Position numbers and translations under genes: made by a program | Notes under the pieces: generated by a model | Databases searched by the model: none | What the model was told of the DNA's origin: nothing | Seen by the model: only the letters and a program-made list of their open reading frames with translations | Shown here: piece by piece, positions 1-44,025 of the stretch | How the letters are laid out: every line of letters begins with the position of its first letter | Position numbering within the stretch: position 1 is the first letter of the stretch | Source: Candidatus Methylobacter oryzae | GTDB taxonomy: Bacteria; Pseudomonadota; Gammaproteobacteria; Methylococcales; Methylomonadaceae | Length of the DNA: 44,025 bases | NCBI GenBank assembly: GCA_945861405.1 | Contig: CAMAUL010000021.1 | Location: 1-44,025 of the forward strand | Reading direction: 5' to 3'

Positions 1-102
1 CGGAATACCATCTTTGGCGGCACGTTCCAATGCTTGCTCTTTAAGCTGTGATGTATATTTGTTACGAACAGCTGTAGTAGTTGATTCTTTCTTGATTTTC
101 AT
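1..102 (-). CDS. Transposase OrfA N-terminus (IS3-like), partial
   Basis: Reading leftward from an ATG at 102, 34 codons are open to the window edge. The peptide is basic and carries KYTSQLKEQALERAAKDG, which resembles the start of IS3-type OrfA proteins, where a helix-turn-helix for terminal-repeat binding follows. OrfA normally works with a frameshifted OrfB integrase product. Only the N-terminus is visible, so the family call rests on a short match and on the neighbouring repeat-like end. Confidence 0.5.
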   Translation of the reverse strand, partial: MKIKKESTTTAVRNKYTSQLKEQALERAAKDGIP

Positions 103-165
103 TGTTTACCTCGGTTTTAGAGATTACTCTCTTAGCCGGGTGTCCGCTAGATTGGGGCAAGATCA
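1..165 (-). mobile_element. IS3-family-like insertion sequence, one end (partial)
   Basis: The first 165 bases look like the upstream end of an insertion sequence read on the minus strand. They hold the beginning of an orfA-type transposase gene and, just outside it, a likely terminal inverted repeat beginning TGATCTTGCCCC (complement of about 154-165) with a CTAGCGGACA segment, as in many IS3-family ends. The rest of the element lies before the window, so its other end, direct repeats and completeness cannot be judged. Confidence 0.5.
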
Positions 166-269
166 CCATCAGCAAGCCAAAGAAAAAGCGCAGTCCAAAA
201 TAGCCATATATGTGGTGCGGCCCATACCTTATCGTTGACAAGTCTTATAAAACACTTATAATTTAACTT

Positions 270-528
270 ATGAACGATATTAACTGGAAACCCAAAGCCC
301 TGAAGCAAGCTGAAAAGAATTAAGGAAGCCGCCGTGCGTCAAAGGATTTATACCGAAGTTCAAGCGCTGGCCAATTTTCCGAATTGCCAAGGCGTTAAAA
401 AACTGACTAACCATGCCTACAGCTACCGCCTGCGGGTGGGGGATTTCCGGGTGTTTTTCGAGTTCGACGGCGACGTACGTATTATTGACATTGAAGAGGT
501 GAAAAAACGCGATGAGCGCACTTACTAA
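270..528 (+). pseudogene. RelE/HigB-type toxin gene, frameshifted
   Basis: From an ATG at 270 the reading frame gives MNDINWKPKALKQ and then stops at 321. The remainder of a RelE/HigB-superfamily toxin continues in another frame, from KRIKEAAVRQRIY to FRVFFEFDGDVRIIDIEEVKKRDERTY at 528. Removing one G near 306-309 joins the two into a normal-looking protein of about 85 residues. Such toxins are ribosome-dependent mRNA nucleases. A GTG at 334 could start a 64-residue fragment without the first helix, which is unlikely to be active. The 3' end overlaps the antitoxin gene by 17 bp, as expected for a coupled pair. Confidence 0.75.
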
Positions 529-844
529 CTACCAGACCATTCTAGGAAACGACGGCAAACCGGCGTTTGTGGTGCTGCCTTACGCTGATTTCGTGAAATT
601 GCCCGGCGTTGTCCGCCTTGGCATGATCCCCAATGCCGTTGTTGGCAAGCGCATCATGGATGAGGTCAGCATGCTGCAAGCTTGGCGCGAATACCTGATG
701 TTGACTCAAACCGACATGGCAGAACGGATGGGCATTAGCCAAGCCGGTTACGCGCAGATTGAGGCCGCCAAGCGTCCGCGCAAAGCCACACTGCAAAAAG
801 CCGCCGATGCTTTGGGTATTACGCTGGAACAGTTGGCTTATTAA
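512..844 (+). CDS. XRE-family antitoxin, intact partner of the broken RelE/HigB-type toxin
   Basis: This 110-residue protein has an N-terminal segment (about residues 5-30, ILGNDGKPAFVVLPYADFVKL) resembling Phd-like antitoxins, and a C-terminal XRE/Cro helix-turn-helix (about 62-108, LTQTDMAERMGISQAGYAQIE). Proteins of this build neutralise RelE/HigB-type toxins and repress their own operon. The ATG lies inside the toxin's 3' end, so translation was probably coupled. The frame is uninterrupted although the toxin is broken; it may persist as a repressor or as an anti-addiction antitoxin. Confidence 0.8.
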   Translation: MSALTNYQTILGNDGKPAFVVLPYADFVKLPGVVRLGMIPNAVVGKRIMDEVSMLQAWREYLMLTQTDMAERMGISQAGYAQIEAAKRPRKATLQKAADALGITLEQLAY

Positions 845-858
845 GTCTGTAAGCTGGA

Positions 859-1272
859 ATGTTTAATTATCCCGTTATCCTAACCCCAGACGAAGGCACT
901 ATACTGGTCACGTTTCCCGATGTGCCGGAAGCCATCACTTTTGGCAATACGACAGAAGAAGCCTTACTCCATGCGGTTGATGCACTGGAAACCGCTTTAT
1001 CGTTTTATGTCGAGGCCAGAAAACCTTTACCGGAGCCGTCCGTACGTCCTGATTTACCCACTGTCAGGCCTTCCGCGCTGGAGGGGATTAAGTTGGCTGT
1101 TTATCGGGAAATGATGATACAAGGGATCAGAAAGGCTGAGTTAGCACGCCGCTTAGGCTGGAAAGCGCCCCAGATCGATCGGCTGTTTGACCTTGGGCAC
1201 GCCTCCCGGCTGGATCAATTGGAAGCCGCCGCTAACGCGCTGGGTAAACATATTGATGTGACGCTGGCTTAG
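859..1272 (+). CDS. HicB-family antitoxin, orphan
   Basis: The 137-residue product begins with a HicB fold (about residues 3-60: YPVILTPDEGTILVTFPDVP followed by the TTEEALLHAVDALE helix) and ends with a helix-turn-helix (about 90-135, KAELARRLGWKAPQIDRLFD). HicB proteins neutralise the small RNase HicA and bind operator DNA. hicA normally lies directly next to hicB. Here the 14 bp upstream and the methylase remnant downstream leave no room for it, so this copy is an orphan. It begins 14 bp after the XRE antitoxin stop and may be co-transcribed with it. The ribosome binding site is weak. Confidence 0.8.
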   Translation: MFNYPVILTPDEGTILVTFPDVPEAITFGNTTEEALLHAVDALETALSFYVEARKPLPEPSVRPDLPTVRPSALEGIKLAVYREMMIQGIRKAELARRLGWKAPQIDRLFDLGHASRLDQLEAAANALGKHIDVTLA

Positions 1273-1284
1273 GTAGTCTAGAAC

Positions 1285-1309
1285 GTCGGGCATAAAGAGC
1301 ATGCCCGAC
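1285..1309. terminator. Hairpin after the hicB gene
   Basis: A perfect 9-bp stem (GTCGGGCAT at 1285-1293 with ATGCCCGAC at 1301-1309) closes a 7-base loop twelve bases after the hicB stop. No T-run follows, so it could stabilise a 3' end or be a weak terminator. Confidence 0.35.
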
Positions 1310-1314
1310 TACAG

Positions 1315-1599
1315 CTACTTATTTATCCAACCTCCCAACAGCCCCGTCAAACTCCACACCCCCATCTCACACCCCACAAACCGACGCCCCAACCCCCTGC
1401 AGGCTATCGCCGTCGAGCCGCTGCCGACAAAGGTATCCAGCACCATATCGCCCGGCTTGGAACTGGCCTCGATAATATGCCGCATCAGAACCAGCGGCTT
1501 TTCGCAGGGATGTTTACCTGATGAATACCTTTGCACCGGCTTAAAGTCCCAGACGTTGGTGTAATGGACGTGCTTGGTCACCGCAAAGTGGCGGCGCAA
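1315..1599 (-). pseudogene. DNA (N4/N6) methyltransferase remnant
   Basis: The frame encodes the C-terminal part of a DNA methylase of the N4-cytosine/N6-adenine class: HPCEKPLVLMRHIIEASSKP, then GDMVLDTFVGSGSTAIACRG with the DxFxGSGS S-adenosylmethionine-binding motif, then GRRFVGCEM. After GCEM it runs into unrelated residues and stops. Upstream a stop interrupts the frame, and a short open piece in another frame (MAEHAQKELDALRILE, about 1590-1652) may be more of the same gene. The target-recognition and DPPY portions are missing, so the gene is dead, probably a relic of a phage or restriction-modification locus. Confidence 0.7.
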
Positions 1600-1832
1600 A
1601 GCTCAAGGATTCGTAACGCGTCCAGCTCTTTTTGGGCATGTTCGGCCATGAACACATGGTAATTACGATGTATCACCTACTCCCATATTTGCCAGCATAA
1701 TATGCTATTTTTCATGTGCCGTTAACAATGGCTTGCTTTGTACGCCGGAAGGCCAGCTATTTCCCTGGTATGTAAAAATCGCCTCCGAGAGCTGGGAGCT
1801 GCGGATCAAACACTTTGTGGCGCGGCTTAGAT
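1600..1832. other. Intergenic stretch with possible gene debris
   Basis: There is no complete gene here. A plus-strand frame open to about 1840 ends in FPWYVKIASESWELRIKHF, which reads like the tail of a real protein, but I do not recognise the family. It overlaps the 3' end of the oxidase gene on the other strand by a few bases. Confidence 0.3.
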
Positions 1833-3464
1833 TTATTTAATAAGAAAATCCCGCATCATGCCCATGTCTTCGTGTTCCAGATTGTGGCAGTGGTACATGA
1901 ACAGGCCTTTAAAATCATTAAACGGTTTTAATATCGTGACCTTCTCGCCCGGCATTACCAGCACCGTATCTTTCCAGCCGTTCTGTATAAATCCAGAGGA
2001 AACGGTGGCGTAGCTATCGCCGGAACGCGAACTCACTTCCCGTTTGACGATTTGGAACTGTTCGCCATGTAAATGCATAGGGTGAGGCATATCCATCATC
2101 ATGCCGTGCATGCCGCTGCCGTCAAAACCGTTATCGAACTCGATTAATTGCAGGCTGTTAACCGGGATAATTTCATCCGGCTGAATGTCGTCCATTTTAT
2201 AAGAACGGCCATTAAGCAGGGCTGACATGTGCTGCATGGATAAGGCGATGGTTTTGGGGTTGTTCGTATTTGCAGCATCTTTGATACGTAACGGAGTGAT
2301 GGGGGTAAGCGTTTTGGGTAAGGTGTGGTTGCCTTGCTCCTTTTTGGTGACCCGGATTTTTAACAGCGGGTAGTCCGATCCTGAGGGCAAGGTGCTGACT
2401 GACATCATTCCTCCGCCCATCATGCCGCCCTCCATCATACCTCGTCCGTGTCCACCCATCATGCCACCGCCCATCATACCCATGCCGCCATGCGAGGCAG
2501 CATCAAACTGAAGACTGCGCAAGTTCAGCTCGGAGCCTATCTCCCGCTGGCTAAAGTCCATCCATAATTCCAGTCGTTCTCCCGGAGCCAGCATCATATA
2601 CGCATGTTGCTCGGGACTTTCCAGCAAGCCGCCGTCAACGCCTATGACGGTGAGGGGCGTACCGTCGTCCCAGGCGAGTTTATAAATACGGGAATTAGAG
2701 CCGTTGACCAGTCGGAGCCGGTAGGCGCGGGTCGCCACCGGCAACACAAAATCAGGCCGACCGTTGACCAGGATCTGGTCGCCCAAAAAACCCTGCATGC
2801 GTTGCATCATGTGAGCCGAATAAGCCAGTTGGTTTTGACCGTCAAAACTGCGATCCTGAATCACCAGCGGAACGTCAAAGTCGCCGCTCGGTAAACTAAG
2901 CGCCTGTTCCTGATCGTCGCTGACGATTAACAGACCCGCCAAGCCGGAATACACCTGTCTGGCGGTGACGCTATGGGTATGGGCGTGATAAAAATAGGTG
3001 CCTGCCCGGTTGAGTATCTCGAACTCATAGATGTAAGTTTCGCCGCGATCAATCGCATACATGGGGTTGCCGTCCATGTTGGCGGGTACATGCAGGCCGT
3101 GCCAGTGCAGAATCGATTGCGCCGGTAAATTATTGTTAAGAATCAGCCTGACCTTTTGGCCTTTCTTAAAACGCAGGGTAGGGGCCAGATAAGTGCCGTC
3201 ATTATTATCCAGCACCCCTGAAGCGCCTTTGATGACTTTGCCGGTGATTTTCCATACGCGGGTTTTCTCGCCTTTTAAAATGGCTACCTCAGCCGTGTTC
3301 ATGGTCAGGTCAATCTCAACGTCGGGAAGAAAATCGGCAGAGGGTTTGTTGACCCTGGAAAATTCGCCAGCCGCCTGCGTCCAGCTCGGGTAAGTGACCG
3401 CTCCGGCGATACCGATTGCGGCATATTTTAAAAGTTTGCGGCGTTGCAGATTGGTCGTTTTCAT
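1833..3464 (-). CDS. Multicopper oxidase, CueO/CopA-like, Tat-exported
   Basis: This 543-residue protein starts with a twin-arginine signal (QRRKLLKYAAIGIAGAV, residues 7-23) and has three cupredoxin domains. Copper ligands are visible at HWHG (about 120-123), HAHTH (160-164), HPMHLHGEQF (about 460) and HCHNLEHEDMGM (about 525), giving a full type 1 site and trinuclear cluster. A Met-rich insert (about 325-357, repeated GGMM) matches the substrate-gating and Cu(I)-binding segment of CueO. The expected role is periplasmic oxidation of Cu(I) to Cu(II) with O2 as acceptor, giving copper tolerance. No copper sensor or efflux gene lies next to it. A GAGGTAAG precedes the ATG. A laccase-like or Mn/Fe oxidase role is possible. 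Confidence 0.88.
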   Translation of the reverse strand: MKTTNLQRRKLLKYAAIGIAGAVTYPSWTQAAGEFSRVNKPSADFLPDVEIDLTMNTAEVAILKGEKTRVWKITGKVIKGASGVLDNNDGTYLAPTLRFKKGQKVRLILNNNLPAQSILHWHGLHVPANMDGNPMYAIDRGETYIYEFEILNRAGTYFYHAHTHSVTARQVYSGLAGLLIVSDDQEQALSLPSGDFDVPLVIQDRSFDGQNQLAYSAHMMQRMQGFLGDQILVNGRPDFVLPVATRAYRLRLVNGSNSRIYKLAWDDGTPLTVIGVDGGLLESPEQHAYMMLAPGERLELWMDFSQREIGSELNLRSLQFDAASHGGMGMMGGGMMGGHGRGMMEGGMMGGGMMSVSTLPSGSDYPLLKIRVTKKEQGNHTLPKTLTPITPLRIKDAANTNNPKTIALSMQHMSALLNGRSYKMDDIQPDEIIPVNSLQLIEFDNGFDGSGMHGMMMDMPHPMHLHGEQFQIVKREVSSRSGDSYATVSSGFIQNGWKDTVLVMPGEKVTILKPFNDFKGLFMYHCHNLEHEDMGMMRDFLIK

Positions 3465-3799
3465 CAGTACTTACCTCGTTCAATTGATATTTGTATGCCG
3501 TTGCAAGTTTGGATCATGATTTTCGCAACGTGGTGAAGCTGTTTGCAGCTGAGGTTAAGAAGAAAGCCCCATGCACGGGCGAATTGATTCGCCTTTGATC
3601 TACATTTAACATCAAGGTATAGGAAAGGGGGTATCCGTTGAATTAGTATAAACACTTAGCGACCGGTTTTGCAGTATCTAAGAGTCTTTTTTTTCATGGG
3701 CTATGACATCGGTAAATATTGAAGGCAATATGCAACGGGAGTGCAAGCTTCGCCTAGAGTGTCTATTTTTGGCGAAGCCATTGTTGACGTGAATTATGA
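3465..3799. other. Intergenic, no convincing gene
   Basis: This is the upstream region of the oxidase gene. A 63-codon minus-strand frame abuts the oxidase start but has no recognisable features. Around 3736-3775 there are inverted fragments (GTGCAAGCTTCGCC and GGCGAAGCC) that resemble the palindrome at 40983-41028. Confidence 0.4.
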
Positions 3800-4207
3800 C
3801 TAGGGTTCCAGCCAGCCGGTTACCATTTCATCGGCATTAAAATCAACTTCGCCGCCGCTAGGGTCGGGGAAATACCATGCCTCGCCCGTTTTCCATTTAT
3901 CAATTTTACCGGGTTTTCCGAGCAGTGACGTGACTTCGGCTTTTGATAGGTTCACTTGCAAAGATTGCCACGGATTGCCACCTACTTTTTTTGTTTGTAC
4001 TTTAGCCGTTTCAAGGGCTTTGACAGGTTGGGCAGATTCCAATTCTTGTACCCGTTTCTTAAGGGCTTCATTTTCCAGCCTCAATTCCTGAATTTCAGTT
4101 GACTCCTCGGCCCATGCATTATTCGAATAACAAAATAGCGCGATTGCAGCCATCAACATTAAATGGCGAATTAATCTTGTTGTTTGATGAGATAAGGAAA
4201 TAATCAT
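3800..4207 (-). CDS. Small secreted coiled-coil protein with SmpA/BamE-like end
   Basis: I place the start at 4207 (MIISLSHQ), where an AGGA lies just upstream; the open frame runs further but lacks a better site. The 135-residue product has a hydrophobic signal segment (HLMLMAAIALFCYSNNAWA), a short coiled coil (EIQELRLENEALKKRVQELE) and a C-terminal region (LSKAEVTSLLGKPGKIDKWK, then WYFPDPSGGEV) that resembles the SmpA/OmlA/BamE fold. No lipobox cysteine is obvious, so it is probably soluble in the periplasm. Its function is unknown. Confidence 0.6.
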   Translation of the reverse strand: MIISLSHQTTRLIRHLMLMAAIALFCYSNNAWAEESTEIQELRLENEALKKRVQELESAQPVKALETAKVQTKKVGGNPWQSLQVNLSKAEVTSLLGKPGKIDKWKTGEAWYFPDPSGGEVDFNADEMVTGWLEP

Positions 4208-4378
4208 TAGGGTTCCTAATTTAAAGTTTACAGCACTGAAAATTTGGCAATTAGCCAAGGAAGCGAGACAAAAACTTTGTGTTTCACCATCAACTGAATA
4301 TGATTCGATTGTACTCTCGCTGGATATTTTTCCATAGATTGATTTAAAGATTCAGAATTATTTAGCCATCGATAACGG

Positions 4379-4678
4379 GTGCGATTCAAACTGATGTGGT
4401 TATGCTAGTTCCCAAGCTGGAGCTCTCATCGTTATACACAAGTGTCTGCGAGACACCGTCATTCTGGCAGGGATGCCGGAATCTAGGCACAGGGATGTAA
4501 AAGCTTGAAAACCCCCGGTACCTCTAAGCAACTGGCGAGGTTCGAAAGTTACCGTCCATGGCGCTGGATACCGGCATCCATGCCGGTATGACGACTCTTG
4601 GACAGAGTTGTGTATAACGACGAGAGCTGGAGCTTGGGAACTAGCGAAATCAGGATTTCACATCAGTTTGAATCGCAC
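4379..4678. repeat. Three-level nested inverted repeat (about 300 bp)
   Basis: Three inverted repeats sit one inside another. The outer arms GTGCGATTCAAACTGATGTG (4379-4398) match their complement at 4659-4678. The middle arms CTAGTTCCCAAGCT...TCGTTATACACAA (4405-4442) match 4608-4644. The inner arms CGTCATTCTGGCAGGGATGC... (4457-4485) match 4564-4593. No coding frame is present. The middle arms recur at 9219-9620 around a different core. The structure suits successive insertion of small palindromic or MITE-like elements into one another. Confidence 0.8.
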
Positions 4679-4750
4679 ATCGATAACCGTATCGAGATGA
4701 TTGAACCTAAGTTGGTTTATAATGCCAATCGGCTCCATACTTAATATATA

Positions 4751-4819
4751 AAGGAGGATTGAAAGCCTTTTATGCGGTATTTTATGATTAACACTTTGAC
4801 CACTGTGAACCATGTCTGA
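4751..4819 (+). other. Possible leader peptide before dnaB
   Basis: A strong AAGGAGGA at 4751-4758 lies far from the dnaB ATG but 13 bases before another ATG at 4772. That ATG opens a 15-codon frame (MRYFMINTLTTVNHV) ending at 4819, overlapping the dnaB start. The dnaB start itself has no good Shine-Dalgarno sequence and cannot be extended upstream, because an in-frame stop lies at 4806. Translational coupling is possible. Confidence 0.25.
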
Positions 4820-6203
4820 AAACTATTCGTTTGATCGTGATTATTCGCTGGATTCCTTAAAAATCCCGCCCAACTCCATTCAGGCCGAGCAATCGGTGTT
4901 GGGCGGCTTGATGCTGGACAACCAAACCTGGGATTCGGTATCGGACAAGGTGGTGGAAAGCGATTTTTATCGCCGGGATCACCGGCTGATTTTCAAGACC
5001 ATTGAGCAGCTTGCCGATAAACAGATCCCTTTTGATGTGATTACCATATCCGAAGCTCTGGAAGCGATAGGCGAGCTGGAGAATTCGGGCGGGTTGTCTT
5101 ATTTGGGCATGTTGGCCAAAGATACGCCCAGCGCCGCCAATATCGTCACCTACGCCAATATCGTTCGGGATCGGTCGGTGCTGCGCCAGTTGATTCATGT
5201 CGGCACCGATATTTCAGATTCCGCGTTCAATACCGAAGGCCGCGAGACCGCAGACCTGCTGGAAAATGCCGAGCGCGAGGTCTTCAAAATCGCCGAACAG
5301 CGGCAGCGGGGGCAGGGCGGTTTTGCCACCATCAAAACATTGCTGGCGCGCGCCGTCGACAAGATTGAAACGCTGTTCGAGCAGGAAGGCTCCATTACCG
5401 GGGCGGCTACCGGCTTTACCGATTTTGACGAGCTGACCTCCGGCCTGCAACCTGCCGACCTGATTATCGTGGCCGGACGGCCTTCGATGGGCAAAACCAC
5501 AATAGCGATGAACATGGCCGAGCATATCGCCATTAAGGGCGACAAACCGGTTGCAGTATTTAGCATGGAAATGCCCGGAGACTCGCTGGCGATGCGGATG
5601 ATGTCGTCATTAGGCCGCATCGACCAGCATAAAATCAGAACCGGCAAGCTGGAAGACGATGAGTGGCCGCGCCTGACCTCGGCCATCAACATGCTGGCGG
5701 AAACCAAGCTGTTCATCGACGATACCCCGGCGTTAACGCCGACCGAAGTGCGCTCAAGAGCCAGGCGTTTGGCGCGTGAACATGGCCAGCTGGGCCTGAT
5801 CGTACTGGATTACTTGCAGTTGATGCAGTCGCCGTCCAGTGGTGAAAACCGGGTGCAGCAGATTTCCGATATTTCCCGAGGCCTAAAGGCGCTGGCCAAG
5901 GAGCTAAACGTCCCTGTGGTAGCCTTATCCCAGCTTAACCGTAATCTTGAACAACGCCCCAATAAACGCCCGATGATGTCCGACTTGCGCGAATCCGGGG
6001 CTATCGAGCAGGACGCCGATTTGATCGTGTTTGTGTACCGGGACGAAGTGTATAACGAAGACAGTCCGGATAAAGGCATCGCCGAAATTATTATCGGCAA
6101 GCAGCGTAACGGCCCGTTGGGTACCGTCAGGCTTACTTTCCTGGGGCAATATACCCGTTTTGAGAATTTCGCGGGAAGCTATAACAGCGGGGACTATGAA
6201 TGA
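4812..6203 (+). CDS. dnaB: Replicative DNA helicase DnaB
   Basis: The 463-residue length and layout are typical of DnaB: an N-terminal primase-interacting domain (about 15-120), a linker, and a RecA-like helicase domain with Walker A GRPSMGKTT at residues 222-230, Walker B LIVLDYLQLM (about 332-341) and the DLRESGAIEQDAD segment. It forms the hexameric ring that unwinds DNA at the fork. alr follows with an ATGA overlap, a common gammaproteobacterial order. The usual upstream neighbours such as rplI are absent; a palindromic repeat and the copper oxidase region lie there instead. Confidence 0.97.
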   Translation: MSENYSFDRDYSLDSLKIPPNSIQAEQSVLGGLMLDNQTWDSVSDKVVESDFYRRDHRLIFKTIEQLADKQIPFDVITISEALEAIGELENSGGLSYLGMLAKDTPSAANIVTYANIVRDRSVLRQLIHVGTDISDSAFNTEGRETADLLENAEREVFKIAEQRQRGQGGFATIKTLLARAVDKIETLFEQEGSITGAATGFTDFDELTSGLQPADLIIVAGRPSMGKTTIAMNMAEHIAIKGDKPVAVFSMEMPGDSLAMRMMSSLGRIDQHKIRTGKLEDDEWPRLTSAINMLAETKLFIDDTPALTPTEVRSRARRLAREHGQLGLIVLDYLQLMQSPSSGENRVQQISDISRGLKALAKELNVPVVALSQLNRNLEQRPNKRPMMSDLRESGAIEQDADLIVFVYRDEVYNEDSPDKGIAEIIIGKQRNGPLGTVRLTFLGQYTRFENFAGSYNSGDYE

Positions 6204-7288
6204 CCCCGGCAGCTTATGCAGTGCTCGACCTGGATGCCGCCCGGCATAACCTGTCCAAAGTGCGCAGCATTGCGCCAAACGCCAAGGTCATGGCAGTCAT
6301 CAAGGCCAATGGCTACGGCCATGGCCTGCTGCGGATGGCGGCAGCCTTGCAGGATGTCGATGCTTTTGCCGTCGCCAGGGTCGATGAGGGCGTTCAATTG
6401 CGCAAGGCCGGGTTTAAAAACCGGATTGCCGTTTTGGAAGGCTTTACCGATGCCGAGGAATTGGATGAACTGCTGCATTACCAGTTGGACGCCGTGGTGC
6501 ATTGCCCGGCCCAGCTGAAGATTATGGAAGCCAGAACAGAACCTAGAGCCTGTTCGGTCTGGCTAAAGCTCGACACCGGCATGAACCGTCTGGGGTTCAA
6601 GACGGCAGAGTTCAATGCCGTTTATCAGCGCCTAAGCCAGTGCACACTGGTAAAGCAGCCGATCAGTCTGATGACCCATTTTGCCAGCGCCGATGATGTC
6701 AATGACGATCAAACATTAAAGCAAATCGATTTATTTAAGCGTACGGTTGCCGGTTTTTCCGGCGAACGCAGTCTAGCCAACTCGGCGGGCATCTTGGGTT
6801 GGGAGTCATCCTTAAACGATTGGGTGCGCCCCGGCGTTATGTTGTACGGCATCTCGCCGTTTCCCGATGCAACCGGTAACCAACTGGGGCTAAAGCCGGT
6901 TATGGCGCTACGTTCGCGGCTGATTGCGGTCAAGCCCATCGATGCGGGCGAGTCGGTCGGTTACGGCGGTAGCTGGACATGTGAAAAGTCCACCACGCTG
7001 GGCGTCGTGGCGATAGGCTATGGCGACGGCTATCCGCGTCACGCCAAAGCCGGAACGCCGGTACTGGTCAACGGCAAGCGTGTCTCGTTGATCGGCAGGG
7101 TGTCAATGGATATGATCACCGTCGATCTGGAAAACCAACCCGATGCCAAACCCGGCGACCCTGTAGTCTTGTGGGGCGAGAGCCTGCCGGTTGAAGAAAT
7201 CGCGCTCCGGGCCGATACCATACCTTATACGCTGGTGTGTGGAGTGACCCAACGGGTGCAGTTGGTTGAGAAACAGCATGAGCGGTAA
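6200..7288 (+). CDS. alr: Alanine racemase
   Basis: This 362-residue PLP enzyme interconverts L- and D-alanine for peptidoglycan. The PLP lysine is K35 in VIKANGYGHG and the second catalytic residue is Y255 in SVGYGGSW. IGRVSMDMITVDL and the GDPVVLWG segment are further family signatures. It overlaps dnaB by four bases (ATGA) and is surely co-transcribed and translationally coupled with it. The next genes downstream are decayed toxin-antitoxin loci rather than the usual housekeeping neighbours. Confidence 0.96.
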   Translation: MTPAAYAVLDLDAARHNLSKVRSIAPNAKVMAVIKANGYGHGLLRMAAALQDVDAFAVARVDEGVQLRKAGFKNRIAVLEGFTDAEELDELLHYQLDAVVHCPAQLKIMEARTEPRACSVWLKLDTGMNRLGFKTAEFNAVYQRLSQCTLVKQPISLMTHFASADDVNDDQTLKQIDLFKRTVAGFSGERSLANSAGILGWESSLNDWVRPGVMLYGISPFPDATGNQLGLKPVMALRSRLIAVKPIDAGESVGYGGSWTCEKSTTLGVVAIGYGDGYPRHAKAGTPVLVNGKRVSLIGRVSMDMITVDLENQPDAKPGDPVVLWGESLPVEEIALRADTIPYTLVCGVTQRVQLVEKQHER

Positions 7289-7389
7289 GTCCCCCAGTAT
7301 ATTTTTGCCCCAATGTGTTAGGTCGCCTAAAAGCGTCTACTGTTGGTGCGAAAAAATACTATTCAACCCGCGCGACTGTTATTTTTACA

Positions 7390-7660
7390 ATGAAACTGAT
7401 TTATAGAAAACATGCCATCATGCGCATGTTCGAGCGGGGTATATCGGAGGCGGACATTCGTAAAATTGTAAGCGCCGACGGCTATTGCCTGCTATCCAGA
7501 TGACAGACCGTATCCAAGCCAGTTACTATTGGGTTGGATCGACAATAAACCTATGCATGTTTTAACGGCGGCAATTGATAATGACGAAACCATTATTATC
7601 ACTGCTTATCACCCGGAGCTTGCGCTCTGGGAAGACGACTTCAAGAGGAGGCGCTCATGA
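7390..7660 (+). pseudogene. DUF4258-type toxin-like gene, frameshifted
   Basis: The first frame reads MKLIYRKHAIMRMFERGISE...IVSADG and stops at 7503. The second half continues in another frame from about 7480: YPDDRPYPSQLLLGWIDNKP, then ETIIITAYHPELALWEDDFK, ending at 7660. Together they give a complete DUF4258 protein of about 90 residues. That family is often paired with YgiT/MqsA-type zinc-finger antitoxins and is regarded as a candidate RNase-like toxin. The end overlaps the zinc-finger gene by ATGA. One net frameshift around 7470-7485 separates the halves. Confidence 0.75.
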
Positions 7661-7884
7661 AATGCCCTATTTGTAAACACGGCAACACGATTAGCGGTAC
7701 AGCCAGCATAACATTAGAAAGAAATGCCGCAACCTTGGTATTTAAGGATGTTCCCGCGCAGATTTGCAATAACTGCGGGGAGGAATACTTTACCGATAGC
7801 ATCACCCAAGCAATCATGCAGCAAGCTGAATCGGCCATTAGCCAAGGGGTGCAAATCGATGTGCGGCAATATAGAGCCGCATAG
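7657..7884 (+). CDS. YgiT/MqsA-type zinc-finger antitoxin
   Basis: The 75-residue protein has two CxxC pairs, CPIC (residues 3-6) and CNNC (about 37-40), with the GEEYFT motif typical of YgiT-type zinc-finger proteins (the N-terminal domain of MqsA). It lacks the DNA-binding C-terminal domain of full MqsA. It overlaps the frameshifted DUF4258 gene, its likely toxin partner, by ATGA, and an AAGAGGAGG lies just upstream. The gene is intact while the partner is not. Confidence 0.8.
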   Translation: MKCPICKHGNTISGTASITLERNAATLVFKDVPAQICNNCGEEYFTDSITQAIMQQAESAISQGVQIDVRQYRAA

Positions 7885-7929
7885 GCTGAGATTCAGTAGC
7901 GATATAAATTTGATACAAGGAATATAAAC

Positions 7930-8238
7930 ATGCGATTAAGCCAGCCGCAAGTCGATGTAATTTGTGCCAGTGCGGTAAAGAATTTCGGGCAATCGGCGCG
8001 GGTCTGGTTATTCGGTTCACGTATCGATGAGCAGAGCAAGGGCGGCGACATCGATCTTTATATTGAGCCGGAAATTCAGGAGCCTGCCGAGTTGGTCGAC
8101 GCAAAGCTGCACTTTTTGCTTGAATTGCATAAACAACTAGGCCAGCAAAAAATAGATGTCGTTATCCGCCGGGCTAACTTTAAAGAAGACTTGCCCATCT
8201 TTCGAATCGCTCGGGAAACCGGAGTGCAGCTATTATGA
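7930..8238 (+). CDS. MntA-type nucleotidyltransferase antitoxin
   Basis: This 102-residue minimal nucleotidyltransferase has the signature GSR-x8-GGDIDLYIE (about residues 29-45), with the two metal-binding aspartates in DIDL. MNT proteins of this size pair with HEPN toxins and silence them by attaching AMP to a tyrosine near the RNase active site. It overlaps the next gene by four bases (ATGA). The HEPN partner is broken by frameshifts, but this gene is intact. Confidence 0.85.
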   Translation: MRLSQPQVDVICASAVKNFGQSARVWLFGSRIDEQSKGGDIDLYIEPEIQEPAELVDAKLHFLLELHKQLGQQKIDVVIRRANFKEDLPIFRIARETGVQLL

Positions 8239-8716
8239 ATACCGCTTATCACGCGGCGCTGGAGGTATGTAAGCGTCATGAAGACCGGCTGGCTTGGGCG
8301 ATACCATTTGCGTGCCAGCTTTCCACTTTCCGCAAACACGCTACGAGATATGGAGGGTACGGAGTTAGCCGTTTTGGATCAGTTCTCGACCCGGTTTTCA
8401 AAGCTGCAAGATGCGATGGGCGCGAAATTATTTCCGGCAGTATTGGAGTTGACCAAAGAGCAAGGTGAATTTTCGGCTTTTCTGGATAAACTCTATCGTT
8501 TGGAGAAAATAGGGGCCATTTTATCCGCAGAGCATTGGTTGCTGCTTAGGGAAATGCGCAATGAATCTCGCATGATTACACCCCGATGATCCGGCCATTC
8601 AATCCGCTATTCTTAACAAAGCTTATCATCTTGCCGACGACTTGCTTTCGGCACTCAATCAAATCGAAGCATTTGCGGCGAAATATATCGACAGCAATGC
8701 TGGGCGGGATTTGTAA
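8235..8716 (+). pseudogene. HEPN-domain toxin gene, multiply frameshifted
   Basis: Pieces of one protein lie in several frames: MNTAYHAALEVCKRHEDRLAW (from 8235), then LRASFPLSANTLRDMEGTEL through RLEKIGAILSAEHWLLLREMRNE (from about 8300), then SHDY, then PDDPAIQSAILNKAYHLADD to the stop at 8714-8716. At least three frameshifts are needed to rejoin it. The RNase motif of HEPN toxins, R-x(4-6)-H followed by DY, falls at about 8551-8580, where two of the shifts occur, so the active site is destroyed. No functional product is expected. Confidence 0.78.
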
Positions 8717-8820
8717 TCCTCATCTATACTTTAATTTAAAGTAAACTTCAATTAAACCAGTCTCGTAGCTTGGGTGCGGCCCAACATAGCGACTAACTTA
8801 AGCTTTCAGGACAGAAAACA

Positions 8821-9213
8821 ATGACCAATAATGCCAATTCCTTGCTGCTCGAAAAAATAGCGGCGCAAATTCAGCAGGCTTTAGTGCTGGCAGGGCAGGG
8901 CGACCTGACTGGCTCAGAAGCGCTTTATCTTGAGGTGCTGGAGCAACAAGCGGAACATCCGCTGGCTTTATACGGTTTGGCGCAGCTGGCAGGCGCAATT
9001 GATGATCTGGAAGTTAAGGAGGCCTTGTTAAGCCAAGCGATTGAGCAACTGGTCGATATAACAAGCCCTGAGCAAAAAAGCCTAGCGGCAGTATGGTTAA
9101 CAGAGCTGGCCGAAGTGTTGTTTAAACTCAATCGGCCTACCGATGCAATGCATTGCCTCAGACAATGCGAAAGCCTGATCGCTGAAAACTTGAAGGTTCC
9201 CTTGGCGAGTTAA
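8821..9213 (+). CDS. Small TPR-like hypothetical protein
   Basis: A 130-residue, mostly helical, acidic protein with degenerate tetratricopeptide-like units (LYLEVLEQQAEHPLALYGLA; AAVWLTELAEVLFKLNRPTD). It has no signal peptide or membrane segment. An AGGACAG precedes the ATG. It stands alone between the decayed HEPN locus and the palindrome before the flagellin gene. It resembles the non-catalytic repeat part of the TPR glycosyltransferases at 28.9-34.3 kb only in fold. Its function is unknown. Confidence 0.6.
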   Translation: MTNNANSLLLEKIAAQIQQALVLAGQGDLTGSEALYLEVLEQQAEHPLALYGLAQLAGAIDDLEVKEALLSQAIEQLVDITSPEQKSLAAVWLTELAEVLFKLNRPTDAMHCLRQCESLIAENLKVPLAS

Positions 9214-9218
9214 ACTTC

Positions 9219-9620
9219 GCTGGTTCCCAAGCTCCAGCTTTCATCGTTATACACAAGTTGTTGCGTGAGTATTTGGAACCCCAGAGGGGTTCAAGCTGTT
9301 AGCTGGGGGTTGAGCAACGCGACACCCCCGGGATAGCGGTAATAATTTTTCGACCCTGGAGGGGTCGCAGCGGTATGCATAAAACTCTGAATTTATACTG
9401 AATTTATATCTAATAATGGTTCGAATGCCGCGATGTGTTAATAAACTCCTTGGTCGCACAAAACTGTGACTGCGACCCTTCCAGGGTCGTGGGTCATTTT
9501 TTCGTTGACCGGGGGTGTCGCGATGCTCAACCCCCGGCTAATGGCTAGCAACCCTCCGGGTTGCAAAAAAACATTCAGTCATTTGTGTATAACGATGAGA
9601 GCTGGAGCTTGGGAACCAGC
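9219..9620. repeat. Nested inverted repeat sharing arms with 4379-4678
   Basis: The outer arms GCTGGTTCCCAAGCTCCAG...TCGTTATACACAA (9219-9256) match 9583-9620 and belong to the same family as the middle arms at 4405-4644. Inside are more inverted pairs: GGGGGTTGAGC...GACACCCCCGG (about 9303-9331) with 9509-9537, and CGACCCTGGAGGGGTCGCAG (9351-9370) with 9470-9489. Small hairpins at 9276-9292 and 9549-9564 lie just inside the arms. The core is unrelated to that of the first copy. The repeat ends 20 bp before the flagellin promoter. Confidence 0.8.
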
Positions 9621-9640
9621 AAATTAAAATTAAAAAAAAT

Positions 9641-9667
9641 TAAAGTTTTAAAAACCGCAGTCGATAA
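9641..9667 (+). promoter_or_regulatory. Sigma-28 (FliA) promoter of the flagellin gene
   Basis: TAAAGTTT (9641-9648), an 11-base spacer and GTCGATAA (9660-9667) differ from the FliA consensus TAAAGTTT-N11-GCCGATAA at one base. It lies about 90 bp before the flagellin ATG, leaving a long 5' leader. Confidence 0.88.
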
Positions 9668-9759
9668 CAAAAACGTGGGGGGATTTATCACAACGATAAA
9701 AAACCTAAATTTGAACAGACCGGTAAAAAATATTACCCGGCCTAACCAGGAGAGCTACC

Positions 9760-11556
9760 ATGGCACTAACAGTCAATTCCAACCTAGCATCATTAAACGC
9801 CCAACGTAACTTGAATACCAATGCGAGTTCGTTGAGTTCTGCATTACAACGGCTGTCTTCCGGTTTGCGTATCAACAGCGCTAAGGACGATGCGGCCGGT
9901 TTTGCTATCGCAGATCGCTTTACCTCGCAAATCCGGGGTAATGACCAAGCGGCTCGTAACGCCAACGACGGTATCTCTTTAGCGCAAACAGCTGAAGGCG
10001 ATCTGGATCAAATCGGTGCCAACTTACAGCGTGTCCGTGAGCTGGCCGTGCAAGCGTCAAACGCCAGTAACAGCGCCTCTGACCGTGCTTCACTCAATAA
10101 CGAAGCCATCCAGCTGATCGCTGAAATTGACCGCGTGGCCACAAACTCTTCATTCAACGGTATCAAACTGCTGGATGGTTCTTTTTCGGCAAAAAGCTTC
10201 CAAGTTGGCGCTAATAGTTCGTCTGCCAACCAAATATCTATCTCCGCTATTTCCAGCGCAAGAACCAGTGCTCTGGGTGTCGGTTCCGGTTCCAGCTATT
10301 CGACTGTCGTAGCTGGCGGATCGGTAACGGCTTTAGCGCTTACAGCTGGCGATTTGGTCATTAATGGTTATCAGGTGGGAGCTACTGTCAGCGACGGGGT
10401 GTCAAATGTCAACGCCACCGGCAGCGCCATTGCCAAGGCTGCAGCTATCAACGCGGTGCAGGGGGAAACCGGGGTGAACGCAACTGTGGCGGCAACGGCT
10501 GTTACCGGCACTACTGTGGCTGCTTTTACCGCTGTTGCCGATGGCGATATCACCATCAATGGCGTGAATATCGGCGGCTTAGGCGCGGTTACTACAGCTG
10601 CTGAACGCGGCGCTCAAACCTCTGCGGCTATCAATGCAAAATCATCTCAAACCGGCGTGACAGCGACTTACAATGCTACCACCGGCGCGGTGGCGCTGGC
10701 CGCTGCCGATGGCCGCAATATCACCGTTTCCAAGAATGCGGCTAATGTCGGCGTTGCCGCTAACGTATCTGGGTTGGGTTCCGCTTCATCAGCGGTAACG
10801 ACAACTACCGCAACATTGACCCTGAACTCCACTGGTTCCGCCGGCATTGTGTTGGCAAATGGCGGTACCGGTACTCTGACAGGTGTTGCTCCGACTGCTT
10901 TTGTTTCGACTACAGACGATGTTGCTGCCGGGGATATCGTGATCAATGGTGTGGCTATAACCGCTGCTGGGCCGGCTGGTGGTTCTGCCTCCGCACAGGG
11001 AGCTGCTGTTGCGGCTGCGATAACCGCATTATCGGCACAAACTGGAGTTACAGCTGCTGCTTCAGCGGCTGGTCTTGTCACGCTGACATCTACCACTAAC
11101 GCTTCATTTACGGTGCTTACTAAAGGCACAGCTACGACGGCAAGGACTGGCTTAACATTCGGCACTACCGTTGTTGGGGGTAAAGGAGCAACAAATTCCG
11201 GTTTGACGGGGGGTGCTAATACGGCCACCGCAACCGCCGGGGCCGGGGTGTCGTCGCTGGACTTTACCACCGCAGCGGGGGCGCTGGCTTCATTGGCCAC
11301 GCTGGATGCCGCGCTCAACACCGTCAGTACCACCCGAGGCGCGTTGGGTGCTTACCAAAACCGTTTTGCATCAACCATCGCCAGTTTGCAAACGACTACT
11401 GAAAACTTGACTGCTTCTCGTAGCCGTATTCAGGATGCCGATTTTGCAAAAGAAACAGCCAGTCTGTCACGGGCGCAAGTCTTGCAACAAGCGGGTACTG
11501 CAATTTTGGCTCAGGCTAACCAATCTTCACAAGGTGTATTGAGTCTGTTAAGATAA
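9760..11556 (+). CDS. fliC: Flagellin
   Basis: This 598-residue filament protein has conserved D0/D1 ends: [19 protein letters not shown]...[16 protein letters not shown] (residues 1-145) and [20 protein letters not shown] to LSLLR (about 515-598). The central part (about 150-510) is long, rich in Ala, Thr, Ser, Gly and Val, and has three flagellin IN-type modules at about 196, 262 and 391 ([36 protein letters not shown]). There are few Lys or aromatic residues there. Such Ser/Thr-rich exposed domains are often O-glycosylated. It has a sigma-28 promoter, an AGGAGAG Shine-Dalgarno and a downstream hairpin, so it forms its own transcript. Confidence 0.96.
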
Positions 11557-11573
11557 AGTTAGGGATAGAGGAT

Positions 11574-11606
11574 GCCCGGTGGCAACATCGGGCTTTCTGT
11601 TTTCTC
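11574..11606 (+). terminator. Probable terminator of fliC
   Basis: The stem GCCCG (11574-11578) pairs with CGGGC (11589-11593) and is followed by TTTCTGTTTTCTC. It is short but well placed after the flagellin stop, and probably allows partial readthrough into flaG. Confidence 0.6.
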
Positions 11607-11629
11607 GCTACTCGTAATAGGAGGGCAAG

Positions 11630-12022
11630 ATGGACATTAATACCAATACACAGCAATATCAACCTATAGGTACTACGCCTGTAAGTATCGTGCCTGTGAA
11701 GCTTGAGAATGACAGAAAGCCAGTCGATTCATCAGGATCCGCTGGCGTTTCTGTTGTTGCCGAAGCAAAAAAAGTTGAGCACTCGGAACGCGATCTTCAA
11801 CAGGCCGTCACCAAGTTAAATGATTTTGCACAAACGATACAGAGGAATTTGCTTTTTAGTCTCGATAAAGAAAGCGGTAAACTGATTACTAAGGTTGTCG
11901 ATTCTAAAACTAACGAGGTTATCCGGCAAATACCGAATGAAGAAACCGTCGCATTGGCTCGTAATCTGGCGGCACTGGGTGGGCATGAAGCCGAGTTTAA
12001 AATTTTCAGTTCAACTGCTTAA
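11630..12022 (+). CDS. flaG: FlaG family protein
   Basis: The 130-residue product has a disordered N-terminal half and the FlaG domain in its C-terminal half (about 55-130: LNDFAQTIQRNLLFSLDKES then KVVDSKTNEVIRQIPNEET). FlaG limits filament length in Pseudomonas and Vibrio polar flagella. An AGGAGGG precedes the ATG, and it stands between flagellin and fliD as in polar flagellar loci. Confidence 0.9.
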   Translation: MDINTNTQQYQPIGTTPVSIVPVKLENDRKPVDSSGSAGVSVVAEAKKVEHSERDLQQAVTKLNDFAQTIQRNLLFSLDKESGKLITKVVDSKTNEVIRQIPNEETVALARNLAALGGHEAEFKIFSSTA

Positions 12023-12028
12023 TGGATT

Positions 12029-12053
12029 GCAGGTGCGATTTTGTCGCACCTGC
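12029..12053. terminator. Perfect hairpin between flaG and fliD, no T-tract
   Basis: GCAGGTGCGA (12029-12038) and TCGCACCTGC (12044-12053) form a 10-bp stem with a 5-base loop. No T-run follows, so it may be an attenuating or mRNA-stabilising hairpin rather than an intrinsic terminator. Confidence 0.4.
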
Positions 12054-12085
12054 GCCAGACTCAATAATTTAAAAGGAGAAGGGCA

Positions 12086-13852
12086 ATGTCTGCAATTACA
12101 TCTACCGGGTTAGGTTCAGGTCTTGATATTGAAAGCTTGGTGAAGGGTCTGGTCGCTGCCGAAGGATCGGCGACCTCGCAGCGGCTGCAAGTTAAAGAGG
12201 CTAAATTACAGGCCGATTTGTCGGCGCTGGGGACGCTTAAAGGCGCTTTATCAGGGTTTCAATCCAGCATACTGGCTCTTAAGGATATAACTGCATTTAA
12301 GGCCCGCACCGCCACCTCCAGCAGTACCACTTCATTTACTGTGGGCGCAAACAGTACTGCGTCTGCCGGGAGTTTTGCCATTAGAGTGGATCGGTTGGCG
12401 GCGGCAACCAAAGTGCGTACCCTGGCTGCGCCGACCACTACGGTTGCGTCCGGTGCTTATACTGTGGCAACTCAAGCTGCAGGCACGACGACTACGGATA
12501 CTGTTTGGAATCTGAAGGTAGATGGTCTTGTGCTTTCCACCAAAACAACGCTTGCGGGCACTACGGGAGGATCTACCGATGTGTCAAAGATTGCCGCTGA
12601 CTTGGATGCTGATTTGGCCACTTTTTTGGGGACTCATCCGGGATACTCGGCTACAGGCACTTTTGCAGCTCCGGGTAATAACTTACAAATCACCAAGGCA
12701 GATGGTTCAGCCGTACTCATAGAGCAAGCCGTTACCGGCGGCGCTGGCGGCGGCGCTATTACGCAGGCGACTTTTGCTGGTGCAGGTTTTGTAGGCACTA
12801 CCGCTGGTTTCGCTTTTGCCAGCGACACGGCATTGGTGGGAGAGGGGACGCTAGCCATAAGCTTGGGTGCAGCTAACTTTAATATTACCGCTAGCGCTGC
12901 CACTACGCTGGCGGGTCTTCGTGATTTAATCAACCAGTCGACTACTAACCCGGGCATCAGCGCAAGCATCGTCAAGGTCAGCGCTACCAATTCCCAGTTA
13001 GTGCTGACGTCAAATGTTACGGGTGCGGCAAATACCATCGGCGTTGCTGTTACGGGCGCTACGGCACTACCCGCCACTAGCAGTTTAAACCGGCTTGCAA
13101 CAGCCAATCTGACAACTGTCCAGGCTGGTGCGGATTCGCTTATTCAGGTCGATAACGTCGCTGTAACCAGGACTACCAATAATTTGACCGATGTTATTTC
13201 CGGGGTGACCATTGCCCTGGTAAAAGCAGACGCGCTTGCCGCGCCAGCAACCTTGACTATTGCGGTGGATACAAATGCCGCTACGTCAAAAGTTAATGAT
13301 TTTATTAAGGCGTATAATACCCTGGCCGGTACACTAAGCAGCTTGTCTCAATATGATGCTAAAACCAAGAAAGCTAGCCGATTATTTGGTGATGCAACGT
13401 TGCGGGGCATACAAAGCCAGCTTCGTCAGGTTTTATCAAGTTCGGTGGTTGGTGGCGTGGCTGGAGTTACAACATTGGCGGATATCGGCATTAAAACGGA
13501 TAAAACCGGTTCACTGACGCTTGATTCGGTTAAGCTTAATGCAGTTATAGCTGCAAATTCTGATGCGGTTCCGCAATTGTTTGCGACCACGACGACTGGA
13601 TTGTCGCCCGTTTTTGACAAGATATTAACAAATTACCTGGCTACTGATGGCCCATTAACGGCTCGCGTGGACGGCGTTAATAAGAATATTGGGGGCATTA
13701 CGGTTCAGCGAACTAAGCTCAATATTAGGCTTAATGAGGTAGAGGCTCGGTATCGCAAGCAATTTACGGCAATGGATAATTTACTGGGGAAGTTAAAAAG
13801 TACCGGTAATTATTTAACGCAGCAGTTGACGCCCCCCCAAAAAACAGCGTGA
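12086..13852 (+). CDS. fliD: Flagellar filament cap protein FliD
   Basis: This 588-residue protein forms the cap under which flagellin folds at the filament tip. The N-terminus (STGLGSGLDIESLVKGLVAA) and the C-terminal region (FIKAYNTLAGTLSSLSQYDA; ADIGIKTDKTGSLTLDS; coiled-coil RLNEVEARYRKQFTAMDNLL) are classic FliD_N and FliD_C. The middle is Ala/Thr-rich and longer than in E. coli FliD (468 residues). It is preceded by AAAAGGAGAAGG and followed by a strong terminator. Confidence 0.96.
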   Translation: MSAITSTGLGSGLDIESLVKGLVAAEGSATSQRLQVKEAKLQADLSALGTLKGALSGFQSSILALKDITAFKARTATSSSTTSFTVGANSTASAGSFAIRVDRLAAATKVRTLAAPTTTVASGAYTVATQAAGTTTTDTVWNLKVDGLVLSTKTTLAGTTGGSTDVSKIAADLDADLATFLGTHPGYSATGTFAAPGNNLQITKADGSAVLIEQAVTGGAGGGAITQATFAGAGFVGTTAGFAFASDTALVGEGTLAISLGAANFNITASAATTLAGLRDLINQSTTNPGISASIVKVSATNSQLVLTSNVTGAANTIGVAVTGATALPATSSLNRLATANLTTVQAGADSLIQVDNVAVTRTTNNLTDVISGVTIALVKADALAAPATLTIAVDTNAATSKVNDFIKAYNTLAGTLSSLSQYDAKTKKASRLFGDATLRGIQSQLRQVLSSSVVGGVAGVTTLADIGIKTDKTGSLTLDSVKLNAVIAANSDAVPQLFATTTTGLSPVFDKILTNYLATDGPLTARVDGVNKNIGGITVQRTKLNIRLNEVEARYRKQFTAMDNLLGKLKSTGNYLTQQLTPPQKTA

Positions 13853-13860
13853 TTCTGTTG

Positions 13861-13893
13861 ATGCAAGCAGTCGTGGTGGCTGCTTGCATTTTT
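13861..13893 (+). terminator. Rho-independent terminator after fliD
   Basis: ATGCAAGCAG (13861-13870) pairs with CTGCTTGCAT (13880-13889) around a 9-base loop and runs into TTTTT. It ends the flaG-fliD transcript. Confidence 0.85.
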
Positions 13894-14015
13894 CGCTACC
13901 TTGTTGAGCGGCATCTTTTTGCGGCCTAATCTATTGGCGCGGCAGTTGGTCATAATCTTTAATGCATGAAAGCAATCAATTTCAGACGGCATCAGGTCAT
14001 CATGCTTAACTTGTT

Positions 14016-14040
14016 AAGTTAAAAAAGATTAACTTTTTTT
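14016..14040 (+). terminator. Second terminator-like hairpin before fliS
   Basis: AAGTTAA (14016-14022) pairs with TTAACTT (14029-14035) and is followed by five more Ts. The A/T-rich stem is weak, but it sits just ahead of the fliS promoter region and may insulate it. Confidence 0.45.
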
Positions 14041-14053
14041 CGTAAAATTAAGG

Positions 14054-14080
14054 TAAAGTTTTCATTAGAACTGTCGCTAC
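14054..14080 (+). promoter_or_regulatory. Possible sigma-28 promoter of fliS
   Basis: A perfect TAAAGTTT (14054-14061) is followed by an 11-base spacer and GTCGCTAC (14073-14080), which matches the -10 consensus GCCGATAA at five of eight bases. fliS lies 60 bp downstream and is separated from fliD by terminators, so a promoter is needed here. Confidence 0.5.
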
Positions 14081-14140
14081 AGTTAATAAGTGTTGCAGGT
14101 GTAACTGGAACGCAACACAATAATAAATGAGGATAACCAA

Positions 14141-14533
14141 ATGAATGCAGTATTTGCAATGAAGCAGTATCAACAAGTGAGCGTTCACAGTGGGGTAATG
14201 GATGCCTCGCCCCATCGTCTTGTGCAAATGCTGATGGAAGGAATGCTGGAAAAAGTTGCTTTGGCGAAAGGCAATATGGCCAACAATAATATTGCCAGTA
14301 AAGGTGAAAATATCAGTAAGGCCATCGCTATTGTTGGCGGGTTGCAGTCCTCTTTGAATATAGACGCAGGGGGCGAGCTTGCAGAAAATCTGAGTAACCT
14401 TTATGACTATATGACTAACCGTCTGGTTATGGCAAACTTGCATAATGATGAAGCCATTTTGGATGAGGTTGCCAGCTTGATGGTGGAAGTAAAAATAGGC
14501 TGGGATGGTATTCCTGAGACGTTTAAACATTAG
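14141..14533 (+). CDS. fliS: Flagellin export chaperone FliS
   Basis: The 130-residue helical protein matches FliS throughout: MKQYQQVSVHSGVMDASPHR LVQMLMEG near the N-terminus and NLYDYMTNRLVMANLHND in the third helix. FliS binds the C-terminal D0 helix of flagellin in the cytoplasm, prevents premature polymerisation and delivers it to the export gate. It follows fliD and precedes a fliT-like gene, the standard order. Confidence 0.96.
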   Translation: MNAVFAMKQYQQVSVHSGVMDASPHRLVQMLMEGMLEKVALAKGNMANNNIASKGENISKAIAIVGGLQSSLNIDAGGELAENLSNLYDYMTNRLVMANLHNDEAILDEVASLMVEVKIGWDGIPETFKH

Positions 14534-14624
14534 TTTGCAGGTGCTTCGCATGATGCGGTTATACTGCGAAACCTATGATTTTCTCCTTTAGCTGTTCATG
14601 TTCTTAACGTATCTTTGAGTTTTC

Positions 14625-14933
14625 ATGATGACAGATAAGACGCAAGATCTTCAACAGTTAATAGCACTTAGCAGGACAATGCTGGAAAAAGCACGGGATG
14701 ATTTGTGGGATGACGTGGTTGATCTGGAAGCGGAGCGCAGTGAGTTGATCGGGTTATTTTTTTTAGAGCCGGTTCAGCAGGAATATGCAGAAGCGGTTGA
14801 GGCCGGAATTAGAGCGATAATAGATATAGATATAGATATTATGGAACTAGGCGCGTTAAAAAAGCTTGATCTTGTGGGCATCCTGCAAAAGATGGAACAG
14901 GGAAAAAAGGCTGTTTTGGCCTATGGCTCTTGA
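14625..14933 (+). CDS. fliT: FliT-like flagellar chaperone
   Basis: This 102-residue, acidic, all-helical protein has no strong sequence signature. Its size, its heptad-rich helices (LSRTMLEKARDDLWDDVVDL, then the ERSELI segment) and its place directly after fliS fit FliT, the FliD export chaperone. The gene contains a T8 run (14757-14764) and a GATATA tandem repeat (about 14818-14840, giving alternating Ile-Asp). Both are slippage-prone. The start could be either of two adjacent ATGs. Confidence 0.7.
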   Translation: MMTDKTQDLQQLIALSRTMLEKARDDLWDDVVDLEAERSELIGLFFLEPVQQEYAEAVEAGIRAIIDIDIDIMELGALKKLDLVGILQKMEQGKKAVLAYGS

Positions 14934-15019
14934 TGTTGTTTACTTGAAATTGCTGTTTCCGAAATAAGCCCGAAGCGGTATCGATAATGTTTGCGTAGTC
15001 TAAATCTTGGAGGTTTTTT

Positions 15020-15220
15020 ATGGTTAGTTCAGTGGGTGGCCCAAGTGTGCCGGGATTAGTAACGGCTCAGTTGAAAGAGTCGGCAGCAAATCAAGAGCTG
15101 GAGATTGCGGTCATTAAGAAAGGTCAGAATATTGAAAAGGCTCAAGGGGAAGCGGCTTTGAAATTAATAGATTCATCTTCCAGCGTAGCGAGTCCAGGGC
15201 GAATTGACTTGTACGCGTAA
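15020..15220 (+). CDS. YjfB-like putative motility protein
   Basis: The 66-residue product resembles the small YjfB_motility family: a flexible N-terminus, then a helix with the characteristic segment EIAVIKKGQNIEKAQGEAAL and a Ser-rich tail. Members are found next to flagellar filament genes, but their biochemical role is unknown. TTGGAGG precedes the ATG. It is the last gene of the fliS-fliT group and ends at a strong bidirectional terminator. Confidence 0.75.
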   Translation: MVSSVGGPSVPGLVTAQLKESAANQELEIAVIKKGQNIEKAQGEAALKLIDSSSSVASPGRIDLYA

Positions 15221-15245
15221 AACGGCGGGTCAGTATGGAATAATC

Positions 15246-15274
15246 AAAAAGAGCAACGTGAAGTTGCTCTTTTT
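15246..15274. terminator. Bidirectional terminator
   Basis: AAAAAGAGCAAC (15246-15257) and GTTGCTCTTTTT (15263-15274) form a 12-bp stem with flanking A and T runs on both sides. It can end both the motility transcript and the convergent ypjD-like gene. Confidence 0.92.
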
Positions 15275-15279
15275 TTTTG

Positions 15280-16074
15280 TCAGGTCTTCTTTAAAATCAA
15301 TTCAAGTACCAGTTTGCTGCCAAAGTAAGCTAACAGCAGCAAAACAAATCCGATTAAAGTCCAGCGTATCGCTGTTTGCCCCCGCCATCCATAGCGCATT
15401 CTACCCGCCAGCAAACTGGAAAAAATGATCCAAGCAACAATCGATAAAACAGTCTTGTGCACTAAATGCTGCGCGAATAAATCTTCAATAAAAATAAAGC
15501 CGCTGATCAGTGAGATGGTTAGGAAAAAGAGTCCGGTGCCGAGCATTTGGAACAACAAGACTTCCATGGTTTGCAAGGACGGTAATGACTGGATGAAGCG
15601 TTTGGGCGGATGGCTTTTAAGCTGCTGATCTTGAATGGCAAGCAAAACGGCTTGCAGCGCGGCAATGTTTAGCAGGCTGAACGCGATAATCGAAGTTAAG
15701 ATGTGGACGCTCATTTGCCAGCTGTGGGTGCGCAGCAGATGGGGTTTGTCGGGCAGGTTCAGCTCCAGCGCCAGCATGACCGCAGCGATGGGAAATATCA
15801 CGATACCCAGTTTTTCGACAGGCTTGGTCAGTGTTGCTATCAGCAGCAGCAGGGAGACAATCAGTGAAACCAGGGTTGCGGTGCTGATAAAGCTAAAATT
15901 GAAGCTACTGTTTTGCAAGAAAGCGGCGGCGGTGTATGCAATGTGTGAGCTTACTGCTGTCCATGCCAGATAAAGCGGGGTTCGGTGTCTTTTGTTCTGG
16001 TGAGTATCACGAACAATAAGCAGGGTGCTTGCCAGATAAGTGCAGATTGAAAGGGCCGCGAATGTAGTGTTCAT
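15280..16074 (-). CDS. YpjD/CcsA-family inner-membrane protein (cytochrome c assembly type)
   Basis: This 264-residue protein has about eight hydrophobic segments and belongs to the CcmC/CcmF/CcsA haem-handling superfamily. Conserved histidines are visible in THSWQMSVHILTSIIAFS and QHLVHKTVLSIVAW. Family members bind or move haem across the inner membrane; YpjD itself is poorly characterised. It is divergent from ffh, exactly the arrangement of ypjD-ffh in many gammaproteobacteria. Confidence 0.88.
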   Translation of the reverse strand: MNTTFAALSICTYLASTLLIVRDTHQNKRHRTPLYLAWTAVSSHIAYTAAAFLQNSSFNFSFISTATLVSLIVSLLLLIATLTKPVEKLGIVIFPIAAVMLALELNLPDKPHLLRTHSWQMSVHILTSIIAFSLLNIAALQAVLLAIQDQQLKSHPPKRFIQSLPSLQTMEVLLFQMLGTGLFFLTISLISGFIFIEDLFAQHLVHKTVLSIVAWIIFSSLLAGRMRYGWRGQTAIRWTLIGFVLLLLAYFGSKLVLELILKKT

Positions 16075-16300
16075 TAGGGTTGTTTTTATGGATTTGCGAT
16101 TAAGGGGTAGTGCCGCCTTCTGCTGCGGGCTTGTTGCTTATCTGGATGTTTTTGTGCAGTAAGCCGTGTTCGCGGCTTGCCACAAATTCCCTTGAGTTTA
16201 ATGCAAAGGCCTCGGCGGCTATGTTAATATATCCCGCTAAATAGTCCTAGCGCATTTGTGTTAGCGAGTGGTTTCCTTAAGATTTAATAAAGACACTGAT

Positions 16301-17662
16301 ATGTTTGATAATTTAACCGATAGATTAGGTAGTACACTTAAGAAAATTAAGGGTCAGGGGCGCTTGACTGAAAGCAACATCCAGGACACCCTGCGCGAAG
16401 TGCGCATGGCTTTGCTTGAGGCTGATGTTGCGTTGCCGGTGGTTACGGACTTTATTGAGCGGATCAAAACAGGCGCGTTAGGCCAGGAAGTTCAGTCCAG
16501 TCTTTCGCCCGGCCAATCGCTGATTAAGCTGGTTCAAGCTGAACTGGTCACGGTGATGGGCGAGGCCAACGAAAAGCTGAATCTTAATGCGGTTCCGCCT
16601 GCGATTATTTTAATGGCGGGTTTGCAGGGCGCGGGTAAAACGACGACGGTGGCAAAACTAGGTCGCTGGCTAAAAGAAAATCAAAAGAAAAAAGTCGGTG
16701 TGGTCAGTGCGGACGTATATCGGCCTGCGGCTATCAAGCAGTTGCAGATGCTGGCAAATGAGCTTTCTTTAGACTTTTTTGACAGTGATGTATCGCAAAA
16801 ACCGGTCGATATTGCTAAAAACGCCATTGAAGCGGCCAAGAAAAAATTTCTGGACGTCATTATTATCGATACTGCAGGTCGTCTGCATATCGATGACGAG
16901 ATGATGGGCGAGATTAAGGAATTGCATGCGGCAATTAATCCTGTCGAAACCTTGTTTGTTGTTGACAGTATGACCGGGCAGGATGCTGCTATCACTGCAA
17001 AAGCCTTTAATGATGCGTTGCCGTTGACCGGGATTATCCTGACCAAAGCGGATGGCGATGCACGGGGCGGGGCGGCGTTGTCGATCCGGCATATTACCGG
17101 CAAACCGATTAAGTTTATCGGCATGGGCGAAAAAACCGATGCGTTGGAGCCCTTCTATCCTGATCGTATCGCGTCCCGTATTTTGGGTATGGGCGATGTG
17201 TTGGGTCTGATTGAAGAGATCGAGCAGAAAGTTGATAAGGAAAAGGCCGAGAAACTGGTCAAAAAGCTGCAAAAGGGTAAGTCATTCGATCTGGAAGATT
17301 TTCGTGAGCAGTTGCAGCAAATGCTGGATATGGGCGGAGTCGGCTCAATGCTGGATAAATTGCCGGGCATGAACAGCGTTCCTCAGGAAATGAAAGACAA
17401 GGTTAATGACAAGGAGTTATCCCGCCAGATTGGGGTGATTAATTCGATGACCATGAAAGAAAGGCGTTATCCCGATTTGATTAAAGGCGGCAGGAAAAAG
17501 CGTATTGCCGACGGCTGCGGCCAGCAGTTATCGGATGTCAATCGCATCCTGAAGCAGTTTATGATGATGCAGAAAATGATGAAGCGCTTCAAAGCAGGCA
17601 ATATGACTAACATGATGCGGGGCATAAAAAATAATGTGCGCGGCATGGGTATGAGAAGATAA
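16301..17662 (+). CDS. ffh: Signal recognition particle protein Ffh
   Basis: I choose the ATG at 16301 (MFDNLTDRLG), which matches the family N-terminus; an upstream GTG in frame is less likely. The 453 residues contain the N domain, the GTPase domain with P-loop GLQGAGKTT (107-115), DTAGRL and TKADGDARGG, and a Met-rich M domain ending MMRGIKNNVRGMGMRR that binds signal peptides and 4.5S RNA. It targets nascent membrane proteins to FtsY at the inner membrane. It leads the block rpsP-rimM-trmD-rplS. Confidence 0.97.
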   Translation: MFDNLTDRLGSTLKKIKGQGRLTESNIQDTLREVRMALLEADVALPVVTDFIERIKTGALGQEVQSSLSPGQSLIKLVQAELVTVMGEANEKLNLNAVPPAIILMAGLQGAGKTTTVAKLGRWLKENQKKKVGVVSADVYRPAAIKQLQMLANELSLDFFDSDVSQKPVDIAKNAIEAAKKKFLDVIIIDTAGRLHIDDEMMGEIKELHAAINPVETLFVVDSMTGQDAAITAKAFNDALPLTGIILTKADGDARGGAALSIRHITGKPIKFIGMGEKTDALEPFYPDRIASRILGMGDVLGLIEEIEQKVDKEKAEKLVKKLQKGKSFDLEDFREQLQQMLDMGGVGSMLDKLPGMNSVPQEMKDKVNDKELSRQIGVINSMTMKERRYPDLIKGGRKKRIADGCGQQLSDVNRILKQFMMMQKMMKRFKAGNMTNMMRGIKNNVRGMGMRR

Positions 17663-17775
17663 TTTGTAGTGTTAATGACCGCTTGGTTGATGGATTGTGC
17701 GATGTTCTTTACTTGTATGGAAAATCGCGTAAAATAGGCCGATTAATAATGACTAAAATTTTTTGAGGAACTTAG

Positions 17776-18027
17776 ATGGTAACCATTCGTCTTTCCAGAG
17801 GTGGCGCGAAAAATCGTCCTTTCTATCACGTTGTTGTAACCGACAGCAGAAGCGGTCGCGACGGTCGTTATATTGAGCGGGTTGGTTTTTTTAATCCTTT
17901 GGCGCGTGGCAATGAAGAAAAATTGCGTTTAGACAGCGAGCGCGTTGAGTATTGGAAATCCAATGGCGCACAGCCCTCCGAGCGCGTTGCGAAGTTGATT
18001 AAAGACGCACAAAAAGCGGCGGCATAA
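17776..18027 (+). CDS. rpsP: 30S ribosomal protein bS16
   Basis: The 83-residue protein starts [20 protein letters not shown] and carries [20 protein letters not shown], the bS16 signature. It is an assembly protein for the 30S body. GAGGAAC precedes the ATG. It is first of the classical rpsP-rimM-trmD-rplS operon, 113 bp after ffh. Confidence 0.98.
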
Positions 18028-18034
18028 TTTTAAG

Positions 18035-18538
18035 TTGTCAGAGCAGCATATCAATGTCGGAAAAATTTCCGGCGTTTTTGGTGTAAAAGGATGGGTTAAG
18101 GTATTTTCCTTCACTGATCCGAGGGAAAATATTTTAACCTATTCCCCTTGGTTGCTGAAAAAAGGCGACCTGACAAAAACCGTTGATGTTGTTGACGGAC
18201 AGCTACAGGGCAAGACGATAGTCGCCCAGCTGGCCGATATTGATGATAGGGATCAGGCGGCAAGTTTGATGGGTTGGGAAATTTATATTACCCAAGATCA
18301 GCTGCCAAGACCCGCAAAAGACGAATATTACTGGTCGGAGCTGATCGGGTTGCAGGTTGAGACCATTGATGGCGTTCAGTTAGGCATGGTTGACAGCCTG
18401 TTGGAAACAGGCGCTAACGATGTGATCATCGTTCAGGGAGAACGGGAACGGGTTATTCCGTTTTTACAGGGACGGACGATAATTAAGGTTGATCTTGATG
18501 TAGGCAAGGTTATTGTCGATTGGGATCCCGATTTTTAA
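18035..18538 (+). CDS. rimM: Ribosome maturation factor RimM
   Basis: The 167-residue protein has the RimM N-domain ([20 protein letters not shown]) and a PRC-barrel ([45 protein letters not shown]). It helps 30S head assembly by binding uS19. The only suitable start is TTG at 18035, seven bases after the rpsP stop; no in-frame ATG precedes the conserved part. The TTG may lower its expression relative to the ribosomal proteins around it. Confidence 0.95.
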
Positions 18539-19281
18539 TGATTATGCGTTTTGACGTTGTAACATTATTTCCGGACATGGTGGAAGCGGCTGCGGGTTAC
18601 GGCGTAACCGGCAGGGCAATCGAACGCAACATCGTCAGTTTGTCGGTATGGAATCCTCGGGATTATACCCACGACAGACACAAAACTGTCGATGATCGCC
18701 CATACGGCGGCGGCCCTGGTATGGTCATGAAGTATCAGCCCTTGCATGATGCGGTTAATGACGCAAAACAGGCAGGTGCAAAGGCAGCCAAAGTGGTTTA
18801 TTTAAGTCCGCAAGGCAAGCCGATTACCCAGGCTTTGTTGTCGGCGGCTAGTGAAGTTGAGCAATTGATTTTAGTTGCGGGGCGTTACGAAGGTATTGAT
18901 GAGCGTTTTGTCGAGCTGGATTGCGATGACGAGTGGTCTATCGGCGACTATGTTATCAGCGGCGGTGAACTCGCGGCATTGGTGGTTATCGATGCGGTGA
19001 CACGACTATTGCCGGGGGTACTCGGTGATGAAGATTCAGCTCAGCAGGACTCGCACAGCGATGGTTTGTTGGATTGTCCGCATTATACCCGGCCTGAACA
19101 GTTTGAAGAACATTCGGTGCCGGAAGTTTTATTAGGCGGCAACCATGCGGATATAGACCGCTGGCGAATGAAGCAGGCTTTGGGGCGGACTTGGCAGAGA
19201 CGGCCGGACTTGCTAAAAAAAAAGATTTTGAGTGCAGAGCAGGAAAAGCTGCTTAAAGAATTTATTGTAGAATTAGTTTAA
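18538..19281 (+). CDS. trmD: tRNA (guanine37-N1)-methyltransferase TrmD
   Basis: The ATG at 18538 overlaps the rimM stop (TAATG); a second ATG six bases on is also possible. The protein of about 247 residues shows [13 protein letters not shown], the [13 protein letters not shown] loop, and the trefoil-knot segment [13 protein letters not shown] followed by [15 protein letters not shown]-like residues. TrmD methylates G37 next to the anticodon and prevents +1 frameshifting. It is essential in most bacteria and sits in its normal operon position. Confidence 0.97.
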
Positions 19282-19295
19282 ATTTAAGGTGCGGT

Positions 19296-19637
19296 ATGAG
19301 CAATATTATTGATGAATTGGAAGCGGAACAACTGAAACAGATCCCTGACTTTGGTCCGGGCGACACGGTTGTTGTGCAAGTTAAAGTAAAAGAAGGCGAG
19401 CGTGAAAGAATTCAGGCTTTTGAAGGTATCGTAATTGCTAAACGTAATCGCGGCTTAAACTCGGCTTTCACAGTAAGAAAAATTTCTCACGGTACCGGCG
19501 TTGAGCGTGTATTTCAAACGCACAGCCCTATCATCAGCGAGATCAATGTTAAGCGTCGCGGCGATGTCCGTCGTGCCAAGTTGTATTACTTGCGTGACCT
19601 GACCGGTAAAGCGGCCCGTATTAAAGAAAAACTTTAA
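19296..19637 (+). CDS. rplS: 50S ribosomal protein bL19
   Basis: The 113-residue protein has the bL19 core [40 protein letters not shown] and [20 protein letters not shown]. It lies at the subunit interface. It is the last gene of the rpsP operon and is followed by a strong terminator. Beyond that lies the unusual minus-strand cluster. Confidence 0.98.
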
Positions 19638-19656
19638 TCAAGCCCGGTTCATTGGA

Positions 19657-19687
19657 TAAAAAAGGCAGCTTTGAGCTGCCTTTTTTA
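19657..19687. terminator. Terminator of the rplS operon
   Basis: AAAAAGGCAGCT and AGCTGCCTTTTTT form a long stem with a 3-base loop and A and T flanks. It works for the rplS transcript and possibly for the cluster arriving from the other side. Confidence 0.92.
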
Positions 19688-19863
19688 TGGTTAATTGTTT
19701 AGCTTAGTTGGAAGCGACCCAACCCAACCACCTAGGCCGTTGCACCAAAGTCAGGTATCCTCTCTTTTTTAGTGAAAATTTGTAATGAAATGTATGCACA
19801 ATGGCGGCGGCATGTGGAAGCTTTATTTGGTGGAAGATTAACAGACATTTAAGTTGAATATTT

Positions 19864-20967
19864 TTAAATGAAATTAATGTGTTGTACGTCCTGCTTAACC
19901 AATCTGTTAAGGTAACGGTTAACCTCGTCCATCCGACAGTTAAGGCGACATTCGCGAATATCGAGTTCTTCGCGTACATAGCGAAAATTTTTGCGACGGG
20001 ACTCACCTTCCCAAATATCGCGAAAGGACGATGCATTGATATTGCCGTAGTCGAAACGCGGATCAAGCAGATAGGCACTACATCCATACACCGCCCCTGT
20101 AGACATGACATAGGCCCAAAAAGCAGGTGTGGCGTGGCATTGGCTATAGCGATGCGCATCGCCTTCATCGTGTTTCTTCATGGTGTTTTCACGGTAGATC
20201 ACGCTGAACTGTTCGGTATTTAGGGCTGCCAATTGTAAACCTAGTTCGGCATAACCTTGATAATTGATCTTCTGGTAGCGTTGGGTTTCGCTGAAAGTGT
20301 GTTGTGAGTAAGGCTTGATCACCAGATAGTCCAAACCAATTTCGTCGCGGCAAAGTCGGGCAAGCGTCTCAACTTCGGCGGCATTTTCAGGCAGTAGCAA
20401 TATTTGGGCGCCGAGTACACAGGAATAGCCACCATGGCGACGAGCTTCCACCATACGTTTGAGGTTGGCAAGGACACGGTCGAATTCTCGTGCCTTGGTT
20501 TGATGGATGCGGGCGTAGGTTTCTGCGCTACCGGCATTTACCGATGCCTTGATCCAGGACATTAAGGGCAGGGCGCGTTCAACAAATGCGTCGGATAAAA
20601 TAGACGCATTAGTGGTCATGGCGGTATTGATGCCAGCCGCTGCTGCTGTCATTACCATACGATCAATCTCTGGATGCAGCATAGGTTCGCCTTCTCCGGC
20701 AAACATGACGCTTTTTACACCGTGTTGCCCCATCTCTGCCAGAGTGCGCTCGATAACTTCCAGCGCCAGACGAACAGGCTTGTAACCAATGTAATCAACG
20801 GCGCAAAAGGTGCATCGGTGATTACAGGCACCTACTGGAGATATTTCCACATAAAGCGGGTATATCTTTTTCATCTTGTCCCAGTCATCGGCGGCATCAA
20901 GAAATTGAGCTACCCGTTGGGGGTGATAAATGAGTTTGTGACTGTCAATGGCGTAGCGGTCAGACAT
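19864..20967 (-). CDS. Radical SAM/SPASM enzyme (cluster gene, distal end)
   Basis: The 367-residue protein has the radical SAM cluster motif C48-x3-C52-x2-C55 (ACNHRCTFC), a GEGEP SAM-binding motif (about 92-96) and a C-terminal SPASM/twitch-like region with cysteines (YGCSAYLLD; ECRLNCRMDEVNRY) for an extra Fe-S centre. SPASM enzymes modify peptides, proteins or small metabolites by hydrogen abstraction. It is related to the protein at 27385-28791 along its length, and both end in HINFI. It is the last gene of the minus-strand cluster, 15 bp after the E1-beta gene. The substrate is unknown. Confidence 0.85.
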   Translation of the reverse strand: MSDRYAIDSHKLIYHPQRVAQFLDAADDWDKMKKIYPLYVEISPVGACNHRCTFCAVDYIGYKPVRLALEVIERTLAEMGQHGVKSVMFAGEGEPMLHPEIDRMVMTAAAAGINTAMTTNASILSDAFVERALPLMSWIKASVNAGSAETYARIHQTKAREFDRVLANLKRMVEARRHGGYSCVLGAQILLLPENAAEVETLARLCRDEIGLDYLVIKPYSQHTFSETQRYQKINYQGYAELGLQLAALNTEQFSVIYRENTMKKHDEGDAHRYSQCHATPAFWAYVMSTGAVYGCSAYLLDPRFDYGNINASSFRDIWEGESRRKNFRYVREELDIRECRLNCRMDEVNRYLNRLVKQDVQHINFI

Positions 20968-20981
20968 GGTATTTATAGTCC

Positions 20982-22055
20982 TTAAAAGGGGCCGCAGAAT
21001 TCCCGCTGAGGAACATCGTGTGGTGTGGAGCGGTGCAGTCGATTGACAAGTTCAATATCAGCTACAGCGACATTGAGGTGAGACACTATGGCGCGGGCGA
21101 GATGAAGCGCATCAGGATAGTAGTCTTTGCTTAGGTGGTGTGAGGTCGGCGCAGGTAAATCCGGCAACGCTATACGTAGCGGCGGTTGACGCAGTGAGTT
21201 GAATGCAGCCTCGGCAACGGCTGCGACCACTTCGCCAGCGATGCCGCCGGTCTTCCAAGCTGTGTCGGCGACAATCAGCACACCGGTGCGTTGGACTGAT
21301 TCAATAATGGTCGTCATATCAAGAGGTCGCACCGCCCGTGCGTCGATCACTTCAAGGTCGATACCCAAATCGACCAGTGCCTTGGCGACCAGTAGAGTTT
21401 CAATCACCATGAAGGAAAATGCGACCACTGTGGCATCCTTGCCGGGACGACGCAGCATCGCTTTATTAAGGGCTACGGTATAGGGTAAGGTTGGCACCTC
21501 GTCGGTAATGCCGTGCAGCCAGCGGTGTTCAATGAAGATCACCGGGTTGTCATCACGGATTGCTGCTAGCAGCATCCCTTTGGCATCGTATCCGCTTGAT
21601 GGCATTACGACCTTAAGTCCCGGCACATGGGCAAACAAAGCTTGCAAACTTTGCGCGTGTTGAGGTCCTTGCCCCCAACCCCGGCCAACGATAACTCTGA
21701 TCACTAAGGGTACGTTGACTTGGCCTGCGAACATGTAGCGCCACTTGGCGGCGTTGTTTATCAGTTGATCCATGCACAGCAGGGTAAAGTCGATACGTTG
21801 GTGTACCATTACCGGGCGTAGGCCGGAGATGGCCGCGCCGATACAAATGCCGGTCATGCCATTTTCGGCAAGTGGCATGTCGAACACCCGTGCTGTACCG
21901 AAACGCTCTTGTAGTCCAGAGGTCGTACCGAAAACCCCCTTGGGATCGGGGACGCCCTCGCCGATGAGGATGACACGCTCATCTTCGTCCATAGCTTGCT
22001 CTAGCGCTTCACGAATCGCTTCGGCTTGTGTGATCTGACGGGTTGTTTCAAGCAT
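20982..22055 (-). CDS. Thiamine-diphosphate enzyme, E1 beta-like subunit
   Basis: I start it at 22055 (MLETTRQITQAEAIREALEQ), eight bases inside the end of the alpha gene; longer starts add residues foreign to the family. The 357 residues match E1-beta of pyruvate/branched-chain dehydrogenases: LIGEGVPDPKGVFGTTSGL, FDMPLAENGMTGICIGAA, EHRWLHG, and the transketolase C-domain with EVIDARAVRPLDM. The tail PAPTSHHLSKDYYP is also family-like. Beta subunits complete the ThDP site with alpha. No E2 or E3 gene is present, so it may act alone as a 2-oxoacid decarboxylase or carboligase. Confidence 0.88.
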   Translation of the reverse strand: MLETTRQITQAEAIREALEQAMDEDERVILIGEGVPDPKGVFGTTSGLQERFGTARVFDMPLAENGMTGICIGAAISGLRPVMVHQRIDFTLLCMDQLINNAAKWRYMFAGQVNVPLVIRVIVGRGWGQGPQHAQSLQALFAHVPGLKVVMPSSGYDAKGMLLAAIRDDNPVIFIEHRWLHGITDEVPTLPYTVALNKAMLRRPGKDATVVAFSFMVIETLLVAKALVDLGIDLEVIDARAVRPLDMTTIIESVQRTGVLIVADTAWKTGGIAGEVVAAVAEAAFNSLRQPPLRIALPDLPAPTSHHLSKDYYPDALHLARAIVSHLNVAVADIELVNRLHRSTPHDVPQREFCGPF

Positions 22056-23019
22056 ACAAATACCCGGGCAAATCTGCTTGCTGTGGAATACTGCCAGCCA
22101 GTGCCGCTGTAAAGGCATCATTAATTTCTTTGCTAATTTCCTGTTCGGAATGGGTGATAAAATCTTGGCCTTCAGGTCTGGCGTTAAGTAGGGTTGCCAG
22201 TTGGTTTATCGGGCAGAAGGCCTGCCATTTAGCCACTTCTGCTGCCGGTCGGTAGCCTAGGTCATCGTCATTATTCGGGCCACAATGTTCTCTCCAGCGA
22301 TAGGTGGCGCATTCAAGAAAGACTGGCTGATTTCCGCTGCGTAAGTCAGCAACTGCACGACTGGCGACATCGTATACAGCAAGCGCATCGTTACCGTCGG
22401 CAAGCATAACGTTGCATCCACATGCTGCGGCCACCCCATGAATTGGACGCTCCGGTTGGCGCGTGGATAATCGCGTGTAGCAAGCATAAAGGTTGTTTTC
22501 GCAGACAAAAAGCACGGGAAGCCGATGGAGTACGGCAAAGTTAATGGACTCATACACCACTCCTTCTTCAAAGGTTCCATCGCCTAGAAATACCGTAATG
22601 ACTTTATTTTCGCCGCGCAATCTTGCGGCCCAAGCCGCGCCGACTGCCAAAGGTACCGTTGCGCCGACGATGGGTACCGCGCCTAGAAATCCAGCCGCTA
22701 AATCTATCATGTGCATTGATCCGCCGATGCCTTTGCAGCAGCCCTCAGCCTTGCCGTAAATTTCTGCCAGCATAGCGGTTAGGTCGCCGCCCTTGGCGAG
22801 GTAGTGGGCATGAGCTCGATGGCCGCTAAAAACGCCATCCTGTTGGGTCAGTGCCGCACACACGCCTGCGGCTATGGCCTCTTGGCCTATAGACAGGTGT
22901 ACCGGACAGCGCATTTCTTGCGCTGCATAGCGTTCGGCAATAGATTCTTCGACACGGCGGATGCGCAGCATGACGCGATAGAGTGACTTAATGCGGCTAG
23001 TGGAAAGAGCTTTATTCAT
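22048..23019 (-). CDS. Thiamine-diphosphate enzyme, E1 alpha-like subunit
   Basis: The start at 23019 (MNKALSTSRI) has AAGG upstream. The 323-residue protein carries the ThDP-binding motif GDG (146-148) to ENN (174-176), the SIGQEAIAAGV segment and the GHRAHAHYLAKG and GIGGSMHM loops of E1-alpha. It would bind ThDP-Mg and decarboxylate a 2-oxoacid together with the beta subunit, whose gene overlaps it by 8 bp. In a cluster with glycosyltransferases and radical SAM enzymes it more likely makes a sugar or acyl building block than feeds a dehydrogenase complex. Confidence 0.88.
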   Translation of the reverse strand: MNKALSTSRIKSLYRVMLRIRRVEESIAERYAAQEMRCPVHLSIGQEAIAAGVCAALTQQDGVFSGHRAHAHYLAKGGDLTAMLAEIYGKAEGCCKGIGGSMHMIDLAAGFLGAVPIVGATVPLAVGAAWAARLRGENKVITVFLGDGTFEEGVVYESINFAVLHRLPVLFVCENNLYACYTRLSTRQPERPIHGVAAACGCNVMLADGNDALAVYDVASRAVADLRSGNQPVFLECATYRWREHCGPNNDDDLGYRPAAEVAKWQAFCPINQLATLLNARPEGQDFITHSEQEISKEINDAFTAALAGSIPQQADLPGYLYA

Positions 23020-23023
23020 AGCA

Positions 23024-24013
23024 CTATACCTTCGCAGCAGGAGCAATGGTTGGTTCAGTCAGGAGATTGACGATGGATTTGTGAATGTTTTCCACTGAAA
23101 TGTGAGTTATGCAGGGCTCTGATTTTGGGCAGAACGATTCCATGCACGGTATGCAATCCCAGTCGAGCGGAGGCATAATTTTAATTAAATGCTTGCCCTC
23201 AACTTCGGTAGCGATGGTCGGTCCGAAAAGAGCCACCACGGGCTTGCCTAGTGCAAGGGCAATGTGCAGGCCGAGCGAGTCATTGGTGACTAGAACGCGG
23301 CAGCTGGCAATCCATTCGATATAGTTATTGATGTCGTTATCGCCTTGTTGCCAGCAAATTGAATAGTGTGCTGCTAGCTTGTCATGAAGGCTCTTCCAGT
23401 GTGCTTCAGGCCAGCGCTTAAGTGGGAATTTTTTTCCTATAAGATGGTTCAGTCCTACGTCGTAGAGGATTTCTGGCTGGGGATGGTAACCAAGTAAATA
23501 TGGTTGCCCGGTATATTTGTGGCCCAGCATCTCGTAGAGAATGTCAGACCAGGATTTTTCTTTTTTGCGTTTAGCTGCGGAATCGGTGGTAAAACTCAGG
23601 GCTTCGTCGGAATGATCGTAGGCAACTGCCGAATGCCTTTGCGGGTCGAGCCGGAAGCCATAGCGTCGCCACGCTGGGATGCGATCAGACACTGCGCAAA
23701 TTCCAGGTTCCTTCTCAAAATTAACAACGATGTCGAACCACTCGGAGAGTAATAGATGCGGAGTAAATGGGTTTACTGTTAGCAGTCGATGAATATGGGG
23801 ATTTCCCTTAAGCAAGGGGAGGCCTTTTTTGTCTACCAGCCAAGTAACGTGGTACTGATCCGATGGAAATAAATGCAGGATCACGGTAGTTCGCAGGATG
23901 TCACCAAGGCTGACAACGCCGCTATCATCTGGATCCAGCGTTTCGCTGTAACCGGCTTTTATTATTAGAATGCGCTTGATGTTACCATCCGTAGCTGGAT
24001 TAGTCGTATACAT
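23024..24013 (-). CDS. Glycosyltransferase family 9 (heptosyltransferase-like)
   Basis: The 329-residue protein starts its Rossmann fold with RILIIKAGYSETL and has the GT9 C-domain signature LVTNDSLGLHIALALGKPVV followed by ALFGPT. Near the end a Cys cluster (CIPCMESFCPKSEPC) matches that seen in many heptosyltransferase-like proteins. GT9 enzymes use ADP-heptose or related donors for lipopolysaccharide cores, and some glycosylate proteins. It sits 4 bp before the E1-alpha gene and 10 bp after a radical SAM gene, so it belongs to the same transcript. Donor and acceptor are unknown. Confidence 0.85.
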   Translation of the reverse strand: MYTTNPATDGNIKRILIIKAGYSETLDPDDSGVVSLGDILRTTVILHLFPSDQYHVTWLVDKKGLPLLKGNPHIHRLLTVNPFTPHLLLSEWFDIVVNFEKEPGICAVSDRIPAWRRYGFRLDPQRHSAVAYDHSDEALSFTTDSAAKRKKEKSWSDILYEMLGHKYTGQPYLLGYHPQPEILYDVGLNHLIGKKFPLKRWPEAHWKSLHDKLAAHYSICWQQGDNDINNYIEWIASCRVLVTNDSLGLHIALALGKPVVALFGPTIATEVEGKHLIKIMPPLDWDCIPCMESFCPKSEPCITHISVENIHKSIVNLLTEPTIAPAAKV

Positions 24014-24023
24014 GATTTTTTGT

Positions 24024-25172
24024 CTAAAGAGGTGGGGTGAAGAATTTTTGCGAATAATCCAGATTTTCGACCTTATCGTAAAGGCTGGCTGGCATTTGGA
24101 TATTGCGAATCATGACTGAGGTATGCGCGATGCCTTGGTCGTAATAACTCTGGAAGCGGTCATTCTTGACCTTGGTGTCACAGCCGATACAGCGGCCGTA
24201 ATGTCGGCAGGATCGAAAAACTTCCAGGTCAGCCATGGTGAAGTCGGGATCTAGCATATGCCCGATTGGAGCCAAGTCGTGGATTGCAAAAATTCTTGCT
24301 CTGTTTTCAGAATATCGGAAACCTTGAGCCTCCAGTTCCTCGAACTCCCTTACCGGGCCACCTGCGATCCAGCTTTGGTAAAGATAGAAATGGCAACCCC
24401 AGACAAATCCGAGGGGATCCAGTAATAGCTCAGTCGTTCGGCATTCGCAGCTCAGGGTGTTGAGGTGGATGTTGCGGGCAATCAGATCTGTTGAGAACGG
24501 ATAGAGGTAATGGCCGTGAAGTTTGCCTTCATGAATACCCAGAAACTCCTTGCTTTCAAAAGGCACCCGCCCGGTATAAGTCGATTCCATTTCAGCAGTC
24601 ATTTTGTTTTGGGGATGAGCTACCATGTAAATGCCGACATCACTCTCCGCCTTGGACGGAGACACGCGGAAGCCATAATCAGATAGCGCTTCACAGCGGT
24701 TTATCAGTTCTGCGAACCCCTGTCCGCGCCAAACACGATTCATCTCTTCGGCATGATAGCTGACTCGAATCGAAGGGTAGGGGGCATCCCGCTGGAGCTT
24801 GCGTTGTTGACCATTCAGGTTGTTGGCAAACGTTTTGGGCTTCAAAGCAAAATTTGTGAGCAGGTCGAAGTAGTGGGGAGTTTCAGATAAAATCATGCCC
24901 AACCCCTTGCCGCTCCAGTAGAGCATCGGTTCACCGCCTTGCAAGGTTATTGGCAAGTCTTCGCGGTATGGGATCCGGTTCAAAGCTTGCGACCATTCAG
25001 CGGGCGTCAGGCATTTGCGCAGAGATTTGGCCTGAATCGGGAATAACATTTCTCGCTGCCCAGTTTGCTGGGGATCGTTGATGCAGTAACTACAGCTTAA
25101 GTTGCACTCGAGGGTGAGGAACACTCCAATATAGTTTAGGGTATTAGGCAACTGAAGGGACGGCAAAACCAT
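24024..25172 (-). CDS. Radical SAM enzyme with extra C-terminal cysteines
   Basis: I choose 25172 (MVLPSLQLPN), with AAGGTAG eight bases upstream, over a longer frame to 25223. The 382-residue protein has the radical SAM motif C23-x3-C27-x2-C30 (CNLSCSYC) and LQGGEP as SAM-binding loop. Cysteines in the second half (LSCECRTTEL; FVWGCHFYL; CRHYGRCIGCD) suggest at least one auxiliary Fe-S cluster. It is only distantly like the two SPASM paralogues of the cluster. Its role cannot be told from sequence alone. Confidence 0.82.
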   Translation of the reverse strand: MVLPSLQLPNTLNYIGVFLTLECNLSCSYCINDPQQTGQREMLFPIQAKSLRKCLTPAEWSQALNRIPYREDLPITLQGGEPMLYWSGKGLGMILSETPHYFDLLTNFALKPKTFANNLNGQQRKLQRDAPYPSIRVSYHAEEMNRVWRGQGFAELINRCEALSDYGFRVSPSKAESDVGIYMVAHPQNKMTAEMESTYTGRVPFESKEFLGIHEGKLHGHYLYPFSTDLIARNIHLNTLSCECRTTELLLDPLGFVWGCHFYLYQSWIAGGPVREFEELEAQGFRYSENRARIFAIHDLAPIGHMLDPDFTMADLEVFRSCRHYGRCIGCDTKVKNDRFQSYYDQGIAHTSVMIRNIQMPASLYDKVENLDYSQKFFTPPL

Positions 25173-25252
25173 GAGAATAACTACCTTAAAATTAAATTGC
25201 GTGGTTTGGTTCAAACTGTCCATTGACGGAAGTGATATCGATTTTTCATCAG

Positions 25253-26008
25253 TTACATCCTTTCGCCAACGATCAATATTTCATTAGTAGGAACAAGTAT
25301 GTCCTCATTGATGTTGATACTTATTGTCTCCTTGATTTTTGTTGGCACTCTGCCACGATCAAGCACTCTGTCAAGGTAGAATTTCGGGTTCTGAATCATG
25401 AAATAGTCGGAAATTTCCAATACTTTGAAACCATTATTTTCCAGCAACTCCCTGACAGATTGTCTGCTCCACCACGTTAAATGTACGGGGTACCTATACC
25501 TGTATGGAATGCCTGTTTCGGTTCCTACCGTGGTCATTACCAGTTTTCCGCCTTTTTCCATAAGTTGGGATAAGTCATGGATGATTTTTATGGGGCAGGG
25601 CAAATGTTCCAGTACGCCCCATAAGGTTATAAAATCAAATTTTGAATTTAACGGCGCTCCAAGTTCATTCTGCGGATAGTCATAACCGAACCAATTGTCG
25701 AAACCATCCTCCATGACAAATAAGTTATCGCCGCAGCCAAAATCCAGCAGTCGCTGTTCTTTGCTTAAACCATAGCGGCTTAAATATTCAATATTCTTGC
25801 GATTATTTTTCCTGACTGTGTCGCGAATCATCTCCCGGTCATACTCTGTGTAATAGACATAGTCGCTGTAAAGCTTTTCCAGTACTGCGTCACTGGGCAT
25901 GGGGGTTGCAAACTCCAGATTGCATAGCTTGCATTTGCAAATTGAGGCGTTATCGACCTTGAAGATCGGGAAGCTATCGTTGCCACATACAATACATTTT
26001 ACTGTCAT
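25253..26008 (-). CDS. SAM-dependent methyltransferase with N-terminal zinc ribbon
   Basis: The start at 26008 has AAGGAG eight bases upstream. The 251-residue protein opens with cysteines C5-x2-C8 and C24/C26-x2-C29, a zinc-ribbon as in sugar C-methyltransferases and related enzymes, then a class I methyltransferase core with motif I LLDFGCGDN and LWGVLEHLP. Proteins of this build methylate sugars, lipids or small molecules. It starts 12 bp after the cobalamin-type radical SAM gene. O- versus C-methylation cannot be decided. Confidence 0.82.
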   Translation of the reverse strand: MTVKCIVCGNDSFPIFKVDNASICKCKLCNLEFATPMPSDAVLEKLYSDYVYYTEYDREMIRDTVRKNNRKNIEYLSRYGLSKEQRLLDFGCGDNLFVMEDGFDNWFGYDYPQNELGAPLNSKFDFITLWGVLEHLPCPIKIIHDLSQLMEKGGKLVMTTVGTETGIPYRYRYPVHLTWWSRQSVRELLENNGFKVLEISDYFMIQNPKFYLDRVLDRGRVPTKIKETISININEDILVPTNEILIVGERM

Positions 26009-26020
26009 AACCACGGCTCC

Positions 26021-27307
26021 TTAGCTGACAAAAAAAGACATGTCTTTTCTTTTGAAGTAATTTACATAATCATCAATGGTGGCTTGCAGTTTGCCTTCAT
26101 TATCCACACTGCGAACTTCAGGGATAATAAAATCACGCACCGGATTTTTGCAAAAATCTCCCCAATGGTCTCGATCAAATTGACCGCTATGCAACAATTC
26201 TTCGTAGTAGGGCGTTTCGGCCAATGGCGACAACAGATTGAAATATGGCAGGCGTATTCCCAGATTATCAATCCGTTGCGGCAGTGTACGCAGATATTCT
26301 TCTGTTTCACCGGGAGCGCCGATTATGAAATAACCCAGGACATCGATGCCGTATTTATTGCACAGCTCGCAAAACTGTTCTATGTGCTTGAGTCGACAAG
26401 CTTTTTTGAAGTATATTAAAATATCATCGTCCAGGCTTTCAATGCCGACGTGCAGCCTTTTGCAGCCTGCAGCAGCCAGATCGGCGATGACTTGCTCGCG
26501 AATCTCGACTGTGCCTCGTGCGCTCCAATCAACCGTAAGGTTGTTTTGTACGATTGCCTCACTCAAGGCTGAGACGCGCGCCTTGTTAATGTTGAACGCA
26601 TCATCCAGAATATGGATCGAAGTGGCACCCATCTTGATCAGCTCGCTAAACTCCGCAATGCATTTGTCTACTGATTTGAAGTTAAAAGTCTTCTGCTGAA
26701 CATCGCAATAAATGCAGCCATACGGACAGCCTTTTGAACTGAACATAGGCAGACGTAAAGAGCCAACGTTAAATAGCAGATCGTCATTTTGTTCAATACG
26801 ATAATCTTCAAGATCGAGAAGATGACGTGCGGGCAGTGGAATGGTATCCATGTCTACTTGTCCGCCAAAGAAGACCCCCGGTGGGCAGCCATCTTCCAGC
26901 CATTTGGGGAAGATAATCTCCGCATCATCGACAAAGACAGCGTGGGCACCTTGTTGTAATATGATGGCATGGCTTTTTGTCGTGTGCGGGCCACCGACTA
27001 TTTTAATAGGAGCAGAGGTGCGGTTGAGGATCTCGACCATAGCCCAAGCGCGATAGGTCACGACCGAAAGCCCCAGAATATCAGGCGCAAAGTCTTCAAT
27101 GACTGTTATGGTTTCCTCCAGAGTGAGGCCGAGGCTGGCTGCATCCAGTATTTTAATTTCGTACTGTTCAGGGATGCAGGCAGCAACGCTGAGCACACCC
27201 AAGGGCATGTACTTGACTGCACTGTTCTTATAAAACTTTGCAGTGACACGATCCTGCACTTCGCCCTCATAGGGCATAACAGCCAGAAGAATTTTTTTAG
27301 CTTTCAT
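26021..27307 (-). CDS. Cobalamin-type (B12-binding) radical SAM protein
   Basis: The 428-residue protein has an N-terminal Rossmann domain of the B12-binding type (about 1-150, with IVGGPHTTKSH) followed by a radical SAM domain with C194-x3-C198-x2-C201 (GCPYGCIYC). The domain lacks the D-x-H-x-x-G motif: its equivalent reads DAASLG at 55-60, as in many class members that bind B12 without a histidine ligand. Such enzymes do C- or P-methylations, ring contractions or other rearrangements. In this cluster a sugar or peptide carbon is a plausible target, which is inference. Confidence 0.85.
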   Translation of the reverse strand: MKAKKILLAVMPYEGEVQDRVTAKFYKNSAVKYMPLGVLSVAACIPEQYEIKILDAASLGLTLEETITVIEDFAPDILGLSVVTYRAWAMVEILNRTSAPIKIVGGPHTTKSHAIILQQGAHAVFVDDAEIIFPKWLEDGCPPGVFFGGQVDMDTIPLPARHLLDLEDYRIEQNDDLLFNVGSLRLPMFSSKGCPYGCIYCDVQQKTFNFKSVDKCIAEFSELIKMGATSIHILDDAFNINKARVSALSEAIVQNNLTVDWSARGTVEIREQVIADLAAAGCKRLHVGIESLDDDILIYFKKACRLKHIEQFCELCNKYGIDVLGYFIIGAPGETEEYLRTLPQRIDNLGIRLPYFNLLSPLAETPYYEELLHSGQFDRDHWGDFCKNPVRDFIIPEVRSVDNEGKLQATIDDYVNYFKRKDMSFFVS

Positions 27308-27384
27308 TTGCGTAACTTTTTAATAGAGGCAGCCGCCATTAACATTCTTAGTCAATTCACTATTTGCAAATCTGTTAAATCAAA

Positions 27385-28791
27385 TTAAATGAAATTGATA
27401 TGTTCTGGCGGATTTTTCATATCCCACAGAAACTTATTCACATAATCCTGTCGGCAACCGATAGCGCAATCTTTGTGTACATCGACCGATTCATTTATAT
27501 CACGATGAACTGCCCAATACCGATCACCCATTACCATGTCGAAAAACGACTGCTCGTGGATGTCGCCAATATAGAAGCGTTCCTTATTAAAAAACGGCCC
27601 ACAGGGGTAGACTTTGCCATTGCCTGACATTTGTAAAACGAAGGGGGTTCCATAGCAAACGTCGTATTTCCTGAAGCCGTCTTTGTATAGTGGCGATTCT
27701 GTCCCTGCTTTAATTTTGTCCCATTTCACTTGAACAACATAGTCATCGGTCGAAAAACTTTCCGCCTCTTTCAACACGTCTTCTATTCTCAGGTAATCAT
27801 TATAGTCGATTCCTATTTCCTTATATTCCGAGTCGGAACAATGCTTGATCACGAAGTAGTCTACACCCAGTTTTGCTCCCAATTCAGCTTCCTTTAATAC
27901 TTGATCGTAGCATTCTGGTATCAGCACCATTTGCAAGCCGAGAGTACAAGGATAGTTGTGTTTTTTCTTGATTTCGACGAGGATTTTGATTTTCTCAATC
28001 AAAAGGTCAAAGTTTTTTGCCTTGGATTGGTGGACACGTTGAAATCCTTCAGCATCACCTGCGGAAAGATTAAATCTGATCCACGTCATGTCGCGTAACA
28101 TGTCATGTGCCCGATCCATATCGAACAGTAGGCCGTTTGTTGCCATCGCTGTGTCAATGCCAAGTTTGCGTGCAAGAACAGTCGCATCATACAAAGCGGG
28201 ATTAAGTGTTGGTTCACCATCCCCTATAAAACCAATTGAACGCACTCCAAGTTTTCCACAATCTTCAATATACCGGAGCAAAGCGTCCCGTTGTATCATC
28301 GTCCCCTGAGTCATGTTTTGAACCACTGCGTAACAATAGAGGCAAGCGGTGTTACAAAACTTGGTCAGCCCCATGTCGATATGAACCGGCGCGAATTTCT
28401 CACCCCTCTCCCATGCGGCAATCCGATCAAGGTGGTACATCAATTTGTGGCCATCAAAGCGAAACCTCTCTCGCTTCGTCCTGAAAGTCGGGCCGGTAAA
28501 CATATTGGGGCAATTCTTATCCTCATCCTTGTGACAGGATTTATCAAGTCGAATAATCCCAACTTGCCCGGCCTCTTCAACAAACTGGATATCCTGGCTG
28601 GATAATACCTGTAACTCTTTAGACTCAAGTTGTTGAGGTCTTGATTCCCTTTCCTCAGTCAACGCCTTGCGATCAACGATATGGTTGGATGTCCTGAGTT
28701 TATGGCCGGGTTTTTCCGCCAACTGGGCATCGCTTGGTATGGCTGTTGCAGCACTCTCCCCAAAGCGGTTTTTCGATATTTCATCGCTCAT
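27385..28791 (-). CDS. Radical SAM/SPASM enzyme (cluster gene, proximal)
   Basis: The start at 28791 (MSDEISKNRF) has GAGGAGGAA six bases upstream. The 468-residue protein has an extra, polar N-terminus of about 110 residues, then HKLMYHLDRI, the radical SAM motif C146-x3-C150-x2-C153 (FCNTACLYC), GDGEPTLN, and a C-terminal Fe-S region (KVYPCGPFFN; KDCAIGCRQDYVNKF). It ends HINFI like the paralogue at 19864-20967, which lacks the N-terminal extension. The extension carries C86 and C94 and may dock a partner. The substrate is unknown. Confidence 0.85.
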   Translation of the reverse strand: MSDEISKNRFGESAATAIPSDAQLAEKPGHKLRTSNHIVDRKALTEERESRPQQLESKELQVLSSQDIQFVEEAGQVGIIRLDKSCHKDEDKNCPNMFTGPTFRTKRERFRFDGHKLMYHLDRIAAWERGEKFAPVHIDMGLTKFCNTACLYCYAVVQNMTQGTMIQRDALLRYIEDCGKLGVRSIGFIGDGEPTLNPALYDATVLARKLGIDTAMATNGLLFDMDRAHDMLRDMTWIRFNLSAGDAEGFQRVHQSKAKNFDLLIEKIKILVEIKKKHNYPCTLGLQMVLIPECYDQVLKEAELGAKLGVDYFVIKHCSDSEYKEIGIDYNDYLRIEDVLKEAESFSTDDYVVQVKWDKIKAGTESPLYKDGFRKYDVCYGTPFVLQMSGNGKVYPCGPFFNKERFYIGDIHEQSFFDMVMGDRYWAVHRDINESVDVHKDCAIGCRQDYVNKFLWDMKNPPEHINFI

Positions 28792-28915
28792 GAACTTCCT
28801 CCTCATGTTTTTCGTCTTCCAGCCCATTGGTATTGGGCCACCAATTTTCGTTCATCTTGAGTGCTGCCGTTTTGAATGTAAAGTTTAAGTTACGAAGGTG
28901 ATAATCGAGCATTTT

Positions 28916-31900
28916 TTAGACTCTTGTGTGTCCTTTGGGCGAACGGCTTGCGCACCATTCCCGCCATAGTTGCCGGTATTCTTGTTCCACAGCCCGCGCA
29001 TAAGCGGCCTGATCGCCGATCACTGATGCAGTAAAAATACCCCGCAGTTGCTGACGAAGTGTAGCCAGGGATTGCAAGTCTGTTGCTTTTTTAGCGGCAA
29101 GTTCAACGTACTCTTTAGGAGTTTCTGCAATCCAGTCGGTCAGTCCCAGGGTTGTCATAATCGATGCCGATAGCCTTCCCGCTATGGTTGGCCAACGTAA
29201 GGTCATCACCGGCACACCCATCATCAGACATTCCAGTGACGTTACCCCGCCACCATGGGGAAATGGATCCAGCGCAATGTCAACTTGATGGTAGGCCTGC
29301 ATATGTTCACGCCATGAGGTCTTTCCTTGCATGATGATCCTGTCCGCCGCCACGCCGACTTTTGTAAAATGCCCAATAATCGATTCCCTGGTCTTCAGAT
29401 CAGCTAATGCATTAGTCTTCAGAATCAGCCTACTCCGTGGAGCCTCCAATAATATTTCAGCCCATGCCCGGTAGGCTTCTGCCGATATTTTCTCCAAGCG
29501 GTTAAAGGAGCCGAAGGTGATGATCCCGTCTGACAAGGCGGGCAGTTCATTCACGGCAGGGAACGGCTCAGTAAAAAATGATCCCACCACATTCGGCAAG
29601 TATCTGACTTCCTCGGTGAAATAGTGCTTCTCTTGCGGCGGCACCACCACCGGATCGGCAAAAAACACATCCATTGCCTGCATCCCCGTACCTGTCGCAT
29701 AGCCCCAGGCGGTTATTTGGATGGGTGCCGGTTTGCGTGCAAAAACCAGCAGGCGGTTGCCCGCCGTGTGTCCGGACAAATCAACCAGTACATCAATCTG
29801 ATCCTCCCGAATCATTTTTGCAACTGCATCATCCGATAGGCCGATGATGTTTCGCCAAGCGGTTACGTTTTGCTTGAACAGCTCAGTAAATTTGTCGTTC
29901 TTTTCCCTGATATTGGCATAGGCAAAGACCTCAAACTGTGAGCGGTCATAGTGGGTTAGCATGCCGCCAAAGACTTTAGCCGCAGAATGATCCCTGAAGT
30001 CGGCAGAGACATAGCCAATGCGTATTCGGCGCTCAGGATCTGGAATATTGGTGTGTGTCTGCGGTTTTAGTAAATGGGCTGCGTGCGCAGCATCCCATCG
30101 TTTCCGTTCCTCCAGCAAAGAAGAGGGGGCACGATCAATCATCAAGTCCAGGGTAAAAATCAGGTTGCTGTGTGCTGTGACGTAGTTTGGTTTGATCTCC
30201 AGTGCTCGCCGATAGTAGCTTTCGGCCTCATCTAGCTGACCCTGAGTAGTAAGTATGATTGCTAGGTTATTATGTGCCTCCACGTAATCCGGCTTGATCT
30301 CTAGGGTTCGTTGGTAGCATCCTTCGGCCTCGTCTTGCCGGGCTAGCCCCATAAGAATAATGCCCAGGTTGTAATGCGCCTCAGCTAAATCCGGCTTGAT
30401 CTGCAGCGCCAGTCGACAACTGACTTCAGCTTCGTTTAGGCGACTCAGCTCTAGTAGAGTGAGGCTTAGATTGATATGTCCTTCTGCATAATCCGATTTG
30501 ATTTTCAGGGCTTGTCGCTGGCAGGCTTCGGCCTCATTCAACCGACCCATAATCCTGAGGGTATTGCCCAGATTGCTATGCATCTCTGCTAAATTCGGTT
30601 TGATCTCCAATATTCGTCGGTAGCTGGCTTCGGCCTCCTCTAGGCGCCCCATGTCATTTAGGGCGTTTCCCAAGCTATAGTGCGCCTCGACAAAATCTGG
30701 CTGGATCTCCAGGGCTCGTCGGTAGCAGGCTTCGGCCTCTTCTAAGCGCCCCATCTCCTTGAGAACATCTCCCAGATTAGAGTGTGCTCCGACATAATCC
30801 GGATCGATCTGTAGCGACCATCGGTGATTGGCTTCGGCCTCGTCCAGTCGGTTTAGACTCTTGAGGGTAAGACCTAGGTTGTTATAAGCCTCGGCAGTCG
30901 GCTTGATCTCCAAGGTTCTCCGGTAGCCGACCTCTGCCTTGTCTAGCTGACCTAGATCCTTGAGGATGTTGCTCAGGTTATAATGCGCGTCGGCATGATT
31001 AGGTTTGATCTGCAGTACTCGCCGGTAGCTGACTTCAGCCTCGTCGAGCCGACCCAGATCAAAGAGGACAGTACCCAGATTGTAATGAGCCTCAGCGTAA
31101 TTATATTGGATTTTTATTGCTCGTCGGTAGCTGACCTCAGCCTCATCGAGCCGACCCAGCCCCTGAAGGGTAAGGCCCAGGTTGTTTTGCGCCTCTGCGT
31201 CAGTCGGCGATAGTGTTACTGCTTTTTGCATGGGTATCAGTGCGTCCGCATTCCGCCCCATCTGCTTGAATAGTGCCCCTAACGCCTTCCAGGCAAATCC
31301 ATGCCGAGGAAAGCGTTCGGTCATGGTCTGAGCAAGAGTTATTGCTTCTGTGTATCGTTCTTCGGTGAACATGGATATCAGTGTATTTATCTCTTGAGGG
31401 CTAGGATTTTTTCCCTTGTGCAGGATTGATTTACTGGTCGATTTGTCCGGCTTGGTCTTGGTTTTTTTTTTATTGTTTTGTGGAACTGTAGACGAAACGG
31501 GCAGCGATTCTTTGAAGGTATGCTGATATTCTGCATTTACTTGTTCGGTGATATGTGAGGCATTTTCTAAAAGTACTGCCAATGCTTCTAAATCATCACT
31601 TTGCAACCCCTGCTGTTGTGCAATTGTCAGCACCTCACGCGCGCTTTCTAACTGGTTAGCCTGAAACAGTGCGTCGATGTAACTCGCCCAGTATCGCCCA
31701 TATGTCGGGTTGGCCTCCAGTGCTTTCATGAAGTGTGGCAAACTGGCAACGGGCTGCTTCATCTGCACTGCCAAAATTCCCATATTATGGTTTGTCTCAG
31801 GATGATTCGGATGGATTTGCAGGATGGCTTGGTAAAGCTTTTCAGCTTCTTGATGCTGGTCTACCAGATGATGATCAATTGCTTGCTGGAGAGCTTGATC

Positions 31901-31951
31901 AATGGTCAAAGTTTGCTGTGGTACTTTCGTGTTTGTTATGATGGATTTCAT
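28916..31951 (-). CDS. TPR/OGT-type protein O-glycosyltransferase (GT41), copy 1
   Basis: The 1011-residue protein has about eleven full tetratricopeptide repeats (about 220-610, units like AEAHYNLGTVLFDLGRLDEA) and a C-terminal SPINDLY/O-GlcNAc-transferase domain (about 640-1000). The family histidine is H655 in RIGYVSADFRDHS, and FGSFNRLEKIS plus DPFPHGGGVTSLECL form the donor-binding part. Such enzymes transfer a sugar from a nucleotide donor to Ser/Thr of proteins held in the TPR groove. It has no signal peptide, so it is cytoplasmic. A near-identical catalytic domain is encoded just upstream in copy 2. An A10 run (coding strand) lies at 31462-31471. Confidence 0.92.
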   Translation of the reverse strand: MKSIITNTKVPQQTLTIDQALQQAIDHHLVDQHQEAEKLYQAILQIHPNHPETNHNMGILAVQMKQPVASLPHFMKALEANPTYGRYWASYIDALFQANQLESAREVLTIAQQQGLQSDDLEALAVLLENASHITEQVNAEYQHTFKESLPVSSTVPQNNKKKTKTKPDKSTSKSILHKGKNPSPQEINTLISMFTEERYTEAITLAQTMTERFPRHGFAWKALGALFKQMGRNADALIPMQKAVTLSPTDAEAQNNLGLTLQGLGRLDEAEVSYRRAIKIQYNYAEAHYNLGTVLFDLGRLDEAEVSYRRVLQIKPNHADAHYNLSNILKDLGQLDKAEVGYRRTLEIKPTAEAYNNLGLTLKSLNRLDEAEANHRWSLQIDPDYVGAHSNLGDVLKEMGRLEEAEACYRRALEIQPDFVEAHYSLGNALNDMGRLEEAEASYRRILEIKPNLAEMHSNLGNTLRIMGRLNEAEACQRQALKIKSDYAEGHINLSLTLLELSRLNEAEVSCRLALQIKPDLAEAHYNLGIILMGLARQDEAEGCYQRTLEIKPDYVEAHNNLAIILTTQGQLDEAESYYRRALEIKPNYVTAHSNLIFTLDLMIDRAPSSLLEERKRWDAAHAAHLLKPQTHTNIPDPERRIRIGYVSADFRDHSAAKVFGGMLTHYDRSQFEVFAYANIREKNDKFTELFKQNVTAWRNIIGLSDDAVAKMIREDQIDVLVDLSGHTAGNRLLVFARKPAPIQITAWGYATGTGMQAMDVFFADPVVVPPQEKHYFTEEVRYLPNVVGSFFTEPFPAVNELPALSDGIITFGSFNRLEKISAEAYRAWAEILLEAPRSRLILKTNALADLKTRESIIGHFTKVGVAADRIIMQGKTSWREHMQAYHQVDIALDPFPHGGGVTSLECLMMGVPVMTLRWPTIAGRLSASIMTTLGLTDWIAETPKEYVELAAKKATDLQSLATLRQQLRGIFTASVIGDQAAYARAVEQEYRQLWREWCASRSPKGHTRV
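30170..31205 (-). repeat. Tandem TPR-coding repeat array (about 102-bp units)
   Basis: About ten consecutive units of 34 codons, each with the pattern NLG...GRLDEAE..YRRALEIKP, make up this part of the gene; one unit is two codons shorter. Copy 2 at 33.4-33.8 kb has only about four, so unit number has changed by recombination between similar units. Confidence 0.8.
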
Positions 31952-31995
31952 GAAAGTAGCCTATTCTATATTTAGGGGACGAAACAATACTGACT

Positions 31996-32110
31996 GTAAA
32001 AATGCCTGTGTGAATAGGCCACTATTACGACCACTGGCATGAAGACCAAAGCAAGGCGCTTTTTCCAATATTCTGATTCTTGTATTCGAATCGCGGTAAT
32101 ATAAGCTCAA
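31996..32110 (-). pseudogene. Fragment of an FAD-dependent oxidoreductase (LhgO-like)
   Basis: Between the two OGT copies the minus strand reads RILEKAPCFGLHASGRNSG, which matches the FAD-binding N-terminal region of L-2-hydroxyglutarate oxidase-type proteins (ILEKE..FGLHASGRNSG). A frameshift later the text continues as PIHTGIF, fitting the next segment (VIHAGIY) of that family. Nothing else of the gene is present. It starts where the sequence upstream of the two OGT copies ceases to match, so it marks the edge of the duplicated unit. Confidence 0.5.
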
Positions 32111-32138
32111 CAATAGTGACACCCGTAGAACGACATTT

Positions 32139-34271
32139 TCATAGCCTTGCGCACCATTCCCGCCATAGTTGCCGGTATTCTTGTTCCACAGCCCGCGCAT
32201 AAGCGGCCTGATCGCCGATCACCGATGCAGTAAAAATACCCCGCTGTTGCTGACGAAGTGTAGCCAGGGATTGCAAGTCTGTTGCTTTTTTAGCGGCAAG
32301 TTCAACGTACTCTTTAGGAGTTTCTGCAATCCAGTCGGTCAGTCCCAGGGTTGTCATAATCGATGCCGATAGCCTTCCCGCTATGGTCGGCCAACGTAAG
32401 GTCATCACCGGCACACCCATCATCAGACACTCCAGTGACGTTACTCCGCCACCATGGGGGAACGGATCCAGTGCGATGTCTATCTGATTGTAGGCCTGCA
32501 CATGTTCATGCCATGAGGTCTTTCCTTGCATGATGATCCTGTCCGCCGCCACGCCGACTTTTGTAAAATGCCCAATAATCGATTCCCTGGTCTTCGGATC
32601 AGCTAATGCATTAGTCTTCAGAATCAGCCTGCTTCGGGGAACCGCTAATAATATTTCAGCCCATGCCCGGTAGGCTTCTGCCGATATTTTATCTAAGCGG
32701 TTAAAGGAACCGAAGGTGACGATCCCGTCCGACAAGGCGGGCAGTTCATTCACGGCAGGGAACGGTTCAGTAAAAAATGATCCTACCACATTCGGCAAGT
32801 ATCTGACTTCCTCAATGAAATAGTGCTTCTCTTGCGGGGGCACCACCACCGGATCGGCAAAAAACACATCCATTGCCTGCATCCCCGTGCCTGTTGCATA
32901 GCCCCAGGCGGTTATCTGGATGGGTGCCGGTTTGCGTGCAAAAACCAGCAGGCGGTTGCCTGCCGTATACCCGGACAAATCAACTAACACATCAATCTGA
33001 TCCTCCTGGATCATTTTTGCAACTGTATCATCCGATAGGCTGATGATGCTTCGCCAAGCGGTCACGTTTTGCTTGAACAGTTCAGTGAATTTGTCGTTCT
33101 TTTCCCTGATATTGGCATAGGCAAAGACCTCAAACTGTGAGCGGTCATAGCGAGTCAGCATGCCGCCAAAGACTTTAGCCGCAGAATGTTCTCTGAAGTC
33201 AGCAGAGACATAGCCAATGCGTATTCGGCGCTCGGGGTCAGGAATATTGGTGTGTGTCTGCGGTTTTAGTAAATGGGCTGCGTGTGTAGCATCCCATCGT
33301 ATCCGTTCCTCCAGCAAAGAAGAGGCGTCACGATCAATCATCAAGTCTAGGGCAAAAATCAGGTTGCTGTGTGCCATGACGTGGTTTGGTTTGATCTCCA
33401 GCGCTCGTCGAAAGCAGGTTTCAGCCTCGTTTAGTCGCCCCAGTGACTTGAGAGTACTACCCAAGCCGCAATACACATTCACGTAATTCGGTTTAATCTC
33501 CAATGCCCGCCGGTAACTGCTCTCAGCCTCATCGAATCGGCCCAGACTAAGGAGTATAGTGCCCAGGTTGTTATGCGCCTCTGCGAAATCCGGCGTGATC
33601 CCCAGTGCTCGTCGGCAGCTGGCCTCAGCCTCGTTTAGCTGCCCCAATTCTCTGAGGAGAGTGCTCAGGTTGCTATGCGCCTCAGCGTCACCCGGCAACA
33701 GCGCCACCGCTTTTTGCATAGGTATTAGCGCGTCCGCATTTTGGTTTATCTGCTTTAATACTCCACCTAACACTTTCCAGCCAAAACCATATAGAGGGAA
33801 GCGCTCCGTCATGATTTTAGCAAGGGTTACTGCTTCAGTGAGTCGACCCTCGCTTAACAGAGTCATCAGTTTATTTATCTCTTGAGGTGAGGGATCTTTT
33901 CCCTTGTGCATGGAAGATTTTCTGGTCGACTTATTCGGCTTAGTCTTGGTTTTTTTTTTATTGTTTTGCAGGGTTGCAGACGAAACCGGTAGCGATTCTT
34001 TGAAGGCAAGTTGATATTCAGCATTTGATTGTTCGGTGATTTGTGCGTCACTTTCTAAAAGCACTGCCAACGTTTCTAAGTCATCGCTTTGCAGTCCCTG
34101 CTGTTGTGCAATTGCCAGCACCTCGCGCGCGGATTCTAATTGGTTAGCCTGAAACAGTGCGTCAATGTAACTTATCCAGTGTTGCTCATCTGTCGGGTTG
34201 GCCTCTAGTGCTTTCAAGAAGTGTGGCAAACTGGCGGAGGGTTGTTTCATCTGCACTGCCAAAATCCCCAT
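32139..34271 (-). CDS. TPR/OGT-type glycosyltransferase (GT41), copy 2, 5'-damaged
   Basis: The open frame from MGILAVQMKQ codes 710 residues: two N-terminal helices, a Lys-rich linker, about four TPRs and a complete GT41 domain (H362 in RIGYVSADFREHS) nearly identical to copy 1. By comparison with copy 1 the true start is ATG 34423, but a 22-bp deletion has put it out of frame. Initiation at 34271 would need a site without a visible Shine-Dalgarno, so expression is doubtful although the catalytic domain is intact. The C-terminus ends WREWCARL, shorter than copy 1. An A10 run lies at 33950-33959. Confidence 0.75.
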   Translation of the reverse strand: MGILAVQMKQPSASLPHFLKALEANPTDEQHWISYIDALFQANQLESAREVLAIAQQQGLQSDDLETLAVLLESDAQITEQSNAEYQLAFKESLPVSSATLQNNKKKTKTKPNKSTRKSSMHKGKDPSPQEINKLMTLLSEGRLTEAVTLAKIMTERFPLYGFGWKVLGGVLKQINQNADALIPMQKAVALLPGDAEAHSNLSTLLRELGQLNEAEASCRRALGITPDFAEAHNNLGTILLSLGRFDEAESSYRRALEIKPNYVNVYCGLGSTLKSLGRLNEAETCFRRALEIKPNHVMAHSNLIFALDLMIDRDASSLLEERIRWDATHAAHLLKPQTHTNIPDPERRIRIGYVSADFREHSAAKVFGGMLTRYDRSQFEVFAYANIREKNDKFTELFKQNVTAWRSIISLSDDTVAKMIQEDQIDVLVDLSGYTAGNRLLVFARKPAPIQITAWGYATGTGMQAMDVFFADPVVVPPQEKHYFIEEVRYLPNVVGSFFTEPFPAVNELPALSDGIVTFGSFNRLDKISAEAYRAWAEILLAVPRSRLILKTNALADPKTRESIIGHFTKVGVAADRIIMQGKTSWHEHVQAYNQIDIALDPFPHGGGVTSLECLMMGVPVMTLRWPTIAGRLSASIMTTLGLTDWIAETPKEYVELAAKKATDLQSLATLRQQQRGIFTASVIGDQAAYARAVEQEYRQLWREWCARL

Positions 34272-34423
34272 ATTGCGGTTTGTCTCAGGATGGCGTGGTA
34301 AAGCTTTTCAGCTTCTTGAAGTTGGCCTACCAGATGATGATCGATTGCTTGTTGGAGAGCTTGATCAATAGTTAATGTAGTAGTTTGCTGAGGTATTTTT
34401 GTGTTTGTTATAATGAATTTCAT
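34272..34423 (-). pseudogene. Original 5' end of OGT copy 2, out of frame
   Basis: From ATG 34423 the strand reads MKFIITNTKIPQQTTTLTID, then AIDHHLVGQLQEAEKLYHAI, parallel to copy 1. Then 22 bases present in copy 1 between two CATCCTG copies are missing, and the frame runs RQTAIWGFWQCR to a stop. The distance of 152 bases to the internal ATG, against 168 in copy 1, fits the 22-bp loss plus two extra codons. Confidence 0.8.
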
Positions 34424-34837
34424 ATAAATAGTCTATTCTGTTTTAGTGGTCGAAACAAGACCAAGATCAATGTCTTCTCAACATCTATTAGTTTTGTAAA
34501 TCACCCAAAAACTTGGCAAGGCGAGATCATTTTGTAAACATCGTTTTAGATATCGCCGTCCACATGTGAATAAAGAGACCCGGCTACGGTAAAGTTTTTT
34601 GAAGTTACAATGGTTCGGATTGCTTTATAATTAAACATGTCATTGTATAAAGATAAATTTCTAATGGCATTGGAGGTGGATATTGAGTATCAAAATAAAC
34701 ATAAGCGACAGCCTGAGCTTGTTCCTCCTTAGCGACGGGTGCATGGCAAAACGTAACCCTTCTGCTACAAGAAATCATTATGGTGAACATCAATTATGTC
34801 TTTTTAGCGTCGTTTTAAAGTCATCTATAATTGTTTA
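34424..34837. other. Intergenic between OGT copy 2 and ogt
   Basis: The first 45 bases next to copy 2 match the upstream sequence of copy 1 (TAGTCTATTCT...CGAAACAA); this should hold the cluster promoter, but I cannot point to clear -35/-10 boxes. From 34683 a TTG preceded by GGAGGTGGATA opens a 51-codon frame whose stop overlaps the ogt ATG (TAATG). It has no recognisable product. Confidence 0.4.
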
Positions 34838-35323
34838 ATGCCATTTATAGTAGAGTGGGTGGAAAACTGCGCTGGAGCCGAGGATGTTATAAGGCTTCAG
34901 ACTCCAGCTGGACAGTTTGTTTTAACTAGCCAACAGGGAGTGATCAGCAAAACAGATTGGGAGCCGGGTGTTAGCTCGAACCCGCCAGATGAACACCAAT
35001 TAAACTGCTATTGGCAGACCCCGGATAACCCCATTAACATCAAACTGCTAAAGCAAGGTAGCGCCTACAGGAACCAAGTCTGGGCTGCGCTTTGCCAAAT
35101 ACCCTTTGGGCAAACTTTGACTTATTCGGCACTGGCCAAGAAAATAGGCTCATCAGCGCGGGCTGTCGGCAATGCCTGCCGCGACAATCCCTATGCTTTA
35201 TTTATTCCCTGTCACCGGGTGGTTTCCGTTTCCGGCATGGGCGGCTATTGCGGACAAACCGACGGTGATTTAATGGCAGTAAAATACAAATTACTGGAAT
35301 TTGAAGCCAGCCATAAAAAATGA
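34838..35323 (+). CDS. ogt: Methylated-DNA--protein-cysteine methyltransferase
   Basis: The 161-residue suicide repair protein removes methyl groups from O6-methylguanine onto its own cysteine, C125 in NPYALFIPCHRVVS. The helix-turn-helix part (VWAALCQIPFGQTLTYSALA; SARAVGNACRDNP) is standard for Ogt. It overlaps xerD by four bases (ATGA) and heads a three-gene operon with xerD and the lpxA-like gene. Confidence 0.93.
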   Translation: MPFIVEWVENCAGAEDVIRLQTPAGQFVLTSQQGVISKTDWEPGVSSNPPDEHQLNCYWQTPDNPINIKLLKQGSAYRNQVWAALCQIPFGQTLTYSALAKKIGSSARAVGNACRDNPYALFIPCHRVVSVSGMGGYCGQTDGDLMAVKYKLLEFEASHKK

Positions 35324-36204
35324 ATGCAACCGTTTTAATCGACCAATTTCTCGATGCAGTCTGGGTAGAGCAGGGCTTGAGCGAGAATACGCTTTCGGCT
35401 TACGGTAGCGATTTGAGGATTTTTGCCAAATGGCTGAAGGATAAGCCGATGCTGGAAGTGGATGGTGGGCAGCTATCAAACTTCCTTGCCAGTCGTTATA
35501 AAGAAGGCATCGGTAACCGGTCTACTGCGCGCATTCTGTCCAGTTTGCGTCGCTTTTACGGTTATTACATCCGGGAAAACAGCATCAAAATCGATCCGAC
35601 CGCGTTGATCGAATCGCCCCATATCGGCCAGCCATTGCCCAAGTCTCTATCTGAAAACGATGTCGAGTTATTGCTGGATGCGCCCGAAGTCACCAACGCC
35701 CTGGGTTTCAGAGACAGAACCATGCTGGAAATGCTCTATGCCACCGGGCTTAGAGTTTCGGAACTGGTCAATTTAAAGTTTGAGCAGATCAGCTTTAGGC
35801 AAGGCGTGGTCAGGATCATCGGCAAAGGCAACAAAGAGCGTTTGGTGCCGGTTGGCGAAGAAGCGATGAGCTGGCTGGAAAATTATATGACCCAGGCCAG
35901 AAAGACTATTCTTGGTGAGCGGCAATGCGATTACCTGTTTGTCACCAACCGTGGGGACAGCATGACAAGACAGGCTTTTTGGCATATTATCAAACGTCAT
36001 GCAAAAAAGGCCGGTATCAACAAAGAGCTGTCGCCGCATACCTTAAGACACGCTTTCGCCACGCATTTGTTAAACCATGGCGCGGATTTGCGGGTCGTGC
36101 AGTTATTGCTAGGGCATTCGGATTTATCGACCACGCAAATCTATACCCATATTGCCCGCGAAAGGCTCAAAGAATTACATTCAAAATATCACCCAAGAGG
36201 ATAA
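35320..36204 (+). CDS. xerD: Site-specific tyrosine recombinase XerD
   Basis: The 294-residue protein has the SAM-like core-binding domain (residues 5-90) and a catalytic domain with R145, K about 169, H240, R243, H266 and nucleophile Y275 (LYATGLRVSEL; HTLRHAFATHLLNHGADLRV; LGHSDLSTTQIYTHI). With XerC it resolves chromosome dimers at dif. Length and spacing favour XerD over XerC. In Pseudomonas xerD lies soon after rplS; here the cluster separates them. Confidence 0.93.
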   Translation: MNATVLIDQFLDAVWVEQGLSENTLSAYGSDLRIFAKWLKDKPMLEVDGGQLSNFLASRYKEGIGNRSTARILSSLRRFYGYYIRENSIKIDPTALIESPHIGQPLPKSLSENDVELLLDAPEVTNALGFRDRTMLEMLYATGLRVSELVNLKFEQISFRQGVVRIIGKGNKERLVPVGEEAMSWLENYMTQARKTILGERQCDYLFVTNRGDSMTRQAFWHIIKRHAKKAGINKELSPHTLRHAFATHLLNHGADLRVVQLLLGHSDLSTTQIYTHIARERLKELHSKYHPRG

Positions 36205-36207
36205 AAG

Positions 36208-36981
36208 ATGGTTCAAAATATTCACCCGACCGCCTATATAGCAGAGGATGTATTGCTGGGAGACAATATTACGGTAGGGCCTTTTGCCGTTATTGAAACA
36301 GGTGCCCAACTGGGCGCTGACTGCCAAGTGGGTGCTCATGCCGTGGTGCACAGCCATGTAAAAATGGGTGACGGCAATATTTTGCATCCGCATGCCGTAT
36401 TAGGCGGTCTGCCGCAAGATACAAGCTTTAAGGCCGAGACGGTTTCCTGGCTGATTTGCGGCGACAATAACGTATTTAGAGAGGGTTTTACCGCACACCG
36501 GGCCTCTAAAGAACATGCCGAAACCCGTATCGGTTCCGGTTGTTTTTTTATGAACAACAGCCATGTTGCGCATGATTGCACAATCGGCAATAACACGATA
36601 TTTGCCAATAATGTCGCGATTGGTGGATTTGTCGAAGTCGGCAATAATGTGTTTATCGGCGGCGCAGTGGTCGCGCACCAGTTTTGCCGGATCGGCTCGT
36701 ATGCGATAGTGCAGGGCACAACCGGGCTTAATATGGATGTTATCCCCTTTATGCTGATTGGCGGACGCCCCGCCCGGCATTACAAGTTGAACGCCGTAGG
36801 CCTAAGGCGCGCAGGCATTACCGGAGACCGCTATAAAGTGCTGTCGGCAGCATTCCGACTGTTAAAAAACAAGCAAAGCCTGGACGAGTTGGAAGAAACG
36901 GAAGAATTAAAGCACTTGAAAGACTGGCTGGCGGTTAAGTCCAAGCGCGGCTTGCATGGGTTTGTTGATGTGTCGGGCTAA
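36208..36981 (+). CDS. LpxA-like acyl-ACP--UDP-GlcNAc O-acyltransferase
   Basis: The 257-residue left-handed beta-helix protein has hexapeptide repeats throughout and the LpxA core SHVAHDCTIGNNTIFANNVA with catalytic H122, and AVVAHQFCRIGSYA. LpxA adds the first acyl chain of lipid A to UDP-GlcNAc. Substrate-contact segments differ from E. coli (PQDTSF where E. coli has NQDLKY; HRAS for HRGT), and the gene is not with lpxD-fabZ-lpxB. It may be a second, specialised acyltransferase, perhaps for another UDP-sugar. It starts three bases after xerD. Confidence 0.82.
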   Translation: MVQNIHPTAYIAEDVLLGDNITVGPFAVIETGAQLGADCQVGAHAVVHSHVKMGDGNILHPHAVLGGLPQDTSFKAETVSWLICGDNNVFREGFTAHRASKEHAETRIGSGCFFMNNSHVAHDCTIGNNTIFANNVAIGGFVEVGNNVFIGGAVVAHQFCRIGSYAIVQGTTGLNMDVIPFMLIGGRPARHYKLNAVGLRRAGITGDRYKVLSAAFRLLKNKQSLDELEETEELKHLKDWLAVKSKRGLHGFVDVSG

Positions 36982-36991
36982 CGTGTATAAA

Positions 36992-37309
36992 TAATAGAAC
37001 GCGGATGACGCGGATTGGACGGATTTATGCGGATCTTAAAAAAGCCGATGGCTCGTTAGTTAAGTGTTTTGTAACTGTTTATGCCTTTTTAACTGCAAAC
37101 TCAACTTTGAAGTGTCCAAAGCTAGCTTTGGACTCCAGAAAATGTGGATGCCGGAGTTCAAAGCTGGCTTTGAAGTTTGCTTATGAATTTTAAATTGCTC
37201 GTTTTGTGACGTATTGGAGTGAGTACCAGTCAGGGTGAGTAGTTACAGCGTTTAAAACAAATACTCTAAATAATTTTATTTGTCTAATCTGCGTCATCTG
37301 CGTTCTATT
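36992..37309. repeat. Nested repeat between lpxA-like and dbpA
   Basis: The outer arms AGAACGCGGATGACGCGGAT (36995-37014) match TCTGCGTCATCTGCGTTCTA at 37288-37307. Inside (about 37091-37245) is a copy of the TCCAAAGC-type element, also found at 39053-39208 and 42844-42992, with palindromes around CAAAGCTAGCTTTG and GTTCAAAGCTGGCTTTG. No coding potential is evident. Confidence 0.7.
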
Positions 37310-37439
37310 CCTAAATGTTTCTGCATCTTGATTTTTATTGGAAAATCAACCTTGTCCGGCCTAAGTCCTCGGTATCTGGTATCATAAGCAATTGAATGAC
37401 GGCAGTTCGCCGCCATTTGCGTCAACATAAAGAGTCCCC

Positions 37440-38828
37440 GTGAACACTGCCCAATTTTCGTCCCTAGCTTTAAAACCCGCCCTGCTTGAAAACATTGAAT
37501 CCCTGGGTTATACCCAGTTAACTCCTATCCAGGCGGAAAGCCTGCCGCATATCCTTGAGGGCAGGGATGTGATTGCGCAGGCCAAAACCGGCAGCGGTAA
37601 AACCGCCGCCTTCGGCATCGGCCTGTTGTCCAAGCTGGACTTGAACAGTTTCAGGGTTCAGGCGATGGTGGTTTGCCCAACACGGGAACTTGCCGATCAG
37701 GTCTGCAAAGAGATTCGGCGCTTAGCCAGATTCACGCAAAACATTAAGGTGCTGACCCTTTGCGGCGGCGTACCTTTCGGGCCGCAGCTGGGTTCGCTGG
37801 AACATGGCGTTCATGTGGTGGTCGGTACGCCGGGACGGTTACAGGAGCATCTGCGCAAACGCAGTTTACGCTTGAGCAATCTAAAAGTGCTGGTGCTGGA
37901 CGAGGCTGACCGGATGCTGGATATGGGCTTTGAAGAGGCCATATCAGATGTGATTTCGTACGCGCCGACGCATCGGCAAACCTTGCTGTTTTCGGCGACT
38001 TATACCGATCCTATTCGGGAAATAAGCCAGAAATTCCAGTTTAAACCGGTTTCCGTCAGCATTGAGACCGGTCATTACGACAGCGATATTGAACAGCTGT
38101 TTTATCAGGTTGAAAAATCGAAAAGAATCAACGCGCTGGCTTATCTTTTATCCTACCACCGGCCCGAATCGACCGTGGTGTTCTGCAACACCAAACGGGA
38201 TTGCCAGGATGTGGCAAGTTCGCTTGAAAACAGCGGCTTTTCGGTTCAGGCGCTGCATGGCGATCTGGAGCAAAAGCATCGGGATCAGGTGTTAGTGCGT
38301 TTTGCCAATAAGAGCTGTTCAGTGCTGGTGGCGACTGATGTGGCGGCGCGGGGTCTGGATATTAAGGATATGCAAGCGGTGATTAATTATGAATTGCCTT
38401 GGGATTCTGAAATTTACGTACACCGGATCGGACGGACAGGCCGCGCCGGTAAAAAGGGGCTGGCGCTAAGTTTATGCACGGAACAGGAGTTGAACCGGGT
38501 CAAAGCCATTGAGGAATACCAAAATATTCCCGCCAAGTGGGATGAAGTGGCACCATTTCAGATGAGCCATGAGCCGCGTTTCGAACCGCCGATGGTGACC
38601 TTATGGATAGATGGCGGGCGCAAAAACAAAGTGCGTCCCGGCGATATTCTGGGTGCGTTGACCGGTGATTCCGGGATTGCGGGTAGCGAAGTGGGCAAAA
38701 TCGATATTTTTGATGCCCATGCTTATGTGGCTATCAAGCAGGGCAGTGTTGATAAGGCCTTGGCTTGCCTGAGAAACGGCAAAATCAAGGGGCGCAGTTT
38801 TAATGTCCGTAAATCCCAATGGGGATGA
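37440..38828 (+). CDS. dbpA: ATP-dependent RNA helicase DbpA
   Basis: The 462-residue DEAD-box protein begins at GTG 37440. It carries AKTGSGKTAAFGIGLL (Walker A), [21 protein letters not shown] and [13 protein letters not shown], then a C-terminal RNA-binding domain (VTLWIDGGRKNKVRPGDILG, ALTGDSGIAGSEVGKIDIFD) that is the hallmark of DbpA and recognises helix 92 of 23S rRNA. It works in late 50S assembly. The last 60 codons' DNA is partly duplicated downstream. Confidence 0.95.
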   Translation: MNTAQFSSLALKPALLENIESLGYTQLTPIQAESLPHILEGRDVIAQAKTGSGKTAAFGIGLLSKLDLNSFRVQAMVVCPTRELADQVCKEIRRLARFTQNIKVLTLCGGVPFGPQLGSLEHGVHVVVGTPGRLQEHLRKRSLRLSNLKVLVLDEADRMLDMGFEEAISDVISYAPTHRQTLLFSATYTDPIREISQKFQFKPVSVSIETGHYDSDIEQLFYQVEKSKRINALAYLLSYHRPESTVVFCNTKRDCQDVASSLENSGFSVQALHGDLEQKHRDQVLVRFANKSCSVLVATDVAARGLDIKDMQAVINYELPWDSEIYVHRIGRTGRAGKKGLALSLCTEQELNRVKAIEEYQNIPAKWDEVAPFQMSHEPRFEPPMVTLWIDGGRKNKVRPGDILGALTGDSGIAGSEVGKIDIFDAHAYVAIKQGSVDKALACLRNGKIKGRSFNVRKSQWG

Positions 38829-38877
38829 AAGTTGCCGGGTTAGCGTAACGTAACTCATGACAACTTAATAAGGCATA

Positions 38878-39023
38878 TCACCACGAAGAACACGAAGGGT
38901 TAGTATTACTTAGCTTTAATATCAAGATAACACAACAACATAACAAGCTCTTCGTGACCTTCGTGTTCTTCGTGGTGAATAGTTACGAAAAATCAAGGTA
39001 AAGCTTCGTGTCTTCGTGGTGAC
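38878..39023. repeat. Inverted CACCACGAAG-type repeat
   Basis: TCACCACGAAGAACACGAAGG (38878-38898) is an inverted match to 38958-38978, and a third, shorter piece CTTCGTGTCTTCGTGGTGAC lies at 39004-39023. Similar sequences occur as small intergenic repeats in many proteobacteria. It fills the gap after dbpA. Confidence 0.75.
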
Positions 39024-39052
39024 ACATCAATCTGTTTACATTTTATTGATTG

Positions 39053-39208
39053 GTAACTACTCACCCTATCTAATGCTCGTTTCTGTAAATGTTCAAAGCC
39101 AGCTTTGCCTACCTGGATGTAGGTAAGGGGCGTGAGCAGGAGCGGAAGCTTTGAACTCCGATATCATACTTTCTGGAGTCCAAAGCTGGCTTTGGACAGT
39201 AAGAATCG
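39053..39208 (-). repeat. TCCAAAGC element, reverse copy
   Basis: This stretch is the reverse complement of 42844-42992 with few differences. It starts at GTAACTACTCACCC and ends at CAGTAAGAATC, and contains the palindromes CAAAGCCAGCTTTG and CAAAGCTGGCTTTG. Confidence 0.82.
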
Positions 39209-39209
39209 G

Positions 39210-39293
39210 TTTGAGGAACGGCAAAAAATCAAGGGGCGCAATTTTAATGTCCGTAAATCGCAATGGGGATGAGCTTGCCGGGTAACATTAGGT
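39210..39293 (+). pseudogene. Duplicated tail of dbpA
   Basis: About 84 bases repeat the end of dbpA (38767-38850), from GAGGAACGGCAAAAAATCAA through the stop and on to GCTTGCCGGGT. Two extra As shift the frame, so it encodes nothing. It ends just before the 3' end of the convergent rhlE gene. The two copies flank the repeats at 38878-39208. Confidence 0.85.
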
Positions 39294-39309
39294 AACCCGG
39301 CCTGCAAAT

Positions 39310-40569
39310 CTACGCGCTTCTTGTTCTGGGTTTATTTCTGGATTGATTGCCGCCGGGCTTGCGGGGTTGATTTGAGTTCCTGCTGGGACGCGGGCCGCGC
39401 GGTTCTTCCGGCGGCATCGGCGGGGCCACTGCGGAGGCTTCGAAACCGGCGATTTGTTCGCGTTTAATCTCTTTCCCGATCAGCTTTTCAACTTGACGCA
39501 AGAAGCTGTACTCATCATGGGATACCAGCGATATGGCTTGGCCTTCTTCGCCCGCGCGTCCGGTGCGGCCGATTCTATGCACGTAATCTTCCGGCGCTCT
39601 GGGCAGTTCAAAATTGACCACATGCGGCAACAGGTTGATGTCAATGCCGCGCGCCGCCACATCGGTCGCGACCAGCACCCTGATTTCACCGGCTTTAAAG
39701 CCTGCCAAGGCGCTGGTTCTGGCCCCCTGGCTTTTGTTGCCGTGTATCGCGGCGGCCTTAATATCAACCTTGTTGAGTTTTTCGGTAAGCCGGTTTGCGC
39801 CGTGTTTGGTGGTGGTAAACACCAAAACCTGTTGCCAGTCATGTGTTTTTATCAAGTGGCACAGTAGCTCGGTTTTGTTGGCTTTATTAACCAGATAAGC
39901 GACTTGCTCAACCAGTTCTGCAGCGGTGTTACGGGGTGCGACTTCGATTTTTATCGGGTTAACCAGAAGCCCAGTGGTGAGTTTACGTATATCTTCGGAA
40001 AAGGTCGCCGAAAATAGCAGGTTTTGGCGTTTTTTCGGGAGGAAGGCGATGATTTTGCGGATGTCCCGGATAAAGCCCATGTCCAGCATACGGTCAGCTT
40101 CGTCAAGAATCAGCGTTTCGACTTGGTCGAGCTTTACCGCGTTCTGACCGACCAGATCCAGCAATCGTCCAGGCGTGGCCACCAGTATATCTACGCCGCC
40201 TCTTAAACGCATCATCTGCGGGTTGATTTTTACCCCGCCAAAAACGACTTCGGATTTTAACCGGGGGTGCAAATGGGCTCCATACTTGCTGACCGATTCG
40301 CCTATTTGCGCGGCTAGTTCTCGGGTTGGGGTTAGTATTAATACCCTGACTGGGCGGTTATTGCCGTAAGCTTTTTGCGATAGGCGGTGCAGGATGGGCA
40401 GCGTAAATCCTGCTGTTTTACCTGTTCCAGTCTGTGCTGCAGCCAGCACGTCATGTCCGCCTAAAACGGCTGGAATAGCTTGTGATTGAATGGGGGATGG
40501 CGTGGTATAGCCTGCATCAGCAATGGCGCGCAGCAGTGGATCAGATAAACCGAGGGTGGTAAATGGCAT
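39310..40569 (-). CDS. rhlE: DEAD-box RNA helicase RhlE
   Basis: I start at ATG 40569 ([16 protein letters not shown]), the family N-terminus; a longer TTG frame is less likely. The 419-residue protein has [44 protein letters not shown] and [13 protein letters not shown], then a basic, disordered tail ([18 protein letters not shown]) typical of RhlE. It remodels rRNA or mRNA structure. It is convergent with dbpA. Confidence 0.92.
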
Positions 40570-40761
40570 ATTAGTTAAAGTCTCAATGAATAAAGTTACT
40601 GTTGACAAATGTCATGCAGTTTTGTGGAAAGGGTGTAGGGGATTAAATAAAAACGCGTCAAAGAACGGTGGTCAGGTTGATTGCAGTAATAGTTGGCGTT
40701 TTTGACAGATATGGCGTTAGGTGAAGTCTATGGTCGCAGGCAGGTGTGTGCGAGTATTAAG

Positions 40762-40838
40762 TGGTGCCCCGAGGCGGATTTGAACCACCGGCCTGTCCCT
40801 TAGGAGGGGACTGCTCTATCCAGCTGAGCTATCGGGGC
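40762..40838 (-). tRNA. tRNA-Arg (anticodon CCT)
   Basis: The 77 bases fold into a full cloverleaf on the minus strand: acceptor GCCCCGA with TCGGGGC, D arm GCTC...GAGC, anticodon stem GTCCC/GGGAC with loop CTCCTAA, T arm GGTGG-TTCAAAT-CCGCC, discriminator A and an encoded CCA. Anticodon CCT reads AGG codons. tRNA genes often serve as integration sites, but no integrase or attachment duplicate is seen here. Confidence 0.96.
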
Positions 40839-40982
40839 AAAAACAAAGTTAATTCTACCATAGAGATGGGTATTTAATTCATTTGTTCTCTGGAGCGCAC
40901 TGATAAGCCGGAGGCAAGTTTGGTTTGCCTACCAGTTATGTAATGAGCAATGTCGTAAAGTTAATGAAAGACTTCAAGTATT

Positions 40983-41028
40983 TGGAGTGCAGGCTTCGCC
41001 TGCTAACGCAAGCAGAGCTTGCACTCCA
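40983..41028. repeat. Palindrome TGGAGTGCA...TGCACTCCA
   Basis: TGGAGTGCAGGCTTCGCCTG and its inverted partner ending AGCTTGCACTCCA form a large hairpin in the gap between tRNA-Arg and flgN. The rest of 40839-41152 holds no gene that I can support. Confidence 0.65.
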
Positions 41029-41152
41029 GTGAACGCTCTTTCTCATAACTTAACGGTATTGAAGTAATGGCGGGCAGGTCTTTTATTGCGGGGCTTCAAC
41101 AATGATGTTGTTTTTTGAAAAGAATACGACGAATGTCGGCAGATATAAATAA

Positions 41153-41647
41153 TTATACCGAAATCAGGCTGTGGCTATAACGGTCGCTTTGGGCTGAACC
41201 ATCAGAACCATAGGTGTTTGAAGATTCCGGTTTGCCTTTTAAGATGTCGAGTGAGCGTTTGGTGTGGCGGAATAAAAGATCGATACTCGCGCCATTTTGT
41301 TCATTAAGACTTTTGCATTCTGCGCAGACCAGCATAAGTTGCGCCCAGTTGCTAATTGATTTTGCGGGCAACAGGCCTGCTGTTTCAACCCGTTTAAAAT
41401 ATTCTCTGATGCTTTCTTGATTGTTAGGCAGCTTTTCGGTTGCCAAGATCTGAGTGAGTTGTTCGTTGAACTGTTCCAGTTGCGCAACCAGCTGTTTTTT
41501 ATTGGCAGCGATGCTGTTAATTAGATCAGCCTGAGGCGTTTGTTTTAAGGTATCAGCCTCTTGCGTGAGTTCAAGATGAAGCTGCTGCGCCAATTGCAGC
41601 GCATTAAGGATTAACTGTTCGGTAATCGGATAGGTTTTTTCTATCAT
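41153..41647 (-). CDS. flgN: FlgN-like flagellar export chaperone
   Basis: The 164-residue helical protein (LILNALQLAQQLHLELTQEA; AANKKQLVAQLEQFNEQLTQ) has the length and coiled-coil character of FlgN, chaperone of the hook-filament junction proteins FlgK and FlgL. It overlaps flgM by ATGA and is the last gene of flgA-flgM-flgN, the usual arrangement. A C-terminal SDGSAQSDRYSHS tail is also common in FlgN. Confidence 0.85.
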   Translation of the reverse strand: MIEKTYPITEQLILNALQLAQQLHLELTQEADTLKQTPQADLINSIAANKKQLVAQLEQFNEQLTQILATEKLPNNQESIREYFKRVETAGLLPAKSISNWAQLMLVCAECKSLNEQNGASIDLLFRHTKRSLDILKGKPESSNTYGSDGSAQSDRYSHSLISV

Positions 41648-41958
41648 TGTTGATCGTTATTTTCTCGGGACAGCAACTTTTCAAATTGAATCAACTTCTT
41701 TGCAACCTTTTCAGCATTGATTGAATAACTTCCGTCAGCAAGCGCTTTTTTGACGGAATTAACCCGATCAATATCAACGGGCAATGCGGAAGATGGGCCT
41801 AAGGCCTTCTTTATTTCCTGCGTTGTGGTTGTCAGTGCAACGCTGTCGCCTTTTACTGTGTTTGCAACAGCAACTTGCTTCTCACCTTCGACGCCAGCTT
41901 TCGTGGGCGCTTTGATCGGTATTGGGTTGCTTGTTTTGCCGGTTATTTCGATAGCCAT
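41644..41958 (-). CDS. flgM: Anti-sigma-28 factor FlgM
   Basis: The 104-residue protein has a disordered N-terminal half and the sigma-binding C-half (DIDRVNSVKKALADGSYSIN, AEKVAKKLIQFEKLL). FlgM holds FliA inactive until it is exported through the completed hook. AAGGAG precedes the ATG, and a perfect sigma-28 promoter lies upstream, giving the known feedback. Confidence 0.93.
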   Translation of the reverse strand: MAIEITGKTSNPIPIKAPTKAGVEGEKQVAVANTVKGDSVALTTTTQEIKKALGPSSALPVDIDRVNSVKKALADGSYSINAEKVAKKLIQFEKLLSRENNDQQ

Positions 41959-41993
41959 ATCAAACTCCTTAATCTTTCTTTCATTTAAAACAT

Positions 41994-42020
41994 GTATCGG
42001 CAGTGCGGCAAAAAACTTTA
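41994..42020 (-). promoter_or_regulatory. Sigma-28 (FliA) promoter of flgM
   Basis: On the minus strand TAAAGTTT (42020-42013), an 11-base spacer and GCCGATAC (42001-41994) match the FliA consensus at 15 of 16 positions. It lies in the flgA-flgM gap, about 36 bp before the flgM ATG. Confidence 0.9.
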
Positions 42021-42052
42021 ACTATTTATTTAATAAATTTGTGCGTGCGAGG

Positions 42053-42748
42053 TTAATAATTGACAGAAACCAGCCCCGGCTCGACAACTGTTGCATTAAT
42101 GATGCGGCCAGAGTTCTGATTTTTAACCGTGATCAGCTGTCCTTTAGTGCCGTCCATCATTGCTACCCCGCTCATTCTAATAGAAAAATCCGATTTTGTG
42201 GTACTGATAACAACTTTATCGCCTCTTTTAATGAGCTTGGGTTCGACAAGATGGCTCAAGCTAAGAATGGTGCCGGTATTGAGTTGGCGTGTGACCTGTT
42301 TATGTTCAACTTGTTCTATTTGGGTGACAAAATCTTCCCTGAGGTTAGACGAGTCTCTTTTCTCGATAGCAAGATGTTGCCGGGTAATAATTTCGCCGCG
42401 TTGTATGGGCTGAGATAAGACCACGACCATTTGATAAGTCTTGATGATGGCCGACGTAAAAATAGACCATTTTTTTTGTACATTACAACGTACGCCTATC
42501 GTGGTTCTGCCCGCTTTAATTAAACCGGTTGTTGTGAACACATCCAGCGGTTCGGCGCATTGCGGCAGATTCAATCGGCTGTCCAAGGGAACTAGACTCG
42601 CCTCATATTCACCTTGCAGATTGATATTTTGCGCAATATAAGCCTTTACGGCCTCTGCGATAGATTCGTGGGATTGCGAGCCTTGTTCCGCATGAGCTGT
42701 GGCGAGAAAGACCAAGGTCAGTGCCAGAATGAGTGGAGTAATTTTCAT
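42053..42748 (-). CDS. flgA: Flagellar P-ring assembly protein FlgA
   Basis: The 231-residue protein has a Sec signal peptide (MKITPLILALTLVFLATAHA), an N-terminal domain with a CAEPLDVF cysteine and ...VRCNVQKKW, and a C-terminal SAF domain (RGEIITRQHLAIEKRDSSNL; GTILSLSHLVEPKLIKRGDK). It chaperones FlgI in the periplasm during P-ring assembly. I use ATG 42748 rather than the GTG one codon earlier. It is divergent from flgB across 800 bp. Confidence 0.92.
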   Translation of the reverse strand: MKITPLILALTLVFLATAHAEQGSQSHESIAEAVKAYIAQNINLQGEYEASLVPLDSRLNLPQCAEPLDVFTTTGLIKAGRTTIGVRCNVQKKWSIFTSAIIKTYQMVVVLSQPIQRGEIITRQHLAIEKRDSSNLREDFVTQIEQVEHKQVTRQLNTGTILSLSHLVEPKLIKRGDKVVISTTKSDFSIRMSGVAMMDGTKGQLITVKNQNSGRIINATVVEPGLVSVNY

Positions 42749-42843
42749 CACTTAATTGTAGTTATCAAGCATGATTGATGGCCGTCAATTTATTGGCGCA
42801 AGGTTCAAAGATTAAGAAAAATCGGAATTTTTAACTGCAAAGT

Positions 42844-42992
42844 TGATTCTTACTGTCCAAAGCCAGCTTTGGACTCCAGGAAGTATGCTATCGGAGTTCA
42901 AAGCTTCAGCTCCTGCCCCTTACCTACATCCATGTAGGCAAAGCTGGCTTTGAACATTACAGAAGTGAGCATTAGATAGGGTAGGTAGTTAC
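42844..42992 (+). repeat. TCCAAAGC element, forward copy
   Basis: This copy, between flgA and the orphan antitoxin, runs from GATTCTTACTGTCC to GGTAGTTAC. Inverted it matches 39053-39208 nearly throughout, and a shorter version lies at 37091-37245. No open frame is present, so it is presumably moved by another element's enzyme. Confidence 0.82.
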
Positions 42993-43019
42993 GTTTTGTT
43001 AACTTGTATGCCCGCATTT

Positions 43020-43259
43020 TTACAGTTTATCGAGTAAGCCTTGAGCTTCTTCATCAGAGGCAAATCCTTCTTTAATAGCGAGTTCTGCGGCCTTGCTATA
43101 TAAAATATCTTCTAGTTTTTGTAATTCTTTATATCTAGCCGACGATAAAATGACCGCGACGCTTTTGTCTTGTTTTAAGATGGTGACAGGCTCTTCCTCT
43201 ACTGTCGATATAATCGAACTAAAATGTTGTCTGCCTTCTGTTGATGTCATGGTTTTCAT
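43020..43259 (-). CDS. Phd/YefM-type antitoxin, orphan
   Basis: The start at 43259 has AAAGGG nine bases upstream; a second ATG at 43250 is possible. The 79-residue protein has the Phd/YefM N-domain (STEGRQHFSSIISTVEEEPV, TILKQDKSVAVILSSARYKE) that binds DNA, and a C-terminal tail that would wrap a toxin. A toxin gene normally follows directly. Here the next 270 bp on that strand hold only a repeat and the flgA upstream region, so no toxin is present. Confidence 0.82.
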   Translation of the reverse strand: MKTMTSTEGRQHFSSIISTVEEEPVTILKQDKSVAVILSSARYKELQKLEDILYSKAAELAIKEGFASDEEAQGLLDKL

Positions 43260-43495
43260 GGTAAGCAACCCTTTAATTGTTAGTAACGTACAAAAGCATA
43301 GCTATTTTGTACGTTTATCATAGGGTGTTTTCTTGCTATGTCAATATGAACCGGTAAGGCAGCTTCGCTATTATTTATTCACCTAGAACGTTAGCGGCTA
43401 TTTTTTGCCGAATTCTTCGAAGCAATCCAGCATAATCAGCTGCAAATAGCTGTTTAAAATATTATATTATTGATTTTAAATGATTTAAATATTTT

Positions 43496-43510
43496 TGGCA
43501 TATGCCGTGC
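43496..43510 (+). promoter_or_regulatory. Sigma-54 promoter of the flgB operon
   Basis: TGGCATATGCCGTGC has the GG (43497-43498), ten bases, GC (43509-43510) spacing that defines -24/-12 promoters. It lies about 38 bp before the flgB ATG. RpoN with a FleQ-type activator is the known control of rod and hook genes in polar flagella. Confidence 0.75.
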
Positions 43511-43547
43511 TTTTGTTTTTGTACAAGTAATCAGCGAGGCAACTATC

Positions 43548-43943
43548 ATGGCTATTAATTTTGACACAGCACTTGGCATTGAACCTAAGGCCCTGGCTTT
43601 CCGGGAAAAGCGGGGCGAGATACTGGCGGCTAATTTAGCAAACGCAGATACACCCAACTATAAAGCGCGGGATATGGATTTCAAGTCGGTGCTAAAACAA
43701 AGCATGTCTTCAGGTGTGCCTTTAGAGCGCACCCAATCAGGACATATTGCGCCGCCACAACAACAAGTATTTGGCGCTAATGTGATGTACCGCAATCCCA
43801 ATCAGGTGTCGTTAGATGGCAATACCGTCGAAGCGCATGTGGAACAGGCTAAATACGCTGAAAATGCGGTGCAGTACCAGGCCAGTTTGCAGTTCATGGG
43901 TAATAGATTTTCCGGTCTGATGACCGCCATAAGAGGGCAATAG
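43548..43943 (+). CDS. flgB: Flagellar proximal rod protein FlgB
   Basis: I use ATG 43548 (MAINFDTALGIEPKALAFRE), the family start; an upstream ATG in frame would sit on the sigma-54 promoter. The 131-residue protein carries the rod signature RGEILAANLANADTPNYKAR and a C-terminal helix (QAKYAENAVQYQASLQFMGN). It is the first rod subunit on the MS ring and leads the flgBC... operon. Confidence 0.95.
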   Translation: MAINFDTALGIEPKALAFREKRGEILAANLANADTPNYKARDMDFKSVLKQSMSSGVPLERTQSGHIAPPQQQVFGANVMYRNPNQVSLDGNTVEAHVEQAKYAENAVQYQASLQFMGNRFSGLMTAIRGQ

Positions 43944-43945
43944 CC

Positions 43946-44025
43946 ATGGCTTCCTTTAGTGTATTTGATATTGCCGGCAGCGGCATGAATGCCCAATCGT
44001 TAAGACTTAACTTGGTCGCAAGTAA
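43946..44025 (+). CDS. flgC: Flagellar rod protein FlgC, partial
   Basis: The gene starts two bases after the flgB stop and is cut by the window end after 26 codons. The visible part (ASFSVFDIAGSGMNAQSLRL) matches the FlgC N-terminus, and flgB-flgC is a constant order. Confidence 0.93.
   Translation, partial: MASFSVFDIAGSGMNAQSLRLNLVAS

Follow-up and report, generated by a model that had tools for sequence, protein, structure and literature searches.

On balance, we read the ten-gene block at 19864-34423 on the minus strand of the window (the whole stretch of 44,025 nt analysed) as a flagellin O-glycosylation island that makes a branched, probably heptose-derived sugar, whose structure we infer from the gene content. 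Its genes recur as sets across genomes, the opposite of homologues scattered singly, and the block is inserted between two genes that are close neighbours elsewhere in the genus.

Gene content, order and boundaries

All ten ORFs of the listing are present. With starts refined on homologues, the successive intergenic gaps are 14, -8 (an overlap), 4, 10, 80, 6, 77, 124 and 187 nt. The first gene, rSAM1 (19864..20967), encodes a radical SAM/SPASM protein of 367 aa and was assigned from Pfam, an alignment of 25 sequences and a structure model. It is followed by the two subunits of a ThDP enzyme, E1 beta (20982..22055, Pfam) and E1 alpha (22048..23019, Pfam and PDB alignment), which overlap by 8 nt, and by a GT9-like (heptosyltransferase-like) glycosyltransferase (23024..24013). 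Next are rSAM3 (24024..25172; alternative earlier ATG at 25223), a divergent radical SAM protein with auxiliary cysteines, a methyltransferase with N-terminal CxxC pairs (25253..26014; Pfam Methyltransf_23) and a B12-binding radical SAM enzyme (26021..27307; Pfam B12-binding and radical SAM domains). The block ends with rSAM2 (27385..28791; alternative earlier ATG at 28827), a radical SAM/SPASM protein (by Pfam) with an N-terminal extension, and two TPR-GT41 (OGT-like) transferases matching Pfam TPR and Glyco_transf_41 models, an intact copy of 1011 aa (28916..31951) and a second copy (32139..34271) whose frame is disrupted upstream of 34271. The initial annotation had described ten same-strand genes; this stands for the ORFs, but not for the integrity of the most upstream OGT copy.

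Shuffled sequences contained more promoter-like sites (mean 21.1) than the real sequence (13), and terminator-like sites showed no clear excess (22 versus a shuffle mean of 16.0, sd 3.9).

The block had been suggested to be an insertion from the compactness of this neighbourhood in Pseudomonas. We used the same genus (23 genomes) for the comparison instead. An ogt match was found in 20 of the 23 genomes, and rplS lies approximately 0.1-0.7 kb from ogt in 19/19 same-genus genomes other than the window's own, compared with 15.2 kb in the window. Insertion of the ten-gene block between rplS and ogt is thereby confirmed within the genus.

Recurrence in other genomes

Restriction of the cluster to a single genome was ruled out by genomes G507 and G070 and by a contig of a Nitrosomonadales MAG. 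The complete genome G507 carries rSAM1-E1 beta-E1 alpha-GT9-rSAM3-GT41 in the same order as the window, inside a flagellar gene region. Eight of the window's genes are kept in G070, where the methyltransferase has a 70 % identical relative and the B12 radical SAM enzyme one of 82 % identity (88 % in L006). In G022, of the same genus, rSAM3-GT9-rSAM1 ends 1.6 kb before fliC. Across the order, rSAM3 was found in 4 of 301 genomes.

Two types of island were observed. Type A consists of rSAM1, the E1 pair and rSAM2 together with heptose-type SIS, kinase and epimerase genes; it adjoins dnaB-alr in three genomes of the same genus (G006, G010 and G019), and in G010 fliC is found about 17 kb beyond it. 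Paludibacterium purpuratum, a cultured environmental species, also carries type A and has flagellin genes. Type B is the block of the window, in which Pfam detected no isomerase, kinase or nucleotidyltransferase gene among the ten.

The composition is not fixed. rSAM2 is absent from G507 and G022, and neither the B12 enzyme nor the methyltransferase was seen in the examined stretches of these two genomes; thus, these three genes look like accessories. An E1 beta match was not found in G022 (86 % complete), so the E1 step does not appear to be universal, as far as a genome of that completeness indicates.

Radical SAM enzymes

rSAM1 carries a CxxxCxxC motif and four C-terminal cysteines that are invariant in the alignment of 25. 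Its structure model has a pLDDT of 87.9, and the first six matches in the fold search are all DesII chains (TM by query length 0.64-0.67), with peptide maturases standing between DesII and BlsE. By sequence, the best matches among solved structures are DesII and BlsE. rSAM1 does not reach the cut-off of the curated DesII model TIGR04426 (59 versus 450 bits); a model for a tungsten-enzyme maturase outscores it (73.7, versus a cut-off of 380). rSAM3 has a CxxxCxxC motif and further conserved cysteines, and scores under the Pfam radical SAM cut-off. The closest solved relative of the B12 radical SAM enzyme is AprD4. The model of rSAM2 was weak (mean pLDDT 65.3), and no fold search was therefore made with it.

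We consider it very unlikely that these enzymes act directly on a protein or peptide, as RiPP-type or enzyme maturases with the sugar genes as bystanders. Many SPASM proteins do mature peptides, such models match weakly here, and SuiB, SkfB and sactisynthase chains come next after DesII in the fold ranking; moreover, in L071, L074 and L075 no sugar genes are evident around rSAM2, as judged from ORF starts. Nevertheless, DesII and BlsE are sugar enzymes, HldE-, SIS- and epimerase-like genes are recurrent neighbours, and a precursor peptide was not noticed, although it was not searched for systematically.

The E1 alpha/beta pair

The E1 pair contains the Pfam domains E1_dh, Transket_pyr and Transketolase_C and was aligned to solved E1 structures, on which the ThDP-site residues presumably have the roles that we assigned to them. 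E1 beta ends in DVPQREFCGPF, the GPF tail being invariant in 16/16 sequences; this tail and the WREHCGP loop of E1 alpha are specific when set against PDH-type sequences. A true PDH complex was rejected because neither subunit reaches the NCBIfam PDH E1 cut-offs (E1 beta 305.9 versus 321 and 301.1 versus 454 bits; E1 alpha 288.6 versus 393.85 and 190 versus 411.35 bits) and none of the ten proteins has a lipoyl/E2 domain by Pfam.

The pair thus sits without an E2 in a sugar cluster with sugar-type neighbours. When 398 genomes were searched with E1 beta only, 18 of the 22 full-length places had a radical SAM gene or an HldE-like gene alongside. E1 pairs of this type on a Streptomyces plasmid (49-50 % identical) occur with KS, ACP and condensation genes instead of sugar genes, so sugar clusters are not the only setting of the type.

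A branched sugar was among the unusual products that had been proposed. The DesII-like fold of rSAM1 fits this, as does the role reported in published passages for E1 alpha/beta pairs, namely the addition of a C2 branch from pyruvate onto keto sugars (PMC12247030, PMC4802897); less in keeping with the proposal, rSAM2, the B12 enzyme and the methyltransferase look accessory.

It is also conceivable, although we think it unlikely, that the E1 pair builds the skeleton before activation, joining a C2 unit to an aldose phosphate in the manner of DXS or transketolase and giving a chain-extended deoxy-ketose derivative without a branch. E1 beta weakly matches DXS and transketolase models too, and ketose phosphates are substrates of GmhA-like isomerases. 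In several loci the E1 pair is replaced or accompanied by two-gene transketolase-type proteins (matches of about 30 % for E1 alpha and 22-25 % for E1 beta in L086, L105, L188 and L195), which are also annotated on a Solidesulfovibrio plasmid. Such a route agrees poorly with the type B block, which lacks isomerase, kinase and nucleotidyltransferase genes, and the sugar-pathway E1 pairs described in the literature passages branch keto sugars with C2 (PMC12247030).

Glycosyltransferases and ADP-heptose

The GT9-like protein matches PF01075 with 41.3 bits (cut-off 22) over a span of 44 residues only. It scores 48 versus 134.6 bits against TIGR02195 (ADP-heptose:LPS heptosyltransferase) and is under the cut-off of the NCBIfam heptosyltransferase models. 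Genes for ADP-heptose (gmhA-hldE-hldD) are found elsewhere in the window's genome (G000). For the SIS and kinase/nucleotidyltransferase proteins of type A islands, the best models are GmhA and HldE.

Both OGT-like proteins have the predicted architecture of a GT41 O-glycosyltransferase, with TPR models and PF13844 scores of 168 and 176 bits (cut-off 25). Their GT parts are 94 % identical, with one 300-nt block at 98 %, and from their sequences the two copies look like a recent duplication. The ATG at 34423 starts a frame that soon stops, and the conserved frame can be read from 34271 onwards; hence in this assembly the upstream copy appears broken close to its 5' end. TPR-GT41 proteins are present in the window and in G507. 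No GT41 match was found in the stretches of G022 and G070 examined; in G022 there is an adjacent TPR protein without a GT41 match. Transfer to Ser/Thr, which had been ascribed to two OGTs, keeps a candidate enzyme in the window and in G507, but one of the window's two copies is not intact.

Flagellin as the proposed acceptor

The proposed acceptor is the flagellin encoded on the plus strand at 9760..11556 (Flagellin_N and Flagellin_C), followed by flaG, fliD and fliS (11630..14533, plus strand; FliS passes its NCBIfam cut-off, the FlaG and FliD models do not). Ser and Thr make up 26.8 % of the flagellin middle, 16.9 % of the N-terminal part and 24.4 % of the C-terminal part, so that the middle is only slightly above the C-terminal part. 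Between fliD-fliC and the island side, the window has 8.3 kb of housekeeping genes. In G507 the core is flanked by fliE-fliF-fliG-fliI-fliM-fliP-fliR (over NCBIfam cut-offs) and by fliD/fliC. A flagellin gene was found in 8 of 33 rSAM1 stretches (the window, G507, G022, G010 and four others) and in 0 of 14 rSAM2-only stretches, counts that lack a background rate and come from stretches of varying length. The choice of flagellin in the initial annotation thus gains from neighbourhoods elsewhere, above all G507 and G022, and loses from the 25 rSAM1 stretches without flagellin; the support for this acceptor is contextual.

The same counts bear on a possibility that we regard as improbable, that the sugar serves LPS, capsule or exopolysaccharide and the proximity of flagellin is incidental. 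GT9 belongs to a heptosyltransferase-like LPS family, 40 kb of G070 gave no flagellar match despite its eight genes, and a plasmid set of Azospirillum oryzae (E1 pair, SIS, PfkB and aminotransferases) has other glycosyltransferases around it. On the other hand, in G507 the core is embedded in the flagellar region and in G022 it adjoins fliC, one genus shows one flagellin-linked locus with two island types, and a protein acceptor suits the TPR-GT41 proteins.

Proposed pathway and significance

For flagellin glycosylation, the starting compound would be a nucleotide sugar, most likely ADP-heptose, for which type A islands bring their own GmhA-, HldE- and epimerase-like genes. The DesII-like rSAM1 would convert it to a keto or deoxy nucleotide sugar. 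The E1 pair, acting without an E2, would decarboxylate pyruvate and place the two-carbon unit on the keto carbon, giving the branched sugar. Tailoring by rSAM3, and in the window's strain also by rSAM2, the cobalamin radical SAM enzyme and the methyltransferase, could involve deoxygenation, epimerisation and C- or O-methylation. Finally, the TPR part of TPR-GT41 may hold flagellin while, ahead of export, the sugar is attached to Ser/Thr in the central domain, and GT9 may add a heptose-like unit.

More tentatively, such islands may represent a new class of protein glycan across Pseudomonadota, in which flagellin carries a two-carbon-branched, heptose-derived sugar made by a DesII-like radical SAM enzyme and an E1 pair with exchangeable modules. 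As part of that same tentative claim, type A would provide its own heptose-type activation and type B would draw on the ADP-heptose of the cell.

Most flagellin glycans known so far are nonulosonic acids, deoxy-amino or simple sugars. If the reading is correct, a modular island in which as many as four radical SAM enzymes are joined by a C-C bond-forming thiamine enzyme would broaden the chemistry of bacterial protein glycosylation and bring new chemistry to flagella. It would also supply sugar-branching enzymes from beyond antibiotic clusters and, through gene neighbourhood, provide currently unnamed SPASM families with a function.

Comparison with known systems

No publication on such an island was found in a literature search judged from titles and abstract openings. 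Bradyrhizose as the product was dropped, being an idea only; no paper among those listed combined it with radical SAM. A Brachyspira plasmid is described, in published passages, as having radical SAM and epimerase genes.

rSAM1 resembles DesII and BlsE in its best sequence matches among solved structures and DesII in its best fold, but has only about 20 % identity to them and is far under the curated DesII cut-off. With the ADP-heptose pathway (GmhA, HldE, HldD) and GT9, the islands share the best matches of type A and the GT9 of type B; they differ in that the scores stay below the equivalog cut-offs and the HldE-like halves are reversed in order, and the acceptor is probably a special one.

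As described in published passages, the alphaKADH2 enzymes (AviB1/B2, Pau11/12, Plm8/9 and KbDH; PMC12247030, PMC4753412, PMC4802897) are likewise two-subunit E1 proteins in sugar pathways without an E2, a likeness drawn from their descriptions. They come from actinobacterial antibiotic clusters, and those passages mention neither radical SAM partners nor a GPF tail, both of which accompany the window pair. The yersiniose pathway (YerE; PMC4753412, PMC12247030) also gives a surface sugar of bacteria a two-carbon branch derived from pyruvate; according to these passages YerE is a single TPP flavoprotein, whereas the window has an E1 pair and its likely target is flagellin.

A close parallel in transfer is Caulobacter FlmG, a TPR and GT-B protein reported in the passages seen to glycosylate flagellin with pseudaminic acid (PMC7591256). 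Both systems combine a cytoplasmic TPR and GT-B transferase, in the window a candidate one for flagellin, with genes for a special sugar. Caulobacter makes a nonulosonic acid by NeuB-type chemistry, whereas the ten-gene block has no NeuB-like gene and employs radical SAM and ThDP enzymes with a GT41-like glycosyltransferase.

Organization and insertion of the island

The initial annotation had described ten minus-strand genes at 19864-34423, and ORF calls, Pfam matches and refined starts recovered them as described: rSAM1 (19864-20967), E1 beta (20982-22055), E1 alpha (22048-23019), GT9 (23024-24013), rSAM3 (24024-25172), a methyltransferase (25253-26014), a B12 enzyme (26021-27307), rSAM2 (27385-28791) and two OGT-like TPR-GT41 copies (28916-31951 and 32139-34271). 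Only the 5' boundary had to be moved. An ATG is present at 34423, but the frame that it begins soon ends, and the conserved TPR-GT41 reading frame is uninterrupted only from 34271; thus, as assembled here, the upstream copy carries a disruption close to its start. The copy at 28916-31951 is intact, and the similarity of the two copies suggests that they arose by a recent tandem duplication.

The proposed insertion between rplS and ogt was borne out. ogt was detected in 20 of 23 same-genus genomes, and in all 19 of these other than the window's own genome the rplS-ogt distance was about 0.1-0.7 kb, compared with 15.2 kb in the window. The GC content of this interval (48.25 %) is nearly equal to that of the remainder of the window (48.54 %), so composition does not flag it as foreign. 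Part of the island may plausibly have come from beyond the genus: a Nitrosomonadales MAG contig (L006) encodes an rSAM2 and a B12 enzyme with 91 % and 88 % identity to those of the window, whereas same-genus rSAM2 sequences reach only 70-71 %. The L006 order (GT41 fragment, rSAM2, B12 enzyme and methyltransferase fragment) is also that of the window. A terminator candidate (15-pair hairpin and, after it, T-rich sequence) was observed between rplS and the island at 19656-19688.

Conserved gene sets

When gene neighbourhoods were compared, as the initial annotation had proposed, the genes were found to recur in other genomes as sets (types A and B). Type B is the rSAM3-marked set as in the window and in the complete genome G507, where rSAM1, E1 beta, E1 alpha, GT9, rSAM3 and GT41 follow the same order. 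rSAM3 was found in four of 301 order genomes and, among 398 phylum genomes, only in the window's own. It is accompanied by GT9 and rSAM1 in all four carriers, by the E1 pair in three, and by the methyltransferase, B12 enzyme and rSAM2 in two (window and G070). No E1 beta match was found in the same-genus genome G022 (86 % complete), no rSAM2 in the G507 genome, and neither methyltransferase nor B12 enzyme within the 40-kb stretch of G507.

Type A comprises seven genes: those for rSAM1, E1 alpha, E1 beta and rSAM2, one for an NAD epimerase, one for a SIS protein resembling GmhA, and one for a nucleotidyltransferase-PfkB protein, the halves of which match HldE in reversed order. The complete set is found in nine loci (G006, G010, G019, G059, Paludibacterium L008 and L009, Xylophilus L010, L076 and L084). 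In G019 (C1 1357455-1365398; L028, L029), rSAM2 is followed by three tandem copies of the glycosyltransferase gene, with about 66-71 % identity to that of G006. In G010 (C77 30491-37354; L026), the type A island and fliC are separated by genes judged by eye to resemble NeuC and NeuB, which suggests that an additional sugar, of the nonulosonic kind, is made at that locus. Two Solidesulfovibrio plasmids also have sugar islands, in which radical SAM genes are combined with SIS and kinase genes; L111 (NZ_CP026539.1 74000-122000) adds pse genes and two-gene transketolases, and in L201 (NC_012797.1 16458-41387) an E1 pair is accompanied by NUDIX and DegT genes.

E1 pair

A survey of 398 phylum genomes with E1 beta alone, keeping places that align through its last residue, gave 22 places in 20 genomes. 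In the stretches examined, an rSAM1 orthologue or rSAM2 homologue lies near E1 beta in 12 of the 22, another radical SAM gene in a further four (L187, L188, L190 and L194), and an HldE-like gene without radical SAM in a further two (L197; L199 at 28 %). None of these genes was found in four stretches (L189, L191, L195 and L196), and L189, L195 and L196 have epimerase-type matches. HldE-like genes occur in 12 of the 22 places overall.

Every compared E1 beta scoring at least 345 bits ends in GPF, GPY or SPF. The more distant L170 and L171 carry this type of end as well, and it is missing in eight PDH-type sequences (L126, L172-L178) and L169. Where a pattern search picked up the E1 alpha loop (it did not for G006, G010, G019, G059, L079, L156, L158 and L159), the loop is EHCGP or near it in most group members, GHVGH in four loci (L153, L154, L157 and L162) and RGHSKSD in seven control sequences (L172-L178). 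The pair aligns with solved PDH E1 across the ThDP site. In five loci (L072, L073, L076, L078 and L079), E1 alpha and E1 beta are fused into a single ORF of 650-689 residues. In antibiotic pathways, such pairs take two carbons from pyruvate and attach them to 3- or 4-keto sugars (PMC12247030, PMC4802897, PMC4753412). This E1 type has uses other than sugar islands, as on Streptomyces plasmid L200 (NZ_CP051007.1 122153-153127) a pair 49-50 % identical to that of the window adjoins KS, ACP and condensation-domain genes.

Radical SAM enzymes and sugar supply

The alignment shows a CxxxCxxC motif in rSAM1, along with four C-terminal cysteines that are invariant. The first fold matches of its predicted model (pLDDT 87.9) were six DesII chains (TM by query length 0.64-0.67), followed by SuiB, SkfB, sactisynthase and anSME chains, with BlsE at rank 17. 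DesII and BlsE are its closest solved relatives by sequence. rSAM1 falls below the curated DesII model cut-off, and a tungsten-enzyme maturase model outscores the DesII model while also remaining far under its own cut-off. The nearest solved relative of the B12 enzyme is AprD4, which deoxygenates an aminoglycoside sugar; the top NCBIfam match of the B12 enzyme itself, HpnJ, was under cut-off.

The N-terminal extension of rSAM2, with PGHKLRTSN..VDR in the long-form consensus, has predicted pLDDT <50 at residues 1-75 and is possibly a flexible binding arm. Long homologues (65-70 % identical) occur without evident sugar genes at L071:5327-6676, L074:8864-10246 and L075:2077-3402, directly preceded in L074 and L075 by a short ORF starting MKIPGLAMVIPGIMFSSLIDMSN. 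Short forms without the extension follow an ORF of 116-123 aa (L084:11445-11795 and L032:16742-17113), for which no Pfam match was found in L084.

gmhA, hldE and hldD are consecutive in the genome, hldE and hldD above cut-off and gmhA slightly below, and ADP-heptose should therefore be available. A search with a partly hand-entered query gave no further HldE of the type A kind in G000, G022 or G070. If the island serves flagellin glycosylation, its predicted sugar is probably, by a narrow margin, heptose-derived and C2-branched.

Flagellar association

An rSAM1 orthologue sharing 50 % identity or more is present in 33 loci, and a flagellin gene was found in 8 of them (window, G010, G022, G507, Paludibacterium L009, Xylophilus L010, L089 and L099). 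None was found in 14 loci that have rSAM2 of at least 60 % without such an rSAM1. The stretches scored span 3-60 kb, and several stop at contig ends. Chance proximity is roughly estimated at 1 %, assuming one or two flagellin loci per about 4 Mb. The strongest case is G507, where the island is flanked on one side by fliE, adjoining fliF, fliG, fliI, fliM, fliP and fliR (all above NCBIfam cut-offs), and on the other by a fliS-like match (43 %), fliD and fliC (best models of the latter two below cut-offs). In G022, the end of rSAM1 lies at 7963 and fliC begins at 9578, and fliD is followed by alr and dnaB. The type A set comes after dnaB-alr in G006, G010 and G019, and in G010 fliC lies about 17 kb beyond it. 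In the window, dnaB-alr and fliC-flaG-fliD-fliS (fliC at 9760-11556, plus strand) lie within 4812-14533 and the type B island past rplS; thus, two island types occur at one flagellin-linked locus in one genus. Against a flagellar link, however, no flagellin was seen in 25 of the 33 rSAM1 stretches, and G070, with eight of the genes, showed no flagellar match in 40 kb.

On gene context, we consider it quite likely that this is a flagellin O-glycosylation island with flagellin as the acceptor. No account of such an island was found in the limited paper collection searched. The functional parallel to the TPR-GT41 of the window is Caulobacter FlmG, a TPR and GT-B protein that glycosylates flagellin (PMC7591256).
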